Assembly (NCBI GenBank): GCA_017940545.1
Contig: JAGAYI010000005.1
Coordinates: forward strand, 1 to 64,000
Origin: Prevotella sp.
Lineage (GTDB): Bacteria > Bacteroidota > Bacteroidia > Bacteroidales > Bacteroidaceae
Length of the DNA stretch: 64,000 nt
Reading direction: 5' to 3'
This document shows positions 1-64,000 of this stretch, piece after piece; the stretch's first letter is position 1, and each line of letters begins with the position of its first letter. The position numbers were made by a program, and so were the translations under genes. Below the pieces are notes generated by a model. It saw only the letters and a program-made list of their open reading frames with translations. It was not told the DNA's origin and did no database searches.

Positions 1-438
1 GAAGCAAAGGAGTATCTGGAGTTCTATGCAAATCCTGACGAGGACGGTAAGCTGGAAGAGTATAAGAAGATTATTACAGAAGAGTTCTATCCATCGAGGG
101 GACGACAGGAGCCAAAGACCCGGTTCTCGGTTTGTCGGAAAGCTGTTTCTGATTACAAGAAACTGAAACCTTCTCCAGACAAGTTGGCTGACTTGATGCT
201 TTGCTATGTCGAGAACGCTTGTCAGTTTACATACGACTATGGTGACATGTGGGAGCAGTATTATACATCTGTAGAGAATAATTTCGAAAAGACAATGGCA
301 TTCATTGCCAAAAATAATATGTTGGAGCACTTCAAACCGCGTTTGAGACAATGTATGGAGTGGGCTTCACCATGCGGATGGGGATTTGCCGATACAATTG
401 GTGATATTTATTATGAGTATTTCCCTGAAGATGATTAA
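1..438 (+). CDS. DUF6155-like protein, C-terminal part
   Basis: The frame is open from the first base of the window, so the gene begins outside it; 145 residues are visible. The visible part reads EFYANPDEDGKLEEYKKII, then EEFYPSRGR, RFSVCRKAVSDYKKL, LADLMLCYVENACQFT and ends WGFADTIGDIYYEYFPEDD. This order of motifs matches what I remember of the small soluble DUF6155 family, whose function is unknown. The protein is charged, with no membrane segment or signal peptide in the visible part. A TTG at 184 is in frame but is only an internal codon. The family name is from memory and would need a profile search. Confidence 0.75.
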   Translation, partial: EAKEYLEFYANPDEDGKLEEYKKIITEEFYPSRGRQEPKTRFSVCRKAVSDYKKLKPSPDKLADLMLCYVENACQFTYDYGDMWEQYYTSVENNFEKTMAFIAKNNMLEHFKPRLRQCMEWASPCGWGFADTIGDIYYEYFPEDD

Positions 439-497
439 GGTTTAGCGGATAGTAATATAAAAAAGGTAGAATAAGCACATAGAAAACATGAGCCCAT

Positions 498-540
498 AAA
501 AAGCAAATGGCGTGTAACTCACCAGAGCTACACGCCATTT
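498..540 (-). terminator. Rho-independent terminator after dnaK
   Basis: Perfect 12-bp inverted repeat, AAATGGCGTGTA at 505-516 and TACACGCCATTT at 529-540, with a 12-base loop. Read on the minus strand the stem is followed by TTTGCTTTTTA, so it fits termination of dnaK. It lies between convergent genes and may also stop the plus-strand gene. Confidence 0.8.
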
Positions 541-573
541 GATAGTGTTTTGTTATGTCGTTACTTATGCGTC

Positions 574-2487
574 TCATTTGACCTCCTCGAAGTCGGCATC
601 CTGGACGTCGTCGTTGGGGTTCGACTGCGTCTGCTGGCCGCCCTGGAAACCTTGGTCTGCACCGGGCTGAGGACCAGCCTGCTGACCTTGGGAGTACATC
701 TGCTGAGAGGCCTCCTGCCAAGCGTTGTTCAGGGCTGCAATGGCAGTGTCGATGGCGTTGATGTCAGCTGCCTTGTGGGCATCCTTCAGCTGCTGCAGGG
801 CCTGTTCGATGGCCGGCTTCTTGTCGGCAGGAATCTTGTCGCCAATCTCCTTCAACTGATTCTCGGTCTGGAAGATCATACTGTCTGCCTGATTCAGCTT
901 GTCGATACGCTCGCGTTCCTTCTTGTCGTTCTCGGCATTCTGCTCTGCCTCGGCCTTCATGCGGTTGATTTCATCCTGCGAGAGACCTGACGATGCTTCG
1001 ATGCGGATGGCCTGCTCCTTGCCTGTAGCCTTATCCTTGGCGCTGACCTTCAGGATACCGTTGGCGTCGATGTCGAAGGTTACCTCAATCTGAGGAATAC
1101 CACGACGTGCGGGGGCTATGCCTGTCAAATTGAACTGGCCGATAGACTTGTTCTGTGCGGCCATGGGGCGCTCGCCCTGCAGCACGTGGATGGTCACCTC
1201 GGTCTGGTTGTCGGCTGCGGTAGAGAACGTTTCGCTCTTCTTGCAGGGGATGGTGGTGTTAGCCTCGATGAGCTTGGTCATCACACCGCCGAGGGTCTCG
1301 ATACCCAGCGTCAGCGGTGTTACGTCAAGCAGTACGATGTCGCCCACGCCGCCTTCCTTGTTCAGGATGGCACCCTGAATGCTGGCACCTACGGCAACCA
1401 CCTCGTCGGGGTTGACACCCTTGCTGGGTTCCTTGCCGAAGTAGTTCTTGACGAGAGTCTGCACGGCGGGGATACGGCTTGAACCACCCACGAGTATGAC
1501 CTCGTCAATGTCGCTGGTTGACAGCTTGGCATCGGCCATGGCCTTCTGACACGGAGCCAGACAAGCCTGAATCAAGTCGTGAGCCAGCTGCTCGAACTTG
1601 GCACGCGTGAGCGTCTTCACCAGGTGCTTGGGCACGCCGCCTACAGGCATGATGTACGGCAGGTTTATCTCGGTCGAAGTAGAGCTTGACAACTCAATCT
1701 TTGCCTTTTCGGCAGCCTCCTTCAGGCGCTGCATGGCCATGGGGTCGGCTTTCAGGTCGGCACCCTCGTCGTTCTTGAACTCCTGTACCAGCCAGTCGAT
1801 GATTACCTGGTCGAAGTCATCACCGCCCAGGTGAGTGTCACCATTGGTAGAGAGCACCTCGAACACACCACCGCCGAACTCCAGGATAGAGATATCGAAC
1901 GTACCGCCACCAAGGTCGAAGACCGCAATCTTCATGTCCTTATTAGCCTTATCGACACCGTATGCCAGGGCTGCTGCCGTAGGTTCGTTGACGATACGAC
2001 GTACGTTCAGACCGGCAATCTGACCAGCCTCCTTCGTAGCCTGACGCTGCGAGTCGGAGAAGTAGGCCGGTACGGTGATGACGGCATCGGTCACCTCCTG
2101 TCCCAGATAGTCCTCGGCAGTCTTTTTCATCTTCTGCAGCACCATGGCGCTGATCTCCTGCGGCGTATATTTACGTCCGTCAATATCGACGCGGGGGTAA
2201 CCTCCCTCGTTGACTACAGCGTAAGGTACACGCGAGATTTCCTTCTCCGTCTGCTGCCAGTTCTCACCCATGAAGCGCTTAATGGAGTAAACCGTCTTCT
2301 TCGGGTTCGTAATGGCCTGACGCTTGGCAGGGTCGCCAATCTTGCGCTCACCGTTCTCAACAAAACCGACAACCGAAGGAGTCGTGCGCTTACCCTCGCT
2401 GTTGGCAATTACAACCGGCTCGTTGCCTTCGAATACGGCAACGCAGCTGTTCGTTGTTCCTAAATCGATTCCAATAATCTTTCCCAT
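574..2487 (-). CDS. dnaK: Molecular chaperone DnaK (Hsp70)
   Basis: Full-length Hsp70 of 637 residues. It is the ATP-driven cytosolic chaperone that works with DnaJ and GrpE on unfolded proteins. The N-terminus [18 protein letters not shown] is the phosphate-1 motif of the nucleotide-binding domain; [16 protein letters not shown] (about 190-206) and [14 protein letters not shown] (about 335-348) are the other ATPase signatures. The substrate-binding domain begins near [14 protein letters not shown]. The C-terminal tail is Gln/Gly-rich and ends [12 protein letters not shown], close to the typical EEVD-like bacterial end. It stands alone, with a strong terminator downstream and about 180 non-coding bases upstream; no grpE or dnaJ is adjacent. 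I see no CIRCE element upstream. Confidence 0.98.
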
Positions 2488-2618
2488 AATTCTATTTTTT
2501 AATTGTTAATATTCTTTATGACACATTTATTTGTACCTGACAGTAAGCAAAGCATGTGCCAAACCATGTTTTTTGAATAATATAATGCCATTTTGTCACT
2601 ATTGTCAAAAAGATTTTA

Positions 2619-2626
2619 TACCTTTG
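2619..2626 (+). promoter_or_regulatory. -7 box TACCTTTG upstream of the BamE-like gene
   Basis: TACCTTTG matches the Bacteroidetes sigma-ABfr consensus TAnnTTTG. It lies 44 bases before the ATG at 2671. A TTTG at 2592 and a TTG at 2602 are possible -33 elements, but neither spacing is ideal. Confidence 0.65.
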
Positions 2627-2670
2627 CCCCCTGAAACCAATAGTCAGAAACGTCAAAAATAAAAGACATC

Positions 2671-4014
2671 ATGAAGAGAATGTTGTTTACTGCTGCAATA
2701 GCCTGGAGCGTGCTGACAGCCATGGGGCAGGGCACCTACATTGTCAAGACGAAGAACGTGACACCCGAAAAAGCAGAGGTGACAGGCGCTGCCGACGAAA
2801 CGGCACAAGAGGGTCATCCGGACGAGGCACAAGACTTTGTGACCAAGAACTTCCGTTACCGCAGCATGTGCGACTGGCAGGCAGGCATGCGCTTCATGGT
2901 GATACCGGAAAAATATGACCTCATAGTCAACACCTTCCGTGACGCTACAGACCAAAAAGAAATTCCCAACGGCTCGTTACGCCACAAAGTCATGGTCTAT
3001 CAAGACCACACTGTAGGCGAGAACGGCCGTGCCCGTATGAACTTCATTTGTCAGGACGACAACCGTGCCTGCTATTTCGAGTTGCCCTTCGGAGCCTTCG
3101 AGGACTACTGCTACGGCAAGACAGGAGTGCCCACCCTGGCCTACCTGGAAGACGTTGACAAAGCCCGCGAGCTGCTGTTGGGTCAGACGCTCATCACCCG
3201 CCAGCCCGTCTTCTATATCGACACACAGTATGAAGGCGACGGCGTGGAAGAAGTGACCATACCTGAAAATACTGAAGTGCGCGTCACGCAGATAGGTGTC
3301 GGCACCCGCAAATATCCTGTCAAGATTATCGTCGAGGATGTCAGGACGGGTCGTGAGTTTTTTCAGAACGTAGTGATGAGCCGCACCAATAGCGGCATGC
3401 GCGACGAAGAGTTAGAGATGGACAAGAAGGTGCTTTTTCTCAACTCCTTCGAGGTGGTTACCGATGTAGAACAAGTCAGTTCCGACTATCAGAAGTACAT
3501 AGGCAGGACCATCTATTCTAAATATGCCATTGTCATGTTGTCAAAGGGCGACGGGAAGCTTCGCAACGTGAAGGTTCCCCGTCTCACGGAGTTTATCATC
3601 GACGATATCGTTCCCACCGGTCGGGGTGGCATGGTGCTCATGACCTTGACCGAGAGTGAGTCGCGCCGTGTCTATCAGAAAGAAGTGTCGTTTGTCAACG
3701 AGAGTATGCTTGACGACAATGAAAACTATTTTGGCTATCTGTTCGGTCTTGGCGAGGGCAAGCTGCGCAATTCCTCCCGTGAGACCCGTGCCATGATTCG
3801 CCAGGGTCGCGTCGGCCACGGCATGACGCAGGAGGAAGTAGAGCTGGCTATGGGCGAGCCTGATGCCAAGATGACCACCTCGTCAGGACTGGAGGAGTGG
3901 CACTATTTGCGCACCAAGATCGTGCTGATTATTCAGTTTGACAAGCATGGCAAAGTGTCGGGAATAGTAAAGTCTGGCGACAAGAAGCCTGTCACGAAAA
4001 AAAAGAAAAAATAG
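2671..4014 (+). CDS. Secreted protein with C-terminal BamE/SmpA-like domain
   Basis: 447 residues with a clear Sec signal peptide (MKRMLFTAAIAWSVLTAMGQG), so it is probably periplasmic or outer-membrane associated. Most of the length is beta-rich and I do not recognise it. The last ~75 residues read IRQGRVGHGMTQEEVELAMG, then EP, an aromatic EEWHY and IVLIIQFDKHGKVSGIV. This is the pattern of the SmpA/BamE fold (G-x-v-x-x-GM-t-x-x-eV-x-x-x-lG-x-P, then W-x-Y and a F-d-x-x-G-x-v strand). It ends in a lysine-rich tail. It is monocistronic, with a promoter box just upstream, and its last 23 bases overlap the convergent kinase remnant. A role in outer-membrane assembly would be inference only. 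Confidence 0.75.
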   Translation: MKRMLFTAAIAWSVLTAMGQGTYIVKTKNVTPEKAEVTGAADETAQEGHPDEAQDFVTKNFRYRSMCDWQAGMRFMVIPEKYDLIVNTFRDATDQKEIPNGSLRHKVMVYQDHTVGENGRARMNFICQDDNRACYFELPFGAFEDYCYGKTGVPTLAYLEDVDKARELLLGQTLITRQPVFYIDTQYEGDGVEEVTIPENTEVRVTQIGVGTRKYPVKIIVEDVRTGREFFQNVVMSRTNSGMRDEELEMDKKVLFLNSFEVVTDVEQVSSDYQKYIGRTIYSKYAIVMLSKGDGKLRNVKVPRLTEFIIDDIVPTGRGGMVLMTLTESESRRVYQKEVSFVNESMLDDNENYFGYLFGLGEGKLRNSSRETRAMIRQGRVGHGMTQEEVELAMGEPDAKMTTSSGLEEWHYLRTKIVLIIQFDKHGKVSGIVKSGDKKPVTKKKKK

Positions 4015-4285
4015 GGGAACCCTCAAAGTGGCTGTCAATCATGATGTTTTCAGGCTTGATGTCAAGATGGAAGATTCCGATGTTTATGCTGTCGCTGTTT
4101 CGCTCAGTAATGCCACGCATGTAGAATTCCTTTATGGCAACCTTCTCCTCAAAGAGGAGGGTGGTTGCCACATAGGTGTTGCCGAAACCTCCAGAGGAGA
4201 GATAACGGTCAATAATATATTTTTTCCCCTGAAGCATTGCTCCAACAGAAAGCATTGAATTGATATTTACATTTTGTATTGACAT
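3992..4285 (-). pseudogene. Remnant of a Ser/Thr protein kinase, internally deleted
   Basis: The 97-residue frame starts like a Bacteroidales Hanks-type kinase: YIIDRYLSSGGFGNTYVA with the glycine loop at residues 32-38, then KVAIKEFY with the ATP-binding Lys52. At residue 66/67 it jumps directly to IGIFHLDIKPENIMID, the catalytic loop with HxDxKxxN at 73-80. In intact kinases roughly 85-100 residues (helix C to helix E) separate these motifs. The rest of the C-lobe, including the DFG motif, is absent: after residue 84 the frame runs into the 3' end of the convergent gene and stops. It is therefore non-functional as a kinase. It sits 19 bases behind the last lipoprotein gene of the long minus-strand operon. 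Confidence 0.85.
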
Positions 4286-4304
4286 GTCTAAATATCTTTT
4301 TCAT

Positions 4305-5012
4305 TTAAATCCAAGCAAGGACAATCCTTTTAGCAGATAGAATGTCGAATAGACTTTTTGACGTCATATTAATTGTGAGTCTTACTGTTTCACTATAACC
4401 TGCCTGTAAACTTATTTTGTTATTATGGATTTTGTCGGTAGAAATGGTTCCTTTGTAAAGTTCGTTGCCTTTGCCATCAACAAACAGAGCATATAACGAA
4501 TGTCCTCTGTCCCAACCTCTGACGGAAGGGAGATCTGCCGTCAATTCCACTTGGGCTTCCATTTGAATAACGTCACCATATCTTCCAGAACCGACAATTA
4601 TCAGTGGATTGAGAAGTTTCATAGGAGCACCTTCCGCCATTTCTGTTGGTAGTTTCTCGCCCTTCATGTCCTCAACATATTTGCTGAACTTCTTGTATAT
4701 TTCTTCCTTTTTTTCTTCCATTTTTTTGTCCAAGGCCATTCCCTCATTGATAATCTCTTGGTATTCGGAGTCAGGCTTCTTCCTGTCCCCTTCATTAAGT
4801 CGCTCTCTGAGTTTCTCTCCTTGTTTTTCGTATTCTTCGTTGAAGAGCGTAAGGTCATCCATCAGATAGATCATTTCCTCACCTACACTACCAAACAGTC
4901 CATCAGCCGCAGCCTTTGCAGCTTCCTTTACTTCCGGCTTGCGGCTCTTGCCACACGATATGACCAGCAGCCCTGCCGCCAATACATATAATATAATGTG
5001 TAACTTTTTCAT
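4305..5012 (-). CDS. Lipoprotein of the tubulin-like operon
   Basis: 235 residues. The N-terminus MKKLHIILYVLAAGLLVISCG has a lipobox (VISC), so Cys20 is probably lipidated and the protein anchored in an envelope membrane. Residues about 50-115 are rich in Glu/Lys (YEKQGEKLRERLNEGDRKK, then KKMEEKKEEIYKKFSKYVED) and probably form a coiled coil. The C-terminal ~100 residues look like a beta-sandwich (IIVGSGRYGDVIQMEAQVEL, RGHSLYALFVDGKGNELYKG). I do not recognise a family. Its ATG overlaps the stop of the upstream gene by four bases, suggesting translational coupling. It is the last intact gene before the kinase remnant. Confidence 0.7.
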   Translation of the reverse strand: MKKLHIILYVLAAGLLVISCGKSRKPEVKEAAKAAADGLFGSVGEEMIYLMDDLTLFNEEYEKQGEKLRERLNEGDRKKPDSEYQEIINEGMALDKKMEEKKEEIYKKFSKYVEDMKGEKLPTEMAEGAPMKLLNPLIIVGSGRYGDVIQMEAQVELTADLPSVRGWDRGHSLYALFVDGKGNELYKGTISTDKIHNNKISLQAGYSETVRLTINMTSKSLFDILSAKRIVLAWI

Positions 5013-5533
5013 TCTCTATAAACATCAGCATTATTTTGGTCACTTATCGTTTTGTTATGGAAAGGTTGCTGCTTTGCCCATGCGTCGATCCCAATCATCG
5101 TAATCTGGTCGCCATTGCGAACGATTTGCATCTTGCCAGATTTCTTGTTCTCCGTGTTCTGGATTGAAAACTCATAGGTATTGACAGATACTGTACGTAC
5201 AAATTGAAGGTTATAATTACGCTCACGCATATATGCTTCATCGCTTATGTCAATATAACCATAGGCTTGCTGCTTAGGGACTCTCGGATTAACATCCTTC
5301 TTCTTTTCTGTTTGAAGGAACACATAACATTCACCCCATCCGCTGCCGTCACCATTGCCTAATGTTCCATACCAACTACCTTTGAGAGGGCAGATTGCAA
5401 CTTGACTATCCGTCGTATTCTTTCTCGGTGAAGTCGTCGTAGTCCGTTTGTTCGGTTTGCGATTTTGTGCCATTGCCGTCTGTGCTGTTCCAAACATCAG
5501 CAGAGCCATCAGTAATAAGGTTATTTTTTTCAT
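5009..5533 (-). CDS. Secreted protein, paralogous N-terminus to its upstream neighbour
   Basis: 174 residues with a signal peptide ending near TAMAQ. After cleavage comes a basic, threonine-rich stretch, NRKPNKRTTTTSPRKNTTDS, almost the same as in the gene upstream (5560-6201). The remainder (ICPLKGSWYGTLGNGDGSGW, then strands to MIGIDAW) looks like a small beta-barrel or lipocalin-like domain but I cannot name it. It is 26 bases behind its upstream neighbour and overlaps the downstream lipoprotein gene by four bases, so it is clearly in the operon. Confidence 0.65.
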   Translation of the reverse strand: MKKITLLLMALLMFGTAQTAMAQNRKPNKRTTTTSPRKNTTDSQVAICPLKGSWYGTLGNGDGSGWGECYVFLQTEKKKDVNPRVPKQQAYGYIDISDEAYMRERNYNLQFVRTVSVNTYEFSIQNTENKKSGKMQIVRNGDQITMIGIDAWAKQQPFHNKTISDQNNADVYRE

Positions 5534-5559
5534 ACGTATCTATTTTGGGTTATTAATTA

Positions 5560-6201
5560 TTAATAATAGGTAATGACGCGCGTCTCAACGTTTCCTTCCG
5601 AATCCTTGCGCTTTGTCCAGTTGCCTTGACTGTCACGTGACAGGATGGTATATGTGATGGTATCTTTCCATTTATTCCCTAATTCAACGCCATTCCTGTT
5701 GTTTTTTATGCATTCGCCATCGCTGTTATAGATGTAACGCTCTCTGATTTCGTGGCTTCCGCGTTCGTAATACTTTTCCGAAAGCAGTCCGTTAGCGTTA
5801 TATTTGAATTGGTAAAAGGCTCCATATCCAAACATGTCTTCTTTGATAATACGTCTTTGACTGTCACGAGTATATTCGCATGCAAAACCGTCATCGCTAT
5901 CTTCTTCTCTGTTTGCCAGAAGCTTCCCTCTTTTGTCAGTCATAAAACCGTCGCGGTTAAAATAGATTACATCATCTTGGTCTATTTTAAGCGTTTTCAC
6001 TGCCCCACGTAACTCATATCTTCCAAGTTCACCCTTGAAATTTACGTTAATCGTGACCTGTGTCGTTGTGGTCGGTTTCTTTCTCGGTGAAGTCGTCGTA
6101 GTCCGCTTGTTTGGCATGCGCTTCTGTGCCGTTGCCGTCTGTGCTGTCCCTATGAATAGGATAGCAGCCAAAGCAAAAAATAATACTTGTAACTTTTTCA
6201 T
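5560..6201 (-). CDS. Secreted protein with YD/RHS-like strand repeats
   Basis: 213 residues with a signal peptide (MKKLQVLFFALAAILFIGTA...) and the shared module KRMPNKRTTTTSPRKKPTTT directly after it. The rest has the alternating pattern seen in RHS/YD-repeat-like Bacteroidales proteins: YTRDSQRRIIKEDMFGYG, FKYNANGLLSEKYYERGS, YIYNSDGECIKNNRNG, then ILSRDSQGNWTKRKDSEGN. It therefore probably forms a short extracytoplasmic beta-sheet. Function is unknown. Spacing to its neighbours is 26 and 36 bases. The 29-base stretch 6077-6105 is identical to 5418-5446 in the next gene, so the signal/linker part has been duplicated or exchanged. Confidence 0.65.
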   Translation of the reverse strand: MKKLQVLFFALAAILFIGTAQTATAQKRMPNKRTTTTSPRKKPTTTTQVTINVNFKGELGRYELRGAVKTLKIDQDDVIYFNRDGFMTDKRGKLLANREEDSDDGFACEYTRDSQRRIIKEDMFGYGAFYQFKYNANGLLSEKYYERGSHEIRERYIYNSDGECIKNNRNGVELGNKWKDTITYTILSRDSQGNWTKRKDSEGNVETRVITYY

Positions 6202-6237
6202 TGTTGTGATTACTTTAAATATTCAAGCAATTTGTTA

Positions 6238-6957
6238 CTATTCTATATCCAAAGCCCCATCGTCCAAATCTCCTATGGAACTGTCTGCTTTTTGCTCATG
6301 AGACAATATTTCCGATAGCTCTTTACTGGTTTTTTCCATTGGATTAGCCTCGGTAAATTCCTCTAAACCTTCATAACTACTGACATCTATGTTTGGATCT
6401 GTAAGTTTTCCATTTTCATCAGTCAGTTTTTTCAAAGCACGTATGGCCTTACCTTGTTTACGTAATTTCTTCAAAATATCGACAACATCTGTTGTGCATC
6501 GTGCAGCAAGTTGAGGTCCCAGCTTCGTGTATTTTCCATATTTGAAAGCACTAAGCCCTAATTTAGGAAGAGCTGCAGTGTATAGAGGTGTTTGTAACCC
6601 TATGTTTGCGGCTTCTAAAGGGAGAAGCAGACACACACTGATAACGTCAAGCGTCTGTTTGAGAGCCTCGTTTTTTCCACGGAAATTGCCATTCTGATCA
6701 ACGATATGGTATGTTTCGCTTATGCTACCATCATTTTCAGTGACCTGTACCTTCTGCACTTTGTACCATAGAAGGTTCTCGTCAATAGCTTTGAGGTTTC
6801 TAATGATGGTATCACACGTAAGAAGATAATCGTCAATCTCCTTGACATTTGTCAGTTTGGGCATTTCTCCATTTTTCCAGTCAAGTTGTTTCTTTTGTGC
6901 GAAAACTGGCATCACAAGCATTGCCATTAGGCAAATAAAAACAAAATTCTTTTTCAT
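6238..6957 (-). CDS. Secreted protein of unknown function
   Basis: 239 residues with signal peptide MKKNFVFICLMAMLVMPVFA ending before QKK. The mature part is mostly alpha-helical: NVKEIDDYLLTCDTIIRNLK near the N-terminus, then a hydrophobic central region (LDVISVCLLLPLEAANIGLQ) that could be a buried helix or membrane-associated, and an acidic C-terminus. I recognise no family. It is packed between operon neighbours with gaps of 21 and 36 bases and shares their direction, which is the only hint of role. Confidence 0.6.
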   Translation of the reverse strand: MKKNFVFICLMAMLVMPVFAQKKQLDWKNGEMPKLTNVKEIDDYLLTCDTIIRNLKAIDENLLWYKVQKVQVTENDGSISETYHIVDQNGNFRGKNEALKQTLDVISVCLLLPLEAANIGLQTPLYTAALPKLGLSAFKYGKYTKLGPQLAARCTTDVVDILKKLRKQGKAIRALKKLTDENGKLTDPNIDVSSYEGLEEFTEANPMEKTSKELSEILSHEQKADSSIGDLDDGALDIE

Positions 6958-6978
6958 TTTTCGTTTGTTTTAAAGTTA

Positions 6979-8493
6979 TTAATTAGGTTCATAATCTCGG
7001 GTTATAGTCATGGAACTCTTCCCCTTATTTTTCAAGTTAATTTCCTTTATCGATTTTAGAGGACTATCGGGTAATGGTTTGAGCAAAAGCTTAACATATT
7101 GGCCCCTGTCAAATTGAATATGAAAAGTCCCGTCATTATTAACATCTCCAATATATGTCCCAGTTTTGTCTTTTGGGGAAGTACAGGCATAAATCTCACA
7201 ATGTTTCAAACTGTTTATTTGCATGATTCCCTCATAATAATTCTTAACTCTGATATTGCCTTCAATGACTACAGGGAAGGCAGAGAGAATTTGTTGGTAC
7301 TTTCTTTGTCTCGTCGCATAAAACTCATCGTGTGTAAGTTCATGTAACTGTTGCAAGTTGTACATTGCCAACTCCAAACATTCTTCAGCCAAGTGTCGTT
7401 GAACTTGTCCGCTCTCTTGCATTTTTCGCCATGTCGCAGCACAATTCTTGACGACTTGTAATCGGGATGCAAGACCATCCATCATATTTGCGCATTCTTG
7501 AGCAGTCGTAGCCTGCAGCGTAGTAATTCCTTCTGTTTGCCAAGCCTGTAGATATAGTTTCTTCGCTGTTCCATATTTTCGGTTGTCATATGCATTTTGA
7601 GCCTGATTCATATAGTCGTCATACGGATTTTTATACACATTCTTTACAATAGTCTGAGTAAGAGGAACAACGGCGACAACCATTTTTGAACGTGGTCCCA
7701 TTTGGGAAATATCAATGCTAAGGGAATTGGACTCTGGAGCATCTAAGTCTATCTGCTGAACTGAGGCAACAGAGACCTGCAATTCATTCACTTCTTGTTC
7801 TAACCTATCCAGTTCTTCCCATCTTGGATCGTCGCCATCAGCAGATTCCATCAAAATTTTATCTAAAGCCTCGTATGCTTTTGACTTCTCTTCGAATTGA
7901 TCTTTAAGCTCTTTTATTCGGACAACTGGTACTACTATTTTATATACATTGATACTACTGTCGTTTTCCTGTTTACATTCTGTGACTTCAAACGGGAAAA
8001 TGGTCGGAGTATAAATGTTCAACTTCTCAAAAGCAGTACTGATTTCAACAAGAGCTTCTGTTGCTGATGGATACATATCTCCAACCGATGGTTGGAAACT
8101 TAGACGAATAGGGTTGTTTACTGACTTTATCCTGTATCCTAAGAGAAGGCCTTCTCTCAGTCTCTTTTCAGAAAATTCCGCCTTTATGGTGCTGCCTCTT
8201 CTGGAAAAGATAAAATGTGCTTCCCGGCCATTGTCTATATTAATAATGACAGAATACTCATAGAGTCCGTCAATTTTGTCAGTGCCCATTTTCATCTCTC
8301 CCACTTGATTACCAGATGACACAATGACAACTAAGTCGTCGTATGGAGATAAGACGCGAATACCTCCATTCCCGCCTATGTCTGCGACGAGGTTAAGTTC
8401 TGCATCATAATCAGCAGTCATCTTGATGTCTTCCTGAGCACTGCATATAGTTGATAGAAAGGCGAAAAATCCAAGAAAAAGTAAAATCTTCAT
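6979..8493 (-). CDS. Large secreted protein with coiled coil and helical-repeat region
   Basis: 504 residues with a signal peptide ending near STICSAQ. The N-terminal ~190 residues are beta-rich (NLVADIGGNGGIRVLSPYDD). Residues about 190-250 are a charged helical region (IKELKDQFEEKSKAYEALDK, then RWEELDRLEQEVNELQ) likely to be a coiled coil. Residues about 290-410 resemble TPR-like helices (YMNQAQNAYDNRKYGTAKKL). The C-terminal ~100 residues return to beta strands with GTYIGDVNNDGTFHIQFDRG, like a small carboxypeptidase-regulatory or Ig-like domain. This architecture suggests an extracytoplasmic scaffold. No enzyme motif is visible. It lies mid-operon with gaps of 21 and 26 bases. Confidence 0.65.
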   Translation of the reverse strand: MKILLFLGFFAFLSTICSAQEDIKMTADYDAELNLVADIGGNGGIRVLSPYDDLVVIVSSGNQVGEMKMGTDKIDGLYEYSVIINIDNGREAHFIFSRRGSTIKAEFSEKRLREGLLLGYRIKSVNNPIRLSFQPSVGDMYPSATEALVEISTAFEKLNIYTPTIFPFEVTECKQENDSSINVYKIVVPVVRIKELKDQFEEKSKAYEALDKILMESADGDDPRWEELDRLEQEVNELQVSVASVQQIDLDAPESNSLSIDISQMGPRSKMVVAVVPLTQTIVKNVYKNPYDDYMNQAQNAYDNRKYGTAKKLYLQAWQTEGITTLQATTAQECANMMDGLASRLQVVKNCAATWRKMQESGQVQRHLAEECLELAMYNLQQLHELTHDEFYATRQRKYQQILSAFPVVIEGNIRVKNYYEGIMQINSLKHCEIYACTSPKDKTGTYIGDVNNDGTFHIQFDRGQYVKLLLKPLPDSPLKSIKEINLKNKGKSSMTITRDYEPN

Positions 8494-8519
8494 AGAATGA
8501 TACGTGTCTATTAGTTCAC

Positions 8520-9533
8520 TTACTTATTAAAATCTACTTCTGAAAATATCTCATTAATCTCTAACTTTCTTCCATTAATTTTCTCTGGCTGCCAAGTACG
8601 AACATGAATCATTGGGTCTCCATTTTCAGGAAATTCCCAGAGTAAAAAGACGTATCCTTCATCATGATAGCCTCTTGATGAATGCCACTCCTGACGCAAA
8701 CGTACTCCGTAATAGTTCCTGCCGTCTTTTCCCTTGCGATGAGTGATGAATTTGCTTTTTCCGCCATTCTCTGCCGGATTATCTATTAAAGAGAAATTCA
8801 CTTTAATCCACTTGTTTCTTTTAAAACATCTCAGAAGATTCTGTAGATATTGTGTTTTATTATACTTGTTATAGACCACCTTTTGGCGAAATCCCTCTTC
8901 GGCAGTTTTAACATTAACCACATTCCCGGTAATAATCAATGCGTCATCAGAAAACATCCTATTCAGGAAGTCAATGTCTTTTTCATTGTATGCTGTACGG
9001 AAACGTTCCACATACTTCCTGATGATTGCCTGCTCTTCCAGTTCAGCCACATTTCCTTCACTGCTTTCCAGACTTTCACTAACTTCTGGGTCTATTGCAA
9101 AACGGAAATCAGAAATTTTCCCATCAAGCGTGAACTCTACCACAGCGTCCTGCCGATTGTTGTTCAGAGGAGAATCATCAACAAGTATAATAGGGATGTG
9201 GTGAGCTTCCATCATCCGATTACGTTGGAATATCCATAGCCTGTCTTTAATGTCATTCCTTTCAGTTTTGAAATGGATGTTCTTCCAGAGGGTTGTAACC
9301 GCTTTTCTGGCAAAGTCTGTCATAGGAATGCCAACCGTATGTATCTCACGGCCTTCATTACATGCGCTGTTAATTTCTGTCAGCAGCTTACCAAGGTTGT
9401 ATTCAGTGTCAAAAACAACACTACTTTTTATGGTGCTATTATCGAACGAAAACCGGGCGGTGACATTCTGAGCCATGCTATGGTGTGTAGCACACAAGAT
9501 GCAAAATATTAAGACAATTTTTTTCATTATCAA
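8520..9533 (-). CDS. Secreted protein with an NTF2-like domain
   Basis: 337 residues; M1 and M3 are both possible starts, and both precede the signal peptide that ends near HHSMAQ. Residues about 170-215 read AIIRKYVERFRTAYNEKDID, then FLNRMFSDDALIITGNVV. This is the usual opening of NTF2/SnoaL-like domains, where two helices lead into the first strand. The C-terminal ~100 residues include RNYYGVRLRQEWHSSRGYHD, then EGYVFLLWEF, consistent with the rest of that cone-shaped fold. The N-terminal part is of unknown fold. The gene overlaps the stop of its upstream neighbour by four bases. Role within the operon is not deducible from sequence. Confidence 0.65.
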   Translation of the reverse strand: MIMKKIVLIFCILCATHHSMAQNVTARFSFDNSTIKSSVVFDTEYNLGKLLTEINSACNEGREIHTVGIPMTDFARKAVTTLWKNIHFKTERNDIKDRLWIFQRNRMMEAHHIPIILVDDSPLNNNRQDAVVEFTLDGKISDFRFAIDPEVSESLESSEGNVAELEEQAIIRKYVERFRTAYNEKDIDFLNRMFSDDALIITGNVVNVKTAEEGFRQKVVYNKYNKTQYLQNLLRCFKRNKWIKVNFSLIDNPAENGGKSKFITHRKGKDGRNYYGVRLRQEWHSSRGYHDEGYVFLLWEFPENGDPMIHVRTWQPEKINGRKLEINEIFSEVDFNK

Positions 9534-10489
9534 TTTGTTTTTTGAATGTTTTGTATGATTTTCTCCAATACGAACTGTACCAACTTATTACCATTATCTG
9601 CACCATCGTCATTTTCCTTCATAGGTGGTACTATCTGATGGATGAAACTGTCTGGGGCATCATAGATGGGAATATATGGAACCAAACGTGCTTCTGTCAA
9701 TTTGAAGTTGACAAGATGAACGTATCCCAAGTCCCTGTTAATGGAAAAGAAAACGTCCTCGTGATTATTTTTATAGTGTAGGAAACTGCCATCACATTCT
9801 TCTTCAAGAAGAGATACGATGTCCTGGCGGCAGAAGCGGACAGAGTCCTTGGCATATCCATACCGGTCAACAATCAGCAAGTAGTCATTCTCACAGTAGC
9901 GTCCCTGACTGATTCTTTTAATCTTGTTTGTCAGAATATCCTCCAGCTCCTTGTCATTTGCTCCTGTTATTAACTGACAATCTGCATTAAACTCTAGTGT
10001 CAGATAATTATCTCCACGCTGCCATTGTACTAAATACTTGTGACAGGTCCTGTTGTCAATCATGAGTACCTCGTCCTTGTTGTCAGAAACTATCATCATC
10101 TTTGGATTTCCTTTGCATATTACATTATCCAGTTTAAGACGTGATTCAATTTGCTGTTTTGAACCAGCCAAATCCAGTTCAAGCATGTAGCGTTCTATAA
10201 AATCATAGACAACAGAGGGGTTAGCCTGACGGATTCTCGACCCAAACAACGAATATCCTATATGGCAAATGGCCCCCTCGTTATCAGTCTTGATATGCAG
10301 AGGGTGATTGCGAAAATGGTAGGCACTGTCAATATCCAAAGGCTTAATGGCCTTTAAGCTATCACTAAGAACCACTCCCGTTGTTTTTGCCAACGATGCA
10401 AGTCGTTTGGTAACAAATTGTCCATGGATTGGCTGAATGCTGACAAAACACCCAACCAGTCCTATGAACAGTATGTTTTTACATTTCAT
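9530..10489 (-). CDS. Secreted protein of unknown function
   Basis: 319 residues with a signal peptide (MKCKNILFIGLVGCFVSIQP, cleavage probably near IHGQ). The Cys in the signal region is not a convincing lipobox. The mature chain is mixed alpha/beta with several Cys residues (ICKGNPKMMIVSDNKDEVLM, then RTCHKYLVQW). It ends with a short helix after an acidic linker (ENDDGADNGNKLVQFVLEK). No known family is recognised. It follows the zinc-ribbon gene by 23 bases and overlaps the next gene by four, so the two are probably translationally coupled. Confidence 0.6.
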   Translation of the reverse strand: MKCKNILFIGLVGCFVSIQPIHGQFVTKRLASLAKTTGVVLSDSLKAIKPLDIDSAYHFRNHPLHIKTDNEGAICHIGYSLFGSRIRQANPSVVYDFIERYMLELDLAGSKQQIESRLKLDNVICKGNPKMMIVSDNKDEVLMIDNRTCHKYLVQWQRGDNYLTLEFNADCQLITGANDKELEDILTNKIKRISQGRYCENDYLLIVDRYGYAKDSVRFCRQDIVSLLEEECDGSFLHYKNNHEDVFFSINRDLGYVHLVNFKLTEARLVPYIPIYDAPDSFIHQIVPPMKENDDGADNGNKLVQFVLEKIIQNIQKTN

Positions 10490-10512
10490 AGTGATATTCG
10501 TAATAATCAGTC

Positions 10513-11343
10513 CTACAGGTTGTTATTAGCGTCAATAAAGCTTATTTTATTCCCGTCAGCATCATAAAGAGTCCCGCTCTTCAACTTTCCGTTTTCAAAT
10601 CGGGCGTTTCTTATTTTATAGCCAGGTTCTGCATAAATGTCCCCTGTTATAAGTTTTCTGTGTGTAAACTCTACGTCGCCGAAACCATTAGGAATGTCAT
10701 TTCTAAGGTCACCTTTATATATCCCGTAACTTAAGCCTTTAGTTCCATTCTTAGAATTTTTTGTTTGTTCCTTTTTGGGCTTTTCCTGTACTTCCCCTTT
10801 TGGCTCATACGCTTTCACAGTTTCGCCTATTTTCACGGAATCTTCTTTTGCATTGACAGTGTATTTGCAGATGGCCTGAAGCGTATCAGCTCCAATAATG
10901 GCCTGTAAACGAACCTTTCCTTCACCAGCTTTGACGGCTTTAACTATACCGTTTGCCACTTCAAGCGTACCTGATTTACTTGCCTTCCAAAGAAGTGTCG
11001 TTTCTGTGCCTTTGGGTGTAATCGTAGCTACGAGGGTGTCAGCATCCCCAACTGACAGTTCTTTTTCATAATGGTTGAGGCTTAACATAACCTTCTCAGA
11101 TGCTTCAAAGGTATAGACGATTCCCCCAATGAGGCCAATGGCTAATAAGCCTGCCACAGTGGCAATGATCAGTTTTTTACCTCCTTTGCCTGATGACGCT
11201 GACTCGCTGTTTTTCCCTATCGGGTGTAGAGGTTTTCCACATTCCTCGCATACGAAGTTCGCCTTTTCTGCTTCTTGTATCTCTTTGTTGTCTGCAAGGT
11301 CACATTCTCCGAAGTTCTTGCATATTCCTTTTATTAATGCCAT
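10513..11343 (-). CDS. Zinc-ribbon, single-TM, Ig-like and MORN-type protein
   Basis: 276 residues with four modules. Cys8, Cys14, Cys32 and Cys35 (GICKNFGECDL ... FVCEECGKPLHP) form a likely N-terminal zinc ribbon. Residues about 56-80 (KLIIATVAGLLAIGLIGGIV) are one transmembrane helix. Residues about 85-165 look like a bacterial Ig-like group 2 domain (LSLNHYEKELSVGDADTLVA, ATITPKGTETTLLWKASKSG, then a conserved GEGKVRLQA). After a Lys/Pro linker, YGIYKGDLRNDIPNGFGDVE resembles a MORN repeat. The expected topology is zinc ribbon in the cytoplasm and Ig/MORN outside, which would let it link the cytosolic tubulin-like protein, 16 bases upstream, to envelope proteins encoded downstream. The linking role is inference. 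Confidence 0.75.
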   Translation of the reverse strand: MALIKGICKNFGECDLADNKEIQEAEKANFVCEECGKPLHPIGKNSESASSGKGGKKLIIATVAGLLAIGLIGGIVYTFEASEKVMLSLNHYEKELSVGDADTLVATITPKGTETTLLWKASKSGTLEVANGIVKAVKAGEGKVRLQAIIGADTLQAICKYTVNAKEDSVKIGETVKAYEPKGEVQEKPKKEQTKNSKNGTKGLSYGIYKGDLRNDIPNGFGDVEFTHRKLITGDIYAEPGYKIRNARFENGKLKSGTLYDADGNKISFIDANNNL

Positions 11344-11359
11344 ATTGATTGACTGATAA

Positions 11360-14300
11360 TTATAAATCTTGTAATTCTTCTTGTATGATTTCTACGGCTA
11401 AATTACGATATACCGTATAATTGGGGTTAAACTGATTATTCTCGCAGAGAGGACTGGGCAGGATCTTTGTTTGTACTACCTGTCCAAGCGCTTTGCGAAG
11501 CCCTGACTTTTGGTCATTGGTTCGACCTTGAATAGCGAGTTCTTTTTTTACTTGACTTTTCAGTAGCTCTGCTAATGCAAAGTCATGTCCGAGTGCTTCC
11601 AATGATTCTGCAAATCCCTTTCCAAGAGGTTTCCATTGGTCGCCAAACGTTTCGTCCGGAATACGGATGGCATCAAACCTGGCTCCTGTCGAAATGTCTT
11701 GCTGTTCACTGATGATGCCCAATGCGTAGGCAAGTATTAGCGGTTTCCGCATTTTCTGCTTTCTTATGATGGGGTCTTCCTCAAACAAGTCTGGTAAGTC
11801 TTCTTTGAAGCTCTCTGTTTGCAGAACCATGCGGTTAAGGGCGCATTTGCCGTTTTGTGGGGTAACAAGTGCATCGTATTTCTCCTTACAGACTTTTACG
11901 TTAGCTAAGAAACGAAGCGGGAATCCTGAGTTTGCCGAAATCACGACAATCTGATTGTCTTTGTAATTGACGGCGACATCGTCTTTCTTGTTAAAGCCCG
12001 GTACGTTCTTCTCAAAAGCCTGAATAAGCTTTTCTTTGAAGTCGTTTGTCTTTTCGTCTGTCTGAGGTAGAGAGAGTTGTACCATTTGCATCATGGCCCC
12101 CGTATTCCCAGGTATTACCATAGCTGTTTCCTTGGAGTCAAACTGGACGTAACTTTTTGAGGTGCTGGTCACAAGTTTTACAAATTTTTCCAGCTTCTCT
12201 TCAGTATTTAGTTCTTGCTTTAACTTCTCCATGATGTTAACACCCACCATTTTGTTCAGAGGATCAGTATCTGCAGCATCCTGCATGGCACGAACAGCAT
12301 TCTCTTGGCACACTTCAAGAATGATTCCTATTGCAGTCTCATAATCGGTTTTGTCATAGAGATTGGCAAAGGTGTGTTCGCCATCTTCTCCGAGGTTCTG
12401 AACCATTCGCAGGCGGATGGTAGCGGCATTCGAAGACATCTTTTCTCGATCGCTGACAAACTGGCGGCTGATTCTTCTTACCTGTTCTGCGTCATATTTT
12501 TTGATGTCAGTGTCATTTTGCTCCTCATTAGTCTGGCATTTGCTGTCAGCCTGTCGAATGACCTCCTCACTAATTGCATTCATTTCGTCTTTAAAGGCCA
12601 AAATGCCTTCCAACATATTGTTCAGTTCGAGGATAATGGTTTGGAGCAACTCTTTTGCGTATGCGTATGCCTCTGAACGGGTTGCTGTAGAGTAATAATC
12701 ACATTTCGCCGTCTTATACTTGCTCAGAACTTTGTTCGATGCATTGGTTATGGCATCTTTAAGCCATCCAATCTCGTTCCATTCTGCATTAATAGCTTGT
12801 ATCTCCTCGCTGATTTTAGCCAGTTCATCATCCATTCTTGAACGTTGTTGCTCGAAGGCTTTGATTCTGTCATTACAGTCGGCTATAATGAGACGGGTAT
12901 ATTTTTCTATTTCCAGAATGCTCTTTGTGTCAGCTGCGCCACTGGCCCATTCGTCGAACAGTTTAGCCTCGATATGGCGACGGATGGTACGGGCATATCC
13001 ACGTAATTCCTGACGTTGGATTTTAAAGAATTCTACTACTCCATGTTGGCGGAATTGGCTGTTGAAGAATTCGTCGCATCTGCGCCCAAACTCACCTAAC
13101 CAACTTTTTTTCTCAACATTGGTTTGTACGTCATCTGCATCTGCCTGAGTCCTTTTCTCCCATGTCTCTTCAAAAAGTCTCCAACGTTTTGTTGATGGGC
13201 CTTCAACAATTGGCTTGGCTAATGTCAGATAGTTATTACTTAGCATGAGCCCCTCGCGGTTTTTCTTATCTTTTATTTCGTCGGCAAAACCCATGCCTAC
13301 CTCATCTATTGTCCGTTCCCCATAGCCAATACCGTCTTGCCACATGTTAAATGTAAGTTGCCGGGCTGCTTGTAAAGCGTAAGTGTATGTCATGAACTCA
13401 CGAATCTCCGTCTCTGGGAATTCTATGCGGCTGATGCCAAACGAAAGGAATTTTCGGCTGTGAGCATTGTTCCCTGACTGGTCTTTCTCCGGGTCGGCTC
13501 CGTCATTCTCGCAACCAACGAGCCTGTTTAGTTGGCCTGCCGACCCAGACATAGCACTTGCTATTGTCGTCTGGAAAATAAAATCAGCTACCGCTGCTGG
13601 AAGCCCGTTGCCAAGGTCAAGCACTTTTCCTTGTTCATTTACATTTGTATATATATAGGCAGATTCAAATGCTTCTTGATTGCTCAGTAATCTGCGCACT
13701 TCACCTGTAATGATATCTTTCTCACCCTTTACGTCGGTCGGGTAATACTTACCGATGCTCAATGCATTTAACTCCAGAAGAGCCGCATAGCCATTAGCTT
13801 GATAGAAGCCTGCGTCATGTTTGGATGAAACCAATGTGCGTTCTGGAGTATAGATGAAAAGGCGGATTTTGAAAGCGTGAGTGTCTTCTTGATATGGGAA
13901 CCACGTCCTAATCTGAGCTATTGCGTCAATAATTGAGCCGGATCCAGTTCCGCCTGCGAGTCCTGCACAGATGTGGAACGTAACATCTTGGTCGTTGCTG
14001 TCATGTTGCAGCCGACCGACAGCTCCGCGAATAATAGCCTCAAAATTGTTAGGATTATTGGTGTCACAGATATTGTTGGCCATCAATGTACGTCCCAGAC
14101 GGCGCCTCTGTCCCCCTATGCCGGCAGAAATCAAAGCACCCATCTCTTGTTGCATCAGATGCAAGTCATTCGGGTTAAGGAATCCTTTTAGTCCAGGGTA
14201 TAAGTTGATATTCCCCAGCACGCTGGCACTAATACCATTGATGTTTACTTTTTGTGCAGTACCTAAATGTACACTTTTGCCCAAAACTTTCCAGCCTGTC

Positions 14301-14461
14301 CTGTCCTCTAAGTCGGCAGGAGAAGAATCTACATAGGCATAATCCAGGAAAATGCCGTTCCCAGGTTCATTGGAACGGAATTCCTCATAGACACGCTTTC
14401 GTAGTTCACGCAGTATTTTTCCTCCTGTACCTCCTAGTCCGATAAATAAATGATTTGCCAT
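11360..14461 (-). CDS. Large tubulin/FtsZ-superfamily GTPase
   Basis: 1033 residues. The N-terminal ~300 residues carry the tubulin-superfamily loops: GLGGTGGKILREL (8-20, T1-like), YVDSSPADLED (43-53, T2-like), AGIGGQRRRLGRTL (113-126, T3-like), CAGLAGGTGSGSIIDA (165-180, the tubulin signature GGTGSG), YTPE (204-207, T5-like) and NGYAALLELNAL (T6-like). This fits the Tubulin_2-type family of large FtsZ-like proteins, for which Makarova and Koonin proposed a role in membrane remodelling. Residues about 480-640 are charged and helical, probably a coiled coil; the last ~350 residues are a large unassigned domain. FtsZ and eukaryotic tubulins are only ~350-450 residues. GTP binding and polymerisation are expected, not shown. 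Downstream and upstream genes lie 16 and 23 bases away. Confidence 0.85.
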   Translation of the reverse strand: MANHLFIGLGGTGGKILRELRKRVYEEFRSNEPGNGIFLDYAYVDSSPADLEDRTGWKVLGKSVHLGTAQKVNINGISASVLGNINLYPGLKGFLNPNDLHLMQQEMGALISAGIGGQRRRLGRTLMANNICDTNNPNNFEAIIRGAVGRLQHDSNDQDVTFHICAGLAGGTGSGSIIDAIAQIRTWFPYQEDTHAFKIRLFIYTPERTLVSSKHDAGFYQANGYAALLELNALSIGKYYPTDVKGEKDIITGEVRRLLSNQEAFESAYIYTNVNEQGKVLDLGNGLPAAVADFIFQTTIASAMSGSAGQLNRLVGCENDGADPEKDQSGNNAHSRKFLSFGISRIEFPETEIREFMTYTYALQAARQLTFNMWQDGIGYGERTIDEVGMGFADEIKDKKNREGLMLSNNYLTLAKPIVEGPSTKRWRLFEETWEKRTQADADDVQTNVEKKSWLGEFGRRCDEFFNSQFRQHGVVEFFKIQRQELRGYARTIRRHIEAKLFDEWASGAADTKSILEIEKYTRLIIADCNDRIKAFEQQRSRMDDELAKISEEIQAINAEWNEIGWLKDAITNASNKVLSKYKTAKCDYYSTATRSEAYAYAKELLQTIILELNNMLEGILAFKDEMNAISEEVIRQADSKCQTNEEQNDTDIKKYDAEQVRRISRQFVSDREKMSSNAATIRLRMVQNLGEDGEHTFANLYDKTDYETAIGIILEVCQENAVRAMQDAADTDPLNKMVGVNIMEKLKQELNTEEKLEKFVKLVTSTSKSYVQFDSKETAMVIPGNTGAMMQMVQLSLPQTDEKTNDFKEKLIQAFEKNVPGFNKKDDVAVNYKDNQIVVISANSGFPLRFLANVKVCKEKYDALVTPQNGKCALNRMVLQTESFKEDLPDLFEEDPIIRKQKMRKPLILAYALGIISEQQDISTGARFDAIRIPDETFGDQWKPLGKGFAESLEALGHDFALAELLKSQVKKELAIQGRTNDQKSGLRKALGQVVQTKILPSPLCENNQFNPNYTVYRNLAVEIIQEELQDL

Positions 14462-14484
14462 AGTAATTTATTGTTTTAAGTTAT

Positions 14485-15057
14485 TTAGAAATCGTCATAA
14501 TGTTTCGTCCTCGCGCTACGTAATGGCTGTCTTCTTCCAGCTCGCGAACTTTCCATCGTCTTAATGATGAGAAATGCGCCAAGCACAACAAATGCAAGTA
14601 TGAAAAGACTATGCTTTAAAATATATTCATTCATAAAACTCTGCAACTTTTTATTCATGGCATGCGCAATGTCCCCAGGAGTATGACCGTAGAAATCCGC
14701 CCAGTTGACATAGTGCCCTACTAATGGAAGCTCTTTGTTCAGATTCTCTAAGATGGACTGACTGTCCTCTTGGGTAATAACATAATCATTAGGAAGTAAT
14801 GATACATAAGAGTTGATAAATCTTTCCACTTCATTACCGTATCCTTTGATGGTTACTGCTCCGCAAATAATTACAGAATGGAAAGACAAAATCAGAAATA
14901 GAATACCTGCTATCAGGAAACTTAACGTTGTAAAATGCTTGTTCTTATGCCAAGATTTGATAATAAACAACGTAAGAGTCATACCTGATAAGGTTATCAG
15001 AATACCTAAAAACAGGCTCCCTATGCTATGTGACAATATGTTGAAAAATGCGCTCAT
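14485..15057 (-). CDS. Small membrane protein of the tubulin-like operon
   Basis: 190 residues. Three hydrophobic helices are visible: about residues 12-33 (SLFLGILITLSGMTLTLFII), 43-68 (FLIAGILFLILSFHSVIICG) and 148-166 (LFILAFVVLGAFLIIK). Between helices two and three lies a ~75-residue soluble loop (YGNEVERFINSYVSLLPNDY, then a helical stretch). The C-terminal tail is strongly basic (SSRAGRRQPLRSARTKHYDD) and so probably cytosolic. No family is recognised. It sits directly upstream of the tubulin-like gene (23 bases), which makes it a candidate membrane partner; this is inferred from position alone. Confidence 0.65.
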   Translation of the reverse strand: MSAFFNILSHSIGSLFLGILITLSGMTLTLFIIKSWHKNKHFTTLSFLIAGILFLILSFHSVIICGAVTIKGYGNEVERFINSYVSLLPNDYVITQEDSQSILENLNKELPLVGHYVNWADFYGHTPGDIAHAMNKKLQSFMNEYILKHSLFILAFVVLGAFLIIKTMESSRAGRRQPLRSARTKHYDDF

Positions 15058-15070
15058 GCCTTAATACGGT

Positions 15071-16201
15071 TTAATCAAATTCGTCTTCTGATTCTTCTTT
15101 CTTGTGCAAATGCACTTTTAGGTTTTTGCCATCGTTGCTTTGGGCTTTTCCTATTATCTCTTCGGTTGTACCGCTTAGTGTAAACGTCCATTCCTGTTGT
15201 TTTACTTTGCCAAGGAATCTTACGTCGCAACTGATGTCTGATACAGGCTCTCCCTTGAGCTTCATTGTTGCTCCATACTTGATGTTTTTATATACAGCAC
15301 TTAACTCTCCATTCTCTTCTTTTTTCGTTATGATAAACTCTATGGGGAATCCAGCCATGTCTCCTTTGTATTCTGTAGTACCATTAGGCAATAATCCTAA
15401 TAATCCGTCGCAAGGAGTGCTGCCGCCGCCACCTTGATATGTTGTAGGAGTCGTTGGATTGTTGTCAAATTCGTCAGAATCATCACCACCATTATTTGGA
15501 TCCTCAGGAATTTTATTTTCGTCAGGAGTGCCATTAGTATTGCCGGAGGTTGGCTTACTATCATCTGATGGTTTTCGGGGGGTGTTAATGGTTGGCTGCT
15601 CTTCCTTTGGAGGACGCGGATTATGGGGCTTTTCAATTTTGTAGCCACTTACGGCAAAGATTGCGGTAAAGAATATCCCAATCAATACAATCAAAATGGA
15701 ATGGTATCTGAATTGAAACCAACTGGTAAACTTCCATGAAACGACAATAATACATATAATTATTAGTGAAACAATATAGGGGAAAACTGCTCCGATTAAA
15801 TGAACGATGCACATCAGAGGATAATAAATAATAGCCGCGACAATAACTGGAACTAAAAAGAATCTTCCGAAGAAGGGAAATATAACATGTCCCAACATCC
15901 ATTCCATAATATCCCAGTTACGTTTTACTTCGACACGCCCATCTTCGTAGGTCGTCTTCTCGTAAGTGTCAAAGGAAAAAATACTAAACTTGCTCCAATT
16001 GGCAAACATGACTATTAGCCCGATTATGTATAGTGGCCACATCAACACGGAGTCGAACATGTTCCAATTAGCAGAAAAAGAAATATCAGAATGAAAAAGT
16101 ATCTGATAAATTAGCCATAAACCGCTTATGGTTATTGCTGTCGCAACTATATAGCCTGCTGTTTTGTAATTCTTGGTAGAGAACTCCGGTAATCTTTTCA
16201 T
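15071..16201 (-). CDS. Polytopic membrane protein with Pro-rich linker and C-terminal beta domain
   Basis: 376 residues and the first gene of the operon. Five or six hydrophobic helices fill the first ~190 residues (AGYIVATAITISGLWLIYQI, LMWPLYIIGLIVMF, FFLVPVIVAAIIYYPLMCIV, VSLIIICIIVV, ILIVLIGIFFTAIFAVSG). Residues about 195-265 are a disordered Pro/Asn/Asp/Thr-rich linker. The last ~105 residues (PNGTTEYKGDMAGFPIEFII, then alternating strands and LSGTTEEIIGKA) look like a small beta domain. I recognise no enzyme motif. Together with the 190-residue protein it gives the operon a membrane module. A 13-base gap to the next gene supports co-transcription. Confidence 0.65.
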   Translation of the reverse strand: MKRLPEFSTKNYKTAGYIVATAITISGLWLIYQILFHSDISFSANWNMFDSVLMWPLYIIGLIVMFANWSKFSIFSFDTYEKTTYEDGRVEVKRNWDIMEWMLGHVIFPFFGRFFLVPVIVAAIIYYPLMCIVHLIGAVFPYIVSLIIICIIVVSWKFTSWFQFRYHSILIVLIGIFFTAIFAVSGYKIEKPHNPRPPKEEQPTINTPRKPSDDSKPTSGNTNGTPDENKIPEDPNNGGDDSDEFDNNPTTPTTYQGGGGSTPCDGLLGLLPNGTTEYKGDMAGFPIEFIITKKEENGELSAVYKNIKYGATMKLKGEPVSDISCDVRFLGKVKQQEWTFTLSGTTEEIIGKAQSNDGKNLKVHLHKKEESEDEFD

Positions 16202-16268
16202 GTTACGTTAGTGGTTGTTAAACATAATCCTGCACTCTCCTACAGGACGCTATTATCTACGGTTCTCT

Positions 16269-16515
16269 ACTATACAAAAAAAGAGCGTGAGAGTCAGTCT
16301 TGCTGCTCATTCCACTCTTCGAAGCTCTGGCATTGCTTTTGTAGTCGAAACGAGCAACGCCGAAGCCCACGCCTGTATGAAAATATAATAATACTTTATT
16401 ATATATCACACCCATGGACGTCATTGTTGCTTTGTTGTTTGACTACAAGTTTTGGAACTGCCAGATTCCGAAGAGTCAAGAACAAAGCGTCAAGTAACGC
16501 CTTTTCAAATATAGT
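16269..16515. repeat. Imperfect ~247-bp palindrome upstream of the tubulin-like operon
   Basis: The ends are ACTATA (16269) and TATAGT (16510). Along the arms, blocks pair across the centre: ACTCTTCG near 16313 with its complement near 16469, TCTGGCA near 16327 with TGCCAGA near 16459, and TTGTAGTC near 16339 with GACTACAA near 16441. The centre is an exact AT-rich hairpin, ATATAATAA (16383-16391) and TTATTATAT (16396-16404), at the midpoint of the outer ends. The arms are diverged, not exact. It could be a decayed MITE-like element or a structured leader RNA. ORFs across it have no supporting features. Confidence 0.6.
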
Positions 16516-16685
16516 GGCCCCCTTTCCCTTTTTAGATGATCTTAGAATCCTCTAAACTCCCCTCCTTAGTTAGCTCAACCTTTAGATTTTGCATACTTTG
16601 GCCAGGCGTAGGCTGTCATTCCTCTAATGCTTTTCCAGACACGTCTGGCTGTAACAAAGAAGAATATGACATAAAGGGTCAAATG

Positions 16686-16693
16686 CAAAGGTA
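16686..16693 (-). promoter_or_regulatory. -7 box TACCTTTG (minus strand), candidate operon promoter
   Basis: Minus-strand TACCTTTG is a perfect TAnnTTTG box. If it drives the tubulin-like operon, the leader would be about 480 bases and would contain the palindrome. A second box, TATATTTG, is at 16506-16513 at the edge of the palindrome and would give a ~300-base leader. I cannot decide between them. A 14-base dyad, CCAGAC-AC-GTCTGG, lies at 16635-16648. Confidence 0.45.
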
Positions 16694-16850
16694 GTAAATA
16701 AATTTGGAAGTAAAAAGAAAAAAAATGTTTTTTTGATGAAATAGTGGTGTTTTTCGGATGAAATTGGCTTTTGGAATTATAAAATACAATGATTTTTGAT
16801 ATTTTTTTGGATCATCCATTTTATTAGCATCGGCTTTTGTCGGCGGTGGC

Positions 16851-16985
16851 ATCAACTTTAACGTGAGATGGTATCGACTTTTGTTGAAGATAATGTATAG
16901 TTTTGTGCGCCGCGGTATCAAGAAATGCCGACGAAGTTGGTAAGTTGGCGAACAAAAGTTGATAAGATGGCGGGCAAAAGTTCAC
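16851..16985. repeat. Cluster of short ATCAACTTTTG-like motifs
   Basis: This otherwise gene-free stretch (16694-17087) has ATCAACTTTA at 16851, ATCGACTTTTG at 16873, and on the opposite strand CAAAAGTTGAT at 16953 and CAAAAGTTCAC at 16975. Two GCCGCGG/CACCGCGG words also occur. The spacing is irregular, so a regulator-binding cluster between the two divergent transcription units is possible but unproven. Nothing else is seen here. Confidence 0.35.
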
Positions 16986-17087
16986 ACCGCGGGGCATAAA
17001 AGTGTGGAGAATGAACTGCGAAAGCAAAAAAAAAGATGTTTTTGCAAAAAATATTCACAAAAACAATGGGGATATTAAAATAATGCT

Positions 17088-17124
17088 TATATTTGCAGCA
17101 TCATAATCAAATAAGAAAGGAGGT
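17088..17124 (+). promoter_or_regulatory. -7 box TATATTTG and strong Shine-Dalgarno
   Basis: TATATTTG (17088-17095) matches TAnnTTTG. It is followed by AAAGGAGGT at 17116-17124, six bases before the ATG at 17131. Such an extended Shine-Dalgarno is unusual among the genes of this window, most of which have AT-rich, SD-poor leaders. It fixes the start codon of the next gene. Confidence 0.7.
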
Positions 17125-17130
17125 AATAAG

Positions 17131-17946
17131 ATGAGAAATGGGATGGCAATCAGAATGACGGGTCCTTCCGGAAGGATTGGCATGATGAGGTTGGTATATT
17201 CCAATCATGAAGGGAAGGGTGGTGGCCCGGAGTTTTTGCCTGCGTCACCTGAGAAAGATCCGGTTATAGTCAAGATTGAGAAGGCGAAAAACGCCAATGC
17301 CCTGAAGGATATCATTATCAGGCAGCAGTCTGAGATTTCATCGCTGAAACAGTTGATAGCACGTCTGGAGCGTAGGAATACGGTTTCCATCGTACATATT
17401 GACAAGGTGGAGCACCTGCACACGTCGCTAAATGAGGTTCTGTCGGGCAATGTGCGCTTCTCGTACAAGGCATTGGCAAGGGAAAACAGAAAGAAAAGTG
17501 CATTGGCAGCTGCTATGGAGATTATCAATACTGCGAAGATAAACCTGATTTTCGTGGAAATCCACAATGGTTCCAAACTGAACTTGAATAAGCTGCGCGA
17601 ATGGTTGGAGGAGAATTTCGTCCACAGGGTAGTGTGCAACTACGACTGGTTCGCCTTGTGGCGTTATCTGAAAGACCACGATCTGATCAGGAAAGACCGT
17701 TACGAGGTTACGGATTTCGTCAAGCAGATGCGTTGCTGGTATCCGGAGGCAAAACTTGAAAAGGTAGAAGAGGCCATCAACCTGTATAAGAGCGGCTATC
17801 TGGGCGATACGCCTTTTAACCTTTGGGATGAGCGTGTCTTCATGCAGAAAAAGAACACGAAACAATCCATCAAGGGCTTCCGGAGGCTTCATAGCCTGTG
17901 CGATGACTTGAATCTTTATCTGAATTTGGACGAGATGACGGTGTAA
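17131..17946 (+). CDS. Conserved-looking hypothetical protein with coiled coil
   Basis: 271 residues, cytosolic; the start is fixed by the strong Shine-Dalgarno six bases upstream. Residues about 50-85 (ALKDIIIRQQSEISSLKQLI, then ARLERRN) form a likely coiled coil. The C-terminal half contains LREWLEENFVHRVVCNYDWF and ALWRYLKDHDLI, then CWYPEAKLEKVEEAINLYKSG, a helical pattern. It resembles Bacteroidales hypothetical proteins found near mobile or strain-variable regions, but I cannot name a family. It has its own promoter box. The hairpin AAACGGGGT/ACCCCGTTT at 17946-17969 starts inside its stop codon. Confidence 0.6.
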   Translation: MRNGMAIRMTGPSGRIGMMRLVYSNHEGKGGGPEFLPASPEKDPVIVKIEKAKNANALKDIIIRQQSEISSLKQLIARLERRNTVSIVHIDKVEHLHTSLNEVLSGNVRFSYKALARENRKKSALAAAMEIINTAKINLIFVEIHNGSKLNLNKLREWLEENFVHRVVCNYDWFALWRYLKDHDLIRKDRYEVTDFVKQMRCWYPEAKLEKVEEAINLYKSGYLGDTPFNLWDERVFMQKKNTKQSIKGFRRLHSLCDDLNLYLNLDEMTV

Positions 17947-17997
17947 AACGGGGTTTTTCCACCCCGTTTCCACCAGAATCTTCCATCTTTTCCACCT

Positions 17998-18042
17998 ATT
18001 CCACAATATTCACGATTTGAGGATATTGTGGAATTTTTATTT
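17998..18042 (+). terminator. Rho-independent terminator
   Basis: ATTCCACAATAT (17998-18009) pairs perfectly with ATATTGTGGAAT (18023-18034) around a 13-base loop and is followed by TTTTATTTTG. It separates the 271-residue gene from the next unit. Confidence 0.8.
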
Positions 18043-18054
18043 TGTTATTGTCTT

Positions 18055-18062
18055 TAACTTTG
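18055..18062 (+). promoter_or_regulatory. -7 box TAACTTTG
   Basis: Perfect TAnnTTTG box 40 bases before the ATG at 18103, just after the terminator. No well-spaced -33 TTTG is seen. Confidence 0.65.
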
Positions 18063-18102
18063 CATCAGAAAACGACGGAAAGTCAAAAAAACTGATGTAA
18101 AA

Positions 18103-18573
18103 ATGGAAACAAAGAAAAATGAATTGAGACTGACAGACATCACACGCTATCGTGATGTGGAGGAAGGCCGACTCGTACTGAGTGCTGAAGGGCACAGAAA
18201 GAGCTGGAAGGCCATCTGGCTGGCAAAACTGAATGTCATAAACGTTTCTTGTCTGCCCCGAGGCGAGATTCCCATCAGGTACAAGCACTATCATGAGTGG
18301 GTAGATTGTCCTCGCCTGCGGCTGAACCATCAGAACTTCATGTGGATAGTTCCGCTGGACAGTGACAACTACATCGACATGGGTGTCAATCTCTACCTTT
18401 GTGACAACAAGGGATTTCCAAACCCGCTGAAACGTCGCGACTATGAAAATATGGTGAACGCACTCTACAGTTACCGCATTGACAGATTAATCGTTGAAAT
18501 GCCTGTGGTGACTATTGAGGACTCTCGCTTCCACCCTGATAACATCATGGGATTGGTAGATTTCTGGGATTAA
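18103..18573 (+). CDS. Hypothetical protein upstream of the HU-HIG pair
   Basis: 156 residues, soluble, no signal peptide. Recognisable segments are LTDITRYRDVEEGRLVLSAE near the N-terminus, a central LNHQNFMWIVPLDSDNYIDM, and the acidic/aromatic end IMGLVDFWD. I do not recognise a family. It has its own promoter box, and the first HU-HIG gene starts only 33 bases after its stop, so these are probably one transcript. A nucleoid or DNA-related role would be guesswork from neighbourhood. Confidence 0.55.
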   Translation: METKKNELRLTDITRYRDVEEGRLVLSAEGHRKSWKAIWLAKLNVINVSCLPRGEIPIRYKHYHEWVDCPRLRLNHQNFMWIVPLDSDNYIDMGVNLYLCDNKGFPNPLKRRDYENMVNALYSYRIDRLIVEMPVVTIEDSRFHPDNIMGLVDFWD

Positions 18574-18606
18574 TAAAAACTTTACTCCATTTAAATGTTA
18601 TTAGTT

Positions 18607-19062
18607 ATGGGTAAAATTAAGATTAAGCTGTATCAGAATAACAACCCTAAGTCTGATCAGTACAAATTCTTCTACGGCCGCGCCTATCAGGCAACGCCAA
18701 TTGATGAATCTACGCTTTGTGAGCATGCTGCTCTGGACTCTAACATTGAGAAGAGTGAGATTGCCACCGTCTATGATGCTGAAGCCAAGCAGATCAAGGA
18801 ATTGGTATGCAACGGCCACGCCATTAAGGTCGAGGGACTCGGAATCTTCAAGATTGGTGTCTCGTCGAAAGGTGTCTCTGAGGCAGAGATAAAGGAACGC
18901 CACCCGGAGTTCGACCCTACGAAGGATGACATCTGCAAGTATCTCAGTGCCAAGCAGATTAAGAAGGCACGTCTGCTGTTTACTCCTTGCGAGGAGATTA
19001 AGGAAGCACTTCGTTCCGTGAAGTTCGAGACCGACAAGAGCGAGTGGGAGACTGAAGGGTAG
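18607..19062 (+). CDS. HU-HIG domain DNA-binding protein, copy 1
   Basis: 151 residues from the ATG at 18607, which gives the usual family start MGKIKIKLYQNNNP; an in-frame ATG at 18595 is possible but adds only four unusual residues. The fold is that of the Bacteroidetes HU-HIG group, HU/IHF-like proteins: ALDSNIEKSEIATVYDA (helices), CNGHAIKVEGLGIFKIGVSS (the strand pair leading to the DNA-binding arms), then KKARLLFTPCEEIKEALRSV. Such proteins are small nucleoid-associated factors. A second copy follows after 45 bases. Confidence 0.8.
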   Translation: MGKIKIKLYQNNNPKSDQYKFFYGRAYQATPIDESTLCEHAALDSNIEKSEIATVYDAEAKQIKELVCNGHAIKVEGLGIFKIGVSSKGVSEAEIKERHPEFDPTKDDICKYLSAKQIKKARLLFTPCEEIKEALRSVKFETDKSEWETEG

Positions 19063-19107
19063 TATGTTGAAATCATTGTCTGACTAAACAAAAGAAAGGG
19101 TTTTATT

Positions 19108-19533
19108 ATGACTGGTATGATTGATGTTGTTCCTTACCAGAACAACAACCGCAAGTCGGATTACTTTGGCTATTGGTACTTCCGTGTCAAGTTGTTGCCG
19201 ACCATCGTGAGTGACGAACTGGCTAACCACATTGCCAGTGACTCTAAGATTGAACGCGCCAAGGTGTTGGTAATCAATGATGCTGTGAATAAGCAGGCGC
19301 GTGAACTCTTGTGTAATGGCCATGCCATCCGCATCCCTCATCTGGGTACGTTGAAACTGGGCATCAGTTCCGGCGGAACGGCAACCTCCGAGGAGTACAA
19401 GGCCGGCAACTGTGTCAAGAACGTACATCTTGTGCTGGTTCCTGACAAGGAAATCAAGGAGGCATTGAAGAGGATTAAGTTCCGCAAGGTTCTCACGGAG
19501 AAGAAAGAAAAACCCACGCCTCCGGAGCCCTAA
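19108..19533 (+). CDS. HU-HIG domain DNA-binding protein, copy 2
   Basis: 141 residues with the same architecture as the preceding gene: DVVPYQNNNRKSDYFGYWYF, HIASDSKIERAKVLVINDAV, CNGHAIRIPHLGTLKLGISS and a C-terminal VHLVLVPDKEIKEALKRIKF. The two are clearly paralogues but much diverged outside the NGHAI core. This copy lacks most of the ~20-residue insertion after the arm strands and ends in a basic/proline tail (KKEKPTPPEP). M4 is an alternative start. Two different HU-HIG subunits in tandem could form a heterodimer, as HU-alpha/beta do; this is inference. Confidence 0.78.
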   Translation: MTGMIDVVPYQNNNRKSDYFGYWYFRVKLLPTIVSDELANHIASDSKIERAKVLVINDAVNKQARELLCNGHAIRIPHLGTLKLGISSGGTATSEEYKAGNCVKNVHLVLVPDKEIKEALKRIKFRKVLTEKKEKPTPPEP

Positions 19534-19540
19534 TAATTCA

Positions 19541-19573
19541 GAAAGGCGGCCACGATAGAAGTGACCGCCTTTC
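19541..19573. terminator. Hairpin between convergent genes
   Basis: GAAAGGCGG-c-CAC (19541-19553) pairs with GTG-a-CCGCCTTTC (19561-19573) with one mismatch. On the plus strand TTATGATTAT follows. It lies between the second HU-HIG gene and recA, so it probably serves both. Confidence 0.6.
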
Positions 19574-19596
19574 TTATGATTATCAGATGCTTCGTT

Positions 19597-20625
19597 TTAC
19601 TGCTTGTCTGAGATAGCTTCCATGATTTTGGCTTCCAGTTCGTCGCAGAGCTCGGGGTTGTCGGCTAACAGCTGCTTGGTGGCGTCGCGCCCTTGGGCTA
19701 ACTTGTTGCCACCGTAGGAGAACCACGAGCCACTCTTCTGAATGATGCCGTATTCTACGCCAAGGTCAACAATCTCGCCAATCTTTGAGATGCCTTCGCC
19801 GAAGAGTATTTCAAACTCACACTTGCGGAAGGGGGGAGCCACCTTGTTCTTTACCACTTTAACTTTCGTGAGGTTACCCAGCACGTTGTCGCCGTCCTTG
19901 ATGGCTGATGACTTGCGGATGTCAAGACGCACTGAGGCGTAGAACTTCAGGGCATTACCACCGGTGGTCGTCTCGGGATTGCCGAACATCACGCCGATCT
20001 TCTCACGCAGCTGGTTGATGAAAATGCAGGTGGTGTTGGTCTTGGCGATGGTTGAGGTAAGCTTGCGCAGGGCCTGACTCATCAGTCGGGCATGCAGACC
20101 AACGGCAGAGTCGCCCATGTCGCCCTCAATCTCCTTCTTGGGTGTCAGTGCAGCCACGGAGTCGATGACGATGATGTCGATAGCACTCGAACGGATGAGT
20201 TGGTCGGCAATCTCAAGCGCCTGTTCACCATTGTCAGGCTGCGAGATGTAGAGGTTGCCAATGTCAACGCCCAGCTTTTCAGCATAGAATCGGTCGAAGG
20301 CATGTTCAGCGTCGATGAATGCGGCAATGCCGCCCATGCGTTGTGCCTCTGCAATGGCATGGATGGCCAGCGTGGTCTTACCGCTGGACTCCGGTCCATA
20401 GATTTCAATAATGCGTCCACGGGGATAGCCGCCCACACCCAGTGCGGCGTTCAGTCCGATGGAGCCTGTCGGAATGACATCGACATTCTCTATCTTTTCG
20501 TCGCCCATGCGCATGATGCTTCCCTTGCCGAAGTCTTTTTCAATCTTCGACATGGCGGCCTGCAGGGCTTTCAGTTTTTCCTGCTGTGGGGTGAGGGCTT
20601 CGCCCTCGGTTTCTTTTTTTGCCAT
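19597..20625 (-). CDS. recA: Recombinase RecA
   Basis: 342 residues, the standard length. RecA forms the ATP-dependent filament on single-stranded DNA for homologous recombination and induces the SOS response. Visible motifs: Walker [20 protein letters not shown] (about 75-93), Walker [11 protein letters not shown] (about 150-159) and the L2-region signature [20 protein letters not shown]. The C-terminus is acidic, as usual. It is the last gene of a three-gene minus-strand cluster: the polyamine gene ends only 16 bases upstream, so recA probably lacks a private promoter. I see no obvious SOS-box-like operator in that gap. Confidence 0.98.
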
Positions 20626-20641
20626 AGTTATTTATTTTAGT

Positions 20642-21883
20642 TTATAATTCCAAGTCTTCGTCGTGAATCTCGTGCCAGGGCAGACCCTGCTGGTTCAGCT
20701 GCTCCATGAAGGGGTCGGGGTCGAACTCTTCGACGTTGAAGACGCCTGGCTTGCGCCAGAGTCCCTTGCAGAACATCATGGCTCCTATCATGGCGGGCAC
20801 GCCAGTGGTGTAGCTGACGCCCTGCATGCCGGTCTCTTCGTAGGCGGCACGGTGCGAGCAGTTGTTGTATATATAATAGGTATGTTGCTCGCCGTCGTTG
20901 CCGATGCCACGTATGCGGCAGCCAATGCTGGTCTCGCCCTCGTAGTTCTCGCCGAGGTCTTGCGGGTTGGGCAGCACGGCCTTGAGGAACTGCAGTGGTA
21001 CTATTTTCACCTTTACGGTCTGGTCGGGGTTGTCGGCTAAAGGTGCCTCATATACTATTTCGTCGATGCGGCTCATGCCGATGTTCTGTATGACCTCGAG
21101 GTGCTTCAGGTATTGCTGTCCGAAAGTCATCCAGAAGCGGGCCCGCTTAATCGTCGGGTAGTTGATGACCAACGACTCAATCTCCTCGTGATGCAGCAGA
21201 TAACTGTCGCGCGGTCCGATGTTGGGGTAGGTCAGGTCCTTGTGAATTTCCAGCGGTTCCGTTTCAATCCACTTGCCGTCTTCCCAATAGAGTCCCTTCT
21301 GCGTGATTTCGCGGATGTTGATTTCGGGGTTGAAGTTGGTGGCGAATGCCTTGTGGTGGTCGCCGGCATTGCAATCGACGATGTCCAGGTACTGCATCTC
21401 CTGGAAGTGGTGCTTGGCGGCGTAGGCGGTGAAGATGCTGGTGACGCCGGGGTCGAAGCCGCAGCCGAGAATGGCGGTCAGTCCGGCCTCGCGGAAACGG
21501 TCGCGGTAAGCCCACTGCCAGGAATACTCGAAGTGTGCCTCGTCCTTCGGCTCATAGTTGGCGGTGTCCAGATAGGAACAACCGCAGGCCAGACAGGCGT
21601 CCATGATGGTAAGGTCCTGGTAGGGCAGGGCGAGGTTGATGACCAGGTCGGGCTTGTGTTCGTTGAACAGCGCCTTCAGCTGTTCCACGTCGTCGGCATC
21701 TACCTGTGCGGTCTTGATGTCCATGGTCAGTCCTTTCTTGTGGATGGCCTCTACTATCGCGTCACATTTCTCCTTGCGGCGGCTTGCAATGATAAACTCG
21801 GTGAACACGTCAGCGTTCTGTGCAATCTTGTGGGCTGCCACGGTGGCTACGCCACCTGCGCCAATCATTAGTACTTTACTCAT
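20642..21883 (-). CDS. Carboxynorspermidine/carboxyspermidine synthase (saccharopine dehydrogenase family)
   Basis: 413 residues. The N-terminus VLMIGAGGVATVAAHKIAQN is a Rossmann NAD(P)H-binding motif. Next come NLALPYQDLTIMDACLACGC and SYLDTANYEPKDEAH, then GCGFDPGVTSIFTAYAAKH, all hallmarks of the saccharopine-dehydrogenase-like branch used for spermidine synthesis. The family condenses aspartate semialdehyde with putrescine or diaminopropane reductively; a decarboxylase then gives spermidine or norspermidine. No decarboxylase is adjacent. It lies 35 bases behind the DUF6621-like gene and 16 bases ahead of recA. A true lysine-pathway saccharopine dehydrogenase is the alternative, but length and motifs favour the polyamine enzyme. 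Confidence 0.85.
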   Translation of the reverse strand: MSKVLMIGAGGVATVAAHKIAQNADVFTEFIIASRRKEKCDAIVEAIHKKGLTMDIKTAQVDADDVEQLKALFNEHKPDLVINLALPYQDLTIMDACLACGCSYLDTANYEPKDEAHFEYSWQWAYRDRFREAGLTAILGCGFDPGVTSIFTAYAAKHHFQEMQYLDIVDCNAGDHHKAFATNFNPEINIREITQKGLYWEDGKWIETEPLEIHKDLTYPNIGPRDSYLLHHEEIESLVINYPTIKRARFWMTFGQQYLKHLEVIQNIGMSRIDEIVYEAPLADNPDQTVKVKIVPLQFLKAVLPNPQDLGENYEGETSIGCRIRGIGNDGEQHTYYIYNNCSHRAAYEETGMQGVSYTTGVPAMIGAMMFCKGLWRKPGVFNVEEFDPDPFMEQLNQQGLPWHEIHDEDLEL

Positions 21884-21918
21884 CTTTGATATTTACAATT
21901 TAAGGATTTACAATTTTA

Positions 21919-22554
21919 CTATTTATTTGTTGATTCTTCAATTTCCGCTGATTGAATGCCCAATGCTGCCATGAGTGAGAAACCCAATATTTGCTGCATG
22001 AACCGGCCACCTGGCACGGGTTGCATGGTGAAGACGGTTGTGGTGTGCTCCCGGGGTGCGAGATTGTTGAGCGTGGCCTTGATGCGGTCGTAGTACTGCT
22101 CGTCGCAGACGGCCATGAGCCGCTTGACCTCTGCTTGCCGGCTGATGTGTTGCAGCGATTCGCAGAACAGTTCTTCCATGGTGGTCAGCTGCTCTACGGG
22201 TATGCAGCTGATGGTGAATTCTCCTAACTGGTCGCTGAAGGCCTTGCCGTCCAGTTCGTCGGCGAAGTGACCTGGCGCAAAGTTCTCGAGTCGGCTTTTG
22301 GCCTTGTCGTGCAGCAGGATGACCTGTGTGCCTGTATGCTCCGTGTTGTCTGCTCCTTGTTCCTCGGGGGCTGGCCGCAGTCCGCCGTCGAGTGCCACGC
22401 AGTCAATCCAGCGTGCCAAGTCGGCCTGCGGTATGGGTCGTTCCAGCATGCGCTCGAAGTTTACGATGAGGTCGAACGCCACGCGGTCAACATAGTCGGC
22501 ATCTGCCAGAATGACGTTCTCGCTCCAGATTTCTTGTTTTGAGTTTTCGTTCAT
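21919..22554 (-). CDS. DUF6621-like protein
   Basis: 211 residues from the ATG at 22554 (MNENSKQEIW). A TTG at 22563 would overlap the promoter box and is rejected. Recognisable segments are VILADADYVDRVAFDLIVNF near the N-terminus, IPQADLARWIDCVALDGGLR, then VILLHDKAKSRLENFAPGHF, and the C-terminal MQPVPGGRFMQQILGFSLMA. This agrees with what I recall of DUF6621, a Bacteroidales family of unknown function commonly found near recA. It is soluble. It heads the cluster with the polyamine gene and recA. Confidence 0.7.
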   Translation of the reverse strand: MNENSKQEIWSENVILADADYVDRVAFDLIVNFERMLERPIPQADLARWIDCVALDGGLRPAPEEQGADNTEHTGTQVILLHDKAKSRLENFAPGHFADELDGKAFSDQLGEFTISCIPVEQLTTMEELFCESLQHISRQAEVKRLMAVCDEQYYDRIKATLNNLAPREHTTTVFTMQPVPGGRFMQQILGFSLMAALGIQSAEIEESTNK

Positions 22555-22560
22555 AGACTG

Positions 22561-22568
22561 CAAAGTTA
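22561..22568 (-). promoter_or_regulatory. -7 box TAACTTTG almost touching the DUF6621-like start
   Basis: Minus-strand TAACTTTG ends six bases before the ATG at 22554. In Bacteroidetes transcription starts about 4-7 bases after the box, so the mRNA would begin at or within a few bases of the start codon. Confidence 0.65.
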
Positions 22569-22655
22569 AAAAATAATTATGAACTAAAGGTCACGAACAC
22601 CTATAAAAAATACTAATTGTGAGTATTTATGAATTACGTATTATGAATTATTTTG

Positions 22656-22663
22656 TACCTTTG
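22656..22663 (+). promoter_or_regulatory. -7 box TACCTTTG for nhaD
   Basis: Perfect TAnnTTTG box 30 bases before the nhaD ATG at 22694. The divergent DUF6621-like promoter is about 90 bases away. Confidence 0.7.
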
Positions 22664-22693
22664 CGGCAAATTTACTAAAACAAGCAGAGAAAA

Positions 22694-24028
22694 ATGACAA
22701 CTTTAACTTTTTGCATTGTGACGCTCTTCGTCACGGGCTATCTGTGCATAGCCTTGGAGAGCCTCACGCGAGTGAACAAGGCCGCCGTCGCCCTGTTGAT
22801 GTGTGTCGGCTGCTGGACGTTGCTGATGGTGGGTCCGGCAGCTTATTATCCGGAAGTGGCTGAGGGCGACGTGCTGCACCATATTGCCGAGGTTATTGAG
22901 CACCACCTGGGCGACGCGGCTGGCACGCTGTTCTTCCTGATGGGAGCCATGACGATTGTCGAAATTGTTGACAGTAACGGTGGCTTCAACTTCGTGCGTG
23001 ACGCGCTGAAGACCAGTTCCAAGCGCAAACTGCTATGGCGCATGGCCTTCATGACGTTCTTCCTGTCGGCCATACTTGACAACCTGACCACCAGCATCGT
23101 CATGGTCATGGTGCTGCGCAAGCTGGTGCAGTCGCGTGAGGAACGTCTGCTTTATGCTGCCCTGATTATTATTGCTGCCAATTCCGGCGGTGCTTTCTCG
23201 CCCATCGGCGACGTTACCACCATCATGCTCTGGATTAAGGGTGTCATAACGACGCAGGGTGTGCTGACGGAAATCTTCATTCCTTCGTTAGTGTCAATGG
23301 TCATTCCCGCCGCCATCCTCAGTTTCTCGCTGAAGGGAAACTTCGATGAGGAGCAAAACCTGACGGCGACAGTAGTCAGCCAGTTCACCAAGACCCAACG
23401 CAACATGATTTTCTGGCTCGGCGTGGGCGGCCTGTGCTTCGTTCCGGTCTTTAAGACGCTGACCCATCTGCCGCCATTCATGGGCATCCTGTTGGTATTA
23501 GGCGTGCTGTGGACGGTGACGGAAATCTTCCATTACAACACTTCAGAAGACGACACCATGGCCAAGCGCGTCAGCGACATCATGACAAAGATTGACCTCT
23601 CTACCATCATGTTCTTCCTGGGTATTCTGATGGCTGTGGCCGTGCTGCAGGAGGTGGGCGTGCTGACTGCTCTCGGTGAGGGACTGAACGAAACGTTCCA
23701 GGGTAATTACTACCTGATAAACGGCATTATTGGTGTGCTTTCGTCGATTGTCGATAACGTGCCTCTCGTTGCCGGTTGCATGGGCATGTATCCGGTAGCA
23801 ACTGACCCGACCAGTGCAATGGCTGTTGACGGCATTTTCTGGCAGCTGTTGGCCTACTGTGCCGGTGTGGGTGGCTCGATGCTGATTATCGGCTCTGCCG
23901 CCGGTGTGGTCGTCATGGGCTTGGAGAAGATTACCTTCGGCTGGTACCTGAAGCGCATTACGTGGATAGCCTTTGTCGGTTATCTGGCCGGCATCTGTGT
24001 CTATTGGGTGGAAAAATGCATCATGTAA
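22694..24028 (+). CDS. nhaD: Na+/H+ antiporter NhaD
   Basis: 444 residues with about 11-12 hydrophobic segments, an inner-membrane sodium/proton antiporter of the ion-transporter (IT) superfamily. It probably exports Na+ for pH and salt homeostasis. Family motifs include LTRVNKAAVALLMCVGCWTL, TLFFLMGAMTIVEIVDSNGG, FLSAILDNLTTSIVMVMVLR, the loop AANSGGAFSPIGDVTTIMLW and the late IVDNVPLVAGCMGMY. The DNLTTS and SPIGDVTT segments are the predicted transport-site hairpins. It is monocistronic and convergent with the histidine kinase gene 40 bases away; a run of C and G near 24042-24068 sits between them. Confidence 0.92.
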   Translation: MTTLTFCIVTLFVTGYLCIALESLTRVNKAAVALLMCVGCWTLLMVGPAAYYPEVAEGDVLHHIAEVIEHHLGDAAGTLFFLMGAMTIVEIVDSNGGFNFVRDALKTSSKRKLLWRMAFMTFFLSAILDNLTTSIVMVMVLRKLVQSREERLLYAALIIIAANSGGAFSPIGDVTTIMLWIKGVITTQGVLTEIFIPSLVSMVIPAAILSFSLKGNFDEEQNLTATVVSQFTKTQRNMIFWLGVGGLCFVPVFKTLTHLPPFMGILLVLGVLWTVTEIFHYNTSEDDTMAKRVSDIMTKIDLSTIMFFLGILMAVAVLQEVGVLTALGEGLNETFQGNYYLINGIIGVLSSIVDNVPLVAGCMGMYPVATDPTSAMAVDGIFWQLLAYCAGVGGSMLIIGSAAGVVVMGLEKITFGWYLKRITWIAFVGYLAGICVYWVEKCIM

Positions 24029-24068
24029 TGCATCATTCATGCCCCCCCTTGGAGGACGAATGGGGGGG

Positions 24069-26075
24069 CTACCATTCGCAGGGAATCCAGAACCAGAAGG
24101 TGGAGCCTTGGCCTACTTCTGACGTTACGCCTATCTGTCCCTGACAGCATTTGACAATGGCCTTGCTGATGCTCAGCCCCAGTCCTGTGCCCTGCACGTA
24201 ATCGTTGAGTTTCACAAAGCGGTCGAAGATGCGCTCCTGCTCGGCCTTGGGAATGCCTGCTCCTGTGTCTTCGCAGTAGATGTAGAGGCCGTCATGGCCG
24301 TCACGCTGTTCCGCCCGGTAGCCTACCTTGATATGCCCCTGCGTGGTGTATTTAACGGCATTGGTGACGAAGTTGGTAATTACCTGCCCGATGCGTTCCA
24401 TGTCGAGCGTGGTGTTCAGCAGGGTGTAGGGATTGTCTTTGATAAAGGCAACGGCAGTGTCGGCGGTGCGCTGTGCCAGCGACACGCACAGGTCGTCAAA
24501 CGCGTCGGCGAAGTTGACGGCGGCAGGGGTGAGGTTGACACCGTTGGTCTCGATGGTCGAGAAGGCCAGGAAGTCATTGATGAGTCGCAGCAGCATGTCG
24601 CAGTTGTTTCTGATGATGCGCATCATTTCCTTCTTCTCCTCGGGAGCTTCAATGGCCTGCAGCAAGTCGCTGAAGCCGACGATAGCATTCAGCGGCGTGC
24701 GTATTTCGTGTGTCATGTTGGCCAGGAACAAACTCTTCATACGGTCCGAGTCATTGGCGCGTTCCGTCTCCTGCTTGAGCATTTCCTGTTCCTCAATCAG
24801 TTCGGTAATATCGCGTATCAGTCCGAAGTAGCCTGTCTGTACTCCCTGCTCGTTGTAGTTGGGAATGCTGTTCATGGTGTACCAATAGACCTTGTCGTCG
24901 TTGACAAGCAGATTCTTGAACGGCCGCGTAATGGTGTTCATGTTGGCAGGGCGCTCCGCGACGGTACGTGTCAGCCGCAGCATGCCTGCTTCCTGTTCGT
25001 CGGTCTGCAGCGTATCGAGGAAATCCTCGAAAGGCATTCTGACCACGGGGTGCTGCAAGTCTTGCAGGAATTCTATTTCGTGACTGTCGAACGTTGAGCG
25101 CCATACCAGCATCTTACTGTTTTCGAGCAGGTAGCGCAGCTGTTCCTCGTAGCGGCGTATTTCCTGACTGGCTTTCCTGATTTGCTCGTCGTTCAGCTTG
25201 CTTTGCATGTAGAGGTTACGCTCTTCGGTAATGTCGCGGGCCACCATGGCGATGTACTGCAGTCTTCCCTTGCTGTCGTTGATGGGGTGTACGTGCAATT
25301 CTACGTATTTGTTGACGTCGCGCTTCGGTGAGTCGAGTTTCATGCAACACCAGAATTCCTCCACGCGCTCTCTGCTTAAGTTGGGGTAGGTGGCCAGGTC
25401 GAAGATGCAGCTGTCGTAATAGAAGCTGTCGTAGCGGCTTTCAAAGTTGCATATCTCACGCATCATTTTGTTGCAGTCAATGAGGTAGCCGTCAGCGTTG
25501 TAGAAGGAAATGCCGATGATGGAGTCTTCGAAGAGGTCTTGGTATCGTTGCGACATCTCATCGCCTTTCTGGTTGTGCCGCGCCTCGTCGGTCAGGTCGG
25601 TCATGGTGAAGGTAATGGTGGCAGGCTGTCCCTGCTGGTTGTACTCCAGAATGGCGTTGTTGCGCACCTGGTGCCATACGGGGTCACCCTCGCCATAGTT
25701 GACGTTGAACAGGTAGCTCAGGGTAGCTTCGCGTTTGTCGCCTGACCGCATTTGCTCTATGAAGTTATCGAAGATTTCCAGTGCTTCAGGGTGTACCAGC
25801 TGGCGTATGTCAGCGAGGGGTACGCCGTCGGCAGGCAGTTGGTTGCCGTGAACATTCCGGAACAGGTTGCTCGTCAGGTTGAGTTCCACAATGAGGTGGT
25901 CGCTCATGCTGAGGGCCTGTTGCAGTATGGCGTTGGCCTCTATGGCACCCGCCGTTGCTCTCCTGACTCGTCTTTTCACCAGTTGGTAAACGGCAGCGCT
26001 CACCAGGATGAGCGCGAAGGCCATCATGGTTACCATGCCGAAAATGGTTATGCTGGAATAGAGTAGTATATGCAT
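24069..26075 (-). CDS. Membrane PAS-domain sensor histidine kinase, canonical
   Basis: 668 residues. One N-terminal membrane helix (about 5-30, ITIFGMVTMMAFALILVSAA) is followed by three or four PAS-like domains, ending with the typical PAC segments YIAMVARDITEERNLYMQSK and GYFGLIRDITELIEEQEMLK. The dimerisation domain has FLANMTHEIRTPLNAIVGFS with phospho-acceptor His456. The ATPase domain has the N-box GQVITNFVTNAVKYTTQG, G1 CEDTGAGIPKAEQERIFDRF and G2 GTGLGLSISKAIV. No receiver domain is attached and no response regulator gene is next to it. It lies 13 bases behind a second kinase and probably shares its transcript. Confidence 0.9.
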   Translation of the reverse strand: MHILLYSSITIFGMVTMMAFALILVSAAVYQLVKRRVRRATAGAIEANAILQQALSMSDHLIVELNLTSNLFRNVHGNQLPADGVPLADIRQLVHPEALEIFDNFIEQMRSGDKREATLSYLFNVNYGEGDPVWHQVRNNAILEYNQQGQPATITFTMTDLTDEARHNQKGDEMSQRYQDLFEDSIIGISFYNADGYLIDCNKMMREICNFESRYDSFYYDSCIFDLATYPNLSRERVEEFWCCMKLDSPKRDVNKYVELHVHPINDSKGRLQYIAMVARDITEERNLYMQSKLNDEQIRKASQEIRRYEEQLRYLLENSKMLVWRSTFDSHEIEFLQDLQHPVVRMPFEDFLDTLQTDEQEAGMLRLTRTVAERPANMNTITRPFKNLLVNDDKVYWYTMNSIPNYNEQGVQTGYFGLIRDITELIEEQEMLKQETERANDSDRMKSLFLANMTHEIRTPLNAIVGFSDLLQAIEAPEEKKEMMRIIRNNCDMLLRLINDFLAFSTIETNGVNLTPAAVNFADAFDDLCVSLAQRTADTAVAFIKDNPYTLLNTTLDMERIGQVITNFVTNAVKYTTQGHIKVGYRAEQRDGHDGLYIYCEDTGAGIPKAEQERIFDRFVKLNDYVQGTGLGLSISKAIVKCCQGQIGVTSEVGQGSTFWFWIPCEW

Positions 26076-26088
26076 GCGTCAATAATTT

Positions 26089-28176
26089 TCAGTCTTCAAC
26101 TTTCAACGTCTTCATTTCCCGGCTGTAGAGTTCACAGGGAATCGTAACCCAGATGGTGGTGCCGGTACCCACTTCTGAGGTCACTTCAATGGTGCCCCCC
26201 ATGAGTTCTATCAGTCCTTTGATGATGGGTAGCGTCAGTCCGCTGCCCAAGTGCCTGCTCTGCTTGTCAGTAAAACGGTCGAAGAGGTGGGGCATGATGT
26301 CCTTGCTAATGCCTCCGCCGGTATCTTCGATGGTTATGTTGAGTGCCTGCGAGCGGTATTCGTATTTGGCACGGATGATGCCCTCGTGAGTATAGAAGAC
26401 GGAGTTCTGTATAAGTTGCTCAATGACTTGTCCGAGCAGTTGCTCGTCAATGTCCAGCAACAGGTGTTCGTAGGGATTCTCAATGATGGTCTTGATGCGT
26501 GGGTTGCTGTTGCTGCTCCATCCCATGTGGCAATGGGCGTCAAACGAGACTGCAAAATCAATCGGCTGTTTGTTGACCTCTACCATGTGGGCGTCAATTC
26601 TTGAGAGGTAGAGAATGTCGTTAACAAGTGTCAGCAGCGAGTCGGAACTCTTCTTGATTTCCTCTACGAAGATGGGCTCGTCGGCAGGGTTGTGCTCATG
26701 GTCAAACAGCTCTGCAAAACCGATGACGGTTGACAGTGGTGTGCGAATCTCGTAGCTCATGTTCAGCAGGAACATGTTTTTCAATGCTTCGGCCTCCTGT
26801 GCCTTTTGCGTTTCGGCCTTCAGGTGCAGTTGTGTCGTAATGAGTTTCGTGTCGTTACGGCTCATGCCGAAGTAGTGGGTAATGTTTCCGTCCTTGTCAT
26901 ACATGGGTATGCCGTTGAGCGTGAGCCAGATGTTAGACCCTTCGCCAGAGGGGAAAATGGTTTCCAGTTGTTCGTGAATGTTCCTGAGGCTGCGGTGGTC
27001 CATCTGGTGTAGCAGTCTGCGGGCGGTCAGGCGGTTCTCGGGGTGAATGAAGTCGAGCGCCCGTATTTGAGACAGCTCGTATTGCGGCATGTTCAAGTCG
27101 CTGGTTATCTGTAGCGTATGACTGTCAGGCAGATAGTTCATGATGCGGCATTCTGATGTCTGCAGGGCCATGTTGATGTTTTCAATGTATGCCTTGATGG
27201 AGTTGGTGGCCACAAGCAGTTCGTGCATGGTCTTCCGCTGTGTCTGGAACGACTCCACCATGTCGGTAATGTTACGTCCCTGCAGGAAGAAGCCCAGCAG
27301 TTCTCCCTGCTCGTCGCGAATGGGGTAGAGCATCATTTCGTAATAGATAGTGCCTTCAAACTCCACTCCGGCACCGCGGCGCCCTTCGCGTTCCATCTTC
27401 TTGACGTCAATAATCGAGGTGCATTGCGTCTTTTCCAGCGTCTTGATGTCTATGTCGTCCAAATAGGTCAGCTGTCGCAGATGTGCGTGCGAGTCAATGA
27501 TGGTGTGTTTGTTGGCAATGCCGAAATCCCTGCATGCCATGTCGTTAATGTCGGTCAGTATGCCGTTCTCGTCGTAGAACACCATGTCGAGTATCGGGGT
27601 GTTGAAGACGTTTTGGTAGGTCAGCAGCTCGTCCCGTTCGTGGTCGCGCTGCTGCCGTTCGCGGGTCGTGTCCCGCTGTACGCCCAACAGGAGTTGCGGC
27701 TTGCCGTCAGCATCGCGCTTGCAGACGGTGATTTTTATCTCGTAGTGGCGTTGCTCTGTGCCGGCCGTCGTCTGCGGCCCCCGCATGTGAATGGTGATAA
27801 ACTCTTTTTTCCCGTCCCTGATAGAGAATATCTCGTTGCGCATTTCCTCAAAGTCGTCATGGTTGAAGAAACGTGAGAAATCGATGGGCGTGTATTCCAT
27901 TTCGGGCATGCCTTCGCTGTTCAGACGCTGGTATTTGCGGGTTGTCACGCTGTAGGTCCATACCCGGGTGTTGTCGGTCTGCAGAATCATGGCCAGGCGG
28001 CTGTTCTCGTGGAGAATGGCTTTCGACTCCTTCTCCTCCATCTGACGGTAAAGCCTGTCATAGAAAAACAAAATCCAGACAATGACAATGCTGACGGCAA
28101 TGCCCATCCACATGCCTGTAGAAATAGTGAATAGGGGTATATGGTTAATTAGGCTCAGTAGCGTCTCGATATGCAT
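26089..28176 (-). CDS. PAS-domain histidine-kinase-like protein with His-to-Tyr at the phospho-acceptor site
   Basis: 695 residues. One membrane helix (about 21-40) is followed by a tandem of PAS-like domains (for example GFFLQGRNITDMVESFQTQR). The dimerisation motif reads FLLNMSYEIRTPLSTVIGFA: residue 475, where SHEIRTPL has the phosphorylated histidine, is tyrosine (codon TAC at 26754-26752, one base from CAC). The ATPase domain looks intact: N-box GQVIEQLIQNSVFYTHEG, G1 IEDTGGGISKDIMPHLFDRF, G2 GSGLTLPIIKGLIELMGG. It may bind ATP and phosphorylate a partner or act as a pseudokinase regulator; the neighbouring canonical kinase is the obvious partner. It sits 16 bases behind mnmA. Confidence 0.88.
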   Translation of the reverse strand: MHIETLLSLINHIPLFTISTGMWMGIAVSIVIVWILFFYDRLYRQMEEKESKAILHENSRLAMILQTDNTRVWTYSVTTRKYQRLNSEGMPEMEYTPIDFSRFFNHDDFEEMRNEIFSIRDGKKEFITIHMRGPQTTAGTEQRHYEIKITVCKRDADGKPQLLLGVQRDTTRERQQRDHERDELLTYQNVFNTPILDMVFYDENGILTDINDMACRDFGIANKHTIIDSHAHLRQLTYLDDIDIKTLEKTQCTSIIDVKKMEREGRRGAGVEFEGTIYYEMMLYPIRDEQGELLGFFLQGRNITDMVESFQTQRKTMHELLVATNSIKAYIENINMALQTSECRIMNYLPDSHTLQITSDLNMPQYELSQIRALDFIHPENRLTARRLLHQMDHRSLRNIHEQLETIFPSGEGSNIWLTLNGIPMYDKDGNITHYFGMSRNDTKLITTQLHLKAETQKAQEAEALKNMFLLNMSYEIRTPLSTVIGFAELFDHEHNPADEPIFVEEIKKSSDSLLTLVNDILYLSRIDAHMVEVNKQPIDFAVSFDAHCHMGWSSNSNPRIKTIIENPYEHLLLDIDEQLLGQVIEQLIQNSVFYTHEGIIRAKYEYRSQALNITIEDTGGGISKDIMPHLFDRFTDKQSRHLGSGLTLPIIKGLIELMGGTIEVTSEVGTGTTIWVTIPCELYSREMKTLKVED

Positions 28177-28192
28177 ATAGGTTTGTTGTATT

Positions 28193-29344
28193 TTATAGCG
28201 TTATTTCGGCCGAACCGAAACAGCGGTGGTGGTCTTTGTCGTAAATGACGCAGAACTGCCCGGGAGCCACACCATGAATGGCACCGTCGAGGCTCTTGAC
28301 CAGAAACCTCTGACCTTGACCTTCAGGCATGCCGCCCTCACTTCCTTTTGTCATGATTCCCTTGTGAAACTCTGGCGTATGGCGTATCTTGAAGGTAATT
28401 TCCATGCTGTCATTGCCTTCCGCCATGTCCTTCGTCAGCCAGTGCATGTCGTGTACAGAGAACTCCTGCTTGTAGGCCGTCTCAGGGTCGTAGCCGTGGC
28501 TGACGTACAGAATGTTGCCGGCCATGTCCTTCTTTACCACAAACCACGGACCGCCGCCGAAGCCCAGTCCGTGACGCTGGCCGATGGTGTGGAACCACAA
28601 ACCCTTGTGCCGGCCTATCTGCCTGCCAGTTTCCAGTTCTACCACCGCCCCCGGCTGTTCGCCTAAGTAGCGGCGCAGGTAGTCGTTATAGTTAATCTTG
28701 CCTAAGAAGCAGATGCCCTGCGAGTCCTTGCGCCTGGCATTCACCAGGTGCTCACGCTCGGCAATCTGGCGCACCTCTTCCTTCATCATGTGGCCTATGG
28801 GGAACAGCGCCTTTCGCAGCTGCCAGTCGTATATCTGTGCCAGAAAGTCCGTCTGGTCCTTCACAGGGTCGGGGCTGGTGCAGAGCCATTTTATTTTACT
28901 GCTTGACCATTTACCGTCAACCGTCACAGAGATTTCTTCTTCCTCGGTCTGTGCATAGTGGCCTGTGGCAATGAGGTCGTAGTCCTTGCCGCGTTTCTCG
29001 TGGAAGGCCCCAAACTTAATGAGTCGGTTGCACATCACGTCAGGATTGGGTGTAAACCCTTGGCGTACTTTCTCCATCGTGTAGCGAGTCACCTGGTCCC
29101 AGTACTCCCTGTGGCAATCAACCACCTCCAGCAGGCAACCATATTTCCTGGCCACGGCAGTGGCCATCTCCATGTCTTCCTCGCTCGAGCAGTCCCATTC
29201 CTCCTGCTCCTCGGGGCCTATCTTAATGTAAAAGCAGTCGGGCTTCAGTCCCAGTTCAGCCAACTGGTGAACCACGACAGCACTATCTACACCGCCCGAT
29301 AGCAGCACGGCAATACGCTTTCCTTGTATTCCTTCAACGTTCAT
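28193..29344 (-). CDS. mnmA: tRNA 2-thiouridylase MnmA
   Basis: 383 residues. MnmA adenylates and thiolates U34 of Lys, Glu and Gln tRNAs. The PP-loop ATP motif SGGVDS is at 16-21. The two catalytic cysteines are Cys105 (NPDVMCNRLIKF) and Cys212 (SQGICFLG). TGHYAQ and FHTIGQRHGLGFGGGPWFVV are further family motifs. The start must be the ATG at 29344, because the next Met is beyond the PP-loop. The -7 box ends only five bases upstream, so the message is probably leaderless. The two histidine kinase genes follow with 16- and 12-base gaps. Confidence 0.96.
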   Translation of the reverse strand: MNVEGIQGKRIAVLLSGGVDSAVVVHQLAELGLKPDCFYIKIGPEEQEEWDCSSEEDMEMATAVARKYGCLLEVVDCHREYWDQVTRYTMEKVRQGFTPNPDVMCNRLIKFGAFHEKRGKDYDLIATGHYAQTEEEEISVTVDGKWSSSKIKWLCTSPDPVKDQTDFLAQIYDWQLRKALFPIGHMMKEEVRQIAEREHLVNARRKDSQGICFLGKINYNDYLRRYLGEQPGAVVELETGRQIGRHKGLWFHTIGQRHGLGFGGGPWFVVKKDMAGNILYVSHGYDPETAYKQEFSVHDMHWLTKDMAEGNDSMEITFKIRHTPEFHKGIMTKGSEGGMPEGQGQRFLVKSLDGAIHGVAPGQFCVIYDKDHHRCFGSAEITL

Positions 29345-29349
29345 GGCGA

Positions 29350-29357
29350 CAAAGTTA
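29350..29357 (-). promoter_or_regulatory. -7 box TAACTTTG for mnmA
   Basis: Minus-strand TAACTTTG, with five bases between its last G and the mnmA ATG. No well-placed -33 TTTG is visible. Confidence 0.65.
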
Positions 29358-29449
29358 CGATTTTCTTTCCATTTTAATTCTTGTTTGGTTCAATTTCTGC
29401 AAAATGACCTCTATTTTTCTCGCTTTTGGTCGAAAATCCTTCCATATAC

Positions 29450-29480
29450 TTTGCCCGCTGACAGAAAAATGATACATTTG
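29450..29480 (+). promoter_or_regulatory. Promoter TTTG-N19-TACATTTG
   Basis: TTTG at 29450-29453 and TACATTTG at 29473-29480 are separated by 19 bases, a good match to the two-part Bacteroidetes promoter. It drives the gene starting at 29574, with a leader of about 90 bases. Confidence 0.7.
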
Positions 29481-29573
29481 CAGCCAAGTAGCATGCAGCA
29501 AGATGACATTGAATAAAGCATGATAAATGGTTGATATGGCAGAACAGCAGCAATGGCAATGGCAGGAGCCGAG

Positions 29574-30089
29574 ATGAACCCGCAACGGTTAGCTACCAAG
29601 CGCCTGAAGCCCGGTTATTTCCGGGTGCAGAAAGATATTGAGATTGGCGGCCGGAAATATGACGGCGTAGGTAACGTGGCATTGCTAATGGAAAAGCACT
29701 TCGATGTCGTACATGTGCGGAGCCTGATGGTCAAGGCGGCGGAGCATGGAGACAATCAAGCCCTGCGCGATTACATGAACAGCCGTGTCTTGTTGGCACG
29801 TAAAGGGGTCGTTATGATTTCACCCTTCATATCTAAACAAGAAAAAATGGTTATGCAGGTATTGTTGAAGGAGCAGAAACCGTTTGTATTGCTTGCTGAT
29901 AATGGTTTCCGGGACTATTTCAAACCTGCAGACTACCTTTTCGACGCGTGTGCTGAAGGGCGGTTGCTCATCCTGAGTCCTTGGCCGTATGACGGAACGA
30001 AACGACACATTAGCCGTGCAGATTGCATAGCCCTCAACGCTATGGCGGAAGACATCTGCCAACAACTTACAAGTGATCAAACGACATGA
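29574..30089 (+). CDS. Unrecognised Rossmann-like protein
   Basis: 171 residues from the ATG at 29574, which has AGGAG five to six bases upstream; ATGs at 29553 and 29559 are in frame but lack such a site. Segments that look conserved are ISPFISKQEKMVMQVLLKEQ, KPFVLLADNGFRDYFKP, FDACAEGRLLILSPWPYD and the end SRADCIALNAMAEDICQQL. The alternation of hydrophobic strands and helices suggests an alpha/beta nucleotide-binding-like fold, as in LOG or DprA-type proteins. I recall similar C-terminal segments in Bacteroidales hypothetical proteins but cannot name the family. No signal peptide. It is monocistronic. Confidence 0.55.
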   Translation: MNPQRLATKRLKPGYFRVQKDIEIGGRKYDGVGNVALLMEKHFDVVHVRSLMVKAAEHGDNQALRDYMNSRVLLARKGVVMISPFISKQEKMVMQVLLKEQKPFVLLADNGFRDYFKPADYLFDACAEGRLLILSPWPYDGTKRHISRADCIALNAMAEDICQQLTSDQTT

Positions 30090-30134
30090 AAAAACAGAGG
30101 ACAAGAGTGATGAACGTCTGATGTAACACGAATA

Positions 30135-30170
30135 AAGGCCCCCTGCAAAAGCAGAGAGGCCTTCTTTGTT
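30135..30170 (+). terminator. Terminator-like hairpin
   Basis: AAGGCC (30135-30140) pairs with GGCCTT (30158-30163), and CTGC with GCAG inside, with a small internal loop. CTTTGTTAGT follows on the plus strand. It lies between convergent genes. Confidence 0.55.
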
Positions 30171-30197
30171 AGTATCTGTAGGACGGTGGCGCAATGG

Positions 30198-30386
30198 TCA
30201 TACTTCGTCGTATTCGTCCATCCACTCTTCCCATTCGTCTATGTCTTCAAACTCACCAGCCCAACGAATGGCCTGAATCTGTCCTGGGTCTGTAATCTCA
30301 CCTTGCCCGGTACTGATGGTTTGCATGGTTGGTGCTGTTTGGAATGCCACTATCTCCAGTTGCGGAGTGATATATGATTTTTTCAT
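30198..30386 (-). CDS. Small acidic peptide coupled to the CotH protein gene
   Basis: 62 residues. Its ATG overlaps the TGA stop of the upstream CotH gene by four bases, which suggests translational coupling and supports it as a real gene. The N-terminus MKKSYITPQLEIVAFQTAP is followed by a Gly/Pro-rich middle and a strongly acidic, Trp-containing C-terminus (EDIDEWEEWMDEYDEV). There is no signal peptide or membrane segment. It resembles the 57-residue peptide encoded behind the DUF285 protein (59709-59882): both begin MKK-x-YI-x-P-x-x-E-x-V and end in an Asp/Glu-rich tail. Function unknown. Confidence 0.7.
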   Translation of the reverse strand: MKKSYITPQLEIVAFQTAPTMQTISTGQGEITDPGQIQAIRWAGEFEDIDEWEEWMDEYDEV

Positions 30387-33300
30387 TTTACAATAAACTT
30401 TTTGCCGTTCTTAATATAGATTCCTTTTGCCAGATTGCCCTTCATGCGGCGGCCTTGCAAGTCATATACCGCTTCATGCTGGCTGTCAGCGTTCACGCTA
30501 ATTTCGTTGAGGCCAGTAGTGCCACCGTCAATATCGCCGAAGAAGATGGCAGCAGGAGCTTGCTGCGATTCCACGCAAAGGTATGCCTTGTTCTGAGGAA
30601 TCGTAACACCTGACCGTATTTTGTAGAGTGCCGTCTTGCCGTTCAGCGTTGCAAGGGCGTAGTAGCTGTTTTCTGATGGCACGTTGAAGGCGGCTTTAGC
30701 AGTATTTAGCAGTTTGTTGTCTGTTGTCAGCGAAACACTCTCAGATATGGTCTGCGGATAAATCTTTTCGCCTTCGTTACCCTTCAGTATGACACCCGTC
30801 TCAGCCGGTATCTTGCCGTCGGCTACTTTTTCCAATTGCAGTATGCCCTTCACATAGCTGGTGGCCACATAAACCTCCACTCCTGTGCCGCTGAAGTCCA
30901 AAGCACCGTCCCAAGAGAATGAACTGTAACCGCCAGCGCCGATGGTAACTACCGGTCCGTTGATGACAGTCAGTTCAGCAAACTTTGTGTTGAGATATTC
31001 AAAACGCTCTCCAAGATAGGTACTGATTACGTTAAGCTGTTCTTCTGTCGGCTTCTGGTCAGCCTTGTTAATAGCGGTCTTTACGTCGTTGAATTTCGTG
31101 AGCATGGTGCTCTTCAAGTCGTTAGTACCATTGTTGTAAAGTGCAGCCCAGCGTTCTTTCACGGCCTGCTTGAACCATCCTTGCTGCCAGAGCGCCTGGA
31201 GCTTGGTCTTCCATGCTGAGGATGTACCACTCTGATAAACCATGCCGTTGTATGAATTAGTGGTATTAAGGTCACTCATGTCAATAGCCGTGCTGTTACC
31301 GAAAGCCAGTTCATTGCCCCACAGGGGACCGAACTTCAGGCTTTCAGCGTCATTCTCCTTGTAGGCATAAATGCCGGTTAGTGCAGAAGCGTTACCCAGT
31401 ATTTCGGTGGCAATGTACCAGTTGACAAACGAAGCCTTGTCGAACCCTGTGCCGTTATTAGCATTCCACAGCGTGTCGAAGAACGTCTTGACCCTTGTCT
31501 TGATTTCGTCTTCAGTACCCGTCTTCTTGCCAGGCTCAGGGTTCTTGATGTTGATATAGGGGTAACTGTCGCTGCCTTCAACGTAGATGTCACCTGTGGC
31601 AATGCCGTCGGCTGTTACCATGTCGAGCAGCCAGCCCTGTTTCTCGTCAACGGGCACACGTCTTGTAACGTCGCCTTCCTTGTCGGCCTCCACGTGGTCG
31701 GTAGCCATGTATGTACCTTTATAGTCATTATTAATATAGAGGTCAACAAATTGGTAGTTGGGCGTAAACTCAAATCCCATGGCCTTGCCCAGTTCGTCAG
31801 CAAGGGCATTGCGCACCATGCTCTCGTCGGCAGCGTTGGCTACCAGAATCCAGTTGCGCTTTGTGTAGCCACCTCCCGTCAAGTCGTGTTTGTGGCTTGT
31901 GGTCACGTTACCTGCATCGTCCTTTTCGTCCTTGGCGAACTTCAGACGGTATGACTTCTTCGTAATCGCATCGTCGCTCCACTCCGTCTTGTTTCGGCCG
32001 CGAATCTCCATGAAGGTGTTGGTCTCGGTAAAGTTGCCGCCAATCATGTTGTTCTTGTCAAATACCTGAATGGCTGCAGGAACAAACTCATCCGTGCTTG
32101 GCTGAATCACTTCATTGTCCTTCGTGTCAATGTAAATGGTGGGGACGTCACTCTTCTGGGTGCGTTGTGCTATCACTTCTGGTATAAAGCTGATGGTTGG
32201 GTCGCCTGCACCATTGGCTTTTCTGATATAGGCATCAATGCCGTTGAGAGTCGCATTATTATCCCATGTGTTTATTTTAGTAGGCTTATTAAATGTGATA
32301 GCATTACCACCGATGAGAATGTCGGTTCCATTATCAGTTAATGTAGTGTTGTTTAAGTAAAGATTTGCGCAGAATGAATAATTACCGAAAGTTACGTTCT
32401 CACCGAAAGCTTTATGAGTATTGCTCCAGTCCTGACAGTAGGCTAAAGTGACATTGTTGAAAATGGGACTTGCTTCAACAACTTTTGACGGCTTAATCAA
32501 ATATGGCATACCTGCGCTGATGGCATTATCCTTTGGCGTTGCGAAATACAATGTTGTGCCATTTGTGTAAATTCCTGCCAGTTCTTTCAACTCATAGTTG
32601 TCACCAAAGATGCCTTTTAGTGTTTGTTCATTAACTGAGAAAGGTAGGGAAATTGTATTCCATTGATTTTGAACAAATGATTTGTTCGCCAAAGTTACAT
32701 TGTATATTTTATCAATTAATTCTGCCCCTATTCCATTTTCCGACTGAGTCTTTCCCGCATCAATCGTTAAACCATCTTCCTGAGCCGTGTTTGCCGCTGT
32801 GTATAACTGATTGAATTGACCTTGTACGAATGTTATACGTGCTGTGAGCCAGTCTTTGAGTTGCTGAATATATGCTTCGTAGTTGGCAAGACCATGGATT
32901 TTCTCCATGTTGTAATTCTCATTGACTCCCCATTTCTCAGTATTTTGAGCTCGGGTATTTGTAAGTACTCCTGCTAACTCGTCAATCTTGGAACAAAGTG
33001 TTATGGAGAGTCCGCCATTAACTAACTCGTCCATTTTATCCTTCAAGCGCTTAACGAATAATGGATCACTATAGAGCTTTTTGATGTATCCATTGACACT
33101 TGATGCATTGCCAATGTCTGCAACCATGGTTGTGGCGAAGTCGCCATAGTTTCCATAAGCCAAATCCTTATCCCAAACAGGACCAAGACATAATTTACCG
33201 TCAACTTCACGGTAAGCCTTTACGCTCATCATTCCGTCGTAATCTCCAGTAATTTCTGTAATGATGAGGAATTTTAGCCACTCGTCTTCGTCGTTATATG

Positions 33301-34789
33301 CACGCCATCCTGTTGTAGGGTTAGTGAATCCTATTCCAAAGCCTTTTACCCATGTATCATTAAACCATGATTTAATTGGCTCAATGATTGCGTTGCGTTG
33401 AGACTCATCAGTTTCGTCGTCAGGTTCCGGATTCTTAATGTTCATGGTAATTTTGCCACTCTCACTAATGCACATAGGATAGTCGCACATGTCTGGACGT
33501 CCTTGGAACTCCACATACCATCCTGTGTCTTCATCCACGTTGATACGGTCTCCATCCACCTCGGGATGGTCAGATATTTGGTAGGTGCCACGATAGTCGC
33601 CGTTGATGACAAGGTCAACAAATTTATAGCCAGGGTTGAAGGGCATGCCTACAATCTTGCCTAATTCGCAGGTTAGGGCGTTGCGAATCAGAGAATGGTC
33701 GAATGCATTGGCTAACAGCACCCAGTTGCGTTTGGAGTAGCCGGCATTTGTCATGTCGTGCTTGAAGTTTTGGCCTGTGGTCTTATCTTTCTTGGCAAAC
33801 TTCAAACGATAGGGTCGCTTGGCATCTACTGTTGTTGGCAGGGCGGTAGAGTTGCCGCGTACTTTTATCTCCAAATGGTCTGCATCTTCTTCAAACGACT
33901 CCATATAGTGAGGGCTCGTAGTATCATCGGTGGCTACAACCTTAATGCTTGCTCTGCGGTATGGAGCATCAGCCGCTGTTGTAGCATTGCCGCCAGTTTT
34001 GTACAAATAGCTGTCAAGCGTTTCGTTGCCTATGTCTGGCAATGTGATATATACTGTTGGAGCATCAGTTAACTGCATCCTTGCGGCAATCTTCTGTTGC
34101 AGAGTCATCGACGACGGATCTATAGGGTCATCACCACCGCCGGAGCCAGAAGACCCCTCTATGCTCAGTGAAGGCACTGAATTATTGGCAGTCTTGACAT
34201 AACCTCCCGGCGGCAGGATGTCTGACTGCTCTGGTGTTCCTTCTCCATAGTATGCCATCTTGGTAAGTACTCCATTTATCAACTTGTAGGCATTATGGTT
34301 GTTGATCAAGTCCCAACCAGCCATGGTTATAAGGCTTGCATATAGCTGCACGTTTTCATTGCCGTAATATGAAGGCGTTCCGGTCGAAAAGTTGACATTA
34401 GCAAATTTTGGATTGCTTACGGCTTCTGTCACCTTTATCAAATATGGATAGCCGGCTGTTATTGATGGTGTTTCCATTGCCTTGAATACAAAGGTGTTGC
34501 CATCCATATTGTTAAATTGTTGTATCTGGTAGTTGTTTTCACCGAAGGTTTCATCAAGCACCGCTTTTGATGCATCGAACGGCAGACCTATGAACTCCCA
34601 TGTATTAGCAGCAAAACTTTTATTGTTATAAGTAATTGTATATGATTCACCAATAGTGAAGTCGTCATAATTCCAAACTTCTTTCGCATTAATCGTTTTA
34701 CTCGTTTGAGCATAAACATTTCCGCACACGATGAGCATTGCGATAATTGTCAGGAAATTTCGCAAATAGTTGTAGTAGTTATTAATCAT
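30383..34789 (-). CDS. Giant secreted protein with two CotH domains and a Por-type C-terminus
   Basis: 1468 residues: a signal peptide, then a duplicated ~600-residue module. Each copy opens with a beta-rich segment (WEFIGLPFDASKAVLDETFG; WNTISLPFSVNEQTLKGIFG) followed by a CotH domain (PYRLKFAKKDKTTGQNFKHD; SYRLKFAKDEKDDAGNVTTS). CotH proteins are atypical kinases of spore coats and secreted scaffolds. Copy 1 keeps PVWDKDLAYGN (W539, D540, D542) and a GDYDG motif. Copy 2 has PLWGNELAFGN (W1157, G1158, E1160) and GNASA, so the acidic residues are lost. The end VYDLQGRRMKGNLAKGIYI plus a short basic strand resembles a type IX sorting domain, implying surface export. The first module is probably the only active one. 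Confidence 0.85.
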   Translation of the reverse strand: MINNYYNYLRNFLTIIAMLIVCGNVYAQTSKTINAKEVWNYDDFTIGESYTITYNNKSFAANTWEFIGLPFDASKAVLDETFGENNYQIQQFNNMDGNTFVFKAMETPSITAGYPYLIKVTEAVSNPKFANVNFSTGTPSYYGNENVQLYASLITMAGWDLINNHNAYKLINGVLTKMAYYGEGTPEQSDILPPGGYVKTANNSVPSLSIEGSSGSGGGDDPIDPSSMTLQQKIAARMQLTDAPTVYITLPDIGNETLDSYLYKTGGNATTAADAPYRRASIKVVATDDTTSPHYMESFEEDADHLEIKVRGNSTALPTTVDAKRPYRLKFAKKDKTTGQNFKHDMTNAGYSKRNWVLLANAFDHSLIRNALTCELGKIVGMPFNPGYKFVDLVINGDYRGTYQISDHPEVDGDRINVDEDTGWYVEFQGRPDMCDYPMCISESGKITMNIKNPEPDDETDESQRNAIIEPIKSWFNDTWVKGFGIGFTNPTTGWRAYNDEDEWLKFLIITEITGDYDGMMSVKAYREVDGKLCLGPVWDKDLAYGNYGDFATTMVADIGNASSVNGYIKKLYSDPLFVKRLKDKMDELVNGGLSITLCSKIDELAGVLTNTRAQNTEKWGVNENYNMEKIHGLANYEAYIQQLKDWLTARITFVQGQFNQLYTAANTAQEDGLTIDAGKTQSENGIGAELIDKIYNVTLANKSFVQNQWNTISLPFSVNEQTLKGIFGDNYELKELAGIYTNGTTLYFATPKDNAISAGMPYLIKPSKVVEASPIFNNVTLAYCQDWSNTHKAFGENVTFGNYSFCANLYLNNTTLTDNGTDILIGGNAITFNKPTKINTWDNNATLNGIDAYIRKANGAGDPTISFIPEVIAQRTQKSDVPTIYIDTKDNEVIQPSTDEFVPAAIQVFDKNNMIGGNFTETNTFMEIRGRNKTEWSDDAITKKSYRLKFAKDEKDDAGNVTTSHKHDLTGGGYTKRNWILVANAADESMVRNALADELGKAMGFEFTPNYQFVDLYINNDYKGTYMATDHVEADKEGDVTRRVPVDEKQGWLLDMVTADGIATGDIYVEGSDSYPYINIKNPEPGKKTGTEDEIKTRVKTFFDTLWNANNGTGFDKASFVNWYIATEILGNASALTGIYAYKENDAESLKFGPLWGNELAFGNSTAIDMSDLNTTNSYNGMVYQSGTSSAWKTKLQALWQQGWFKQAVKERWAALYNNGTNDLKSTMLTKFNDVKTAINKADQKPTEEQLNVISTYLGERFEYLNTKFAELTVINGPVVTIGAGGYSSFSWDGALDFSGTGVEVYVATSYVKGILQLEKVADGKIPAETGVILKGNEGEKIYPQTISESVSLTTDNKLLNTAKAAFNVPSENSYYALATLNGKTALYKIRSGVTIPQNKAYLCVESQQAPAAIFFGDIDGGTTGLNEISVNADSQHEAVYDLQGRRMKGNLAKGIYIKNGKKFIVK

Positions 34790-34841
34790 TTCTCAAGTAA
34801 TTTTATTTGTTTTCTAATTTTAGGTAGTAGTGTTATCTGGA

Positions 34842-35105
34842 TTAATCGAACAGTTTTTTCCATACCCACAAGACACAAACGGCACCGACTACGCAGAAGG
34901 CTAAGTTGGTGAGATAGCCCTTGCCGAATAGGTCGATGTTCAGCAGGTGACTGATGAGGGCTCCCGCGTAGCTTCCGGCGATGCCAACGACGAGATTCAT
35001 GCAGCAGCCTTTCCCTTCGCCGCTCATAATGCGGTTGGCAATGTAGCCGATGATGAGGCCCGTGAGTATCGGCCATGTAGTGAATTCTGAAATGTGTTCT
35101 AACAT
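34842..35105 (-). CDS. GlsB/YeaQ/YmgE family membrane protein
   Basis: 87 residues with three hydrophobic helices. WPILTGLIIGYIANRIMSGE, then a glycine-rich GCCMNLVVGIAGSYAGALIS and FCVVGAVCVLWVWKKLFD are the pattern of the small "transglycosylase-associated" GlsB/YeaQ family, often linked with stress. Function in detail is unknown. It starts about 150 bases after a well-formed promoter, and the CotH gene begins 52 bases after its stop without a clear promoter, so the two may be co-transcribed. Confidence 0.85.
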   Translation of the reverse strand: MLEHISEFTTWPILTGLIIGYIANRIMSGEGKGCCMNLVVGIAGSYAGALISHLLNIDLFGKGYLTNLAFCVVGAVCVLWVWKKLFD

Positions 35106-35255
35106 TACTGTAACGATTTATAAAGGTTAGCTGCCTGTTTCTTTACCATGTTTTTTTTTCACGGTAATTGTTTGCACGTAGTTGTAGTAGTTTCGCATTT
35201 TCTTGTTTCTGTTGTTTTTTTATTTAGGTAAGTAGTTAGTGCTTTTTCTACTGTG

Positions 35256-35287
35256 CAAAAGTAGCAATTATTTCTTTTTTACCCAAA
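35256..35287 (-). promoter_or_regulatory. Promoter TTTG-N20-TACTTTTG (minus strand)
   Basis: Minus-strand TTTG (35284-35287) and TACTTTTG (35256-35263) are 20 bases apart, the standard spacing. It would drive the GlsB-type gene. The phased 22-bp repeats begin about 70 bases upstream of it. Confidence 0.75.
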
Positions 35288-35358
35288 TAATTTCGACAAA
35301 AAAGTTAGATTTTGGGCATGATTGCTTAATTTGAAGTCTTCATGATGTATTTTTGCAT

Positions 35359-35463
35359 ACCTAAACCATAGGTTTTCCTTACCTAAACTATAGGTTTGTC
35401 CTACCTAAACCATAGGTTTTCCTTACCTAAACTATAGGTTTATCCTACCTAAACTATAGGGTT
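35359..35463. repeat. Five tandem 22-bp units with dyad symmetry
   Basis: ACCTAAACyATAGGTTT occurs at 35359, 35381, 35403, 35425 and 35447, an exact 22-bp period; the fifth copy ends GGGTT. The variable base alternates C, T, C, T, T. Each unit contains CCTA...TAGG and AAAC...GTTT dyads. An identical unit occurs inverted at 59543-59559. The two-turn phasing places all units on the same face of the helix. Confidence 0.9.
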
Positions 35464-35715
35464 AGAAATGGCAACTATTTTACTTACGAGAACGACACCA
35501 AAAACCTAAATGTTCCCACCGTGGGAAAGGGGAGCGAAACGGTACTTCACTCCTGGTTAAACGGCACTTCTCTGCAGGCAAAATAAGAGAGTTTCAAAAT
35601 GAACTTTTTCCCATTTTTTTTTGAAATTCAAAAAAAATGGGCAACACCTACCATGGCTGAAATGACCTGTACATCAATGTTTCGACTGCTTGATGGTAGG
35701 TGTTTGCGTTTTTAG
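35464..35715. other. Non-coding stretch with several palindromes
   Basis: No gene is seen here. It holds TTCCCAC-c-GTGGGAA (35513-35527), the near-perfect AT palindrome CCCA-T9-GAA / TTC-A8-TGGG (35610-35641), and a 12-bp stem AACACCTACCAT (35643-35654) with ATGGTAGGTGTT (35693-35704) around a 38-base loop, followed by TTGCGTTTTTAG on the plus strand. The last could be a terminator or a small structured RNA. Confidence 0.6.
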
Positions 35716-35751
35716 ACGAAAAAGTGGCAGCCCCCTGATGGAGACTGCCAC
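35716..35751 (-). terminator. Terminator of the exbB-tonB-TPR operon
   Basis: GTGGCAG (35724-35730) pairs with CTGCCAC (35745-35751). On the minus strand the stem is followed by TTTTTCGTC, just after the TPR gene stop at 35789. Confidence 0.75.
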
Positions 35752-35788
35752 AGCTTGAACTTTTAAATACGAATTAGAAGAAAATTAC

Positions 35789-37213
35789 TTACTGCAGGAA
35801 CTGGTCGGCCTCGGTGTTGGTGGGATCGAGCTCCTTCACCTTGCGCCAGTAGTTCTGGCACTGCGCCTTGTCGGCCTTCTCGTTGTAGTACCAGCCGAGG
35901 TAGCGGTAGCACTCAATGAGACGGTTGTTCTCGCCTGCCTCGCGGTTTGCCTTGGCTTCAAGCATGCCGGCAGCTGCCTCGTAGTAAGGCTTTGCCAGAC
36001 CACGGCTCATGTCGGCATCGATGGTGGCGTTCAGACGGGCACGCAGAATGTTCAGATACTCTGCATTGGCGGGGAACTTCTGGATGGCCTCGCCGTAGGT
36101 GGCGTCTGCCTTCATCATCCACTGCTCCTTTTCGGCATCGGCCACTTCCTCAGCGTGCTTCAGGTACATACGAGCCAATGAGTTATAGTCGTTGGCATTG
36201 GGGTTGCCCTTTGCTGACAGGTATTCGTTGTAGTACTTGATGGCATTGTCGAAGTCGCCCTTTGAAGAGTAGGCTGTATAGAGGGTCTGGATGAGGCTCA
36301 GCTTGTTGCTTGCAGGAACATCCATGCTCAGGGCGGTCTTGAACTTCTCGATGGCGGCATCGTAGTCGCTGCGTGCGCTCTGCAGGGAGAGACCGTGATA
36401 GAAGTGGTCCATCCAAGAGGCCTTCAGACTGTCTGACTGCGTGAACAGGCGGTTGGCAAAGTCGAGTGACTTGTCGTAGTTGCCTAACTCATAGTTGAAG
36501 AACATGCCGAGACGGTTGAACGGTGCGTGGCGCGGGAAGCGCTTGATGCCTTCTTCGACGATGGGCAGACCTTCAGCGTGCTTGCCGGTGAAGTAGTGGG
36601 CAGTAGCAAAGTTGGTCAGGTCGCTGCGGTCGAGCTTGGCCAGCGGGTCAAGCTTATAGGTCTCAATGGCCTTGTCGAACTCCTTGTCGTCGAACCAGAA
36701 GCGTGCCTTCAAGGCATTGACGGCCACGTCGGGGCGCTGCTTGGCCAGTTCGTCGAGCTTGGCAACGGCGAGCTTCGGGCTTACCTTACGATAGACGCTG
36801 GCATACTTGAAGTAGCCCTCGGGGTTCTTCGGGTCGTCGTCGATGGCCATCTGATACTGAGAGGCGGCGGGGCCGGCATTGTCGGCAATAGCCTCCAGGT
36901 CGCCCAGCAGCAGACGTGCGGGAGCATAGTGGTTCTTGGCAGCCTTCAGTGCCAGGTTGGCATACTCGCGGGCATTGGCGGTGTCCTTTGCCTCCTTGAA
37001 GGCAACACCAATAGCGGTGAGCACCTTGGCGTTCTTCTTGTTTTTCTTATAGACTTGCTTCACCTGGTCTTCAATAGCGTCGAAGCCGCTCTTGTTTTCC
37101 TTGATGACTTTGGTGATGGCATTGATGGTAGCCTGGTCTTCGTCCTGAGCTACTGCGGGAGCGCTGCATGTCAACATCAGGGCTCCGATGAATAAATATT
37201 TGATTGCTTTCAT
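35789..37213 (-). CDS. Periplasmic TPR protein of the TonB operon
   Basis: 474 residues with a signal peptide (MKAIKYLFIGALMLTCSAPA, cleaved near VAQ). The rest is built of tetratricopeptide repeats, for example ARLLLGDLEAIADNAGPAAS, YFKYASVYRKVSPKLAVAKL and IKYYNEYLSAKGNPNANDYN, a protein-protein interaction solenoid. It is the last gene of the exbB-exbD-exbD-tonB-PstS-like set, an arrangement I know from other Bacteroidales, 74 bases behind the binding-protein gene. A role as a periplasmic partner of the Ton motor is an inference from that context. A hairpin terminator follows it. Confidence 0.85.
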   Translation of the reverse strand: MKAIKYLFIGALMLTCSAPAVAQDEDQATINAITKVIKENKSGFDAIEDQVKQVYKKNKKNAKVLTAIGVAFKEAKDTANAREYANLALKAAKNHYAPARLLLGDLEAIADNAGPAASQYQMAIDDDPKNPEGYFKYASVYRKVSPKLAVAKLDELAKQRPDVAVNALKARFWFDDKEFDKAIETYKLDPLAKLDRSDLTNFATAHYFTGKHAEGLPIVEEGIKRFPRHAPFNRLGMFFNYELGNYDKSLDFANRLFTQSDSLKASWMDHFYHGLSLQSARSDYDAAIEKFKTALSMDVPASNKLSLIQTLYTAYSSKGDFDNAIKYYNEYLSAKGNPNANDYNSLARMYLKHAEEVADAEKEQWMMKADATYGEAIQKFPANAEYLNILRARLNATIDADMSRGLAKPYYEAAAGMLEAKANREAGENNRLIECYRYLGWYYNEKADKAQCQNYWRKVKELDPTNTEADQFLQ

Positions 37214-37287
37214 AATCGTTTTTGGTTTTTAAGTGTGAAACATTAACTTGTCAACTTTATGACGTTCCGAATCTGCAAAAGTTTATC

Positions 37288-38253
37288 TTATTTAGTTACG
37301 TTAACTTCTCTGACGGTCAGGTCTCCGCGATAGGGCAGCAGGCTTGAACGGAAGATGATGAGCTGTCCCTTGGGCGACGACACGAACTGTGTGAACCCCC
37401 AGGGCAGTCCGTGGATGGGGTCGGTGCACAGGGCGTATATGGTTCTGATGAGCGGATAGTTGCCGTTATATAAATAATATTGGTAAGGCTTCCATGAGTT
37501 CATGGCCGTGGCCGTGTCCATGCGGCTTACCGACATAACCTGAATATTCTTCTTGAAGGTGACGTTCGTCGTGTCGCGCTTGTCGTTGAGCCAGTTGGAA
37601 CCGATGATTCCAATGGAGTTGGCATGATTCTCAACGTAGTTGACAACCTCGGCACTTGTCTTTACTGCGTAGATGTTGGGACTGTTGATGGGCTTGCCGT
37701 CAAGAATGGAATCTACGCACCAGCGAACGGTACTGGAGTTCTTGTTGTCGAAGACAACTTCTATGTCTCCCTGCTTGGAGTTGGGATATAGCTCTTTCCA
37801 CTTCGACACTTCTCCGCTGAGAATGCGGCGGATGTCCTTTACTGTGATGCAGGTGTCGGTGTTCGCCTTGTTGACAATCAGCGACAGGCCGTCGTAGCCG
37901 ATGGGCATGGAAACGGGTGCGCCGCCCATGGCCTTCAGGCCCTTCAGCTCCTTTTCGGTAAAGTTGCGCGAAGCAAAGACGAGGCATACAGAGTCGTTCA
38001 GAAGCATCTCCATGGCAGCATACTCATCGGTATAGACCGGATGCAGGATGGCGTCACGGTAGGTGGCTTCGAACACTTTTACTTCTTCATTGATGATTGG
38101 ACTGAAACTCTCGTCGGCTGCAAATGATATTTCGCCTGCTGAATAGGTGTCAGTACGGGTATATTTACTATGTTTAGGTTTGCTGTCGGAACATGCCGAC
38201 AGCAAACCTATTATGAGAGTTAATCCAACTGTTACGTTGAATAATCGCTTCAT
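37288..38253 (-). CDS. PstS-like substrate-binding lipoprotein
   Basis: 321 residues with a lipobox (LIIGLLSACSDS; Cys21 lipidated). The fold is a periplasmic binding protein: ISFAADESFSPIINEEVKVF, MPIGYDGLSLIVNKANTD, VKDIRRILSGEVSKWKELYP and STVRWCVDSILDGK match the phosphate-binding PstS group, in which the kinase-like STxRxxxxxxL stretch contacts the ligand. No Pst permease genes are present; instead it sits four bases behind tonB. In Bacteroidales such PstS-like genes recur in this Ton operon, so its ligand may not be phosphate. Confidence 0.85.
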   Translation of the reverse strand: MKRLFNVTVGLTLIIGLLSACSDSKPKHSKYTRTDTYSAGEISFAADESFSPIINEEVKVFEATYRDAILHPVYTDEYAAMEMLLNDSVCLVFASRNFTEKELKGLKAMGGAPVSMPIGYDGLSLIVNKANTDTCITVKDIRRILSGEVSKWKELYPNSKQGDIEVVFDNKNSSTVRWCVDSILDGKPINSPNIYAVKTSAEVVNYVENHANSIGIIGSNWLNDKRDTTNVTFKKNIQVMSVSRMDTATAMNSWKPYQYYLYNGNYPLIRTIYALCTDPIHGLPWGFTQFVSSPKGQLIIFRSSLLPYRGDLTVREVNVTK

Positions 38254-38257
38254 GTTT

Positions 38258-39082
38258 TTACTGTAGTTTAAATTGAACAGGAACGTTGTACTTTACACGA
38301 ACGGGAGAACCATTCTGCATGCCAGGATTCCACTTCGGCATGGACTTTACCACGCGAACGGCCTCCTTGTCGAGCGATGGGTCAACACCGCGGAGCACCT
38401 GAACGTGAGAGATGGAACCGTCACGCTCAACGACGAAACCGACGACAACACGACCGGAGATACCGTTCTCAGCTGCTACAGCAGGATACTGCATGTTCTT
38501 CGAAAGCCATGCGCGAACATCGCCTTCCTTGAATGTAGGAGCCTGCTCAACGACATCGAAAATCTTGTCTTCGGCGGGCTTCGGTTCAGGCTGAGCCACC
38601 TCCTCGACTGCCTTCAGCACCTGGGCATCAGCATCGTCGGTGTTACCCTTGACATCGAAACCACCAATGGCGGTCTTCGTCTCGTTCAACTCGTCCTGAC
38701 TCTTCAACTCCTTATCTTCATGTACGTCCTTATCTTCCTTTACTACAGGGGGAACGAACTTGATTGAACTCTTTACCTGCTCAACGGGCTTTACTTCCTC
38801 AATCTTCACAGGTGCTTTCTCCTCTACCTCAGGCTTCTTCTCGGCCAAAGCAGAGAGGTTTACATCTGCTGCGATGTCGGCATCGCCTTCGCTGGCAGCA
38901 CTGATGATGGCATTTGCGCCTACAACGGCGGCAATGAGAGCAGCGGCAATGAGCATAATGAAGATCGACCACAGATTACGCTTACCAGTGTTTTTGCGCA
39001 GCTGATAGGCGCCGTAGGCCTGATTCTTGCCTTCAAAGACAAGATCAACCCAACTATTGTCTATAAGATCAATTTTAGCCAT
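38258..39082 (-). CDS. tonB: TonB energy-transducing protein
   Basis: 274 residues. A cytosolic N-terminus with the Bacteroidetes motif DLVFEGKNQAYGAYQLRKNT is followed by a membrane helix (about 38-60, FIMLIAAALIAAVVGANAII), a Pro/Glu/Lys/Val-rich periplasmic linker, and the TonB C-terminal domain: LSKNMQYPAVAAENGISGRV, VVGFVVERDGSISHVQVLRG and MPKWNPGMQNGSPVRVKYNV. It transmits the proton-motive force from ExbB/ExbD to outer-membrane TonB-dependent transporters such as SusC-type receptors. Upstream exbD lies 29 bases away. Confidence 0.93.
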   Translation of the reverse strand: MAKIDLIDNSWVDLVFEGKNQAYGAYQLRKNTGKRNLWSIFIMLIAAALIAAVVGANAIISAASEGDADIAADVNLSALAEKKPEVEEKAPVKIEEVKPVEQVKSSIKFVPPVVKEDKDVHEDKELKSQDELNETKTAIGGFDVKGNTDDADAQVLKAVEEVAQPEPKPAEDKIFDVVEQAPTFKEGDVRAWLSKNMQYPAVAAENGISGRVVVGFVVERDGSISHVQVLRGVDPSLDKEAVRVVKSMPKWNPGMQNGSPVRVKYNVPVQFKLQ

Positions 39083-39111
39083 AATTCTTAATACATTTTT
39101 TAGTTATACAA

Positions 39112-39768
39112 TCATTCATACTTGATTCCCTTCAACGTCAGAAGCTTCTGGTCGTCTTCGGTAACCTTATCAATGACGTACGTATTAATACCGCTAATCT
39201 GCATTTCATCAAGAACTGTCACCATGTTGTCGTAGGTAGCAACGTCAAGAGGCTTGATGATGATGGTCATCGTAGGAACTTTCTTGGGCTCACCCTCGAT
39301 GTTACCCTTCTTGATTTCGTTGAGCTTCTTTTCCCATACGGAATCGGGCACGTCGGGCTTGTCCTTCTTTTCCTTCTCCAACTCGTTCATTGCTTTCCTG
39401 ATTTTGGCAACCGGGTAGGTTCCGTCTTCAGTCTTGTGGTTCAAGAGGACGTCGCGAATACCTTCCTCGCCGTAGGTGGTCTCCTTCATGCAGGTGGGGT
39501 CGTCGTACTTTGTGATACCCTCAACATAGTACAGCTTGTCTTCGCCTGCAAGGTAGAACGTCATGGTCTGGGAAGCCTTCGCTTCGTTACGGTCCTGATC
39601 CTGAATGTTCTGATCGTTACTTGGCATGGTCAACTGCATCGCCTGTGGCTTCTGGAGCGTTGTACACAGCATGAAGAACGTAATCAGAAGCATCATCATG
39701 TCCACCATCGGCGTGAAGTCAACGCGGACATTCATCTTTTTCTGTTTGCTTGCTTTTTGTTTTGCCAT
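39112..39768 (-). CDS. exbD: ExbD-family protein, copy 2
   Basis: 218 residues with one N-terminal membrane helix in FTPMVDMMMLLITFFMLCTT, containing the conserved Asp used for proton flow. The periplasmic part is longer than in classical ExbD (~140 residues) and ends with TMTIIIKPLDVATYDNMVTV and LDEMQISGINTYVIDKV, the usual ExbD/TolR dimer domain. It begins one base after the stop of the first exbD, so the two are translated from one message and probably form a heteromeric ExbD. Confidence 0.9.
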   Translation of the reverse strand: MAKQKASKQKKMNVRVDFTPMVDMMMLLITFFMLCTTLQKPQAMQLTMPSNDQNIQDQDRNEAKASQTMTFYLAGEDKLYYVEGITKYDDPTCMKETTYGEEGIRDVLLNHKTEDGTYPVAKIRKAMNELEKEKKDKPDVPDSVWEKKLNEIKKGNIEGEPKKVPTMTIIIKPLDVATYDNMVTVLDEMQISGINTYVIDKVTEDDQKLLTLKGIKYE

Positions 39769-39769
39769 G

Positions 39770-40420
39770 TTACTTAATCTCCTTTGTTTCTTGTACCTTA
39801 TACGATGTAATCAACTGATAACGGTTTTCCTCCATGTCCTGGAGTTCAGACATCAGTTTCTTCACAGTTTTGTAGGAAGTCCGGGCATCTGCCTTGATAC
39901 AGATCTTCAACTCGTGAGAGTCCAGGGTGTTGGAGTTCTTGGCAGAACGCTTGGCCTCTTTGACCCACTGCTGGAACTCACTCATTCCGCCTGCAATACT
40001 GTCGGTGGGAATACCTTTGGTCTGCAGTACCTTTACCATCTGACTCTGAGGCAGGTCCAGATATCCGTGCAGTTCCTTCAGACCTACGCCGAACATCGGG
40101 TCTTCCTTAAACTTCTTCATCTGCACCGGCGACAGGGCGGGCAGTCCGTTGTTCTCCAGCATGGCGACAACTGTCTGCTCCAAGTCGGGCGCCTTATCCA
40201 TGCTCATGAACACCTTGCCTTCTGTGTTAACAAGGATATTGAGCACATCTACATCTGGCACTTTGACCTTTGACTGCGACTGTGGCGTGTTGACTTGTAC
40301 TGGCTCCGGTGTGACGAACGTTGACGTCATCATGAAGAAAGTCAGCAAAAGCACCATCACGTCTGACATAGGAGTCATGTCAATCCAGACGTCACTTTTC
40401 TTAATTTTTACTTTACCCAT
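39770..40420 (-). CDS. exbD: ExbD-family protein, copy 1
   Basis: 216 residues. The membrane helix is DMTPMSDVMVLLLTFFMMTS with the conserved Asp. The periplasmic region includes VDVLNILVNTEGKVFMSMDK and KICIKADARTSYKTVKKLMS, typical ExbD/TolR strands and helix. Between these lies an insertion of ~70 residues (QMKKFKEDPMFGVGLKELHG) absent from proteobacterial ExbD. Divergence from the second copy outside the helix suggests distinct roles. It lies 31 bases after exbB. Confidence 0.9.
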   Translation of the reverse strand: MGKVKIKKSDVWIDMTPMSDVMVLLLTFFMMTSTFVTPEPVQVNTPQSQSKVKVPDVDVLNILVNTEGKVFMSMDKAPDLEQTVVAMLENNGLPALSPVQMKKFKEDPMFGVGLKELHGYLDLPQSQMVKVLQTKGIPTDSIAGGMSEFQQWVKEAKRSAKNSNTLDSHELKICIKADARTSYKTVKKLMSELQDMEENRYQLITSYKVQETKEIK

Positions 40421-40451
40421 AGCGATAAATGTTTTAAAGGGTTAGCAAAAA

Positions 40452-41282
40452 TTAAGCCTCGTCTGTGTGGTTAGCTTCGTATGTCTGAGCAATTGAATAA
40501 CCAACTTCGTCGAGGGCAAATGTCAGCTTGTCGATCTTGTTCGTGTAGTAGTTGTAAGCTACAACGGCTACCCAAGACGTCAAGATACCTGATGCGGTGT
40601 TAACCAGGGCCTCAGAAATACCGAGTGACAGAGCCTGAGAGTCAGCACCACCACCAGCTGCCAGAGCTGCGAATGAACGGATCATACCTACAACGGTTCC
40701 GAACAGAGCGGTCAGGGTACCCAGTGTAACGATGGTAGCGATAATCGGCATGTTCATCGTCAGAGTAGGCATCTCAAGCTGAGTGGCCTCTTCGTGAGCC
40801 TGCTGGATACGGGCAATCTTCTGCTCCTTCTTAATGCCAGAGGTAGCTTCCATCTCCTTGTAGGTACGCAGTGAAGCACCAACAACGTTAGCTACGGTAC
40901 CGCGCTGAGCGTCGCAGAGCTGCTGAGCCTTTACGAAGTCGTTTGCGTTCAGGGCTGCCTTGATGTTAGCCACGAACTTGGGGAGCTTACCCTTACCGAA
41001 TGCGGTGTTCAGAGCGAGCCAGCGCTCAATAGACAGGGCAATAACGGTGAACAACAGGGTAAGGATGACGGGCACAACGATACCACCTTTGTAGATAGTA
41101 CCCCAAATGTTACCGTCGATAACTTCGCCGTTCTCAGCGATGTGGTCGCTGTTACCGAGGAAGAATTTGAAGAAACAAACTGCGAGTAAGAAACATACAA
41201 CGATGATCCAGAACGCTGCTTTGATTCCCTGGAAGCCCTGGCTCTTCTTAGCTGGGGCTGCTGCTTTTTGTGTAGTTGCCAT
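40452..41282 (-). CDS. exbB: ExbB/TolQ proton-channel protein
   Basis: 276 residues of the MotA/TolQ/ExbB family. Three membrane helices: about 25-42 (AAFWIIVVCFLLAVCFFKFF), about 68-90 (VVPVILTLLFTVIALSIERW) and the pair after 175 (MPIIATIVTLGTLTALFGTV, then SEALVNTASGILTSWVAVVA). The motif TLGTLTALFGTVVGMIRSF is the family signature. With the two ExbD proteins it forms the motor that powers TonB. It is the first gene of the operon, with a ~120-base leader. Confidence 0.93.
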   Translation of the reverse strand: MATTQKAAAPAKKSQGFQGIKAAFWIIVVCFLLAVCFFKFFLGNSDHIAENGEVIDGNIWGTIYKGGIVVPVILTLLFTVIALSIERWLALNTAFGKGKLPKFVANIKAALNANDFVKAQQLCDAQRGTVANVVGASLRTYKEMEATSGIKKEQKIARIQQAHEEATQLEMPTLTMNMPIIATIVTLGTLTALFGTVVGMIRSFAALAAGGGADSQALSLGISEALVNTASGILTSWVAVVAYNYYTNKIDKLTFALDEVGYSIAQTYEANHTDEA

Positions 41283-41405
41283 AATTTAAATGTTTTTTGA
41301 TTTTAGTTATTTGTTAAAAAATTAAGTTTGTTATGTTTCTGATTTAACGTTAATTACCTTGTTTTAGTATCCTACGCAAAGAGCTTTCGCTCCTCTATGT
41401 CACGG

Positions 41406-41413
41406 CAAAGATA
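41406..41413 (-). promoter_or_regulatory. -7 box TATCTTTG for the exbB operon
   Basis: Minus-strand TATCTTTG, about 125 bases before the exbB ATG. The leader contains a short GAGC-GAAA-GCTC hairpin with a GNRA-type loop (41381-41392). Confidence 0.65.
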
Positions 41414-41469
41414 ACAATTTCGGGCGTACTAAATGCGGAGTTAATATTTTTTAACTTGATATTTCTCAA

Positions 41470-42666
41470 TTATTTTAGTTTTTCCAACACTTCCTTGATG
41501 CGTCGCATGGCTTCGCGAATGTTGTCGTCGCTCGTGGCATAGCTCATGCGGAAACACTCCGGGTCGCCGAATGCGTCGCCGCCAACGGTGGCTACGTGGC
41601 CTTTCTCCAACAGGTAGAGGGCAAGGTCGGTGGAGTTGTTGATGACGGCTCCGTCCTCTGTCTGCTTGCCGTAGAAACTGCTGCACTTGGGGAAGAGGTA
41701 GAAGGCACCTTCGGGCACGTTGACTTCCAGTCCGGGAATGTCCTTGGCCAGCTCGACGATGAGGTTGCGGCGGCGTTCAAAGGCCTGTCGCATCTGCTCT
41801 ACGCACTCCTGACTCTGGGTGTAGGCGAATTCGGCAGCCTTCTGGCTGACGGAGCACGGACCGCTGGTGTATTGGCCTTGCAGCTTGTTGCAGCCCTTGA
41901 CAATCCATTCCGGTGCGGCAATATAGCCGATGCGCCAGCCGGTCATGGCGTATGCTTTCGACACGCCGTTGACGATGATGCTGCGTTCCTTCATGCCCTC
42001 AAACTGGGCGATGCTCTCATGCTTGCCTACGTAGTTGATATGTTCATAAATCTCATCTGCCAGCACAAAGAGGTCGTCGTGGCGCTTGATGACCTCGGCC
42101 AGTCCCTGCAGCTCGTCTTTTGAATAGACGCTGCCGGTAGGGTTGCTGGGCGAACAGAGAATGAGCATGCGGGTCTTGGGGGTGATGGCAGCCTCAAGCT
42201 GCTCGGGGGTAATCTTGAAGTTCTGATCGAAGCGGGCCTCAATGAATATGGGGGTGCCGCCGGCTAAAAGCACCATTTGTGGATAGCTGACCCAGTAGGG
42301 GGCGGGTATGATGACCTCATCGCCAGGGTTTACCAAGGCCATGACGGTATTGCAGACACTCTGTTTGGCACCGTTCGACACCAGAATCTCTGAGGGCTGG
42401 TAGTGCAGCTGGTTCTCGCGTTCCAGCTTGCGGGCGATGGCCTGGCGCAGCTCGGCATATCCCGGCACGGGTGAGTAGCGTGAGTAGTTCTCGTCAATGG
42501 CCAGCTTGGCTGCCTGCTTGATATGTTCGGGGGTGTTGAAGTCGGGCTCTCCGACGCTCATGTTGATGACGTCAATGCCTTGTGCTTTCATCTCAGAACT
42601 CTTCTGGGACATAGCTAATGTGGCGGAAGGTGCAAGTCTTTGCAGACGGTTTGATAATTGTGCCAT
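41470..42666 (-). CDS. aspC: Aspartate aminotransferase (class I, PLP-dependent)
   Basis: 398 residues from the ATG at 42666 (MAQLSNRLQRLAPSATLAMS). An in-frame ATG at 42705 overlaps the promoter box and is rejected. It transfers the amino group between aspartate and 2-oxoglutarate. Motifs: SVGEPDFNTPEHIKQAA, SPSNPTGSVYSKDEL, VLADEIYEHINYVG and the PLP-lysine segment NGVSKAYAMTGWRIGYIAAP. The C-terminal FGDPECFRMSYATSDDNIRE holds the substrate-carboxylate Arg. Related class-I enzymes acting on other amino acids cannot be excluded. It stands alone with its own promoter. Confidence 0.88.
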   Translation of the reverse strand: MAQLSNRLQRLAPSATLAMSQKSSEMKAQGIDVINMSVGEPDFNTPEHIKQAAKLAIDENYSRYSPVPGYAELRQAIARKLERENQLHYQPSEILVSNGAKQSVCNTVMALVNPGDEVIIPAPYWVSYPQMVLLAGGTPIFIEARFDQNFKITPEQLEAAITPKTRMLILCSPSNPTGSVYSKDELQGLAEVIKRHDDLFVLADEIYEHINYVGKHESIAQFEGMKERSIIVNGVSKAYAMTGWRIGYIAAPEWIVKGCNKLQGQYTSGPCSVSQKAAEFAYTQSQECVEQMRQAFERRRNLIVELAKDIPGLEVNVPEGAFYLFPKCSSFYGKQTEDGAVINNSTDLALYLLEKGHVATVGGDAFGDPECFRMSYATSDDNIREAMRRIKEVLEKLK

Positions 42667-42692
42667 AATTGCTTTTTGTATGTTAGTGGCTG

Positions 42693-42700
42693 CAAAAGTA
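42693..42700 (-). promoter_or_regulatory. -7 box TACTTTTG for aspC
   Basis: Minus-strand TACTTTTG, 26 bases before the chosen aspC ATG at 42666. It rules out the longer reading frame starting at 42705. Confidence 0.7.
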
Positions 42701-42776
42701 ATCATTTTATTCTTCTTGACGAAGAAAACGTGACGTTTTTTTATGAAATAATGCCAAAAAACAGCATGTTGTGCTT

Positions 42777-43988
42777 TTATTTCAGATGTAAGGTGTGACC
42801 CATACGGTCCTGCTTGGTCTTCAGGTAGCGCAGGTTGTACTCGTTGGGCGTTACTTCAATGGGCACGTTTTCTATGATTTCAAGGCCGTAAGCTTCCAGT
42901 CCTACGCGCTTGACGGGATTGTTGGTGAGCAGCCGCATCTTGTGGATACCGAGGTGCCGCAGCATTTGTGCACCGCAGCCGTAGTCGCGCTCGTCGGGCT
43001 TGAAGCCTAAGTGCAGGTTGGCATCTACGGTATCGAGCCCTTGCTCCTGCAGCTTGTAAGCGGCAATCTTGTTCATGAGTCCTATGCCTCGGCCTTCCTG
43101 TTGCATGTAGATGACCACTCCCTTGCCCTCTTTCTCGATGGCCTGCATGGCTTTGTGCAGTTGTTCGCCGCAGTCGCAACGCTTGCTGCCCAGAATGTCG
43201 CCGGTCATGCATGAAGAGTGAACACGCACCAGTACCGGCTCGTCGGCTGTCCAGCTGCCCTTGATGAGTGCGAGGTGTTCCAGTCCGTTGCTGGCCTGTT
43301 TAAACGGAATCAGGCGGAAGTGCCCGTAGTCGGTCGGCATATCGACCTCGTCGCCCACCTCGATGAGCGACTCTTTTTTCAGCCGGTAGGCAATGAGGTC
43401 CTTGATGGTGATGATTTTCAGACTGTACTTTCTGGCAAATTCCTGCAGTTCCGGCATGCGTGCCATGGTACCGTCGTCGTTCATGATTTCCATCAGGGCA
43501 CCGGCAGGGTAGAGGCCACTCAGCTTGCAGAGGTCAACAGCAGCCTCGGTATGTCCGCTTCGGCGCAGCACGCCATGGTCCTGAGCATAGAGCGGATTGA
43601 TGTGGCCCGGTCGTCCGAATGTCTGGGGCGTTGACGTGGGGTCGGCCAGTGCCTTGATGGTGGCTGCCCGGTCGTGGGCACTGACACCAGTAGTGCATCC
43701 CTCCAGTTTGTCGATGGTCACGGTGAAGGGTGTCCCCAGCATAGAGGTGTTGTCTTGCACCTGGCGTGGCAGGTCCAGTTCCTCGCTGCGGCTGATGGTA
43801 ATGGGGGCACAGAGCACGCCCCGTGCATATTTCAGCATGAAGTTTACCTTTTCTGGGGTTATCTTCTCGGCAGCAATAATCAGGTCTCCTTCGTTCTCAC
43901 GGTCTTCGTCATCAACGACGATGACGAATTCTCCCTGTCGGAAATCCTCAAGCGCCTCTTCGATGGTGTTCAGTTTGAATTCTTCCAT
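42777..43988 (-). CDS. ribBA: Bifunctional riboflavin enzyme RibBA
   Basis: 403 residues with two fused enzymes. Residues ~1-205 are 3,4-dihydroxy-2-butanone-4-phosphate synthase ([20 protein letters not shown] with the acidic metal site, and the later [12 protein letters not shown]). Residues ~206-403 are GTP cyclohydrolase II ([20 protein letters not shown] with the zinc cysteines, and [20 protein letters not shown]). The products are the two precursors that RibH joins on the way to riboflavin. It follows the LptF/G-like gene by 42 bases on the same strand. No FMN riboswitch is evident in the short AT-rich gap. Confidence 0.97.
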
Positions 43989-44030
43989 TGGTCAGATATT
44001 TTTATTATATATACCTTATTATTATATATA

Positions 44031-45932
44031 TTATATGAATTTCTCGTCAATACGCGCTATGATAGCATCGCTTGCCTGACGCAGGTTCTTCAAATCGCGA
44101 TAAAGGCGGAAGCGGAACCTGAGCATGCGAATGTAGAAGAAGAGACCCAACGGCAGAATCAGTCCTGTTACGACATTCAGCCATTTCTGCACAAAGGGGC
44201 GGGTGTGGGCATGGGTAGCCATGACGGGAATGTTGTTCAGTTCGTTCAGCACAATCTTGTCCTTGCTGTAGCTGAGGTCTTCAATGACCGTGTCGAGCAT
44301 GGTGTTTATCTCTTCTATCTCGTGGTCGTCGCCGGGCCTGAAGAATACTTTGATGGGGTTAGGCCAGCGTAAGAGCTTGTGCTCGTGGGAATAGCTATCG
44401 ACCTTCTGGTTGATTTCTGCCAGCATTTGGCGGTCGTCAGCATATTTCGGGTCTTCAATGATGACCTCCTTCCGAACGATGTTCCTCTTGGTTCTGATGC
44501 CCAGCATGCGCTTTGCCAGGTCTGCATAAAGGTCGAAGTTGAAAACCACAGAGTCGTTGTTGGCCTTATAGGTAAAGAATATGGCGATGGGGGTCAGTAC
44601 GAAGGTTCCTAACCACCGGCCGAAGTTGACTGTCCATTCGTCTTCGCGGGCCATTCTGAAACCAGTGTTGTCAAAGATGTAGAAGACGATGAAGACGATG
44701 ACGGAGATGATGACGGGAACGCCAAGGCCGCCCTTGCGGATGATAGCTCCTAACGGTGCACCGATGAAGAAGAAGATGATGCACGACAATGCCAGGGTGA
44801 TTTTTCCAAGAGCTTCCAGCGAATGCAGACGTTCGTTGCGGTTCAGCATTCGTGAATACTCGCTCTTCATCTCTAAGTCCATCTGGACATTACGTGCCAT
44901 GTCGGTGGCACTCTTCAGGATAACTTGCTTCTTTTCGGTGCTGAGTTTGTTGTAGATGGAGTCGAAATCGATGGTTTCCTTGGCAGCCTCCTTCACAGCT
45001 TTGACGGAGTCTTTCTTCTCTATCTGAGCTTTACGGTAATATGTGTATCGGGCATCTGCAAAGAAAGCGTGTCCCACGGAGTCGTTATATTCGCGGATGG
45101 AGTCCAGGTCGTGGTAGATGCGGCGGATGCTCTTAGCTTTTGCGTTGGCAGCAATGCCGCTGACGTCGGCCAGGTTGAAGTCGCCGTCAAAATCCAGCAC
45201 GATAATCTTGGTGCCGAACGTCTCCCGACGGTAGGGAATGTTGGCGCTGCCAGCGATGTCCTGCGATTTCATGTTCTCAAACCATTCGCCATTGTAGAGC
45301 GTCAGCAGCAGGTGTTTCTTTTCGGCGGTTGATTGCAGCTTGCCTGAGTCTGCCAGAATAATGGCATGGTCGTCGTAATTGCCGTTCTGGCGGTATATCA
45401 TGATGCCGTAGAGGATGCCCTTGTCCAGATCTTTCTTCTGTACATAGATATTACTGTTGGGAATACCGTCGTAGAAGATGCCTTCAGGAATCTCCAATTC
45501 CGGACTTTTCTGTTTCATTGACAACAGTAGCTGTCCGAAAGACTTATTGGCTTCGGGACCGATGACATCCTGAAAATAAAAAGAAATGCCCGTAATAAGG
45601 AGTGTAATGACGATGAGTGAGCGCATGGTCTGCATGAGAGAAATGCCAGCTGCCTTGATGGCTGTCAGCTCCGAGCTCTCTCCCAGGTTGCCAAAGGCTA
45701 TAAGAGAGGATAGAAGAATAGCCAGTGGAAGGGCTTGTGGCAGCAGCATGAGTCCCATATACCAGAAAAATTGTGCCAGTACGCCGATGGACAGACCCTT
45801 ACCGATGAGGTCATCGACGTAGCGCCACAAGAACTGCATCATCAGCACAAACTGGCAGATGAAGAACGTTCCAGCAAACAATAGCAGAAATTGTTTGGCT
45901 ATAAATATGTCTAATTTCTTTATGCGAAACAT
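44031..45932 (-). CDS. LptF/LptG (YjgP/YjgQ) family permease
   Basis: 633 residues, longer than the usual ~360-480. The N-terminal membrane helices (QFLLLFAGTFFICQFVLMMQ, GLMLLPQALPLAILLSSLIA) and a periplasmic beta-jellyroll region (about 130-270) are followed by helices near 385-490 (ALSCIIFFFIGAPLGAIIRK, GGLGVPVIISVIVFIVFYIF). These match LPS-export permeases that, with LptB, extract LPS from the inner membrane. About 140 extra residues, partly helical and charged, follow before a last membrane segment (VVTGLILPLGLFFYIRMLRF). Whether it is LptF or LptG cannot be told. A promoter box lies 11 bases upstream. Confidence 0.85.
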   Translation of the reverse strand: MFRIKKLDIFIAKQFLLLFAGTFFICQFVLMMQFLWRYVDDLIGKGLSIGVLAQFFWYMGLMLLPQALPLAILLSSLIAFGNLGESSELTAIKAAGISLMQTMRSLIVITLLITGISFYFQDVIGPEANKSFGQLLLSMKQKSPELEIPEGIFYDGIPNSNIYVQKKDLDKGILYGIMIYRQNGNYDDHAIILADSGKLQSTAEKKHLLLTLYNGEWFENMKSQDIAGSANIPYRRETFGTKIIVLDFDGDFNLADVSGIAANAKAKSIRRIYHDLDSIREYNDSVGHAFFADARYTYYRKAQIEKKDSVKAVKEAAKETIDFDSIYNKLSTEKKQVILKSATDMARNVQMDLEMKSEYSRMLNRNERLHSLEALGKITLALSCIIFFFIGAPLGAIIRKGGLGVPVIISVIVFIVFYIFDNTGFRMAREDEWTVNFGRWLGTFVLTPIAIFFTYKANNDSVVFNFDLYADLAKRMLGIRTKRNIVRKEVIIEDPKYADDRQMLAEINQKVDSYSHEHKLLRWPNPIKVFFRPGDDHEIEEINTMLDTVIEDLSYSKDKIVLNELNNIPVMATHAHTRPFVQKWLNVVTGLILPLGLFFYIRMLRFRFRLYRDLKNLRQASDAIIARIDEKFI

Positions 45933-45943
45933 ATTTCAGCCTG

Positions 45944-45951
45944 CAAAGGTA
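45944..45951 (-). promoter_or_regulatory. -7 box TACCTTTG for the permease-ribBA unit
   Basis: Minus-strand TACCTTTG with 11 bases between its end and the ATG at 45932, giving a very short leader. Confidence 0.65.
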
Positions 45952-45968
45952 CGAAAAAAGGTAAAAAT

Positions 45969-46030
45969 GTGAAAAGGTAAAAAGGTAAAAAAGGTTAAGT
46001 AGCGGTATTTTTACTTTTTTGCCTTTTCAC
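45969..46030. repeat. Simple AGGTAAAA repeats forming a 23-bp inverted repeat
   Basis: GTGAAAAGGTAAAAAGGTAA (and three more A) starting at 45969 is matched, with two mismatches, by the complement ending at 46030. The arms are built of AAAAAGGT words. It lies just after the START-like gene and may act as its terminator. Confidence 0.55.
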
Positions 46031-46041
46031 TTCTTTGCCAT

Positions 46042-46437
46042 TCAAAGGCCGCTGACGCGGTGCAGCCGATCCAGATTGTCGTCCCAGATGCCTCGAAGGT
46101 CTTCTATGTCAGCGTCGTCTGCATAGTCGGTTATCAGCATGTTCAGATTACCAGTCAGTTCACTTTGCTCCAGTCGGATTTCCCAAAAGGCCTGAGGGTC
46201 TGCCTCCTGGTAATCCCATTTCATGCGTATATAGTTGAACTTGTTGCATTCCAGAATTTGTGAGGTTTTGGTGTCACGGTCTGTCCAAGGATGTCCCCAC
46301 GTGAAAGTCATTGTTTTCCCATCAGCTACTACAATATCGGCCAGCCATTTCTGCAGTCCCTCGGCCGTACTGATCATTCCCCATACAATATTGGGTGACT
46401 TGGTGTTCAATGGATATTCTACGGTAAGTTTCTTCAT
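46042..46437 (-). CDS. START-like (SRPBCC) domain protein
   Basis: 131 residues, cytosolic. The sequence KLTVEYPLNTKSPNIVWGMI, LQKWLADIVVADGKTMTFTW, WDYQEADPQAFWEIRLEQSE and DYADDADIEDLRGIWDDNLD matches the small Bacteroidales START-like domain family related to Aha1/SRPBCC proteins. These have a deep hydrophobic pocket, but their ligand is unknown. It has its own promoter and stands alone. Confidence 0.85.
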   Translation of the reverse strand: MKKLTVEYPLNTKSPNIVWGMISTAEGLQKWLADIVVADGKTMTFTWGHPWTDRDTKTSQILECNKFNYIRMKWDYQEADPQAFWEIRLEQSELTGNLNMLITDYADDADIEDLRGIWDDNLDRLHRVSGL

Positions 46438-46462
46438 AGTCCGTTAGGTTTTAGTTTGTTGG

Positions 46463-46470
46463 CAAAGTTA
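46463..46470 (-). promoter_or_regulatory. -7 box TAACTTTG for the START-like gene
   Basis: Minus-strand TAACTTTG 25 bases before the ATG at 46437. Confidence 0.65.
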
Positions 46471-46581
46471 CAAAAAATAGTTTAGAATGAAAAGTGAAGA
46501 ATAAAGAATTTGTATTCACTATAGGATTTTTAACTTTTTGATTTTTTAATCTATTATTTTTTTTAAATTTCTTGCATAAAA

Positions 46582-46613
46582 TTTGGCGAAGTCAAAACTT
46601 TGTATTACCTTTG
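46582..46613 (+). promoter_or_regulatory. Promoter TTTG-N20-TACCTTTG for tRNA-Met
   Basis: TTTG (46582-46585) and TACCTTTG (46606-46613) are 20 bases apart. The tRNA starts 31 bases downstream. This is one of the best two-part promoters in the window. Confidence 0.8.
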
Positions 46614-46644
46614 CAGCCGATTTCGAGATTCCCTTGAAATTGAT

Positions 46645-46718
46645 GGCGGGGTAGCTCAGCTGGTTAGAGCGTCGGATTCATAATCCGGAGGTCGAGGGTT
46701 CGGGTCCCCCTCCCGCTA
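46645..46718 (+). tRNA. tRNA-Met (anticodon CAT), elongator-like
   Basis: The acceptor GGCGGGG (46645-46651) pairs with TCCCGCT (46711-46717), with a G-T pair at each end. The D-stem is GCTC/GAGC. The anticodon stem TCGGA/TCCGG encloses the loop TTCATAA with anticodon CAT. The T-arm is GAGGG-TTCGGGT-CCCCC, with one A-C mismatch. The anticodon stem lacks the three G-C pairs of initiator tRNA, so it is elongator-like; a lysidine-modified tRNA-Ile is a less likely alternative. Full CCA is not encoded: the discriminator A is followed by CAG. Confidence 0.9.
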
Positions 46719-46801
46719 CAGAAAGCGTCTTGCAACGGTGTTTGTGAGACGTTTTTTTTGTTTATTATCCACTTTGCAACCAAGTTGCAAAACAGTTGCC
46801 G

Positions 46802-46809
46802 TACCTTTG
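46802..46809 (+). promoter_or_regulatory. -7 box TACCTTTG for the metal ATPase
   Basis: TACCTTTG with 20 bases before the ATG at 46830. It lies inside the longer frame that starts at 46758, so that start is rejected. AAAAGGAAAAA precedes the ATG. Confidence 0.75.
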
Positions 46810-46829
46810 CAGCAGAAAAAGGAAAAATT

Positions 46830-48881
46830 ATGGAACATTGTTGCGAACACCATTACGATCATCATCATCATCATGAATTCCATCGCCATGAGTGCTGTGG
46901 CCATGAACATGAAACGGAGCATCACCACCACCATCATGAGCATCGGGAACTGAAACAACAACTGATACTGATTATAGTAACGGTTGTCATGCTGATAGTT
47001 GCTGTAGTAATAGAAGAATCATTCTCATTGTCTGTCTGGCAATTGCTATTGATTTACCTCATTCCTTATTTGCTAATAGGCTTAGGTACGCTGAAGGAAG
47101 CTGTCGAAGGCGTACTGAATGGTGACGCGTTCAACGAGCATTTCCTCATGTCGGTAGCTACAGTCGGAGCTTTGCTCATTGGCTTCCTTCCTGAGGCGGA
47201 TACGCAGTTCCCAGAGGCGGTCTTCGTCATGCTGTTCTTTCAAGTGGGTGAACTCTTTGAAAGCTATGCAGAAGGAAAGAGCCGTGAGAGTATTGCCCAT
47301 TTGATGGATATCAGGCCCGACGTGGCTCATGTTTTTGAGAGCCCGAAACATGAGGGGCGGGGACTGTCGGATGTATCTCCTGAGCAAGTGCCTGTAGGCA
47401 GCATCATTCTGATTCGTCCGGGTGAGAAGGTGCCGTTGGATGGCATCGTGACGGAAGGCATGTCGGCCTTAAACACCGTCGCCCTGACAGGCGAGTCGCT
47501 TCCTCGTGAAGTGACTGCAGGTGACGAGGTGGTGTCTGGTTGTGTCAATCTTTCCGGCGTGCTGCGGGTCCGCACCACCAAGAGCTACAGTGAGAGTACA
47601 GTATCAAAGATCATCAACCTCGTGGAGCATGCCAGCGAACATAAGTCAAAGAGCGAGGCATTCATAACGAAGTTTGCCCGTGTATATACACCTATTGTCG
47701 TCTTTGCTGCCATCGCCCTTGCCGTTGTGCCTCCCCTTGTGTTAGCAGTGGTCAATGGTCAATGGTCAATGGCTAATAGTCAATGGTCTGTCTGGCTTTA
47801 CCGTGCGCTGATGTTCCTCGTGGTTTCGTGTCCCTGTGCACTGGTCATCAGTGTGCCCCTGACATTCTTCGGTGGTATAGGCGGAGCTTCACGCAAGGGT
47901 ATTCTCATCAAGGGAGCCAACTATATGGATGTGCTGTCGAAGTTGGATACGGTTGTATTTGACAAGACCGGGACGCTAACCCGTGGGCAGTTTGCTGTAG
48001 AGGCGATTCATCCAGATGCCTGCGACAAGCGACAACTCCTGCATTTGGCGGCCCATGTAGAGCACTTCTCTACCCATCCCATTGGCGCTGCCTTACGTGA
48101 TGCTTTTCCAGATGAGGCAACTGACGGCTGTCGGGTATCAGACGTAGAGGAAATTGCCGGTCAGGGCATCACTGCCCGTGTGGGTGGCCGTGTCGTCAGC
48201 GTGGGAAACACTAAACTGATGGATGCTGTGGGAGCTCAGTGGCATGACTGTTCACAATGTGACAGCCATCAAGCTTCGGTCGTGGGTACCGTTATTCACG
48301 TGGCTATAGATGGCCAATATGCTGGCCACATCCTAATTAGTGACCAGCTTAAGAGTGACAGTATGGAGACCATTCAGCAGCTGAAAGCTCTGGGCGTCAG
48401 AAAAAATGTCATGCTGACAGGCGACCGCAAAGAGGTGGCCAGTCACGTGGCCCGGCAGCTTGGCTTGGATGAGTACCATGCGGGACTGTTACCTGCTGAC
48501 AAGGTGAGGTACTTTGAGTCGGAGAGATATCGCGAAGGTAGTGGCTATATTGCCTTTGTCGGAGACGGCATCAACGATGCCCCCGTGCTGGCCCGTGCTG
48601 ATGTAGGCATAGCCATGGGCGGACTGGGAAGCGATGCTGCCATTGAGGCTGCTGACGTGGTGCTTATGACTGACGAACCCCTGAAAATAGCACAGGCTGT
48701 ACGAATTGCCCGTCGTACACTAACTATTGCCCGGCAGAATGTATGGTTTGCTATTGGCATTAAGGTGGGTGTGTTAGTGCTTGCAACATTCGGACTGGCT
48801 ACCATGTGGATGGCAGTCTTTGCCGACGTGGGTGTTACGGTGCTTGCTGTCTTCAACGCTATGAGGACGTTGAGAACCTGA
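46830..48881 (+). CDS. P1B-type heavy-metal ATPase with His-rich N-terminus
   Basis: 683 residues from the ATG at 46830, chosen because of the promoter box just upstream. Of the first 40 residues 19 are His and four are Cys, replacing the usual HMA domain. Six to eight membrane helices follow. The transport motif is SCPCALVIS (CPC, as in ZntA/CadA-type Zn/Cd/Pb exporters); the phosphorylation site is DKTGTLTRGQ, the P1B HP motif is THPIGAAL, and the hinge is GDGINDAP. It probably exports zinc or similar divalent metals. A heptamer repeat (47750-47784) encodes an extra NGQWSMANSQWS loop just before the CPC helix. Confidence 0.9.
   Translation: MEHCCEHHYDHHHHHEFHRHECCGHEHETEHHHHHHEHRELKQQLILIIVTVVMLIVAVVIEESFSLSVWQLLLIYLIPYLLIGLGTLKEAVEGVLNGDAFNEHFLMSVATVGALLIGFLPEADTQFPEAVFVMLFFQVGELFESYAEGKSRESIAHLMDIRPDVAHVFESPKHEGRGLSDVSPEQVPVGSIILIRPGEKVPLDGIVTEGMSALNTVALTGESLPREVTAGDEVVSGCVNLSGVLRVRTTKSYSESTVSKIINLVEHASEHKSKSEAFITKFARVYTPIVVFAAIALAVVPPLVLAVVNGQWSMANSQWSVWLYRALMFLVVSCPCALVISVPLTFFGGIGGASRKGILIKGANYMDVLSKLDTVVFDKTGTLTRGQFAVEAIHPDACDKRQLLHLAAHVEHFSTHPIGAALRDAFPDEATDGCRVSDVEEIAGQGITARVGGRVVSVGNTKLMDAVGAQWHDCSQCDSHQASVVGTVIHVAIDGQYAGHILISDQLKSDSMETIQQLKALGVRKNVMLTGDRKEVASHVARQLGLDEYHAGLLPADKVRYFESERYREGSGYIAFVGDGINDAPVLARADVGIAMGGLGSDAAIEAADVVLMTDEPLKIAQAVRIARRTLTIARQNVWFAIGIKVGVLVLATFGLATMWMAVFADVGVTVLAVFNAMRTLRT
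47750..47784 (+). repeat. Five heptamer repeats GGTCAAT inside the ATPase gene
   Basis: GGTCAAT occurs three times exactly (47750-47770), followed by GGCTAAT and AGTCAAT. The unit is not a multiple of three, so loss or gain of one copy would shift the ATPase frame upstream of the CPC motif and the catalytic domain. Confidence 0.9.
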
Positions 48882-48921
48882 TGAATCTTCTTGCAACAAA
48901 AGGACATTTATATGCTGTTTC

Positions 48922-48950
48922 AGGGAGGGAAGGTGGTGTTTTCCCTCCCT
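48922..48950 (+). terminator. Terminator of the ATPase gene
   Basis: AGGGAGGGAA (48922-48931) pairs perfectly with TTCCCTCCCT (48941-48950) around a 9-base loop. TGATTTATATTATAAA follows. Confidence 0.75.
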
Positions 48951-49022
48951 TGATTTATATTATAAAATAGGTGTAAAAGAATTTTTTTAGTCAAACATGA
49001 CGGATAATCCGCGCTTTTTTAC

Positions 49023-49030
49023 TAACTTTG
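49023..49030 (+). promoter_or_regulatory. -7 box TAACTTTG for purH-mreBCD
   Basis: Perfect TAnnTTTG box 39 bases before the ATG at 49070. It probably serves the whole purH-mreB-mreC-mreD-mrdA-rodA string. Confidence 0.7.
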
Positions 49031-49069
49031 CACTCTGATTTCGAAATATTATAACGTTATAACTTTTTT

Positions 49070-49663
49070 ATGGCTGAAACTAAGAAGATTAAGACAGCTC
49101 TCGTGTCGGTTTTTCACAAGGACGGACTGGACGAGTTGCTCAAGAAACTGAATGAAGAAGGTGTGAAGTTCCTTTCGACGGGTGGTACTCAGCAATTCAT
49201 TGAATCGCTGGGCTACGAGTGTCAGAAAGTGGAAGATGTGACCACTTATCCGTCTATTCTGGGCGGAAGGGTAAAGACGTTGCATCCAAAGGTGTTCGGA
49301 GGCATTTTGGGACGACGTGACAATGCAGGAGACCGTGAGCAGATGACTCACTATGACATACCGGAAATTGACCTTGTGGTGGTTGACCTGTATCCCTTTG
49401 AACAGACAGTAGCCAGCAGAGCCGCCGAGCAGGACATTATTGAAAAAATCGACATTGGCGGTATCTCGCTGATACGCGCTGCTGCCAAGAACTTTAACGA
49501 CGTGGTTATAGTTCCCTCAAAAGCAGAATACAACGTTTTGCTTGACATCATCAACAAACAAGGTGCAGAAACTACTAAAGAGCAACGCCGCATGTTTGCC
49601 ACACGCGCTTTTGGTGTCAGCTCACATTACGACACAGCAATCCATGCGTGGTTCGAGAAATAA
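49070..49663 (+). CDS. purH: IMP cyclohydrolase domain of PurH, stand-alone
   Basis: 197 residues, against ~507 for bifunctional PurH. The sequence ALVSVFHKDGLDELLKKLNE, LSTGGTQQFIESLGY, VTTYPSILGGRVKTLHPKVF and EKIDIGGISLIRAAAKNFND is the complete IMP cyclohydrolase (MGS-like) domain, which closes FAICAR to IMP. The frame ends with a TAA after SSHYDTAIHAWFEK, exactly at the interdomain boundary, and mreB starts 33 bases later, so the AICAR transformylase domain is missing. The visible domain has no damage. The transformylase must come from elsewhere, perhaps a separate formyltransferase gene. Confidence 0.93.
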   Translation: MAETKKIKTALVSVFHKDGLDELLKKLNEEGVKFLSTGGTQQFIESLGYECQKVEDVTTYPSILGGRVKTLHPKVFGGILGRRDNAGDREQMTHYDIPEIDLVVVDLYPFEQTVASRAAEQDIIEKIDIGGISLIRAAAKNFNDVVIVPSKAEYNVLLDIINKQGAETTKEQRRMFATRAFGVSSHYDTAIHAWFEK

Positions 49664-49696
49664 AGTAATTTGTTAATTGTCAAATAATAAGTAAGA

Positions 49697-50719
49697 ATGG
49701 GATTTTTTAGTTTTGTCCAGGAGATAGCCATGGACTTGGGTACGGCTAACACCATCATTATCAGTGATGATAAGATTGTGGTTGATGAACCCTCAGTAGT
49801 TGCCCTTGACCGCCGCACCGACAAGATGATTGCCGTGGGCGAGAAGGCAAAGATGATGTATGAAAAGACGCACGACAATATTCGTACTATCCGACCGTTG
49901 CGCGACGGTGTGATTGCAGACTTCTCTGCTTGTGAGCAGATGATGCGCGGACTGATAAAAATGGTACACACGGGGCATAGGCTTTTCTCACCTTCATTGC
50001 GTATGGTGATTGGTGTCCCCTCCGGATCGACTGAGGTTGAGTTGCGTGCCGTGCGAGACTCAGCAGAACACGCTGACGGAAGGGATGTATATTTGATATT
50101 TGAACCTATGGCAGCTGCCGTGGGTATCGGCATTGACGTTGAGGCTCCCGAAGGAAACATGATAGTCGATATCGGTGGTGGTACGACAGAGATAGCCGTC
50201 ATCTCACTGGGTGGCATCGTGTCGAATAACTCTATCAAGGTGGCCGGTGACGACCTGACAACGGATATTCAGGAGTACATGAGCCGCCAGCATAATGTGA
50301 AAGTCAGTGAGCGCATGGCGGAACGCATCAAGATTGCCGTAGGCTCAGCACTGACAGATTTGGGCGATGAGGCTCCCGAAGATTACATCGTGCATGGTCC
50401 GAACCGTATTACTGCCCTGCCGATGGAAGTCCCTGTCTGCTATCAGGAAATAGCACATTGCTTAGACAAGACCGTTGCCCGCATTGAGACGGCTGTGCTT
50501 TCTGCCTTGGAAAACACACCGCCCGAGCTTTATGCTGACATTGTGAAGAACGGCATCTGGCTGACAGGTGGTGGCGCTCTGTTGCGTGGGTTGGACAAGC
50601 GTCTTACGGACAAGATAAACATTCAGTTCCACATTGCAGAGGACCCGCTGCACTGTGTTGCAAAGGGCGCGGGTATTGCTTTGAAGAATGCAGACCGCTT
50701 AACGTTCCTGATGCGTTAA
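49697..50719 (+). CDS. mreB: Rod-shape actin homologue MreB
   Basis: 340 residues. MreB is the cytosolic actin-like filament that directs lateral wall synthesis. DLGTANTIIISDDKIVVDEP is the phosphate-1 motif, VDIGGGTTEIAVISLGGIVS phosphate-2, and LTGGGALLRGLDKRLTDKIN the adenosine motif. The N-terminal FFSFVQEIAMDLGT may include the membrane-binding helix. It begins 33 bases after the purH-domain gene and is ten bases ahead of mreC. Confidence 0.97.
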   Translation: MGFFSFVQEIAMDLGTANTIIISDDKIVVDEPSVVALDRRTDKMIAVGEKAKMMYEKTHDNIRTIRPLRDGVIADFSACEQMMRGLIKMVHTGHRLFSPSLRMVIGVPSGSTEVELRAVRDSAEHADGRDVYLIFEPMAAAVGIGIDVEAPEGNMIVDIGGGTTEIAVISLGGIVSNNSIKVAGDDLTTDIQEYMSRQHNVKVSERMAERIKIAVGSALTDLGDEAPEDYIVHGPNRITALPMEVPVCYQEIAHCLDKTVARIETAVLSALENTPPELYADIVKNGIWLTGGGALLRGLDKRLTDKINIQFHIAEDPLHCVAKGAGIALKNADRLTFLMR

Positions 50720-50728
50720 GGATACTGG

Positions 50729-51595
50729 ATGAAGAACCTGCTGGAGTTTCTGACTAAGTATTACCACTGGTTTATCTTCGTCGTACTCGAAGTGGCCAGT
50801 GTGATATTGCTGTTCCAATACAACAGCTATCAGGGTAGCGTGTGGTTCTCGTCGGCCAATACGGTGGTAGGAAAACTCTACGAATGGCGTTCCGACGTGG
50901 AGTCTTTCTTCTCACTGACCACGAAAAATGAGGAGTTGACGCTTCGAAATTTCTATTTGGAACGTCAGGTACATGAATTGTCTGCGGCATATATTGAGCT
51001 CACCAAGGACACAACGGTACTGGAGCGCAACGGCTTGAAATTCCTGCAAAGGTACTCCCTGATACCTGCAAAGGTAGTTTCCAACTCGGTCAACAAACCT
51101 GATAATTTGCTTACGATTGACAAAGGGAGTAAGGATGGTGTGAAGGTGGATATGGGCGTGGCCTGCGGTAATGGTGTCGTGGGTATCGTCTATTTGGTAG
51201 GCGAGCACTATTCGGTGGTTATTCCTGCGCTGAACAGTACGTCGTCACGCATCAGTTGCGCCATTCGTGGACGTGACTATTTCGGCTACCTGCATTGGGC
51301 GGGTGGCGATGCGAGCCGTGCTTATGTAGAGGATATTCCCCGGCATGCCCAGTTCCGTCGAGGCGAATGGGTGGTGACGAGTGGTTACTCGTCTATTTTC
51401 CCTCCTGGTGTCATGGTTGGTCAGATTGAGAAGGTTTTCAACTCACCCGACGGTCTTTCGTACCGTTTACAGTTGAAACTGGCCACCGATTTTGGCAATC
51501 TGCGTGATGTTTTTGTGATAAACGATGAGAGTGTGGAAGAACAGTCTCGCTTATTGCGTGCTGCTCAGGACTCTTTGAAAGCCAAGCAAAATTGA
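50729..51595 (+). CDS. mreC: Rod-shape protein MreC
   Basis: 288 residues. A single N-terminal membrane helix (WFIFVVLEVASVILLFQYNS), then a helical/coiled region (about 60-100) and the MreC beta-barrel domain: NLLTIDKGSKDGVKVDMGVA, CGNGVVGIVYLVGEHYSVVI and the later GEWVVTSGYSSIFPPGVMVG. It scaffolds the elongasome in the periplasm by linking MreB, MreD and PBP2. It sits ten bases after mreB. Confidence 0.95.
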   Translation: MKNLLEFLTKYYHWFIFVVLEVASVILLFQYNSYQGSVWFSSANTVVGKLYEWRSDVESFFSLTTKNEELTLRNFYLERQVHELSAAYIELTKDTTVLERNGLKFLQRYSLIPAKVVSNSVNKPDNLLTIDKGSKDGVKVDMGVACGNGVVGIVYLVGEHYSVVIPALNSTSSRISCAIRGRDYFGYLHWAGGDASRAYVEDIPRHAQFRRGEWVVTSGYSSIFPPGVMVGQIEKVFNSPDGLSYRLQLKLATDFGNLRDVFVINDESVEEQSRLLRAAQDSLKAKQN

Positions 51596-51602
51596 TGAGC
51601 GT

Positions 51603-52121
51603 ATGATGTTAGATTCACTAAAACGGCTGATTCTCTTTGTTGTATTGTGTCTGGCTCAGATGTTTGTGCTGAACCGCATACACCTGTTTGGTTATGCGAC
51701 ACCGTTGCTGTATGTATATTTTGTCCTGCTTTTTCAACGGAACTATCCCAAGTGGGCTTTGTTATTATGGTGCTTTGCGTTAGGTTTAGTCAATGACACT
51801 ATTTCCAATACTCCTGGCGTGGCCTGTGCTTCACTGACATTACTCGGAGCAATACAGCCTTATTTCATGAAACTTTTTCTGCCTCGTGAGGCGGCAGAAA
51901 ATTTCTCGCCCTCCTTGCATACACTGGGGTACCTGAAGTATATTGCCTATGCTTTACCAATGATTCTCCTTTATTGTCTGCTGTTTTTTGCTTTAGAAGC
52001 ATTCAATTTCTTCAATTGGGAACAGTGGCTTATCTGTTCAGGTGCCAGTTCATTGCTGACGCTGCTGTTTATAGGAGTGTTTGAGAATTTCAAGATAGAG
52101 AAGGCGGGAACCGTTCAGTAA
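51603..52121 (+). CDS. mreD: Rod-shape protein MreD
   Basis: 172 residues with five or six hydrophobic helices (LILFVVLCLAQMFVLNRIHL, YVYFVLLFQRNYPKWALLLW, ALPMILLYCLLFFALEAFNF). MreD is the integral membrane member of the MreBCD complex. Sequence conservation in this family is low, so the call rests on the helix pattern, size and position between mreC (seven bases) and mrdA (27 bases). Confidence 0.9.
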   Translation: MMLDSLKRLILFVVLCLAQMFVLNRIHLFGYATPLLYVYFVLLFQRNYPKWALLLWCFALGLVNDTISNTPGVACASLTLLGAIQPYFMKLFLPREAAENFSPSLHTLGYLKYIAYALPMILLYCLLFFALEAFNFFNWEQWLICSGASSLLTLLFIGVFENFKIEKAGTVQ

Positions 52122-52148
52122 TCTGTAAATATAAAAGCATGCTGGAAA

Positions 52149-54005
52149 ATGAATAAAGACTTTGAATTAGACAACCGGCGATATGTGATAGGCGGTGTGG
52201 CAATTTTTATTGTCGTAGTCTATATCATACGTCTCTTCATGCTCCAGATAACGAGTGATGACTACAAGAAGAGTGCCGACTCAAATGCTTTTCTGAAGAA
52301 AATAGAGTACCCTTCCCGTGGCATTATTACTGACAGAAACGGCAAACTGATGGTTTTTAACCAGCCTGCGTATGACGTCATGGTGGTCATGAACGAGGTG
52401 GGCGACCATCTGGATACGTTGGAACTTTGTGATGCTCTGAATATCACTAAGGAGGACTTTATACGCCGGGTGAACACGATGAAAGACAGAAACAAGAATC
52501 CTGGCTATTCACGTTTTACTCAGCAACTCCTCATCAATCAGCTTTCCGATAAAGATTTCAGCCTATTTCAGGAAAAAATGTTCCGTTTCCCAGGATTTTA
52601 TGTACAACGTAGAAGCATTCGGCAATACAAATATCCTTATGCTGCCCATGTGCTGGGAGATGTGGCAGAGGTGTCGCCGGCAGATATAGAACAAGACGAT
52701 TATTACATTCCCGGCGACTATATAGGTAAGTTGGGCGTAGAACGTAGCTACGAAAAACAGCTACGAGGTGAGAAAGGAATACAGATTCTGCTGCGCGACG
52801 CTCATGGCCGTATTAAAGGACGCTACCAAAATGGAGCACTCGACCAGAAGCCAAAGCCTGGCAAGAACCTGACATTGGGAATCGACTTAGACTTGCAGGC
52901 ATTGGGAGAGCGCCTCATGGAAGGAAAAATAGGAAGCATTGTCGCCTTGGACCCGAAGACTGGTGAGGTGCTTTGCATGGTGTCCTCGCCCAGCTACGAC
53001 CCCCGCATGATGGTGGGACGCCTACGTTCGAAGAATCATGCCTTGTTAAGTCGTGATGCTTGGAAGCCCTTGCTTAACCGTAGTATTATGGGTGTCTATC
53101 CACCAGGTTCAACATTCAAAACCACTCAGGGTCTGACCTTTATGACCGAGGGAATACTGCACCCCACGCAGACGGCCTACCCTTGTTCGCACGGATTTAA
53201 CTTTAAGGGACTGCACGTGGGATGTCACGGGCATGCTGCCCCGCTGCCACTTATACCTGCTCTCTCCACGTCGTGCAATGGCTATTTTTGTTGGGGACTC
53301 TATTACATGATGGGAAACAGGCAGAAATACAAAACGGTGCAAGAAGCCATGAACCGTTGGCGCGACTATATGGTGTCAATGGGTTTCGGCTACCCTTTAG
53401 GTGTTGACTTGCCTGGCGAGAAACGCGGAATGATACCCAATGCACAGTTCTACGACAAGGCCTATAAGGGCTCATGGAGCGGTTTGACCATCATCTCCAT
53501 TTCCATAGGACAGGGTGAGGTGGGGGCCACACCGTTGCAAATAGCCAACTTGGGAGCCACTATTGCCAACCGTGGATATTACTTTACTCCGCACGTTGTG
53601 AAGAAGGTGGAAGGAGAGCCTCTTGATTCCGCATTCACCAAACGGAACTACACCATGGCCAGTCGTGAGTCGTATGAATATGTGGTGCGCGGCATGCGTG
53701 CCTCAGCAATGGGCGGAACGTGTAAGGCATTGTCGCGTTATGATTTTGTGGCGTGTGGCAAAACCGGTACGGCTCAGAACCGTGGTCACGACCATTCGGT
53801 GTTCATGGGTTTTGCTCCGATGGATAATCCCCAGATAGCAGTAGCGGTATATGTTGAGAATGGTGGTTGGGGAGCTACTTATGGTGTGCCCATTGGCGGC
53901 TTGATAATGGAACAATATATTAAGGGCAAACTCTCAGAGGCTTCTGAGCGCAAGGCAACCGAGATTCAACACAAGAGAATAGCATATGGCTCAGTCGAAA
54001 GGTAA
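52149..54005 (+). CDS. mrdA: Penicillin-binding protein 2 (elongasome transpeptidase)
   Basis: 618 residues, a class B PBP that cross-links peptidoglycan in cell elongation. There is one membrane helix (about 14-32). The N-terminal pedestal has YPSRGIITDRNGKLMVFNQP and IGKLGVERSYEKQLRGEKG. The transpeptidase has the active-site S321-x-x-K324 in PPGSTFKT, S375-C-N377 and K538-T-G in CGKTGTAQ. The gene for its glycosyltransferase partner RodA starts within its last 20 bases, so the two are translationally coupled. Confidence 0.97.
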   Translation: MNKDFELDNRRYVIGGVAIFIVVVYIIRLFMLQITSDDYKKSADSNAFLKKIEYPSRGIITDRNGKLMVFNQPAYDVMVVMNEVGDHLDTLELCDALNITKEDFIRRVNTMKDRNKNPGYSRFTQQLLINQLSDKDFSLFQEKMFRFPGFYVQRRSIRQYKYPYAAHVLGDVAEVSPADIEQDDYYIPGDYIGKLGVERSYEKQLRGEKGIQILLRDAHGRIKGRYQNGALDQKPKPGKNLTLGIDLDLQALGERLMEGKIGSIVALDPKTGEVLCMVSSPSYDPRMMVGRLRSKNHALLSRDAWKPLLNRSIMGVYPPGSTFKTTQGLTFMTEGILHPTQTAYPCSHGFNFKGLHVGCHGHAAPLPLIPALSTSCNGYFCWGLYYMMGNRQKYKTVQEAMNRWRDYMVSMGFGYPLGVDLPGEKRGMIPNAQFYDKAYKGSWSGLTIISISIGQGEVGATPLQIANLGATIANRGYYFTPHVVKKVEGEPLDSAFTKRNYTMASRESYEYVVRGMRASAMGGTCKALSRYDFVACGKTGTAQNRGHDHSVFMGFAPMDNPQIAVAVYVENGGWGATYGVPIGGLIMEQYIKGKLSEASERKATEIQHKRIAYGSVER

Positions 54006-55455
54006 AAGTACAAGTGTGCTGCAGTCATTAGACTGGTGGACAATAGGCATTTATCTGGCTTTGTTGATATTTGGCTGGGTGAGTGTCTGTGGTGCGAGCT
54101 ATACCTATGGCGATACGGACATTTTCAGTTTGGAAACCCGCTCCGGTATGCAGATTGTATGGATAGGAACATCTGTTGTCTTAGGCTTTGTCATTCTGAT
54201 GCTTGATGACCGTTTTTACGATACGTTCTCGTTTGTGCTATATGGATTCTTGCTGTTGTTGCTCTTTGGTACCATATTCAATCCGCATTCCATCAAGGGT
54301 TCCCATTCCTGGTTGGTCATTGGCCCTTTGCGACTGCAACCTGCTGAGTTCGCAAAATTTGCAACTGCATTAGCTTTGGCAAAGTTCATGAGCACTTATG
54401 GCTATAACATCCATAACTGGAAGCATTTTGCAGCAACATTGGCCATCATGCTCGTCCCCATGCTTTTCATTATCTTACAGCGTGAAACAGGTTCCGCGCT
54501 GGTATATACCGCATTCTTCCTGATGTTTTACCGTGAAGGCATGCCTGGATCCATTCTCTTTACGGGGGTGGCTGCTGTTATCTATTTTGTGGTAGGCATC
54601 CGTTTTGCCGATACCATGCTTCTTGACACCCCGACAAGCGTTGGCAAGTTCTCGGTATTGTTGCTGATTCAGATTTTTACGGCTGGCATGGTGCAAGTGT
54701 ATTGTAAGAACCGTAGCCTAATGTGGAACATTCTTTTGGGCTGTGTCGGCATTACGCTGTTGTCGGTTGTATTGTCGGTCTATGTCGTCCCTTTTGATGT
54801 GGTATGGGTACAAATTGTATTGTCAGTATTGATGATAGGCTATCTGCTGTGGCAAGCCATAGGTTCACGCTTACGCAATTATTATTTTATTGTGCTCTTT
54901 GCCATTGGCTCCATGGCTTTTTTCTATTCTGCCGACTACGTCTTAAACCATGTCATGGAGCCCCATCAGCGAACACGTATCAATGTCTTGTTAGGTCTTG
55001 AAGAAGATTTGAGGGGTGCTGGCTATAATGTTCACCAGAGTGAGATAGCCATTGGCTCCGGCGGTCTTGAAGGAAAAGGTTTCTTAAATGGCACGCAAAC
55101 CAAACTGAAGTATGTGCCAGAGCAGGATACTGACTTCATCTTCTGCACCGTAGGCGAAGAGGAGGGCTTTGTGGGCTCTGCTGGTGTGCTGCTGCTGTTT
55201 CTGGCTTTAATATTGCGGCTGATAGCCTTGGCCGAACGGCAGCCGTTCCGCTTTGGTCGTGTTTATGGCTACAGCGTGGCTTCCATCTTCCTGTTCCATG
55301 TGTTTATCAATGTGGGCATGGTGCTTGGCCTGACTCCCGTAATCGGTATTCCTCTGCCTTTCTTCAGCTATGGCGGTTCATCGCTGTGGGGCTTCACGTT
55401 CCTCTTGTTTATCTTCCTGCGTATAGATGCCGGAAGAAACTTGATTCGTTCCTGA
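53986..55455 (+). CDS. rodA: Peptidoglycan glycosyltransferase RodA
   Basis: 489 residues of the SEDS family, somewhat longer than the usual ~370-430. About ten membrane helices. Motifs: KGSHSWLVIGPLRLQPAEFA near helix 4, then INVLLGLEEDLRGAGYNVHQ and SEIAIGSGGLEGKGFLNGTQ in the large periplasmic loop with the catalytic Asp region, EQDTDFIFCTVGEEEGFVGS and GIPLPFFSYGGSSLWGFTFL. It polymerises lipid II glycan strands for PBP2. It overlaps mrdA by 20 bases and ends the operon, 36 bases from the convergent gldH. Confidence 0.97.
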   Translation: MAQSKGKSTSVLQSLDWWTIGIYLALLIFGWVSVCGASYTYGDTDIFSLETRSGMQIVWIGTSVVLGFVILMLDDRFYDTFSFVLYGFLLLLLFGTIFNPHSIKGSHSWLVIGPLRLQPAEFAKFATALALAKFMSTYGYNIHNWKHFAATLAIMLVPMLFIILQRETGSALVYTAFFLMFYREGMPGSILFTGVAAVIYFVVGIRFADTMLLDTPTSVGKFSVLLLIQIFTAGMVQVYCKNRSLMWNILLGCVGITLLSVVLSVYVVPFDVVWVQIVLSVLMIGYLLWQAIGSRLRNYYFIVLFAIGSMAFFYSADYVLNHVMEPHQRTRINVLLGLEEDLRGAGYNVHQSEIAIGSGGLEGKGFLNGTQTKLKYVPEQDTDFIFCTVGEEEGFVGSAGVLLLFLALILRLIALAERQPFRFGRVYGYSVASIFLFHVFINVGMVLGLTPVIGIPLPFFSYGGSSLWGFTFLLFIFLRIDAGRNLIRS

Positions 55456-55491
55456 GTGTTGCTGTGCTTTTCCCCGTTTAGCGCATTGCTG

Positions 55492-55962
55492 CTATTGCTT
55501 AGACAGCTTGATGCCGATGTTGGCAATGCCAGGTAGTATTTCGCGTTTCATGTGGTGGCGAATGTGTACGTCGAGTGTGTCGCCTGCATTCAGCTGAAGC
55601 GTTGTCAGGTGAAAATTGTATTGGTAGTAGCTGAGTCCCCTGCCTTTTATTGTGCCATATTTGTCAATGAGCTTGCAATTAAGGGTGTCAATGCGGTGTT
55701 GGTGTAGCGGTCTGATGTCCTGCTCAACTACCAGAAAAAGATTCTGGAAAGGGAAATTATCGTTTATTCGCAGGCCTATCTCTTCCTTGTATTGGGTGGA
55801 AGCCTTGATGGCAATGTTACGGAAAAAGAGAGTGTCACTACGCTCCCAACTGTCAATAGAGGTGGTTTCGTAGTGATGATAAACGGTTTTACGGTCGCAT
55901 GATACGCAGAGCCATGCGACCGTAATGATTAGGCAAACTTTCAATATCTTATTCTTTTGCAT
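55492..55962 (-). CDS. gldH: Gliding-motility lipoprotein GldH
   Basis: 156 residues from the ATG at 55962, which gives MQKNKILKVCLIITVAWLC followed by the lipobox VSC. The much longer upstream frame runs through the ricT tail and lacks a signal peptide, so it is rejected. ETTSIDSWERSDTLFFRNIA, NFPFQNLFLVVEQDI and VHIRHHMKREILPGIANIGI match GldH, a lipoprotein first described in Flavobacterium gliding but conserved in non-gliding Bacteroidales. Its start overlaps the end of ricT by 14 bases. Confidence 0.88.
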   Translation of the reverse strand: MQKNKILKVCLIITVAWLCVSCDRKTVYHHYETTSIDSWERSDTLFFRNIAIKASTQYKEEIGLRINDNFPFQNLFLVVEQDIRPLHQHRIDTLNCKLIDKYGTIKGRGLSYYQYNFHLTTLQLNAGDTLDVHIRHHMKREILPGIANIGIKLSKQ

Positions 55963-57190
55963 CCGGCCTTTTGTTCTCGCGTCGTGGTTTTCGATCTTGG
56001 TATTTTCCCTGCCGTTGTTGATGTGTGGGGTGCTGTGTGTCAGGCTGCTGTCGGCCGTTGGCTTGGTGCTGCTCGCCGCCTCCCTGAGTCTTGCGGTTTT
56101 GCTTGCGTTTCTTTTTCTTGGCCTTGTCAAATCGGTTGATGCTTTCCTGCGTTGCCAGGTCAATGGGACCAGTCGGTTCCTGCATGAAACCGTCCTCTTG
56201 CAGCGACTCAGGCTTTTCTCCCTGTCGGTTCATTTCAATAATTTCTTTGGCACGTTCAGCCGTTATTACCTCAAGGTTGGCAGCAATGTTTTTGTCGGTG
56301 GAGTAGGTTACCAAACCTGCCAGGATGTCGCTTTTGAAGAAATAGTAGTCGGAATCCTGAGTCTGCAGGATGACCTCCTTGCTGGGCAGTTTTTTGCCTG
56401 CTTCCATGTAGTCATCTACCTCGTAATTCAGACAGCATTTCAGTTTTGCGCACATACCGGCCAGTTTCTGGGGGTTCAGGGAAATGTCCTGATAGCGCGC
56501 TGCACCGGTACTCACGCTGACAAAATTCTTCATCCACGTGGCACAGCAGAGTTCCCTGCCGCAGGGGCCTGTACCACCAATGCGTCCGGCCTCCTGACGT
56601 GCCCCAATCTGCTTCATCTCAATGCGCACGTGAAACGCAGCTGCAAGGTCTTTTATCAGCTGTCGGAAATCCACTCGTTCATCGGCAATGTAGTAGAATA
56701 TGGCTTTGTTGCCATCGCCTTGATACTCCACGTCGCCAATTTTCATCTGCAAGCCGAGCCCTTTGGCTATTTCGCGGCTTTCTATCATGGTTTCGTGTTC
56801 GCGGGCCTTTGCCTCACGAAATTTGTCCATGTCTATCTGGCGTGCTATGCGGTATATACGCTTAATGTCGTCAGCACTTTTCAAGTTGGCTTTTTTCAGT
56901 TGCAGCTTCACCAGTCTTCCGGTTAGTGTTACCACACCGATGTCGTGTCCGGGGTTTGCTTCCACAGCAACGATGTCGCCCTTTTTCAGGGGCAGGTTGT
57001 TCACGTTGTGGTAATAGCCTTTGCGCGTATGTTTGAACTGCACTTCCACGAGGTCTGTCGTGTCCGCATTTCCTGGCACGTCAGCCAGCCAGTCGTATGT
57101 GTTCAGCTGACGGTCCTGTCGGCCAATGGCAGCTTTGCATAGCCCCCTGTCGCAGCCCGTCATGATGTCGTATTCTTTCATTTTATCCAT
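55949..57190 (-). CDS. ricT: PSP1-domain protein, RicT/YaaT homologue
   Basis: 413 residues; M4 is an alternative start. The PSP1 domain begins near VEVQFKHTRKGYYHNVNNLP. Its cysteine-rich core, TGPCGRELCCATWM then CAKLKCCLNYEVDDYMEAG, is the conserved site that in Bacillus RicT contributes to Fe-S binding in the RicAFT complex. The C-terminal ~80 residues are a low-complexity tail, rich in Gln, Arg, Lys and Pro and probably disordered. RicA and RicF homologues are not nearby. It lies between holB (21 bases) and gldH (overlapping), a gene order I know from other Bacteroidales. Confidence 0.92.
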   Translation of the reverse strand: MDKMKEYDIMTGCDRGLCKAAIGRQDRQLNTYDWLADVPGNADTTDLVEVQFKHTRKGYYHNVNNLPLKKGDIVAVEANPGHDIGVVTLTGRLVKLQLKKANLKSADDIKRIYRIARQIDMDKFREAKAREHETMIESREIAKGLGLQMKIGDVEYQGDGNKAIFYYIADERVDFRQLIKDLAAAFHVRIEMKQIGARQEAGRIGGTGPCGRELCCATWMKNFVSVSTGAARYQDISLNPQKLAGMCAKLKCCLNYEVDDYMEAGKKLPSKEVILQTQDSDYYFFKSDILAGLVTYSTDKNIAANLEVITAERAKEIIEMNRQGEKPESLQEDGFMQEPTGPIDLATQESINRFDKAKKKKRKQNRKTQGGGEQHQANGRQQPDTQHPTHQQRQGKYQDRKPRRENKRPDAKE

Positions 57191-57211
57191 ATATATATTA
57201 ATGTATAGTTT

Positions 57212-58309
57212 CTATTTCTGTAACAATAGCATAATAGTTTGTAGTGCAAAGTCGAAGAAAACAATTTTCCCGTTGGCATTTTGCCCAATGTCGCGCAGGG
57301 CACGGTTGCCCAATTCGTACATAGGAATAATGTTCCCCTCGTTGATGAACCGTGCGAAGTTTTTAGCAAATTCCTCCTCTTCCCGGGTCATGTAGCACAG
57401 CTCTTCCTGATGGAAGTTGTACATGAAGTTTTCACGAACCAGTTGCAGAAAGTACTCAATGAATCGCTTTTGCTTCTCGCGTCCCATACTGGCCATCGTC
57501 TCGCTCCATTTCTTCAATTCATTGATTTTTCGTTGGTAGGACAGTCGCATCAGTACTTTAAACAAGTCTAAAAACTGTTCCCTCTCATTGCCTGTTTCTA
57601 ATTCTTCCATGGCCTTCAGCCAGCTGCCGTTGGCTCGTCTGGCAATGCCTGCAGCGTGCGTTTCGTCCAGTCCTCTTTGTTCCATGAGTGCCTGTTTGAT
57701 GCTGTTGTCGTCAATCTTCTTGACGTCAATGCGCTGTACGCGGCTTCTGATGGTCTCTAACAGTTTGCCAGGTTCCTGGCACACCATCAGGAATACCGTC
57801 TGCTGTGGTGGCTCCTCAATGAGTTTCAGCAGTTTGTTGGCACATTCTTGGTTCATGCGTTCCGGAAGCCAGATAATACTTATTTTGTATCCGCCTTGGC
57901 TTGACTTCAGCGATAACTGGTGTACCAGTTCGTCGCTTTCACCGGCTGTGATGATGGCCTGTTGGTTCTCTCCGCCCATAGCCTGCATCCAGTCGTCCAT
58001 CGTGAAGTAGGGCGTACGCATAATAAGTTCATGCCACTCTGTGGCAAAGTCCAGGCTGACAGGCTTGTGGTCGCTACCCATTGAGGGCAGTTTAATGGTG
58101 GGGTAGGTAAAGTGAAGATCCGGATGCTCCAGTTTGCGCACCATAGGGCTGTCGCCTAACAGATGGCAACCGAAGGCCAGCGCAAGTGCCAACTTTCCGC
58201 TGCCTGCCGGTCCGCAAAGCATCAGGGCGTGGGGCAGCCGGTGTTCTTCCACCAACTGCAACAGCCGCTGCTTCACGTCTTTTTGTCCTATTACCTTTTC
58301 CCAGAACAT
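57212..58309 (-). CDS. holB: DNA polymerase III delta-prime subunit
   Basis: 365 residues. A clamp-loader AAA+ subunit: VIGQKDVKQRLLQLVEEHRL, Walker A-like CGPAGSGKLALALAFGCHLL, and ANKLLKLIEEPPQQTVFLMV, then the sensor-1 SRVQRIDV. In place of the usual zinc-binding insert this Bacteroidales type has a ~60-residue stretch (FTYPTIKLPSMGSDHKPVSL). The C-terminal collar is helical. It starts 52 bases after the metF stop without an obvious promoter and is followed by ricT after 21 bases. Confidence 0.92.
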   Translation of the reverse strand: MFWEKVIGQKDVKQRLLQLVEEHRLPHALMLCGPAGSGKLALALAFGCHLLGDSPMVRKLEHPDLHFTYPTIKLPSMGSDHKPVSLDFATEWHELIMRTPYFTMDDWMQAMGGENQQAIITAGESDELVHQLSLKSSQGGYKISIIWLPERMNQECANKLLKLIEEPPQQTVFLMVCQEPGKLLETIRSRVQRIDVKKIDDNSIKQALMEQRGLDETHAAGIARRANGSWLKAMEELETGNEREQFLDLFKVLMRLSYQRKINELKKWSETMASMGREKQKRFIEYFLQLVRENFMYNFHQEELCYMTREEEEFAKNFARFINEGNIIPMYELGNRALRDIGQNANGKIVFFDFALQTIMLLLQK

Positions 58310-58361
58310 TTTTGCTGTTTCGAACCTTTTGTTCTTATATTATAAATAAATAGTTGCTGAT

Positions 58362-59324
58362 TTACAACAGTCTTCTTGCAACTTCTGCTACCGAGTCAAC
58401 GGCTGACACCGTGTAGAAGTGAATGTTCCTGATACCATTGACATATAGTTCACGGCATTGCTCCGTAGTCCACTCTATTCCAAGTTGGCGGGCCTGCTCG
58501 TCGTTCTTGCATTTTACGATTTCTTTGGCCAGTGCTTCGGGAATGTCGCAGTGGAACGTCTTGGGAACCACCGTCAGTTGGCTGAGCTTCGCCATTGGCT
58601 TGATGCCAGGAATAATGGGTATGGTAATGCCCATTTCCCTTGCTTTCTTGACAAAGGCAAAATATTTCTCGTTGTCGTAGAACAGCTGTGTCACGGCATA
58701 CTGGGCACCCAAGTCCTGCTTTTCCTTCAGGAACTGCATGTCCATTTCCAGATTGGGAGCTTCTTCGTGCTTCTCGGGGTAGCAGGCTACTCCGAAGTCG
58801 AACTTCCGTCCGGGGTGCTTGATGGGGGTGCCGTCAGCAAAGAACCCCTCATTGAAACGCACCACCTGACGAATCAGGTCTGTTGTGTGGGCGTGGCCTC
58901 CCGGTGTCGGGGTGAAGCGGCTGTCCTCTTTGGCCTTGTCGCCGCGCAGCAGCATCAGGTTCCTGATGCCTAAGAACTGCAGGTCGAGCAGTTCATATTC
59001 TATTTGTTCCACGGTGGTTCCGCTGCAAATGACGTGCGGCTCTACGGGTATGTGGTATTTCTGCTGAATGGCTGCAGCAATGGCAATGGTGCCCGGGCGG
59101 CGGCGTGTGCGCAGACGCTCAAACTGTCCGCCAGGCAGTTCACGATAGACGTATTCAGAGTGGTGGGTGGTGATGTTGATAAATGCAGGGTTGAAGGGCA
59201 CCAGTTTATCAATGGTGCTGAACAGTGCCTCCGTGCCGTTACCTTTCAGGGGTGGCAGCACTTCAAACGAGAATCTCCGCTCGTCGCCTTCCTGTTGTAT
59301 GATATAGTCTGCAATTGTTGTCAT
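58362..59324 (-). CDS. metF: 5,10-methylenetetrahydrofolate reductase MetF
   Basis: 320 residues from the ATG at 59324 (MTTIADYIIQQEGDERRFSF). The longer frame begins with a TTG that is part of the promoter box and is rejected. It reduces methylene-THF to methyl-THF for methionine synthesis using a flavin. Motifs: FSFEVLPPLKGNGTEALFST, PAFINITTHHSEYVYRELPG, RNLMLLRGDKA and YAVTQLFYDNEKYFAFVKKA, IPIIPGIKPMAKLSQL. It heads the metF-holB-ricT-gldH string. No SAM riboswitch is visible in the ~24-base leader. Confidence 0.95.
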   Translation of the reverse strand: MTTIADYIIQQEGDERRFSFEVLPPLKGNGTEALFSTIDKLVPFNPAFINITTHHSEYVYRELPGGQFERLRTRRRPGTIAIAAAIQQKYHIPVEPHVICSGTTVEQIEYELLDLQFLGIRNLMLLRGDKAKEDSRFTPTPGGHAHTTDLIRQVVRFNEGFFADGTPIKHPGRKFDFGVACYPEKHEEAPNLEMDMQFLKEKQDLGAQYAVTQLFYDNEKYFAFVKKAREMGITIPIIPGIKPMAKLSQLTVVPKTFHCDIPEALAKEIVKCKNDEQARQLGIEWTTEQCRELYVNGIRNIHFYTVSAVDSVAEVARRLL

Positions 59325-59351
59325 CTTGATGCTGAAATGCACATTTGGCGA

Positions 59352-59359
59352 CAAAGGTA
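59352..59359 (-). promoter_or_regulatory. -7 box TACCTTTG for metF
   Basis: Minus-strand TACCTTTG, 27 bases before the chosen ATG at 59324. Confidence 0.7.
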
Positions 59360-59413
59360 CAACATTTTCTCGTTATTCCTTCATTTTCTTCGGAAAAAAT
59401 GCCGTGTTACCTG

Positions 59414-59590
59414 TTTAGTGGGGTGTTGAATAGCAAGAAATCCTTTGTACATCGGGCTTTCAGCGAGTTTATAGTGGGGTGTTGGGCCTTTTGCGAATAA
59501 CTCTATAGTTTGTGCCGTATTAACTGGTACTTTAGGCTATGGAAACCTATGGTTTAGGTAACTGCGAGGTCAAGCTTACTATAGGTTGTT
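59414..59590. repeat. Non-coding DNA with dispersed repeat words
   Basis: No gene is seen between 59360 and 59708. TTTAGTGGGGTGTTG (59414) recurs as TTTATAGTGGGGTGTTG (59468). AAACCTATGGTTTAGGT (59543-59559) is the exact complement of the 22-bp repeat core at 35359. Fragments CTATAGTTT (near 59502) and ACTATAGGTT (near 59579) look like decayed copies. Confidence 0.75.
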
Positions 59591-59612
59591 CGCTGAAGGA
59601 ATGACGTGTCAG

Positions 59613-59681
59613 GTTGTGTCACGGGACTGTCCCCTGACACAACAGAACCGCCCGACTGGCCTCACGGCTGGTCGGGCGGTT
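59613..59681. repeat. Two adjacent hairpins, REP-like element and terminator
   Basis: GTTGTGTCA-c-GGGA-ctg-TCCC-c-TGACACAAC (59613-59643) is a near-perfect hairpin. It is followed by AACCGCCCGAC (59646-59656) pairing with GTCGGGCGGTT (59671-59681), extended inward by wobble pairs. They lie directly downstream of the peptide gene ending at 59709 and can terminate it. The first resembles repetitive extragenic palindromes I recall from Bacteroidales. Confidence 0.65.
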
Positions 59682-59708
59682 TGTACTAGTATTATATATA
59701 AAAGCTTT

Positions 59709-59882
59709 TCAGTTGTCAGCGTCATAATCATCCATGCCGTCCAGTCCGCTCATCATTCCTGGAGCCTCGGCTTCAGTGGGCGGCGTTCCTTCGCCTTTAG
59801 GAATTGACACGCCTAACAAATAATCTGCAGGTCCTATATTAACAGCCTCCATTTCTGGAGCGATATACATCTTCTTTTTCAT
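59709..59882 (-). CDS. Small acidic peptide behind the DUF285 protein
   Basis: 57 residues. It begins MKKKMYIAPEMEAVNIGPAD, has a Gly/Pro/Thr-rich middle (GVSIPKGEGTPPTEAEAPG) and ends GLDGMDDYDADN. It follows the DUF285 gene by 39 bases on the same strand and is followed by hairpins. There is no signal peptide. It resembles the 62-residue peptide behind the CotH gene in start motif (MKK-x(1-2)-YI-x-P-x-x-E), size, acidic C-terminus and position behind a large Por-type secreted protein. The shared features make it more likely to be a real gene than a chance frame. Function unknown. Confidence 0.65.
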   Translation of the reverse strand: MKKKMYIAPEMEAVNIGPADYLLGVSIPKGEGTPPTEAEAPGMMSGLDGMDDYDADN

Positions 59883-59921
59883 AGTCTTCTTTTCTTTTAT
59901 TATGTTGATTGTTTACGTTTT

Positions 59922-62615
59922 TTATTTCACCATCACCTTGCGGACGATGCCGTCGCTTGTGCGGACGATGTTCAGTCCCTGGCGCAGCTCGGGGATGCGG
60001 CGGCCCTGTGCGTCGTAGTAGGTTGCCTCGACGTCCTCGCGGTCGATGTCACTGGCATCAATGCGCGTGGTACTGCCGTCGCTGCGGCCAATGGAAATGC
60101 TGAAGCTCGGTGCTCCGCTGCCAGTCGTGTAGTGCAGCGTTCCGCAGAAGGTGGCGCGGTGTGGAGGCAGGGTGACGGAGCCCTGCGTAAGCCAGAACTT
60201 GTCCTGGGCTATGTAGAATGTCTGGTCGTCCGGACCTACCGCATCGCTCACGTAGTATCCCTTGGTAGTCCAGCTCAGGCCGGTCTCTTCTGGCGTGGCA
60301 CCAACGTGGTCCTTGGCATCGATGACGTAGGGGTCGTCAGGGCTGTAGGGGCCGTAGTCCTTTGCCGTCTTGCCATCAGGCAGCGGACTGGGTGCGGACA
60401 CTGACGTGTCATGCGTCTCGTGTACGGTGATGTCATAGCTGTCGGTGGTGCTCTCGTTCATGATGAACTGTGCGCTGCCCAGCTTCTGGAAGAGGAACGG
60501 TGTGTGGGCCGGCACGATGTCTGCCTCCACGAAGTACATGGTCTCGGGGTGCTCCTCGCTCAGCGTGTAGGCCTGTATGTCGCTGTTGCTGTGGAAGGCG
60601 TAGGGCAGTATGCACGTGCCGTACTTCCTTGCTGCCTGCATCGACGGCCGGCTGTACTGTGCCTTCTTGGCCTTGAAGTCGCGTGGCAGCTCTATATCCA
60701 CCTTGTCCTCGGAGTAGTAGTCCTCGCACTTCAGCGTCTCTCCGTCGGTATATACCACGTTCTGCTCGTTGCCGCTCGCCAGTTTTACCGCACCATGCGG
60801 CAGGTAGATGACGGTGGTGGCGGGAGTGCCGTCGAACATGGTATTTGAACCCGACGTACGGTTTACCGTGGTAATAGCATCTGCATTGTTGCTGGCATGG
60901 AAGTCGATGTAACGGAGCTTTGTACAATCTTTGAACATCTTCTTCTTCTTCGATTCTGATGTTACCTTGTCCATACTGAAGTCCGACCCGAAAGTTATAC
61001 TTGTCAGATTTTGGCACTTCTCAAGGAATCCACCCAAACTACCACCAAAATTGGTCACTTTTTCTGTATTCCATTTAGACAGGTCTAACGATGATACGCT
61101 TTCCATATAGTAAAAAGTAGAACTCATAGACGTCACATTTGCGGTATTCCAGTTGCTGACATCCAGGGTCGTTAATGCCTTACATTTTTCAAAGGTGTAT
61201 GACATATTCGTTACGTTTTCGGTATTCCAATTGCTGACATCCAACGTTGTTAATTTGGAACAATAAGCAAAAGTAGCATACATGCTCGTTGCTTTTCCGG
61301 TATCCCATTTGCTGACATCCAACGTCGTCAGTATTGAACATTCTTGAAAGGTACTGGACATATTCGTCACGTTGCTGACATCCCATTTGCTGACATCCAA
61401 CGTCGTCAGTTCTGAACATTTAAAAAAAGTGCCCTCCATATTCGTCACGTTGCTGACATTCCAGTTGCTGACATCCAGTTCCGTTACTTTTTTACAATCA
61501 AAAAAGGTATGATACATATTCGTCACGTTGCTGACATCCCATTTGCTGACATCCAGTTCCGTTACTTTTTTACAATCATAAAAGGTATAATACATTCTCG
61601 TCACGTTGCTGACATCCCAGTTGCTGACATCCAACGTCGTTAGCGTTTGACATTTATAAAAAGTACTGGTCATATTCGTCACTTTGCTGGTATTCCATTT
61701 GCTGACATCCAACGTCGTCAGTATTGAACAGTCTTGAAAGGTACTGGTCATATCCGTCACGTTGCTGACATCCCAGTTGCTGACATCCAATGACGCTACA
61801 TTTTTACAACCACTAAAGGTGGCTACCAAGCTTGTCACTTTGCTGGTATTCCATTTGCTGACATCCAACGTCGTCAGTTTTGAACAGCTTTGAAAGGTAC
61901 TGATCATATCCGTCACGTTGCTGACATCCCAGTTGCTGACATCCAATGACGTTAATACAAGACACTGCGAAAAGGTTTGATGCATGTTCATGACTTTGCT
62001 GACATCCCATCCGCTGACATCCAAGCTTGTCAATGCCCGACAATTTAAAAAAGTAGCATACAAAGACGTTGTTTCGTCGAGCTTAAGGTTTGTTGAGGCA
62101 TTTTTCACTTCCACCAACGAAGAGAACACGTGGAACCAACATGCCATGGATGTGGATGTACAACTGCGATAACTATTTTGAAAGTCAACGGTCTGTATGT
62201 ATCGAGCATAATAATCCCAGGGATAATCTGAATAATCCTCATAATTAGCAAGATTAACTTCCTCCCCATTTACGTTAAGGACTAAATGTGCTCCCTCACT
62301 TGTCTTATATTGTCGATAGGTATAGCCATGATCCTTAAACCCCGTATAGACTGCCGTGATGGCATGCTGGGTTTCGTCATCAGCGGTATAGGTGTCACCT
62401 GCGGTATAAGTGTTGGTGTCATAGACGAAGTAAAGCGTGCGGTTGTCGTTGCAGTAGATGGCCTTCTCCGTCGGGTCATCAAGCGTAGAAGCGTAAACGT
62501 CAACACTGGGGCTATTACTTCGCGCCATCGAGTTAATACCTGCTGCAATCAAGCAAACACAAACTAAGAGACATTTGGACAAATGTGCTGCAGAGTTGAA
62601 TAAGAGTTGTTTCAT
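59922..62615 (-). CDS. BspA-like DUF285 repeat surface protein with Por-type C-terminus
   Basis: 897 residues with a signal peptide (about 1-32, ending near NSMA). Residues about 185-525 contain roughly 13 copies of a 26-residue leucine-rich-like repeat, for example LTTLDVSKWDVSNVTNMSST, the DUF285 family seen in BspA-like proteins and Mycoplasma lipoproteins. Later come a beta-rich region and the end YYDAQGRRIPELRQGLNIVR with a short basic strand, the type IX/Por-like sorting pattern, as in the CotH protein. It is probably surface-exposed and adhesive, which is inference from the family. A T12 tract lies in its promoter, and a small peptide gene follows. Confidence 0.87.
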   Translation of the reverse strand: MKQLLFNSAAHLSKCLLVCVCLIAAGINSMARSNSPSVDVYASTLDDPTEKAIYCNDNRTLYFVYDTNTYTAGDTYTADDETQHAITAVYTGFKDHGYTYRQYKTSEGAHLVLNVNGEEVNLANYEDYSDYPWDYYARYIQTVDFQNSYRSCTSTSMACWFHVFSSLVEVKNASTNLKLDETTSLYATFLNCRALTSLDVSGWDVSKVMNMHQTFSQCLVLTSLDVSNWDVSNVTDMISTFQSCSKLTTLDVSKWNTSKVTSLVATFSGCKNVASLDVSNWDVSNVTDMTSTFQDCSILTTLDVSKWNTSKVTNMTSTFYKCQTLTTLDVSNWDVSNVTRMYYTFYDCKKVTELDVSKWDVSNVTNMYHTFFDCKKVTELDVSNWNVSNVTNMEGTFFKCSELTTLDVSKWDVSNVTNMSSTFQECSILTTLDVSKWDTGKATSMYATFAYCSKLTTLDVSNWNTENVTNMSYTFEKCKALTTLDVSNWNTANVTSMSSTFYYMESVSSLDLSKWNTEKVTNFGGSLGGFLEKCQNLTSITFGSDFSMDKVTSESKKKKMFKDCTKLRYIDFHASNNADAITTVNRTSGSNTMFDGTPATTVIYLPHGAVKLASGNEQNVVYTDGETLKCEDYYSEDKVDIELPRDFKAKKAQYSRPSMQAARKYGTCILPYAFHSNSDIQAYTLSEEHPETMYFVEADIVPAHTPFLFQKLGSAQFIMNESTTDSYDITVHETHDTSVSAPSPLPDGKTAKDYGPYSPDDPYVIDAKDHVGATPEETGLSWTTKGYYVSDAVGPDDQTFYIAQDKFWLTQGSVTLPPHRATFCGTLHYTTGSGAPSFSISIGRSDGSTTRIDASDIDREDVEATYYDAQGRRIPELRQGLNIVRTSDGIVRKVMVK
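61058..62040 (-). repeat. About 12-13 tandem 78-bp coding repeats
   Basis: The DUF285 units repeat every 78 bases, with CTGACATCCAA (plus-strand reading) or close variants marking nearly every unit. Several neighbours are almost identical, so unit loss or gain by recombination would keep the frame. Confidence 0.85.
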
Positions 62616-62651
62616 AATTTTTATAAGTTATTGTTAAGTTATTTCTGAACA

Positions 62652-62688
62652 CAAAGGTAAATAATGTAGGGTTAACAAAAAAAAAAAA
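62652..62688 (-). promoter_or_regulatory. Promoter of the DUF285 gene with a T12 tract
   Basis: Minus-strand TACCTTTG (62652-62659) lies 36 bases before the ATG. A run of 12 T (A12 on the plus strand, 62677-62688) lies 17 bases upstream of the box, where the -33 element belongs. Slippage in it would change -33 sequence or spacing. Confidence 0.7.
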
Positions 62689-63240
62689 GAACAAAAGAAT
62701 GTTAATTGATGCGATTTTTCTTTGATTTATGTCAATTATTGGAGTTTTTAATGGTTTTTCAACCCTTTTTTGGGGAAACAAATTGGAATAATTGTTTTCA
62801 AAGTCTGCACACCTTTGTATCGAGTTTGGTTAGACTTTGTATCGAATTTGTCACGCTTTGCTTACGCTGCTTCCCCGAAGGTCAGGGACGCTCAAATCTG
62901 TGCTTTCTGTGGTTTCTGTGTGCCTCTCTGGGAGAAACTGCCGGGGTACGAGGTGGATTCTGCCGGGGAACGAGGGAGTTTCTGCCGGGGAAACTGGAAC
63001 TCCGCGGGCGGCAGAAACAATTTGGGCGCCCGCCCCAATATCTTAGGTCGGACGCCCAAATATCTTCGGTCGGTCGGGCTAATCCCTTTTTTCGTTTTTA
63101 CTATCTCAAAAGTGTTGATAGTGGTTCATTTGCAAAGGTATGAAAAAGTGAGCAGAATACAAAATATATTTCGATTTATTTTTATTCTCCGTCTCGGCAA
63201 AAAAATAAACGTGTTTCTTTATTTATTTCTCAACTTTTCG
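62689..63240. other. Non-coding stretch with GC-rich 22-bp repeats
   Basis: No supported gene. Three 22-bp units beginning CTGCCGGGG start at 62938, 62960 and 62982. Two units CCCAATATCTTAGGTCGG (63034) and CCCAAATATCTTCGGTCGG (63055) follow at a 21-22-base period. The GC-rich island (about 62930-63080) stands out against AT-rich flanks. Frames across it have no signal peptide, start signal or conserved pattern. Confidence 0.6.
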
Positions 63241-63248
63241 TAATTTTG
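63241..63248 (+). promoter_or_regulatory. -7 box TAATTTTG for the DUF4923-like gene
   Basis: TAATTTTG matches TAnnTTTG and lies 46 bases before the ATG at 63295. Confidence 0.65.
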
Positions 63249-63294
63249 CCCCCAGATAACTAAAATAATACTAACCTTTTAAATATATAGCATT

Positions 63295-63918
63295 ATGAAG
63301 AAAGTTTCTATGACACTTCTCGCAGCCCTGGCTCTGATGATGTCGAGCTGCATGACCACTGGGCTCGGAACAACATCAAACACCAGTTCCAACAGCAATG
63401 TGTGGGGTAATGTAATCGGTGCAGTACTGGGCCAGGTACTGATGGGCGGCATGACGTTCGACCAGTCGAGCCTTCTGGGCAACTGGAGCTACTATGCTCC
63501 CAATGTGGCCTTTACTACCCAGCAGGCGCTGGCAACGGCCGGTGGTGCTACCACGATCAACAACATGTCGTCATCGCTGGCAAGCGACTACAACAACATC
63601 GGCATCAATCGTAACAACACGTCCTTCTCGTTCCTTGCCGGCAACAAGTTCTCGGCTAAGGTGAACGGCATCCCCTTCAGCGGAATCTATACCTACAACT
63701 CTCAGAATGGTGAGATTGCGCTCAAGACCGCTACTGAGACCCTCAAGGGCAACGCCATCAAGACTGAGAAGGGAATGGCCCTGATGTTCGACTCCAAGCA
63801 GATGACCAACCTCCTTCAGAAGGAAGGCAAGGTGAGCAACGCTACTGCCGTTGAGGCTGTCAGCAAGCTTGCCAAGAGTGCCGACGGTGCGCGTGTGGGC
63901 TTTGAACTGACAAAGTAA
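63295..63918 (+). CDS. DUF4923-like lipoprotein
   Basis: 207 residues with a lipobox (LALMMSSCMTTG). After an Asn/Ser/Thr linker comes GNVIGAVLGQVLMGGMTFDQ, then LLGNWSYYAPNVAFTTQQAL, the usual start of DUF4923 with the G-x-W of a lipocalin-like barrel. The strands FSFLAGNKFSAKVNGIPFSG and IYTYNSQNGEIALKTATETL follow. It is an envelope protein of unknown function, common in Prevotella-like genomes. It is monocistronic, with a strong hairpin after it. Confidence 0.85.
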   Translation: MKKVSMTLLAALALMMSSCMTTGLGTTSNTSSNSNVWGNVIGAVLGQVLMGGMTFDQSSLLGNWSYYAPNVAFTTQQALATAGGATTINNMSSSLASDYNNIGINRNNTSFSFLAGNKFSAKVNGIPFSGIYTYNSQNGEIALKTATETLKGNAIKTEKGMALMFDSKQMTNLLQKEGKVSNATAVEAVSKLAKSADGARVGFELTK

Positions 63919-63953
63919 GTAGCAGGCTTATTGAATAGCTCTCTCAGAGATAG

Positions 63954-63999
63954 TTAGAGGAAGTTCTTTGCAAGCAAAACGGCAAAGAACTTCCTCTAA
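63954..63999 (+). terminator. Strong terminator hairpin at the window edge
   Basis: TTAGAGGAAGTTCTTTGC (63954-63971) pairs perfectly with GCAAAGAACTTCCTCTAA (63982-63999) around a 10-base loop. A T-tract, if present, lies outside the window. Confidence 0.8.
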
Positions 64000-64000
64000 T

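Follow-up and report, generated by a model that had tools for sequence, protein, structure and literature searches.

The closest described systems are the operons of FtsZl1, a protein of the Tubulin_2 family, analyzed by Makarova and Koonin in 2010 (PMC2875224). In the part of that article available to us, they contain a vWA protein and often a kinase, a P-loop GTPase, or OmpA (frequent associations, not universal ones), the T6-H7 elements could not be found in FtsZl1 by its authors, and proteins of Bacteroides and Polaromonas, one each, figure in the tree. How a cytoplasmic FtsZ-like protein could work with periplasmic and outer-membrane partners has been a question since 2010, when a reviewer of that article raised it as an objection. 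Tubulin homologs are also described, in the accessible text of Kaur et al. 2020 (PMC7159879), in predicted GTPase-centered conflict systems. The locus analyzed here lies in a 64,000-nucleotide stretch of a Prevotella sp. contig (JAGAYI010000005.1, hereafter the window), and its first-pass annotation stated that the partners matched no system familiar to the annotator. This does not stand, as FtsZl1 with exported partners is already in the portion of the 2010 article that we could consult (PMC2875224).

The operon comprises twelve ORFs, all on the minus strand from 16201 to 3992 and separated by 13-36 bp or overlapping by 4 bp (in order, 13, 23, 16, 23, -4, 26, 21, 36, 26, -4, and 19 bp), so that the tight same-strand packing first reported is confirmed in coordinates, strand, and spacings. 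It is carried by an inserted low-GC block (4015..19590, no strand; GC 0.417, the rest of the window being at 0.496), and the genes flanking this block adjoin each other in four of the six relatives examined. The operon is patchy, being found in 41 of 398 same-genus genomes (its own included), and a tree of 49 loci indicates exchange between taxa; we propose that it is a horizontally moving, transferable gene cluster of gut bacteria. Other Tubulin_2 subtypes were also encountered. No RNA families were found near the operon. A Bacteroides-type promoter pattern occurs eight times in the window for 2.08 expected and never upstream of the operon on the minus strand; a sigma-70-type scan is hardly above shuffled sequences (41 versus 31.5).

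The central protein is TUB (11360..14461, minus strand), a 1033-residue Tubulin_2/FtsZl1 protein. Residues 5-366 match PF13809 with 174.9 bits for a cut-off of 27 (E = 3.8e-51), which upholds the earlier assignment to the tubulin/FtsZ superfamily, and the GGTGSG that had been noticed is at residues 170-175, with a GLGGTGG near the N-terminus. Within the T1 and T4 GTP-binding loops (GGxGxG and GGTG(S/T)G), G10-G14 and G170-G175 are invariant in 52 aligned sequences. The AlphaFold2 model is confident (pLDDT 90.2, pTM 0.75) and shows, after the FtsZ-like domain, long central helices (515-562 and 574-639) that predict an extended coiled coil, then a mixed alpha/beta C-terminal region of helices plus strands (791-799, 837-847, 917-921, 928-934, and 942-947). 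Profile comparison with FtsZ joined the T4 region alone (E = 0.0013, probability 18.6%), with T1 aligned weakly, and a sequence search of solved structures returned nothing convincing (best, a tubulin beta chain at E = 0.3). TUB is not the divisome FtsZ: it scores 14.8 bits against PF00091 (cut-off 33), and the genome encodes a separate FtsZ (G000:C32). A phage origin was also rejected, none of the 167 pattern matches in a scan of viral contigs being confirmed as a relative; the only match in phage records was weak and unannotated, at 23% over 36% of the query (E = 5e-7). Relatives occur in four plasmid records, of which one covers 88% (a 1.09-Mb Paraburkholderia plasmid, 28%) and three are partial.

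Gene neighborhoods were compared in the best 80 of 330 confirmed loci (the named loci), recounted in six frames with evaluable loci as denominators. A zinc-ribbon profile is found downstream of TUB in all 78 evaluable named loci, ranging from Bacteroidota to betaproteobacteria. It belongs to ZR (10513..11343, minus strand; 276 aa), which has an N-terminal zinc ribbon, one TM segment, and a variable C-terminal region; ZR is the invariant partner of TUB, an observation that is new here. A strict pattern of motif plus TM recovers 62 of 78 ZR genes and none of 262 control genes. The zinc ribbon and TM segment of the original description are thus retained, whereas its Ig-like and MORN parts are below cut-off (Big_2, a weak match at E = 0.5; MORN in a relative only, just short at 22.4 bits for a cut-off of 22.5). 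Judging from hydrophobicity and charge, ZR would be bitopic, with the layout of a signal transducer. Of the 55 named loci holding all six genes, 54 keep the order A2-TUB-ZR-S319-X240-S337. The two membrane proteins expected to recur with TUB and ZR differ in this respect: A2 (14485..15057, minus strand; 190 aa), with three TM segments predicted by hydrophobicity and a basic C-terminal tail ending in YDDF, does so in 54 of 71 evaluable loci, and A1 (15071..16201, minus strand; 376 aa), with six hydrophobic segments and a C-terminal domain, is a rare accessory (6 of 80 loci, a count apart from the six-frame one, and 4 of 50, window included, in a survey whose greedy gene caller missed genes).

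Among the secreted proteins, S319 (9530..10489, minus strand), a member of an orphan family, is present in 68 of 76 evaluable named loci; Pfam gives no family over cut-off for it, and a sequence search of the PDB no match. X240, found in 66 of the 74 relatives that could be evaluated, is missing from the window copy. It has no match elsewhere in the window's genome, an empty result that carries no weight in an assembly 70.5% complete, and nothing convincing among solved structures by sequence; its reading as an LPP20-type protein (1 of 35 members, E = 0.034) is unsupported. Because X240 is lost and the window S319 is shortened, lacking, in the alignment, a middle stretch present in most relatives, the window copy may be degenerating. 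S337 (8520..9533, minus strand; 65 of 73) has a C-terminal NTF2-like domain (weak DUF4440/SnoaL/Cds6_C matches). According to the Pfam scan and locus survey, S504 (6979..8493, minus strand) is replaced in many relatives by PEGA-family proteins, one with a weak beta-barrel match; S504 is found in 36 of 69 evaluable named loci, and either in 58 of 69. S239 (6238..6957, minus strand; 36 of 68) usually accompanies S504. The operon ends with three secreted or lipoprotein ORFs (S213, S174, and S235; 4305..6201, minus strand), the first two alike at the N-terminus, and with a Ser/Thr kinase fragment at the edge of the inserted block (3992..4285, minus strand), which overlaps the 3′ end of the opposite-strand gene 2671-4014. 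This 97-aa ORF matches kinase models only as separate N-lobe and catalytic-loop pieces, and was rightly called a remnant. For S213, S174, and S235, the 49 other loci of the 50-locus survey contain no relatives at E = 1e-5, and the three are probably passengers. The proposal of a twelve-gene functional unit is therefore rejected: eight of the twelve genes recur in other loci, A1 rarely, and the last four are found only here among the loci examined.

TUB and the zinc ribbon evolve slowly and the membrane and exported parts fast, a division that is new here. Between the window and the relatives L106, L107, and L108, dN is 0.066-0.081 for TUB and 0.087-0.114 for the first 44 codons of ZR, RecA of the same genomes giving 0.088-0.170. 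The segment encoding the zinc ribbon (11224..11343, minus strand), which goes with TUB, shows dN of 0.08-0.11 against four relatives and 0.23 against L109. DNA similarity to L106 and L108 extends from 11222 to about 14500, that is, over TUB and the zinc-ribbon stretch of ZR. For A1, A2, whole ZR, S319, S337, and S504, dN against L106 and L108 is 0.33-0.88. When TUB is 75-85% identical, the median identities are 63% for the zinc ribbon, 33% for the ZR tail, 40% for A2, 31% for S319, 33% for X240, 47% for S337, and 25% for S504.

TUB and the zinc ribbon also share one phylogeny, and the C-terminal half of ZR and the exported proteins another, which is likewise new here. Trees were made from complete gene sets only (49 loci, 50 with the window, 34, or 23 non-redundant ones); lacking X240, the window is left out of the last two sets. 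Among 46 splits in 49 loci, the exported genes share 27-30 with each other and 13-14 with TUB, for at most 3 after shuffling. On 34 loci, with branch lengths stripped and then re-optimized, the cost in lnL units for the zinc ribbon is 46 with the TUB topology and 333-352 with the exported ones; for the ZR tail it is 101-140 with exported topologies and 587 with that of TUB. With the 23 non-redundant loci and another alignment method and model, the losses for the zinc ribbon are 0 (TUB), 183 (exported), and 208-238 (random), and for the ZR tail 0 (exported), 377 (TUB), and 419-424 (random). Along ZR, columns 1-45 favor the TUB topology by 290 and columns 181-271 disfavor it by 426; columns 61-180, which include the TM segment, prefer neither, so that the switch point is not placed exactly. 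Foreign topologies are rejected within modules too, the AU test nominally rejecting the TUB topology for the zinc ribbon (p = 0.024) and the S337 and S319 topologies for X240 (p = 0.043 and 0.027); the contrast is one of size. Part of the agreement between zinc ribbon and TUB is explained by linkage alone, since they lie side by side. The phylogeny of A2 is closer to that of TUB than to those of exported genes, and its fit to the inner module is loose; for the window's A2, the closest counterpart is in L116 (55%), not among the relatives nearest by TUB. On these gene trees, the operon reads as reassorting in two modules, with the switch inside the adaptor gene ZR.

We consider that the operon probably encodes a horizontally moving, two-module trans-envelope machine around a predicted tubulin-family GTPase. 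The layout across cytoplasm, inner membrane, and periplasm suggested from the start is supported by the changes of phylogeny and rate at ZR. The inner module would comprise cytosolic TUB and the cytosolic zinc ribbon, aided by A2, and the outer one the periplasmic part of ZR with S319, X240, and S337, followed by S504/S239 or PEGA-type proteins. FtsZ is tethered to the inner membrane by its anchors FtsA, ZipA, and SepF. By analogy, the zinc ribbon may hold GTP-dependent TUB assemblies there, and ZR may relay their position or a conformational change to the exported complex; physical contacts, polymerization of TUB, and the direction of action are what we infer in this scheme, and mixed histories are no proof of contact. 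Selection would keep TUB matched to the zinc ribbon and the ZR tail to the exported proteins, while recombination within the ZR gene could fit one conserved engine with different outer modules. Such reassortment inside a membrane adaptor gene would make the inner membrane the place where an intracellular tubulin and the cell exterior are genetically joined. It is possible, and we advance it tentatively, that this is an "engine and tool" cytoskeleton, in which a conserved tubulin-zinc-ribbon engine drives interchangeable extracytoplasmic tools. As to its task, we incline to a role at the surface or in the envelope, under diversification driven by conflict or niche.

Part of this could be an artifact, the rate split being plain purifying selection beside fast lipoproteins and the tree conflict long-branch or alignment error, as identity within the exported families is down to about 20-30% at moderate distance. 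We find this very unlikely: the ZR tail and the three exported families agree with one another, their disagreement with TUB is nearly of random-tree size once redundancy is removed, and two envelope proteins of ordinary kind in the window remain 50-66% identical where found (each in two of three genomes, one partly). A conflict or immune system, with an invader triggering TUB assembly and variable exported proteins sensing or acting, would account for the islands, the patchy presence, the exchange between taxa, and the fast exported parts, and the accessible text of PMC7159879 places tubulin homologs in predicted GTPase-centered conflict systems. This remains doubtful, as PADLOC gave weak matches alone (E = 0.003-0.009) on ten window proteins (all except S213 and S174), the kinase fragment apart, and Pfam on ten (all except S235 and the kinase ORF) found no GTPase, HSP70, or vWA partners and no recognizable effector domains.

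Two other readings come from the 2010 work (PMC2875224, as far as its text was available). Membrane remodeling was proposed there from gene context: filaments of FtsZl1 would bend the inner membrane or vesiculate it, the exported genes being accessory. Membrane proteins do adjoin TUB here; this reading is nevertheless unlikely, given that the conserved partners are mostly exported, that a Pfam scan of the same ten proteins found no vWA, kinase, P-loop GTPase, or OmpA, and that, according to the objection of Reviewer 1, no complex is to be expected between a cytoplasmic protein and periplasmic ones. The same reviewer suggested transport or signaling across the inner membrane, with an exported part binding a ligand and TUB responding, and named a binding-protein gene in Polaromonas. 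In agreement with this, ZR is laid out like a signal transducer, the gene after it has a TAXI/NMT1-type binding-protein motif in all five betaproteobacterial genome loci, and Pfam NMT1_3 is found in both such genes tested. However, unrelated orphan families hold that place in Bacteroidales, the Paraburkholderia plasmid relative has no binding protein, and the conserved set includes no permease, which makes this reading improbable as well.

The two-module machine that we favor can be set against three known systems. FtsZ and its anchors offer a working analogy only, that of a tubulin-family protein with a dedicated inner-membrane anchor; TUB is not FtsZ, and the genome has its own. Like the systems of Kaur et al. 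(PMC7159879, in the text at hand), the locus brings together a tubulin homolog with coiled coil, zinc ribbons, and TM components, but its partners are mostly exported, and neither a GTPase that itself bears the zinc ribbon, as in those systems, nor an HSP70 or vWA partner was found in the proteins scanned with Pfam. The closest likeness is to the FtsZl1/Tubulin_2 operons (PMC2875224, from the text available): the same protein family, as tested, a size of 1000 aa, the T1 and T4 motifs, exported and membrane neighbors, and, next to the Polaromonas gene in the published review, a TRAP-type binding protein as in the betaproteobacterial loci here. Unlike those operons, the window has no vWA, P-loop GTPase, or OmpA in the ten proteins scanned with Pfam, and a kinase only as a fragment. 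The word "zinc" is absent from the main text of that article, and the invariant zinc-ribbon adaptor, the two-module reassortment, and the rate split were not found in the portion accessible. If the machine is real, bacteria own a tubulin-family device that acts across the envelope and whose outer parts are changed by module exchange; halves swapped at a break inside the bridging gene suggest a way for an internal tubulin to act on outer layers. A ZR with a tubulin-like history inside the cell and an exported-protein history C-terminally would be a concrete, testable answer to the objection of 2010.

The same-strand run of twelve genes described in the first-pass annotation is found in full, on the minus strand from 16201 to 3992. 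Its order is A1 and A2 (predicted membrane proteins), TUB (the 1033-residue tubulin-like protein), ZR (a predicted bitopic zinc-ribbon adaptor), S319, S337, S504, S239, S213, S174, and S235 (predicted secreted proteins or lipoproteins), and KIN (a Ser/Thr kinase fragment), with successive spacings of 13, 23, 16, 23, −4, 26, 21, 36, 26, −4, and 19 bp. The assignment of TUB to the tubulin/FtsZ superfamily also holds, as it matches Pfam Tubulin_2 (PF13809) at 174.9 bits (cut-off 27); its match to the classic tubulin model PF00091 is below the cut-off. TUB and the kinase fragment excepted, only weak matches were obtained in the ten proteins scanned with Pfam (all but S235 and KIN) and the ten scanned with NCBIfam and PADLOC (all but S213 and S174).

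In species genomes, 330 TUB relatives were confirmed, and the best 80 of these (loci L106–L185) come from Bacteroidales, one Chitinophagales, one Siphonobacter, and five betaproteobacteria. Locus L174 is labelled as archaeal and has a TUB nearly identical to that of Bacteroidales L175; the label is probably a binning error. Gene content was recounted in the 80 loci with six-frame profiles, the denominators being the loci whose contig reaches far enough. The zinc ribbon, whose recurrence beside the tubulin was proposed on first reading as a check, is present in 78/78, S319 in 68/76, X240 (a secreted protein encoded between S319 and S337 in relatives) in 66/74, S337 in 65/73, A2 in 54/71, S239 in 36/68, S504 in 36/69, and a PEGA-family protein in 26/69, with either of the last two in 58/69. 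Of the 55 loci with all six genes, 54 have the order A2-TUB-ZR-S319-X240-S337. Independently, a motif test (a cysteine pattern and a transmembrane segment in an ORF starting close to the TUB stop) retrieves ZR from 62 of the 78 loci and from none of 262 control genes, several of the misses being visibly ZR. The eight loci without S319 are the five betaproteobacteria, the Chitinophagales, Siphonobacter, and L152. The betaproteobacterial operon is TUB-ZR-binding protein in 5/5 genome loci by motif (Pfam NMT1_3 in both of the two scanned), and a Paraburkholderia plasmid operon is TUB-ZR-lipoprotein-TM2 protein. Since TUB and ZR are common to the Bacteroidales, betaproteobacterial, and plasmid operons, they are the invariant pair. 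X240 has no profile match across the 64-kb window and was not found in the remainder of the genome (assembly 70.5% complete); the window's S319 lacks a middle stretch present in most relatives.

ZR begins with about 45 residues that include four cysteines; charge would place this N-terminal ribbon in the cytoplasm. A flexible basic stretch, one transmembrane segment, and a C-terminal part that varies follow. In A2, three hydrophobic segments precede a basic tail, which in the window's close clade ends in YDDF or a similar motif. Evolutionary rates differ along the operon. Against L106, L108, and L107 (genomes G155, G105, and G280), dN is 0.066, 0.081, and 0.078 for TUB, with synonymous sites saturated, 0.088, 0.142, and 0.170 for RecA of the same genomes, and 0.087, 0.092, and 0.114 for the first 44 codons of ZR (0.083 with L113, 0.234 with L109). 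Against L106 and L108, it is 0.33–0.88 for A1, A2, whole ZR, S319, S337, and S504. DNA similarity to these two loci covers about 11222–14501, that is, TUB and 120 bp of ZR, and beyond it there are only short matches within A1. Among all pairs of the best 80 loci with 75%–85% TUB identity, median identity is 63% for the zinc ribbon, 33% for the ZR tail, 40% for A2, 31% for S319, 33% for X240, 47% for S337, 25% for S504, and 35% for S239. For comparison, two of the window's ordinary envelope proteins, where found in relatives, are 50%–66% identical there.

The trees of S337, S319, and X240 (49 loci) have 27–30 of 46 splits in common with one another and 13–14 of 46 with the TUB tree (label shuffles, at most 3). 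With 50 loci, the TUB and exported data each reject the topology of the other (AU p 0.002 and ~1e-95). We split ZR into ribbon (57 columns) and tail (180 columns) for 34 loci, re-optimising branch lengths. On the TUB topology the ribbon data lose 46 lnL units; their loss is 230 on that of A2, 333–352 on those of S337, S319, and X240, and 675–706 on three random trees. The tail data lose 101 on the S319 topology, 103 on S337, 140 on X240, 427 on A2, 587 on TUB, and 1471–1718 on random trees. Because AU rejects foreign topologies generally, even within modules (e.g., the TUB topology for the ribbon, p 0.024), the argument for two histories rests on the size of these losses. A redundancy-reduced repeat (23 loci below 85% TUB identity, another alignment method, LG+F+G4) gives the TUB topology as best for the ribbon (exported, 183; random, 208 and 238) and the exported topology as best for the tail (TUB, 377; random, 424 and 419). 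For the S319, X240, and S337 data of these loci the TUB topology is about as bad as random trees, the exported topology here being partly their own. Along ZR, lnL preference is +290 for the TUB topology in columns 1–45, near zero in 46–180, transmembrane segment included, and −426 in 181–271. The A2 data favor the TUB topology over the exported trees (336 versus 719–844, 34 loci); the history of A2 is nevertheless in large part independent, and in the window the A2 sequence is nearest to that of L116 rather than to those of the TUB relatives. The simplest reading is that an inner module (TUB and ribbon) and an outer one (ZR tail and exported proteins) have repeatedly been reshuffled by recombination, the switch lying within ZR.

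TUB relatives (E 1e-10, own genome counted) occur in 41 of 398 genus genomes and 9 of 393 order genomes. Family and genus labels are weakly clustered on both trees, with 14 family-label changes on the TUB tree and 15 on the exported tree (shuffled means, 17.4 and 17.5), which fits horizontal movement of the operon. The block 4015–19590 has a GC content of 0.417, and the remainder of the window 0.496. Among six relative stretches, dnaK, the 447-aa gene (2671–4014 in the window), and recA are directly consecutive in two; in two more the 447-aa gene adjoins recA, dnaK lying beyond the stretch's end; in one, two other small genes intervene between the 447-aa gene and recA; and in one short stretch the 447-aa gene is not included. 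Two of the six (L193 and L194) belong to genomes G155 and G105, in which the TUBs (90% and 88% identical to the window's) are on other contigs. As the flanking genes adjoin in four of the six stretches and these tubulins sit elsewhere, the operon was inserted at this site, beside the 447-aa gene. KIN runs into the 3′ end of that gene and is matched by kinase models in two pieces only, so that its earlier description as a remnant stands: it is a fragment at the block edge. A separate, longer kinase-like frame exists elsewhere in the genome (47% over 60 residues). The inserted block also contains, at 17131–19533 (plus strand), a 271-aa ORF, a 156-aa ORF, and two further ORFs that resemble HU-type DNA-binding proteins. 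At 59922–62615 (minus strand) lies a secreted protein of 897 aa rich in DVSKWDVSNVTNM-type repeats, by appearance a surface-repeat protein.

The AlphaFold2 model of TUB (52 homologues, all 1033 residues) is confident (pLDDT 90.2, pTM 0.75). It predicts alternating strands and helices to about residue 370, long helices at 515–562 and 574–639, and after these further helices and, at 790–950, a mixed alpha/beta region. In a profile comparison with 25 FtsZ of relatives, alignment is confined to the T4 region (E 0.0013, probability 18.6%) and, weakly, T1; the genome encodes its own FtsZ, separate from TUB. In L076, L078, L082, L085, L087, and L090, TUB has a C-terminal extension with a proline-rich tail, the part ahead of the tail resembling a GYF_2 domain. 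Tubulin_2 proteins of other subtypes in the genus (L012, L013, L014, L019, and others) have different partners: a 1160-aa papain-family protein in L012, where there is also a weak vWA match, a transglutaminase-fold protein in L019, and RmuC in L014. In four loci a second, shorter TUB-like gene lies directly or shortly upstream of TUB (L109:7664-9988, L111:7664-9988, L153:7805-9964, and L159:6764-9349). Its T4 motif is absent in the first three and altered in L159 (GGVGSG), and the product is possibly a pseudo-GTPase partner of TUB, an arrangement reminiscent of paired tubulins.

The TUB family is known already. In PMC2875224 (2010), FtsZl1, its name there for Tubulin_2 proteins, is defined, the neighbours being vWA, kinase, GTPase, and OmpA proteins, and a role in membrane remodelling is proposed. 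Reviewer 1 objected there that proteins of the periplasm cannot be partners of a cytoplasmic one, and pointed to a Polaromonas binding protein, a point the authors set aside because of its too narrow distribution; the word "zinc" is absent from the main text. Two other papers mention Tubulin_2 proteins as scattered FtsZ-like sequences (PMC9871819) and place tubulin homologues in predicted conflict systems (PMC7159879). Searches of the open-licence literature, judged by title and start of abstract, turned up no paper about the adaptor or about module exchange. The operon may serve as an envelope machine, as a conflict system, or in transport or signalling. Its architecture is partly anticipated; within the literature searched, the invariant adaptor, the rate split at the adaptor, and the reassortment of two modules are new.
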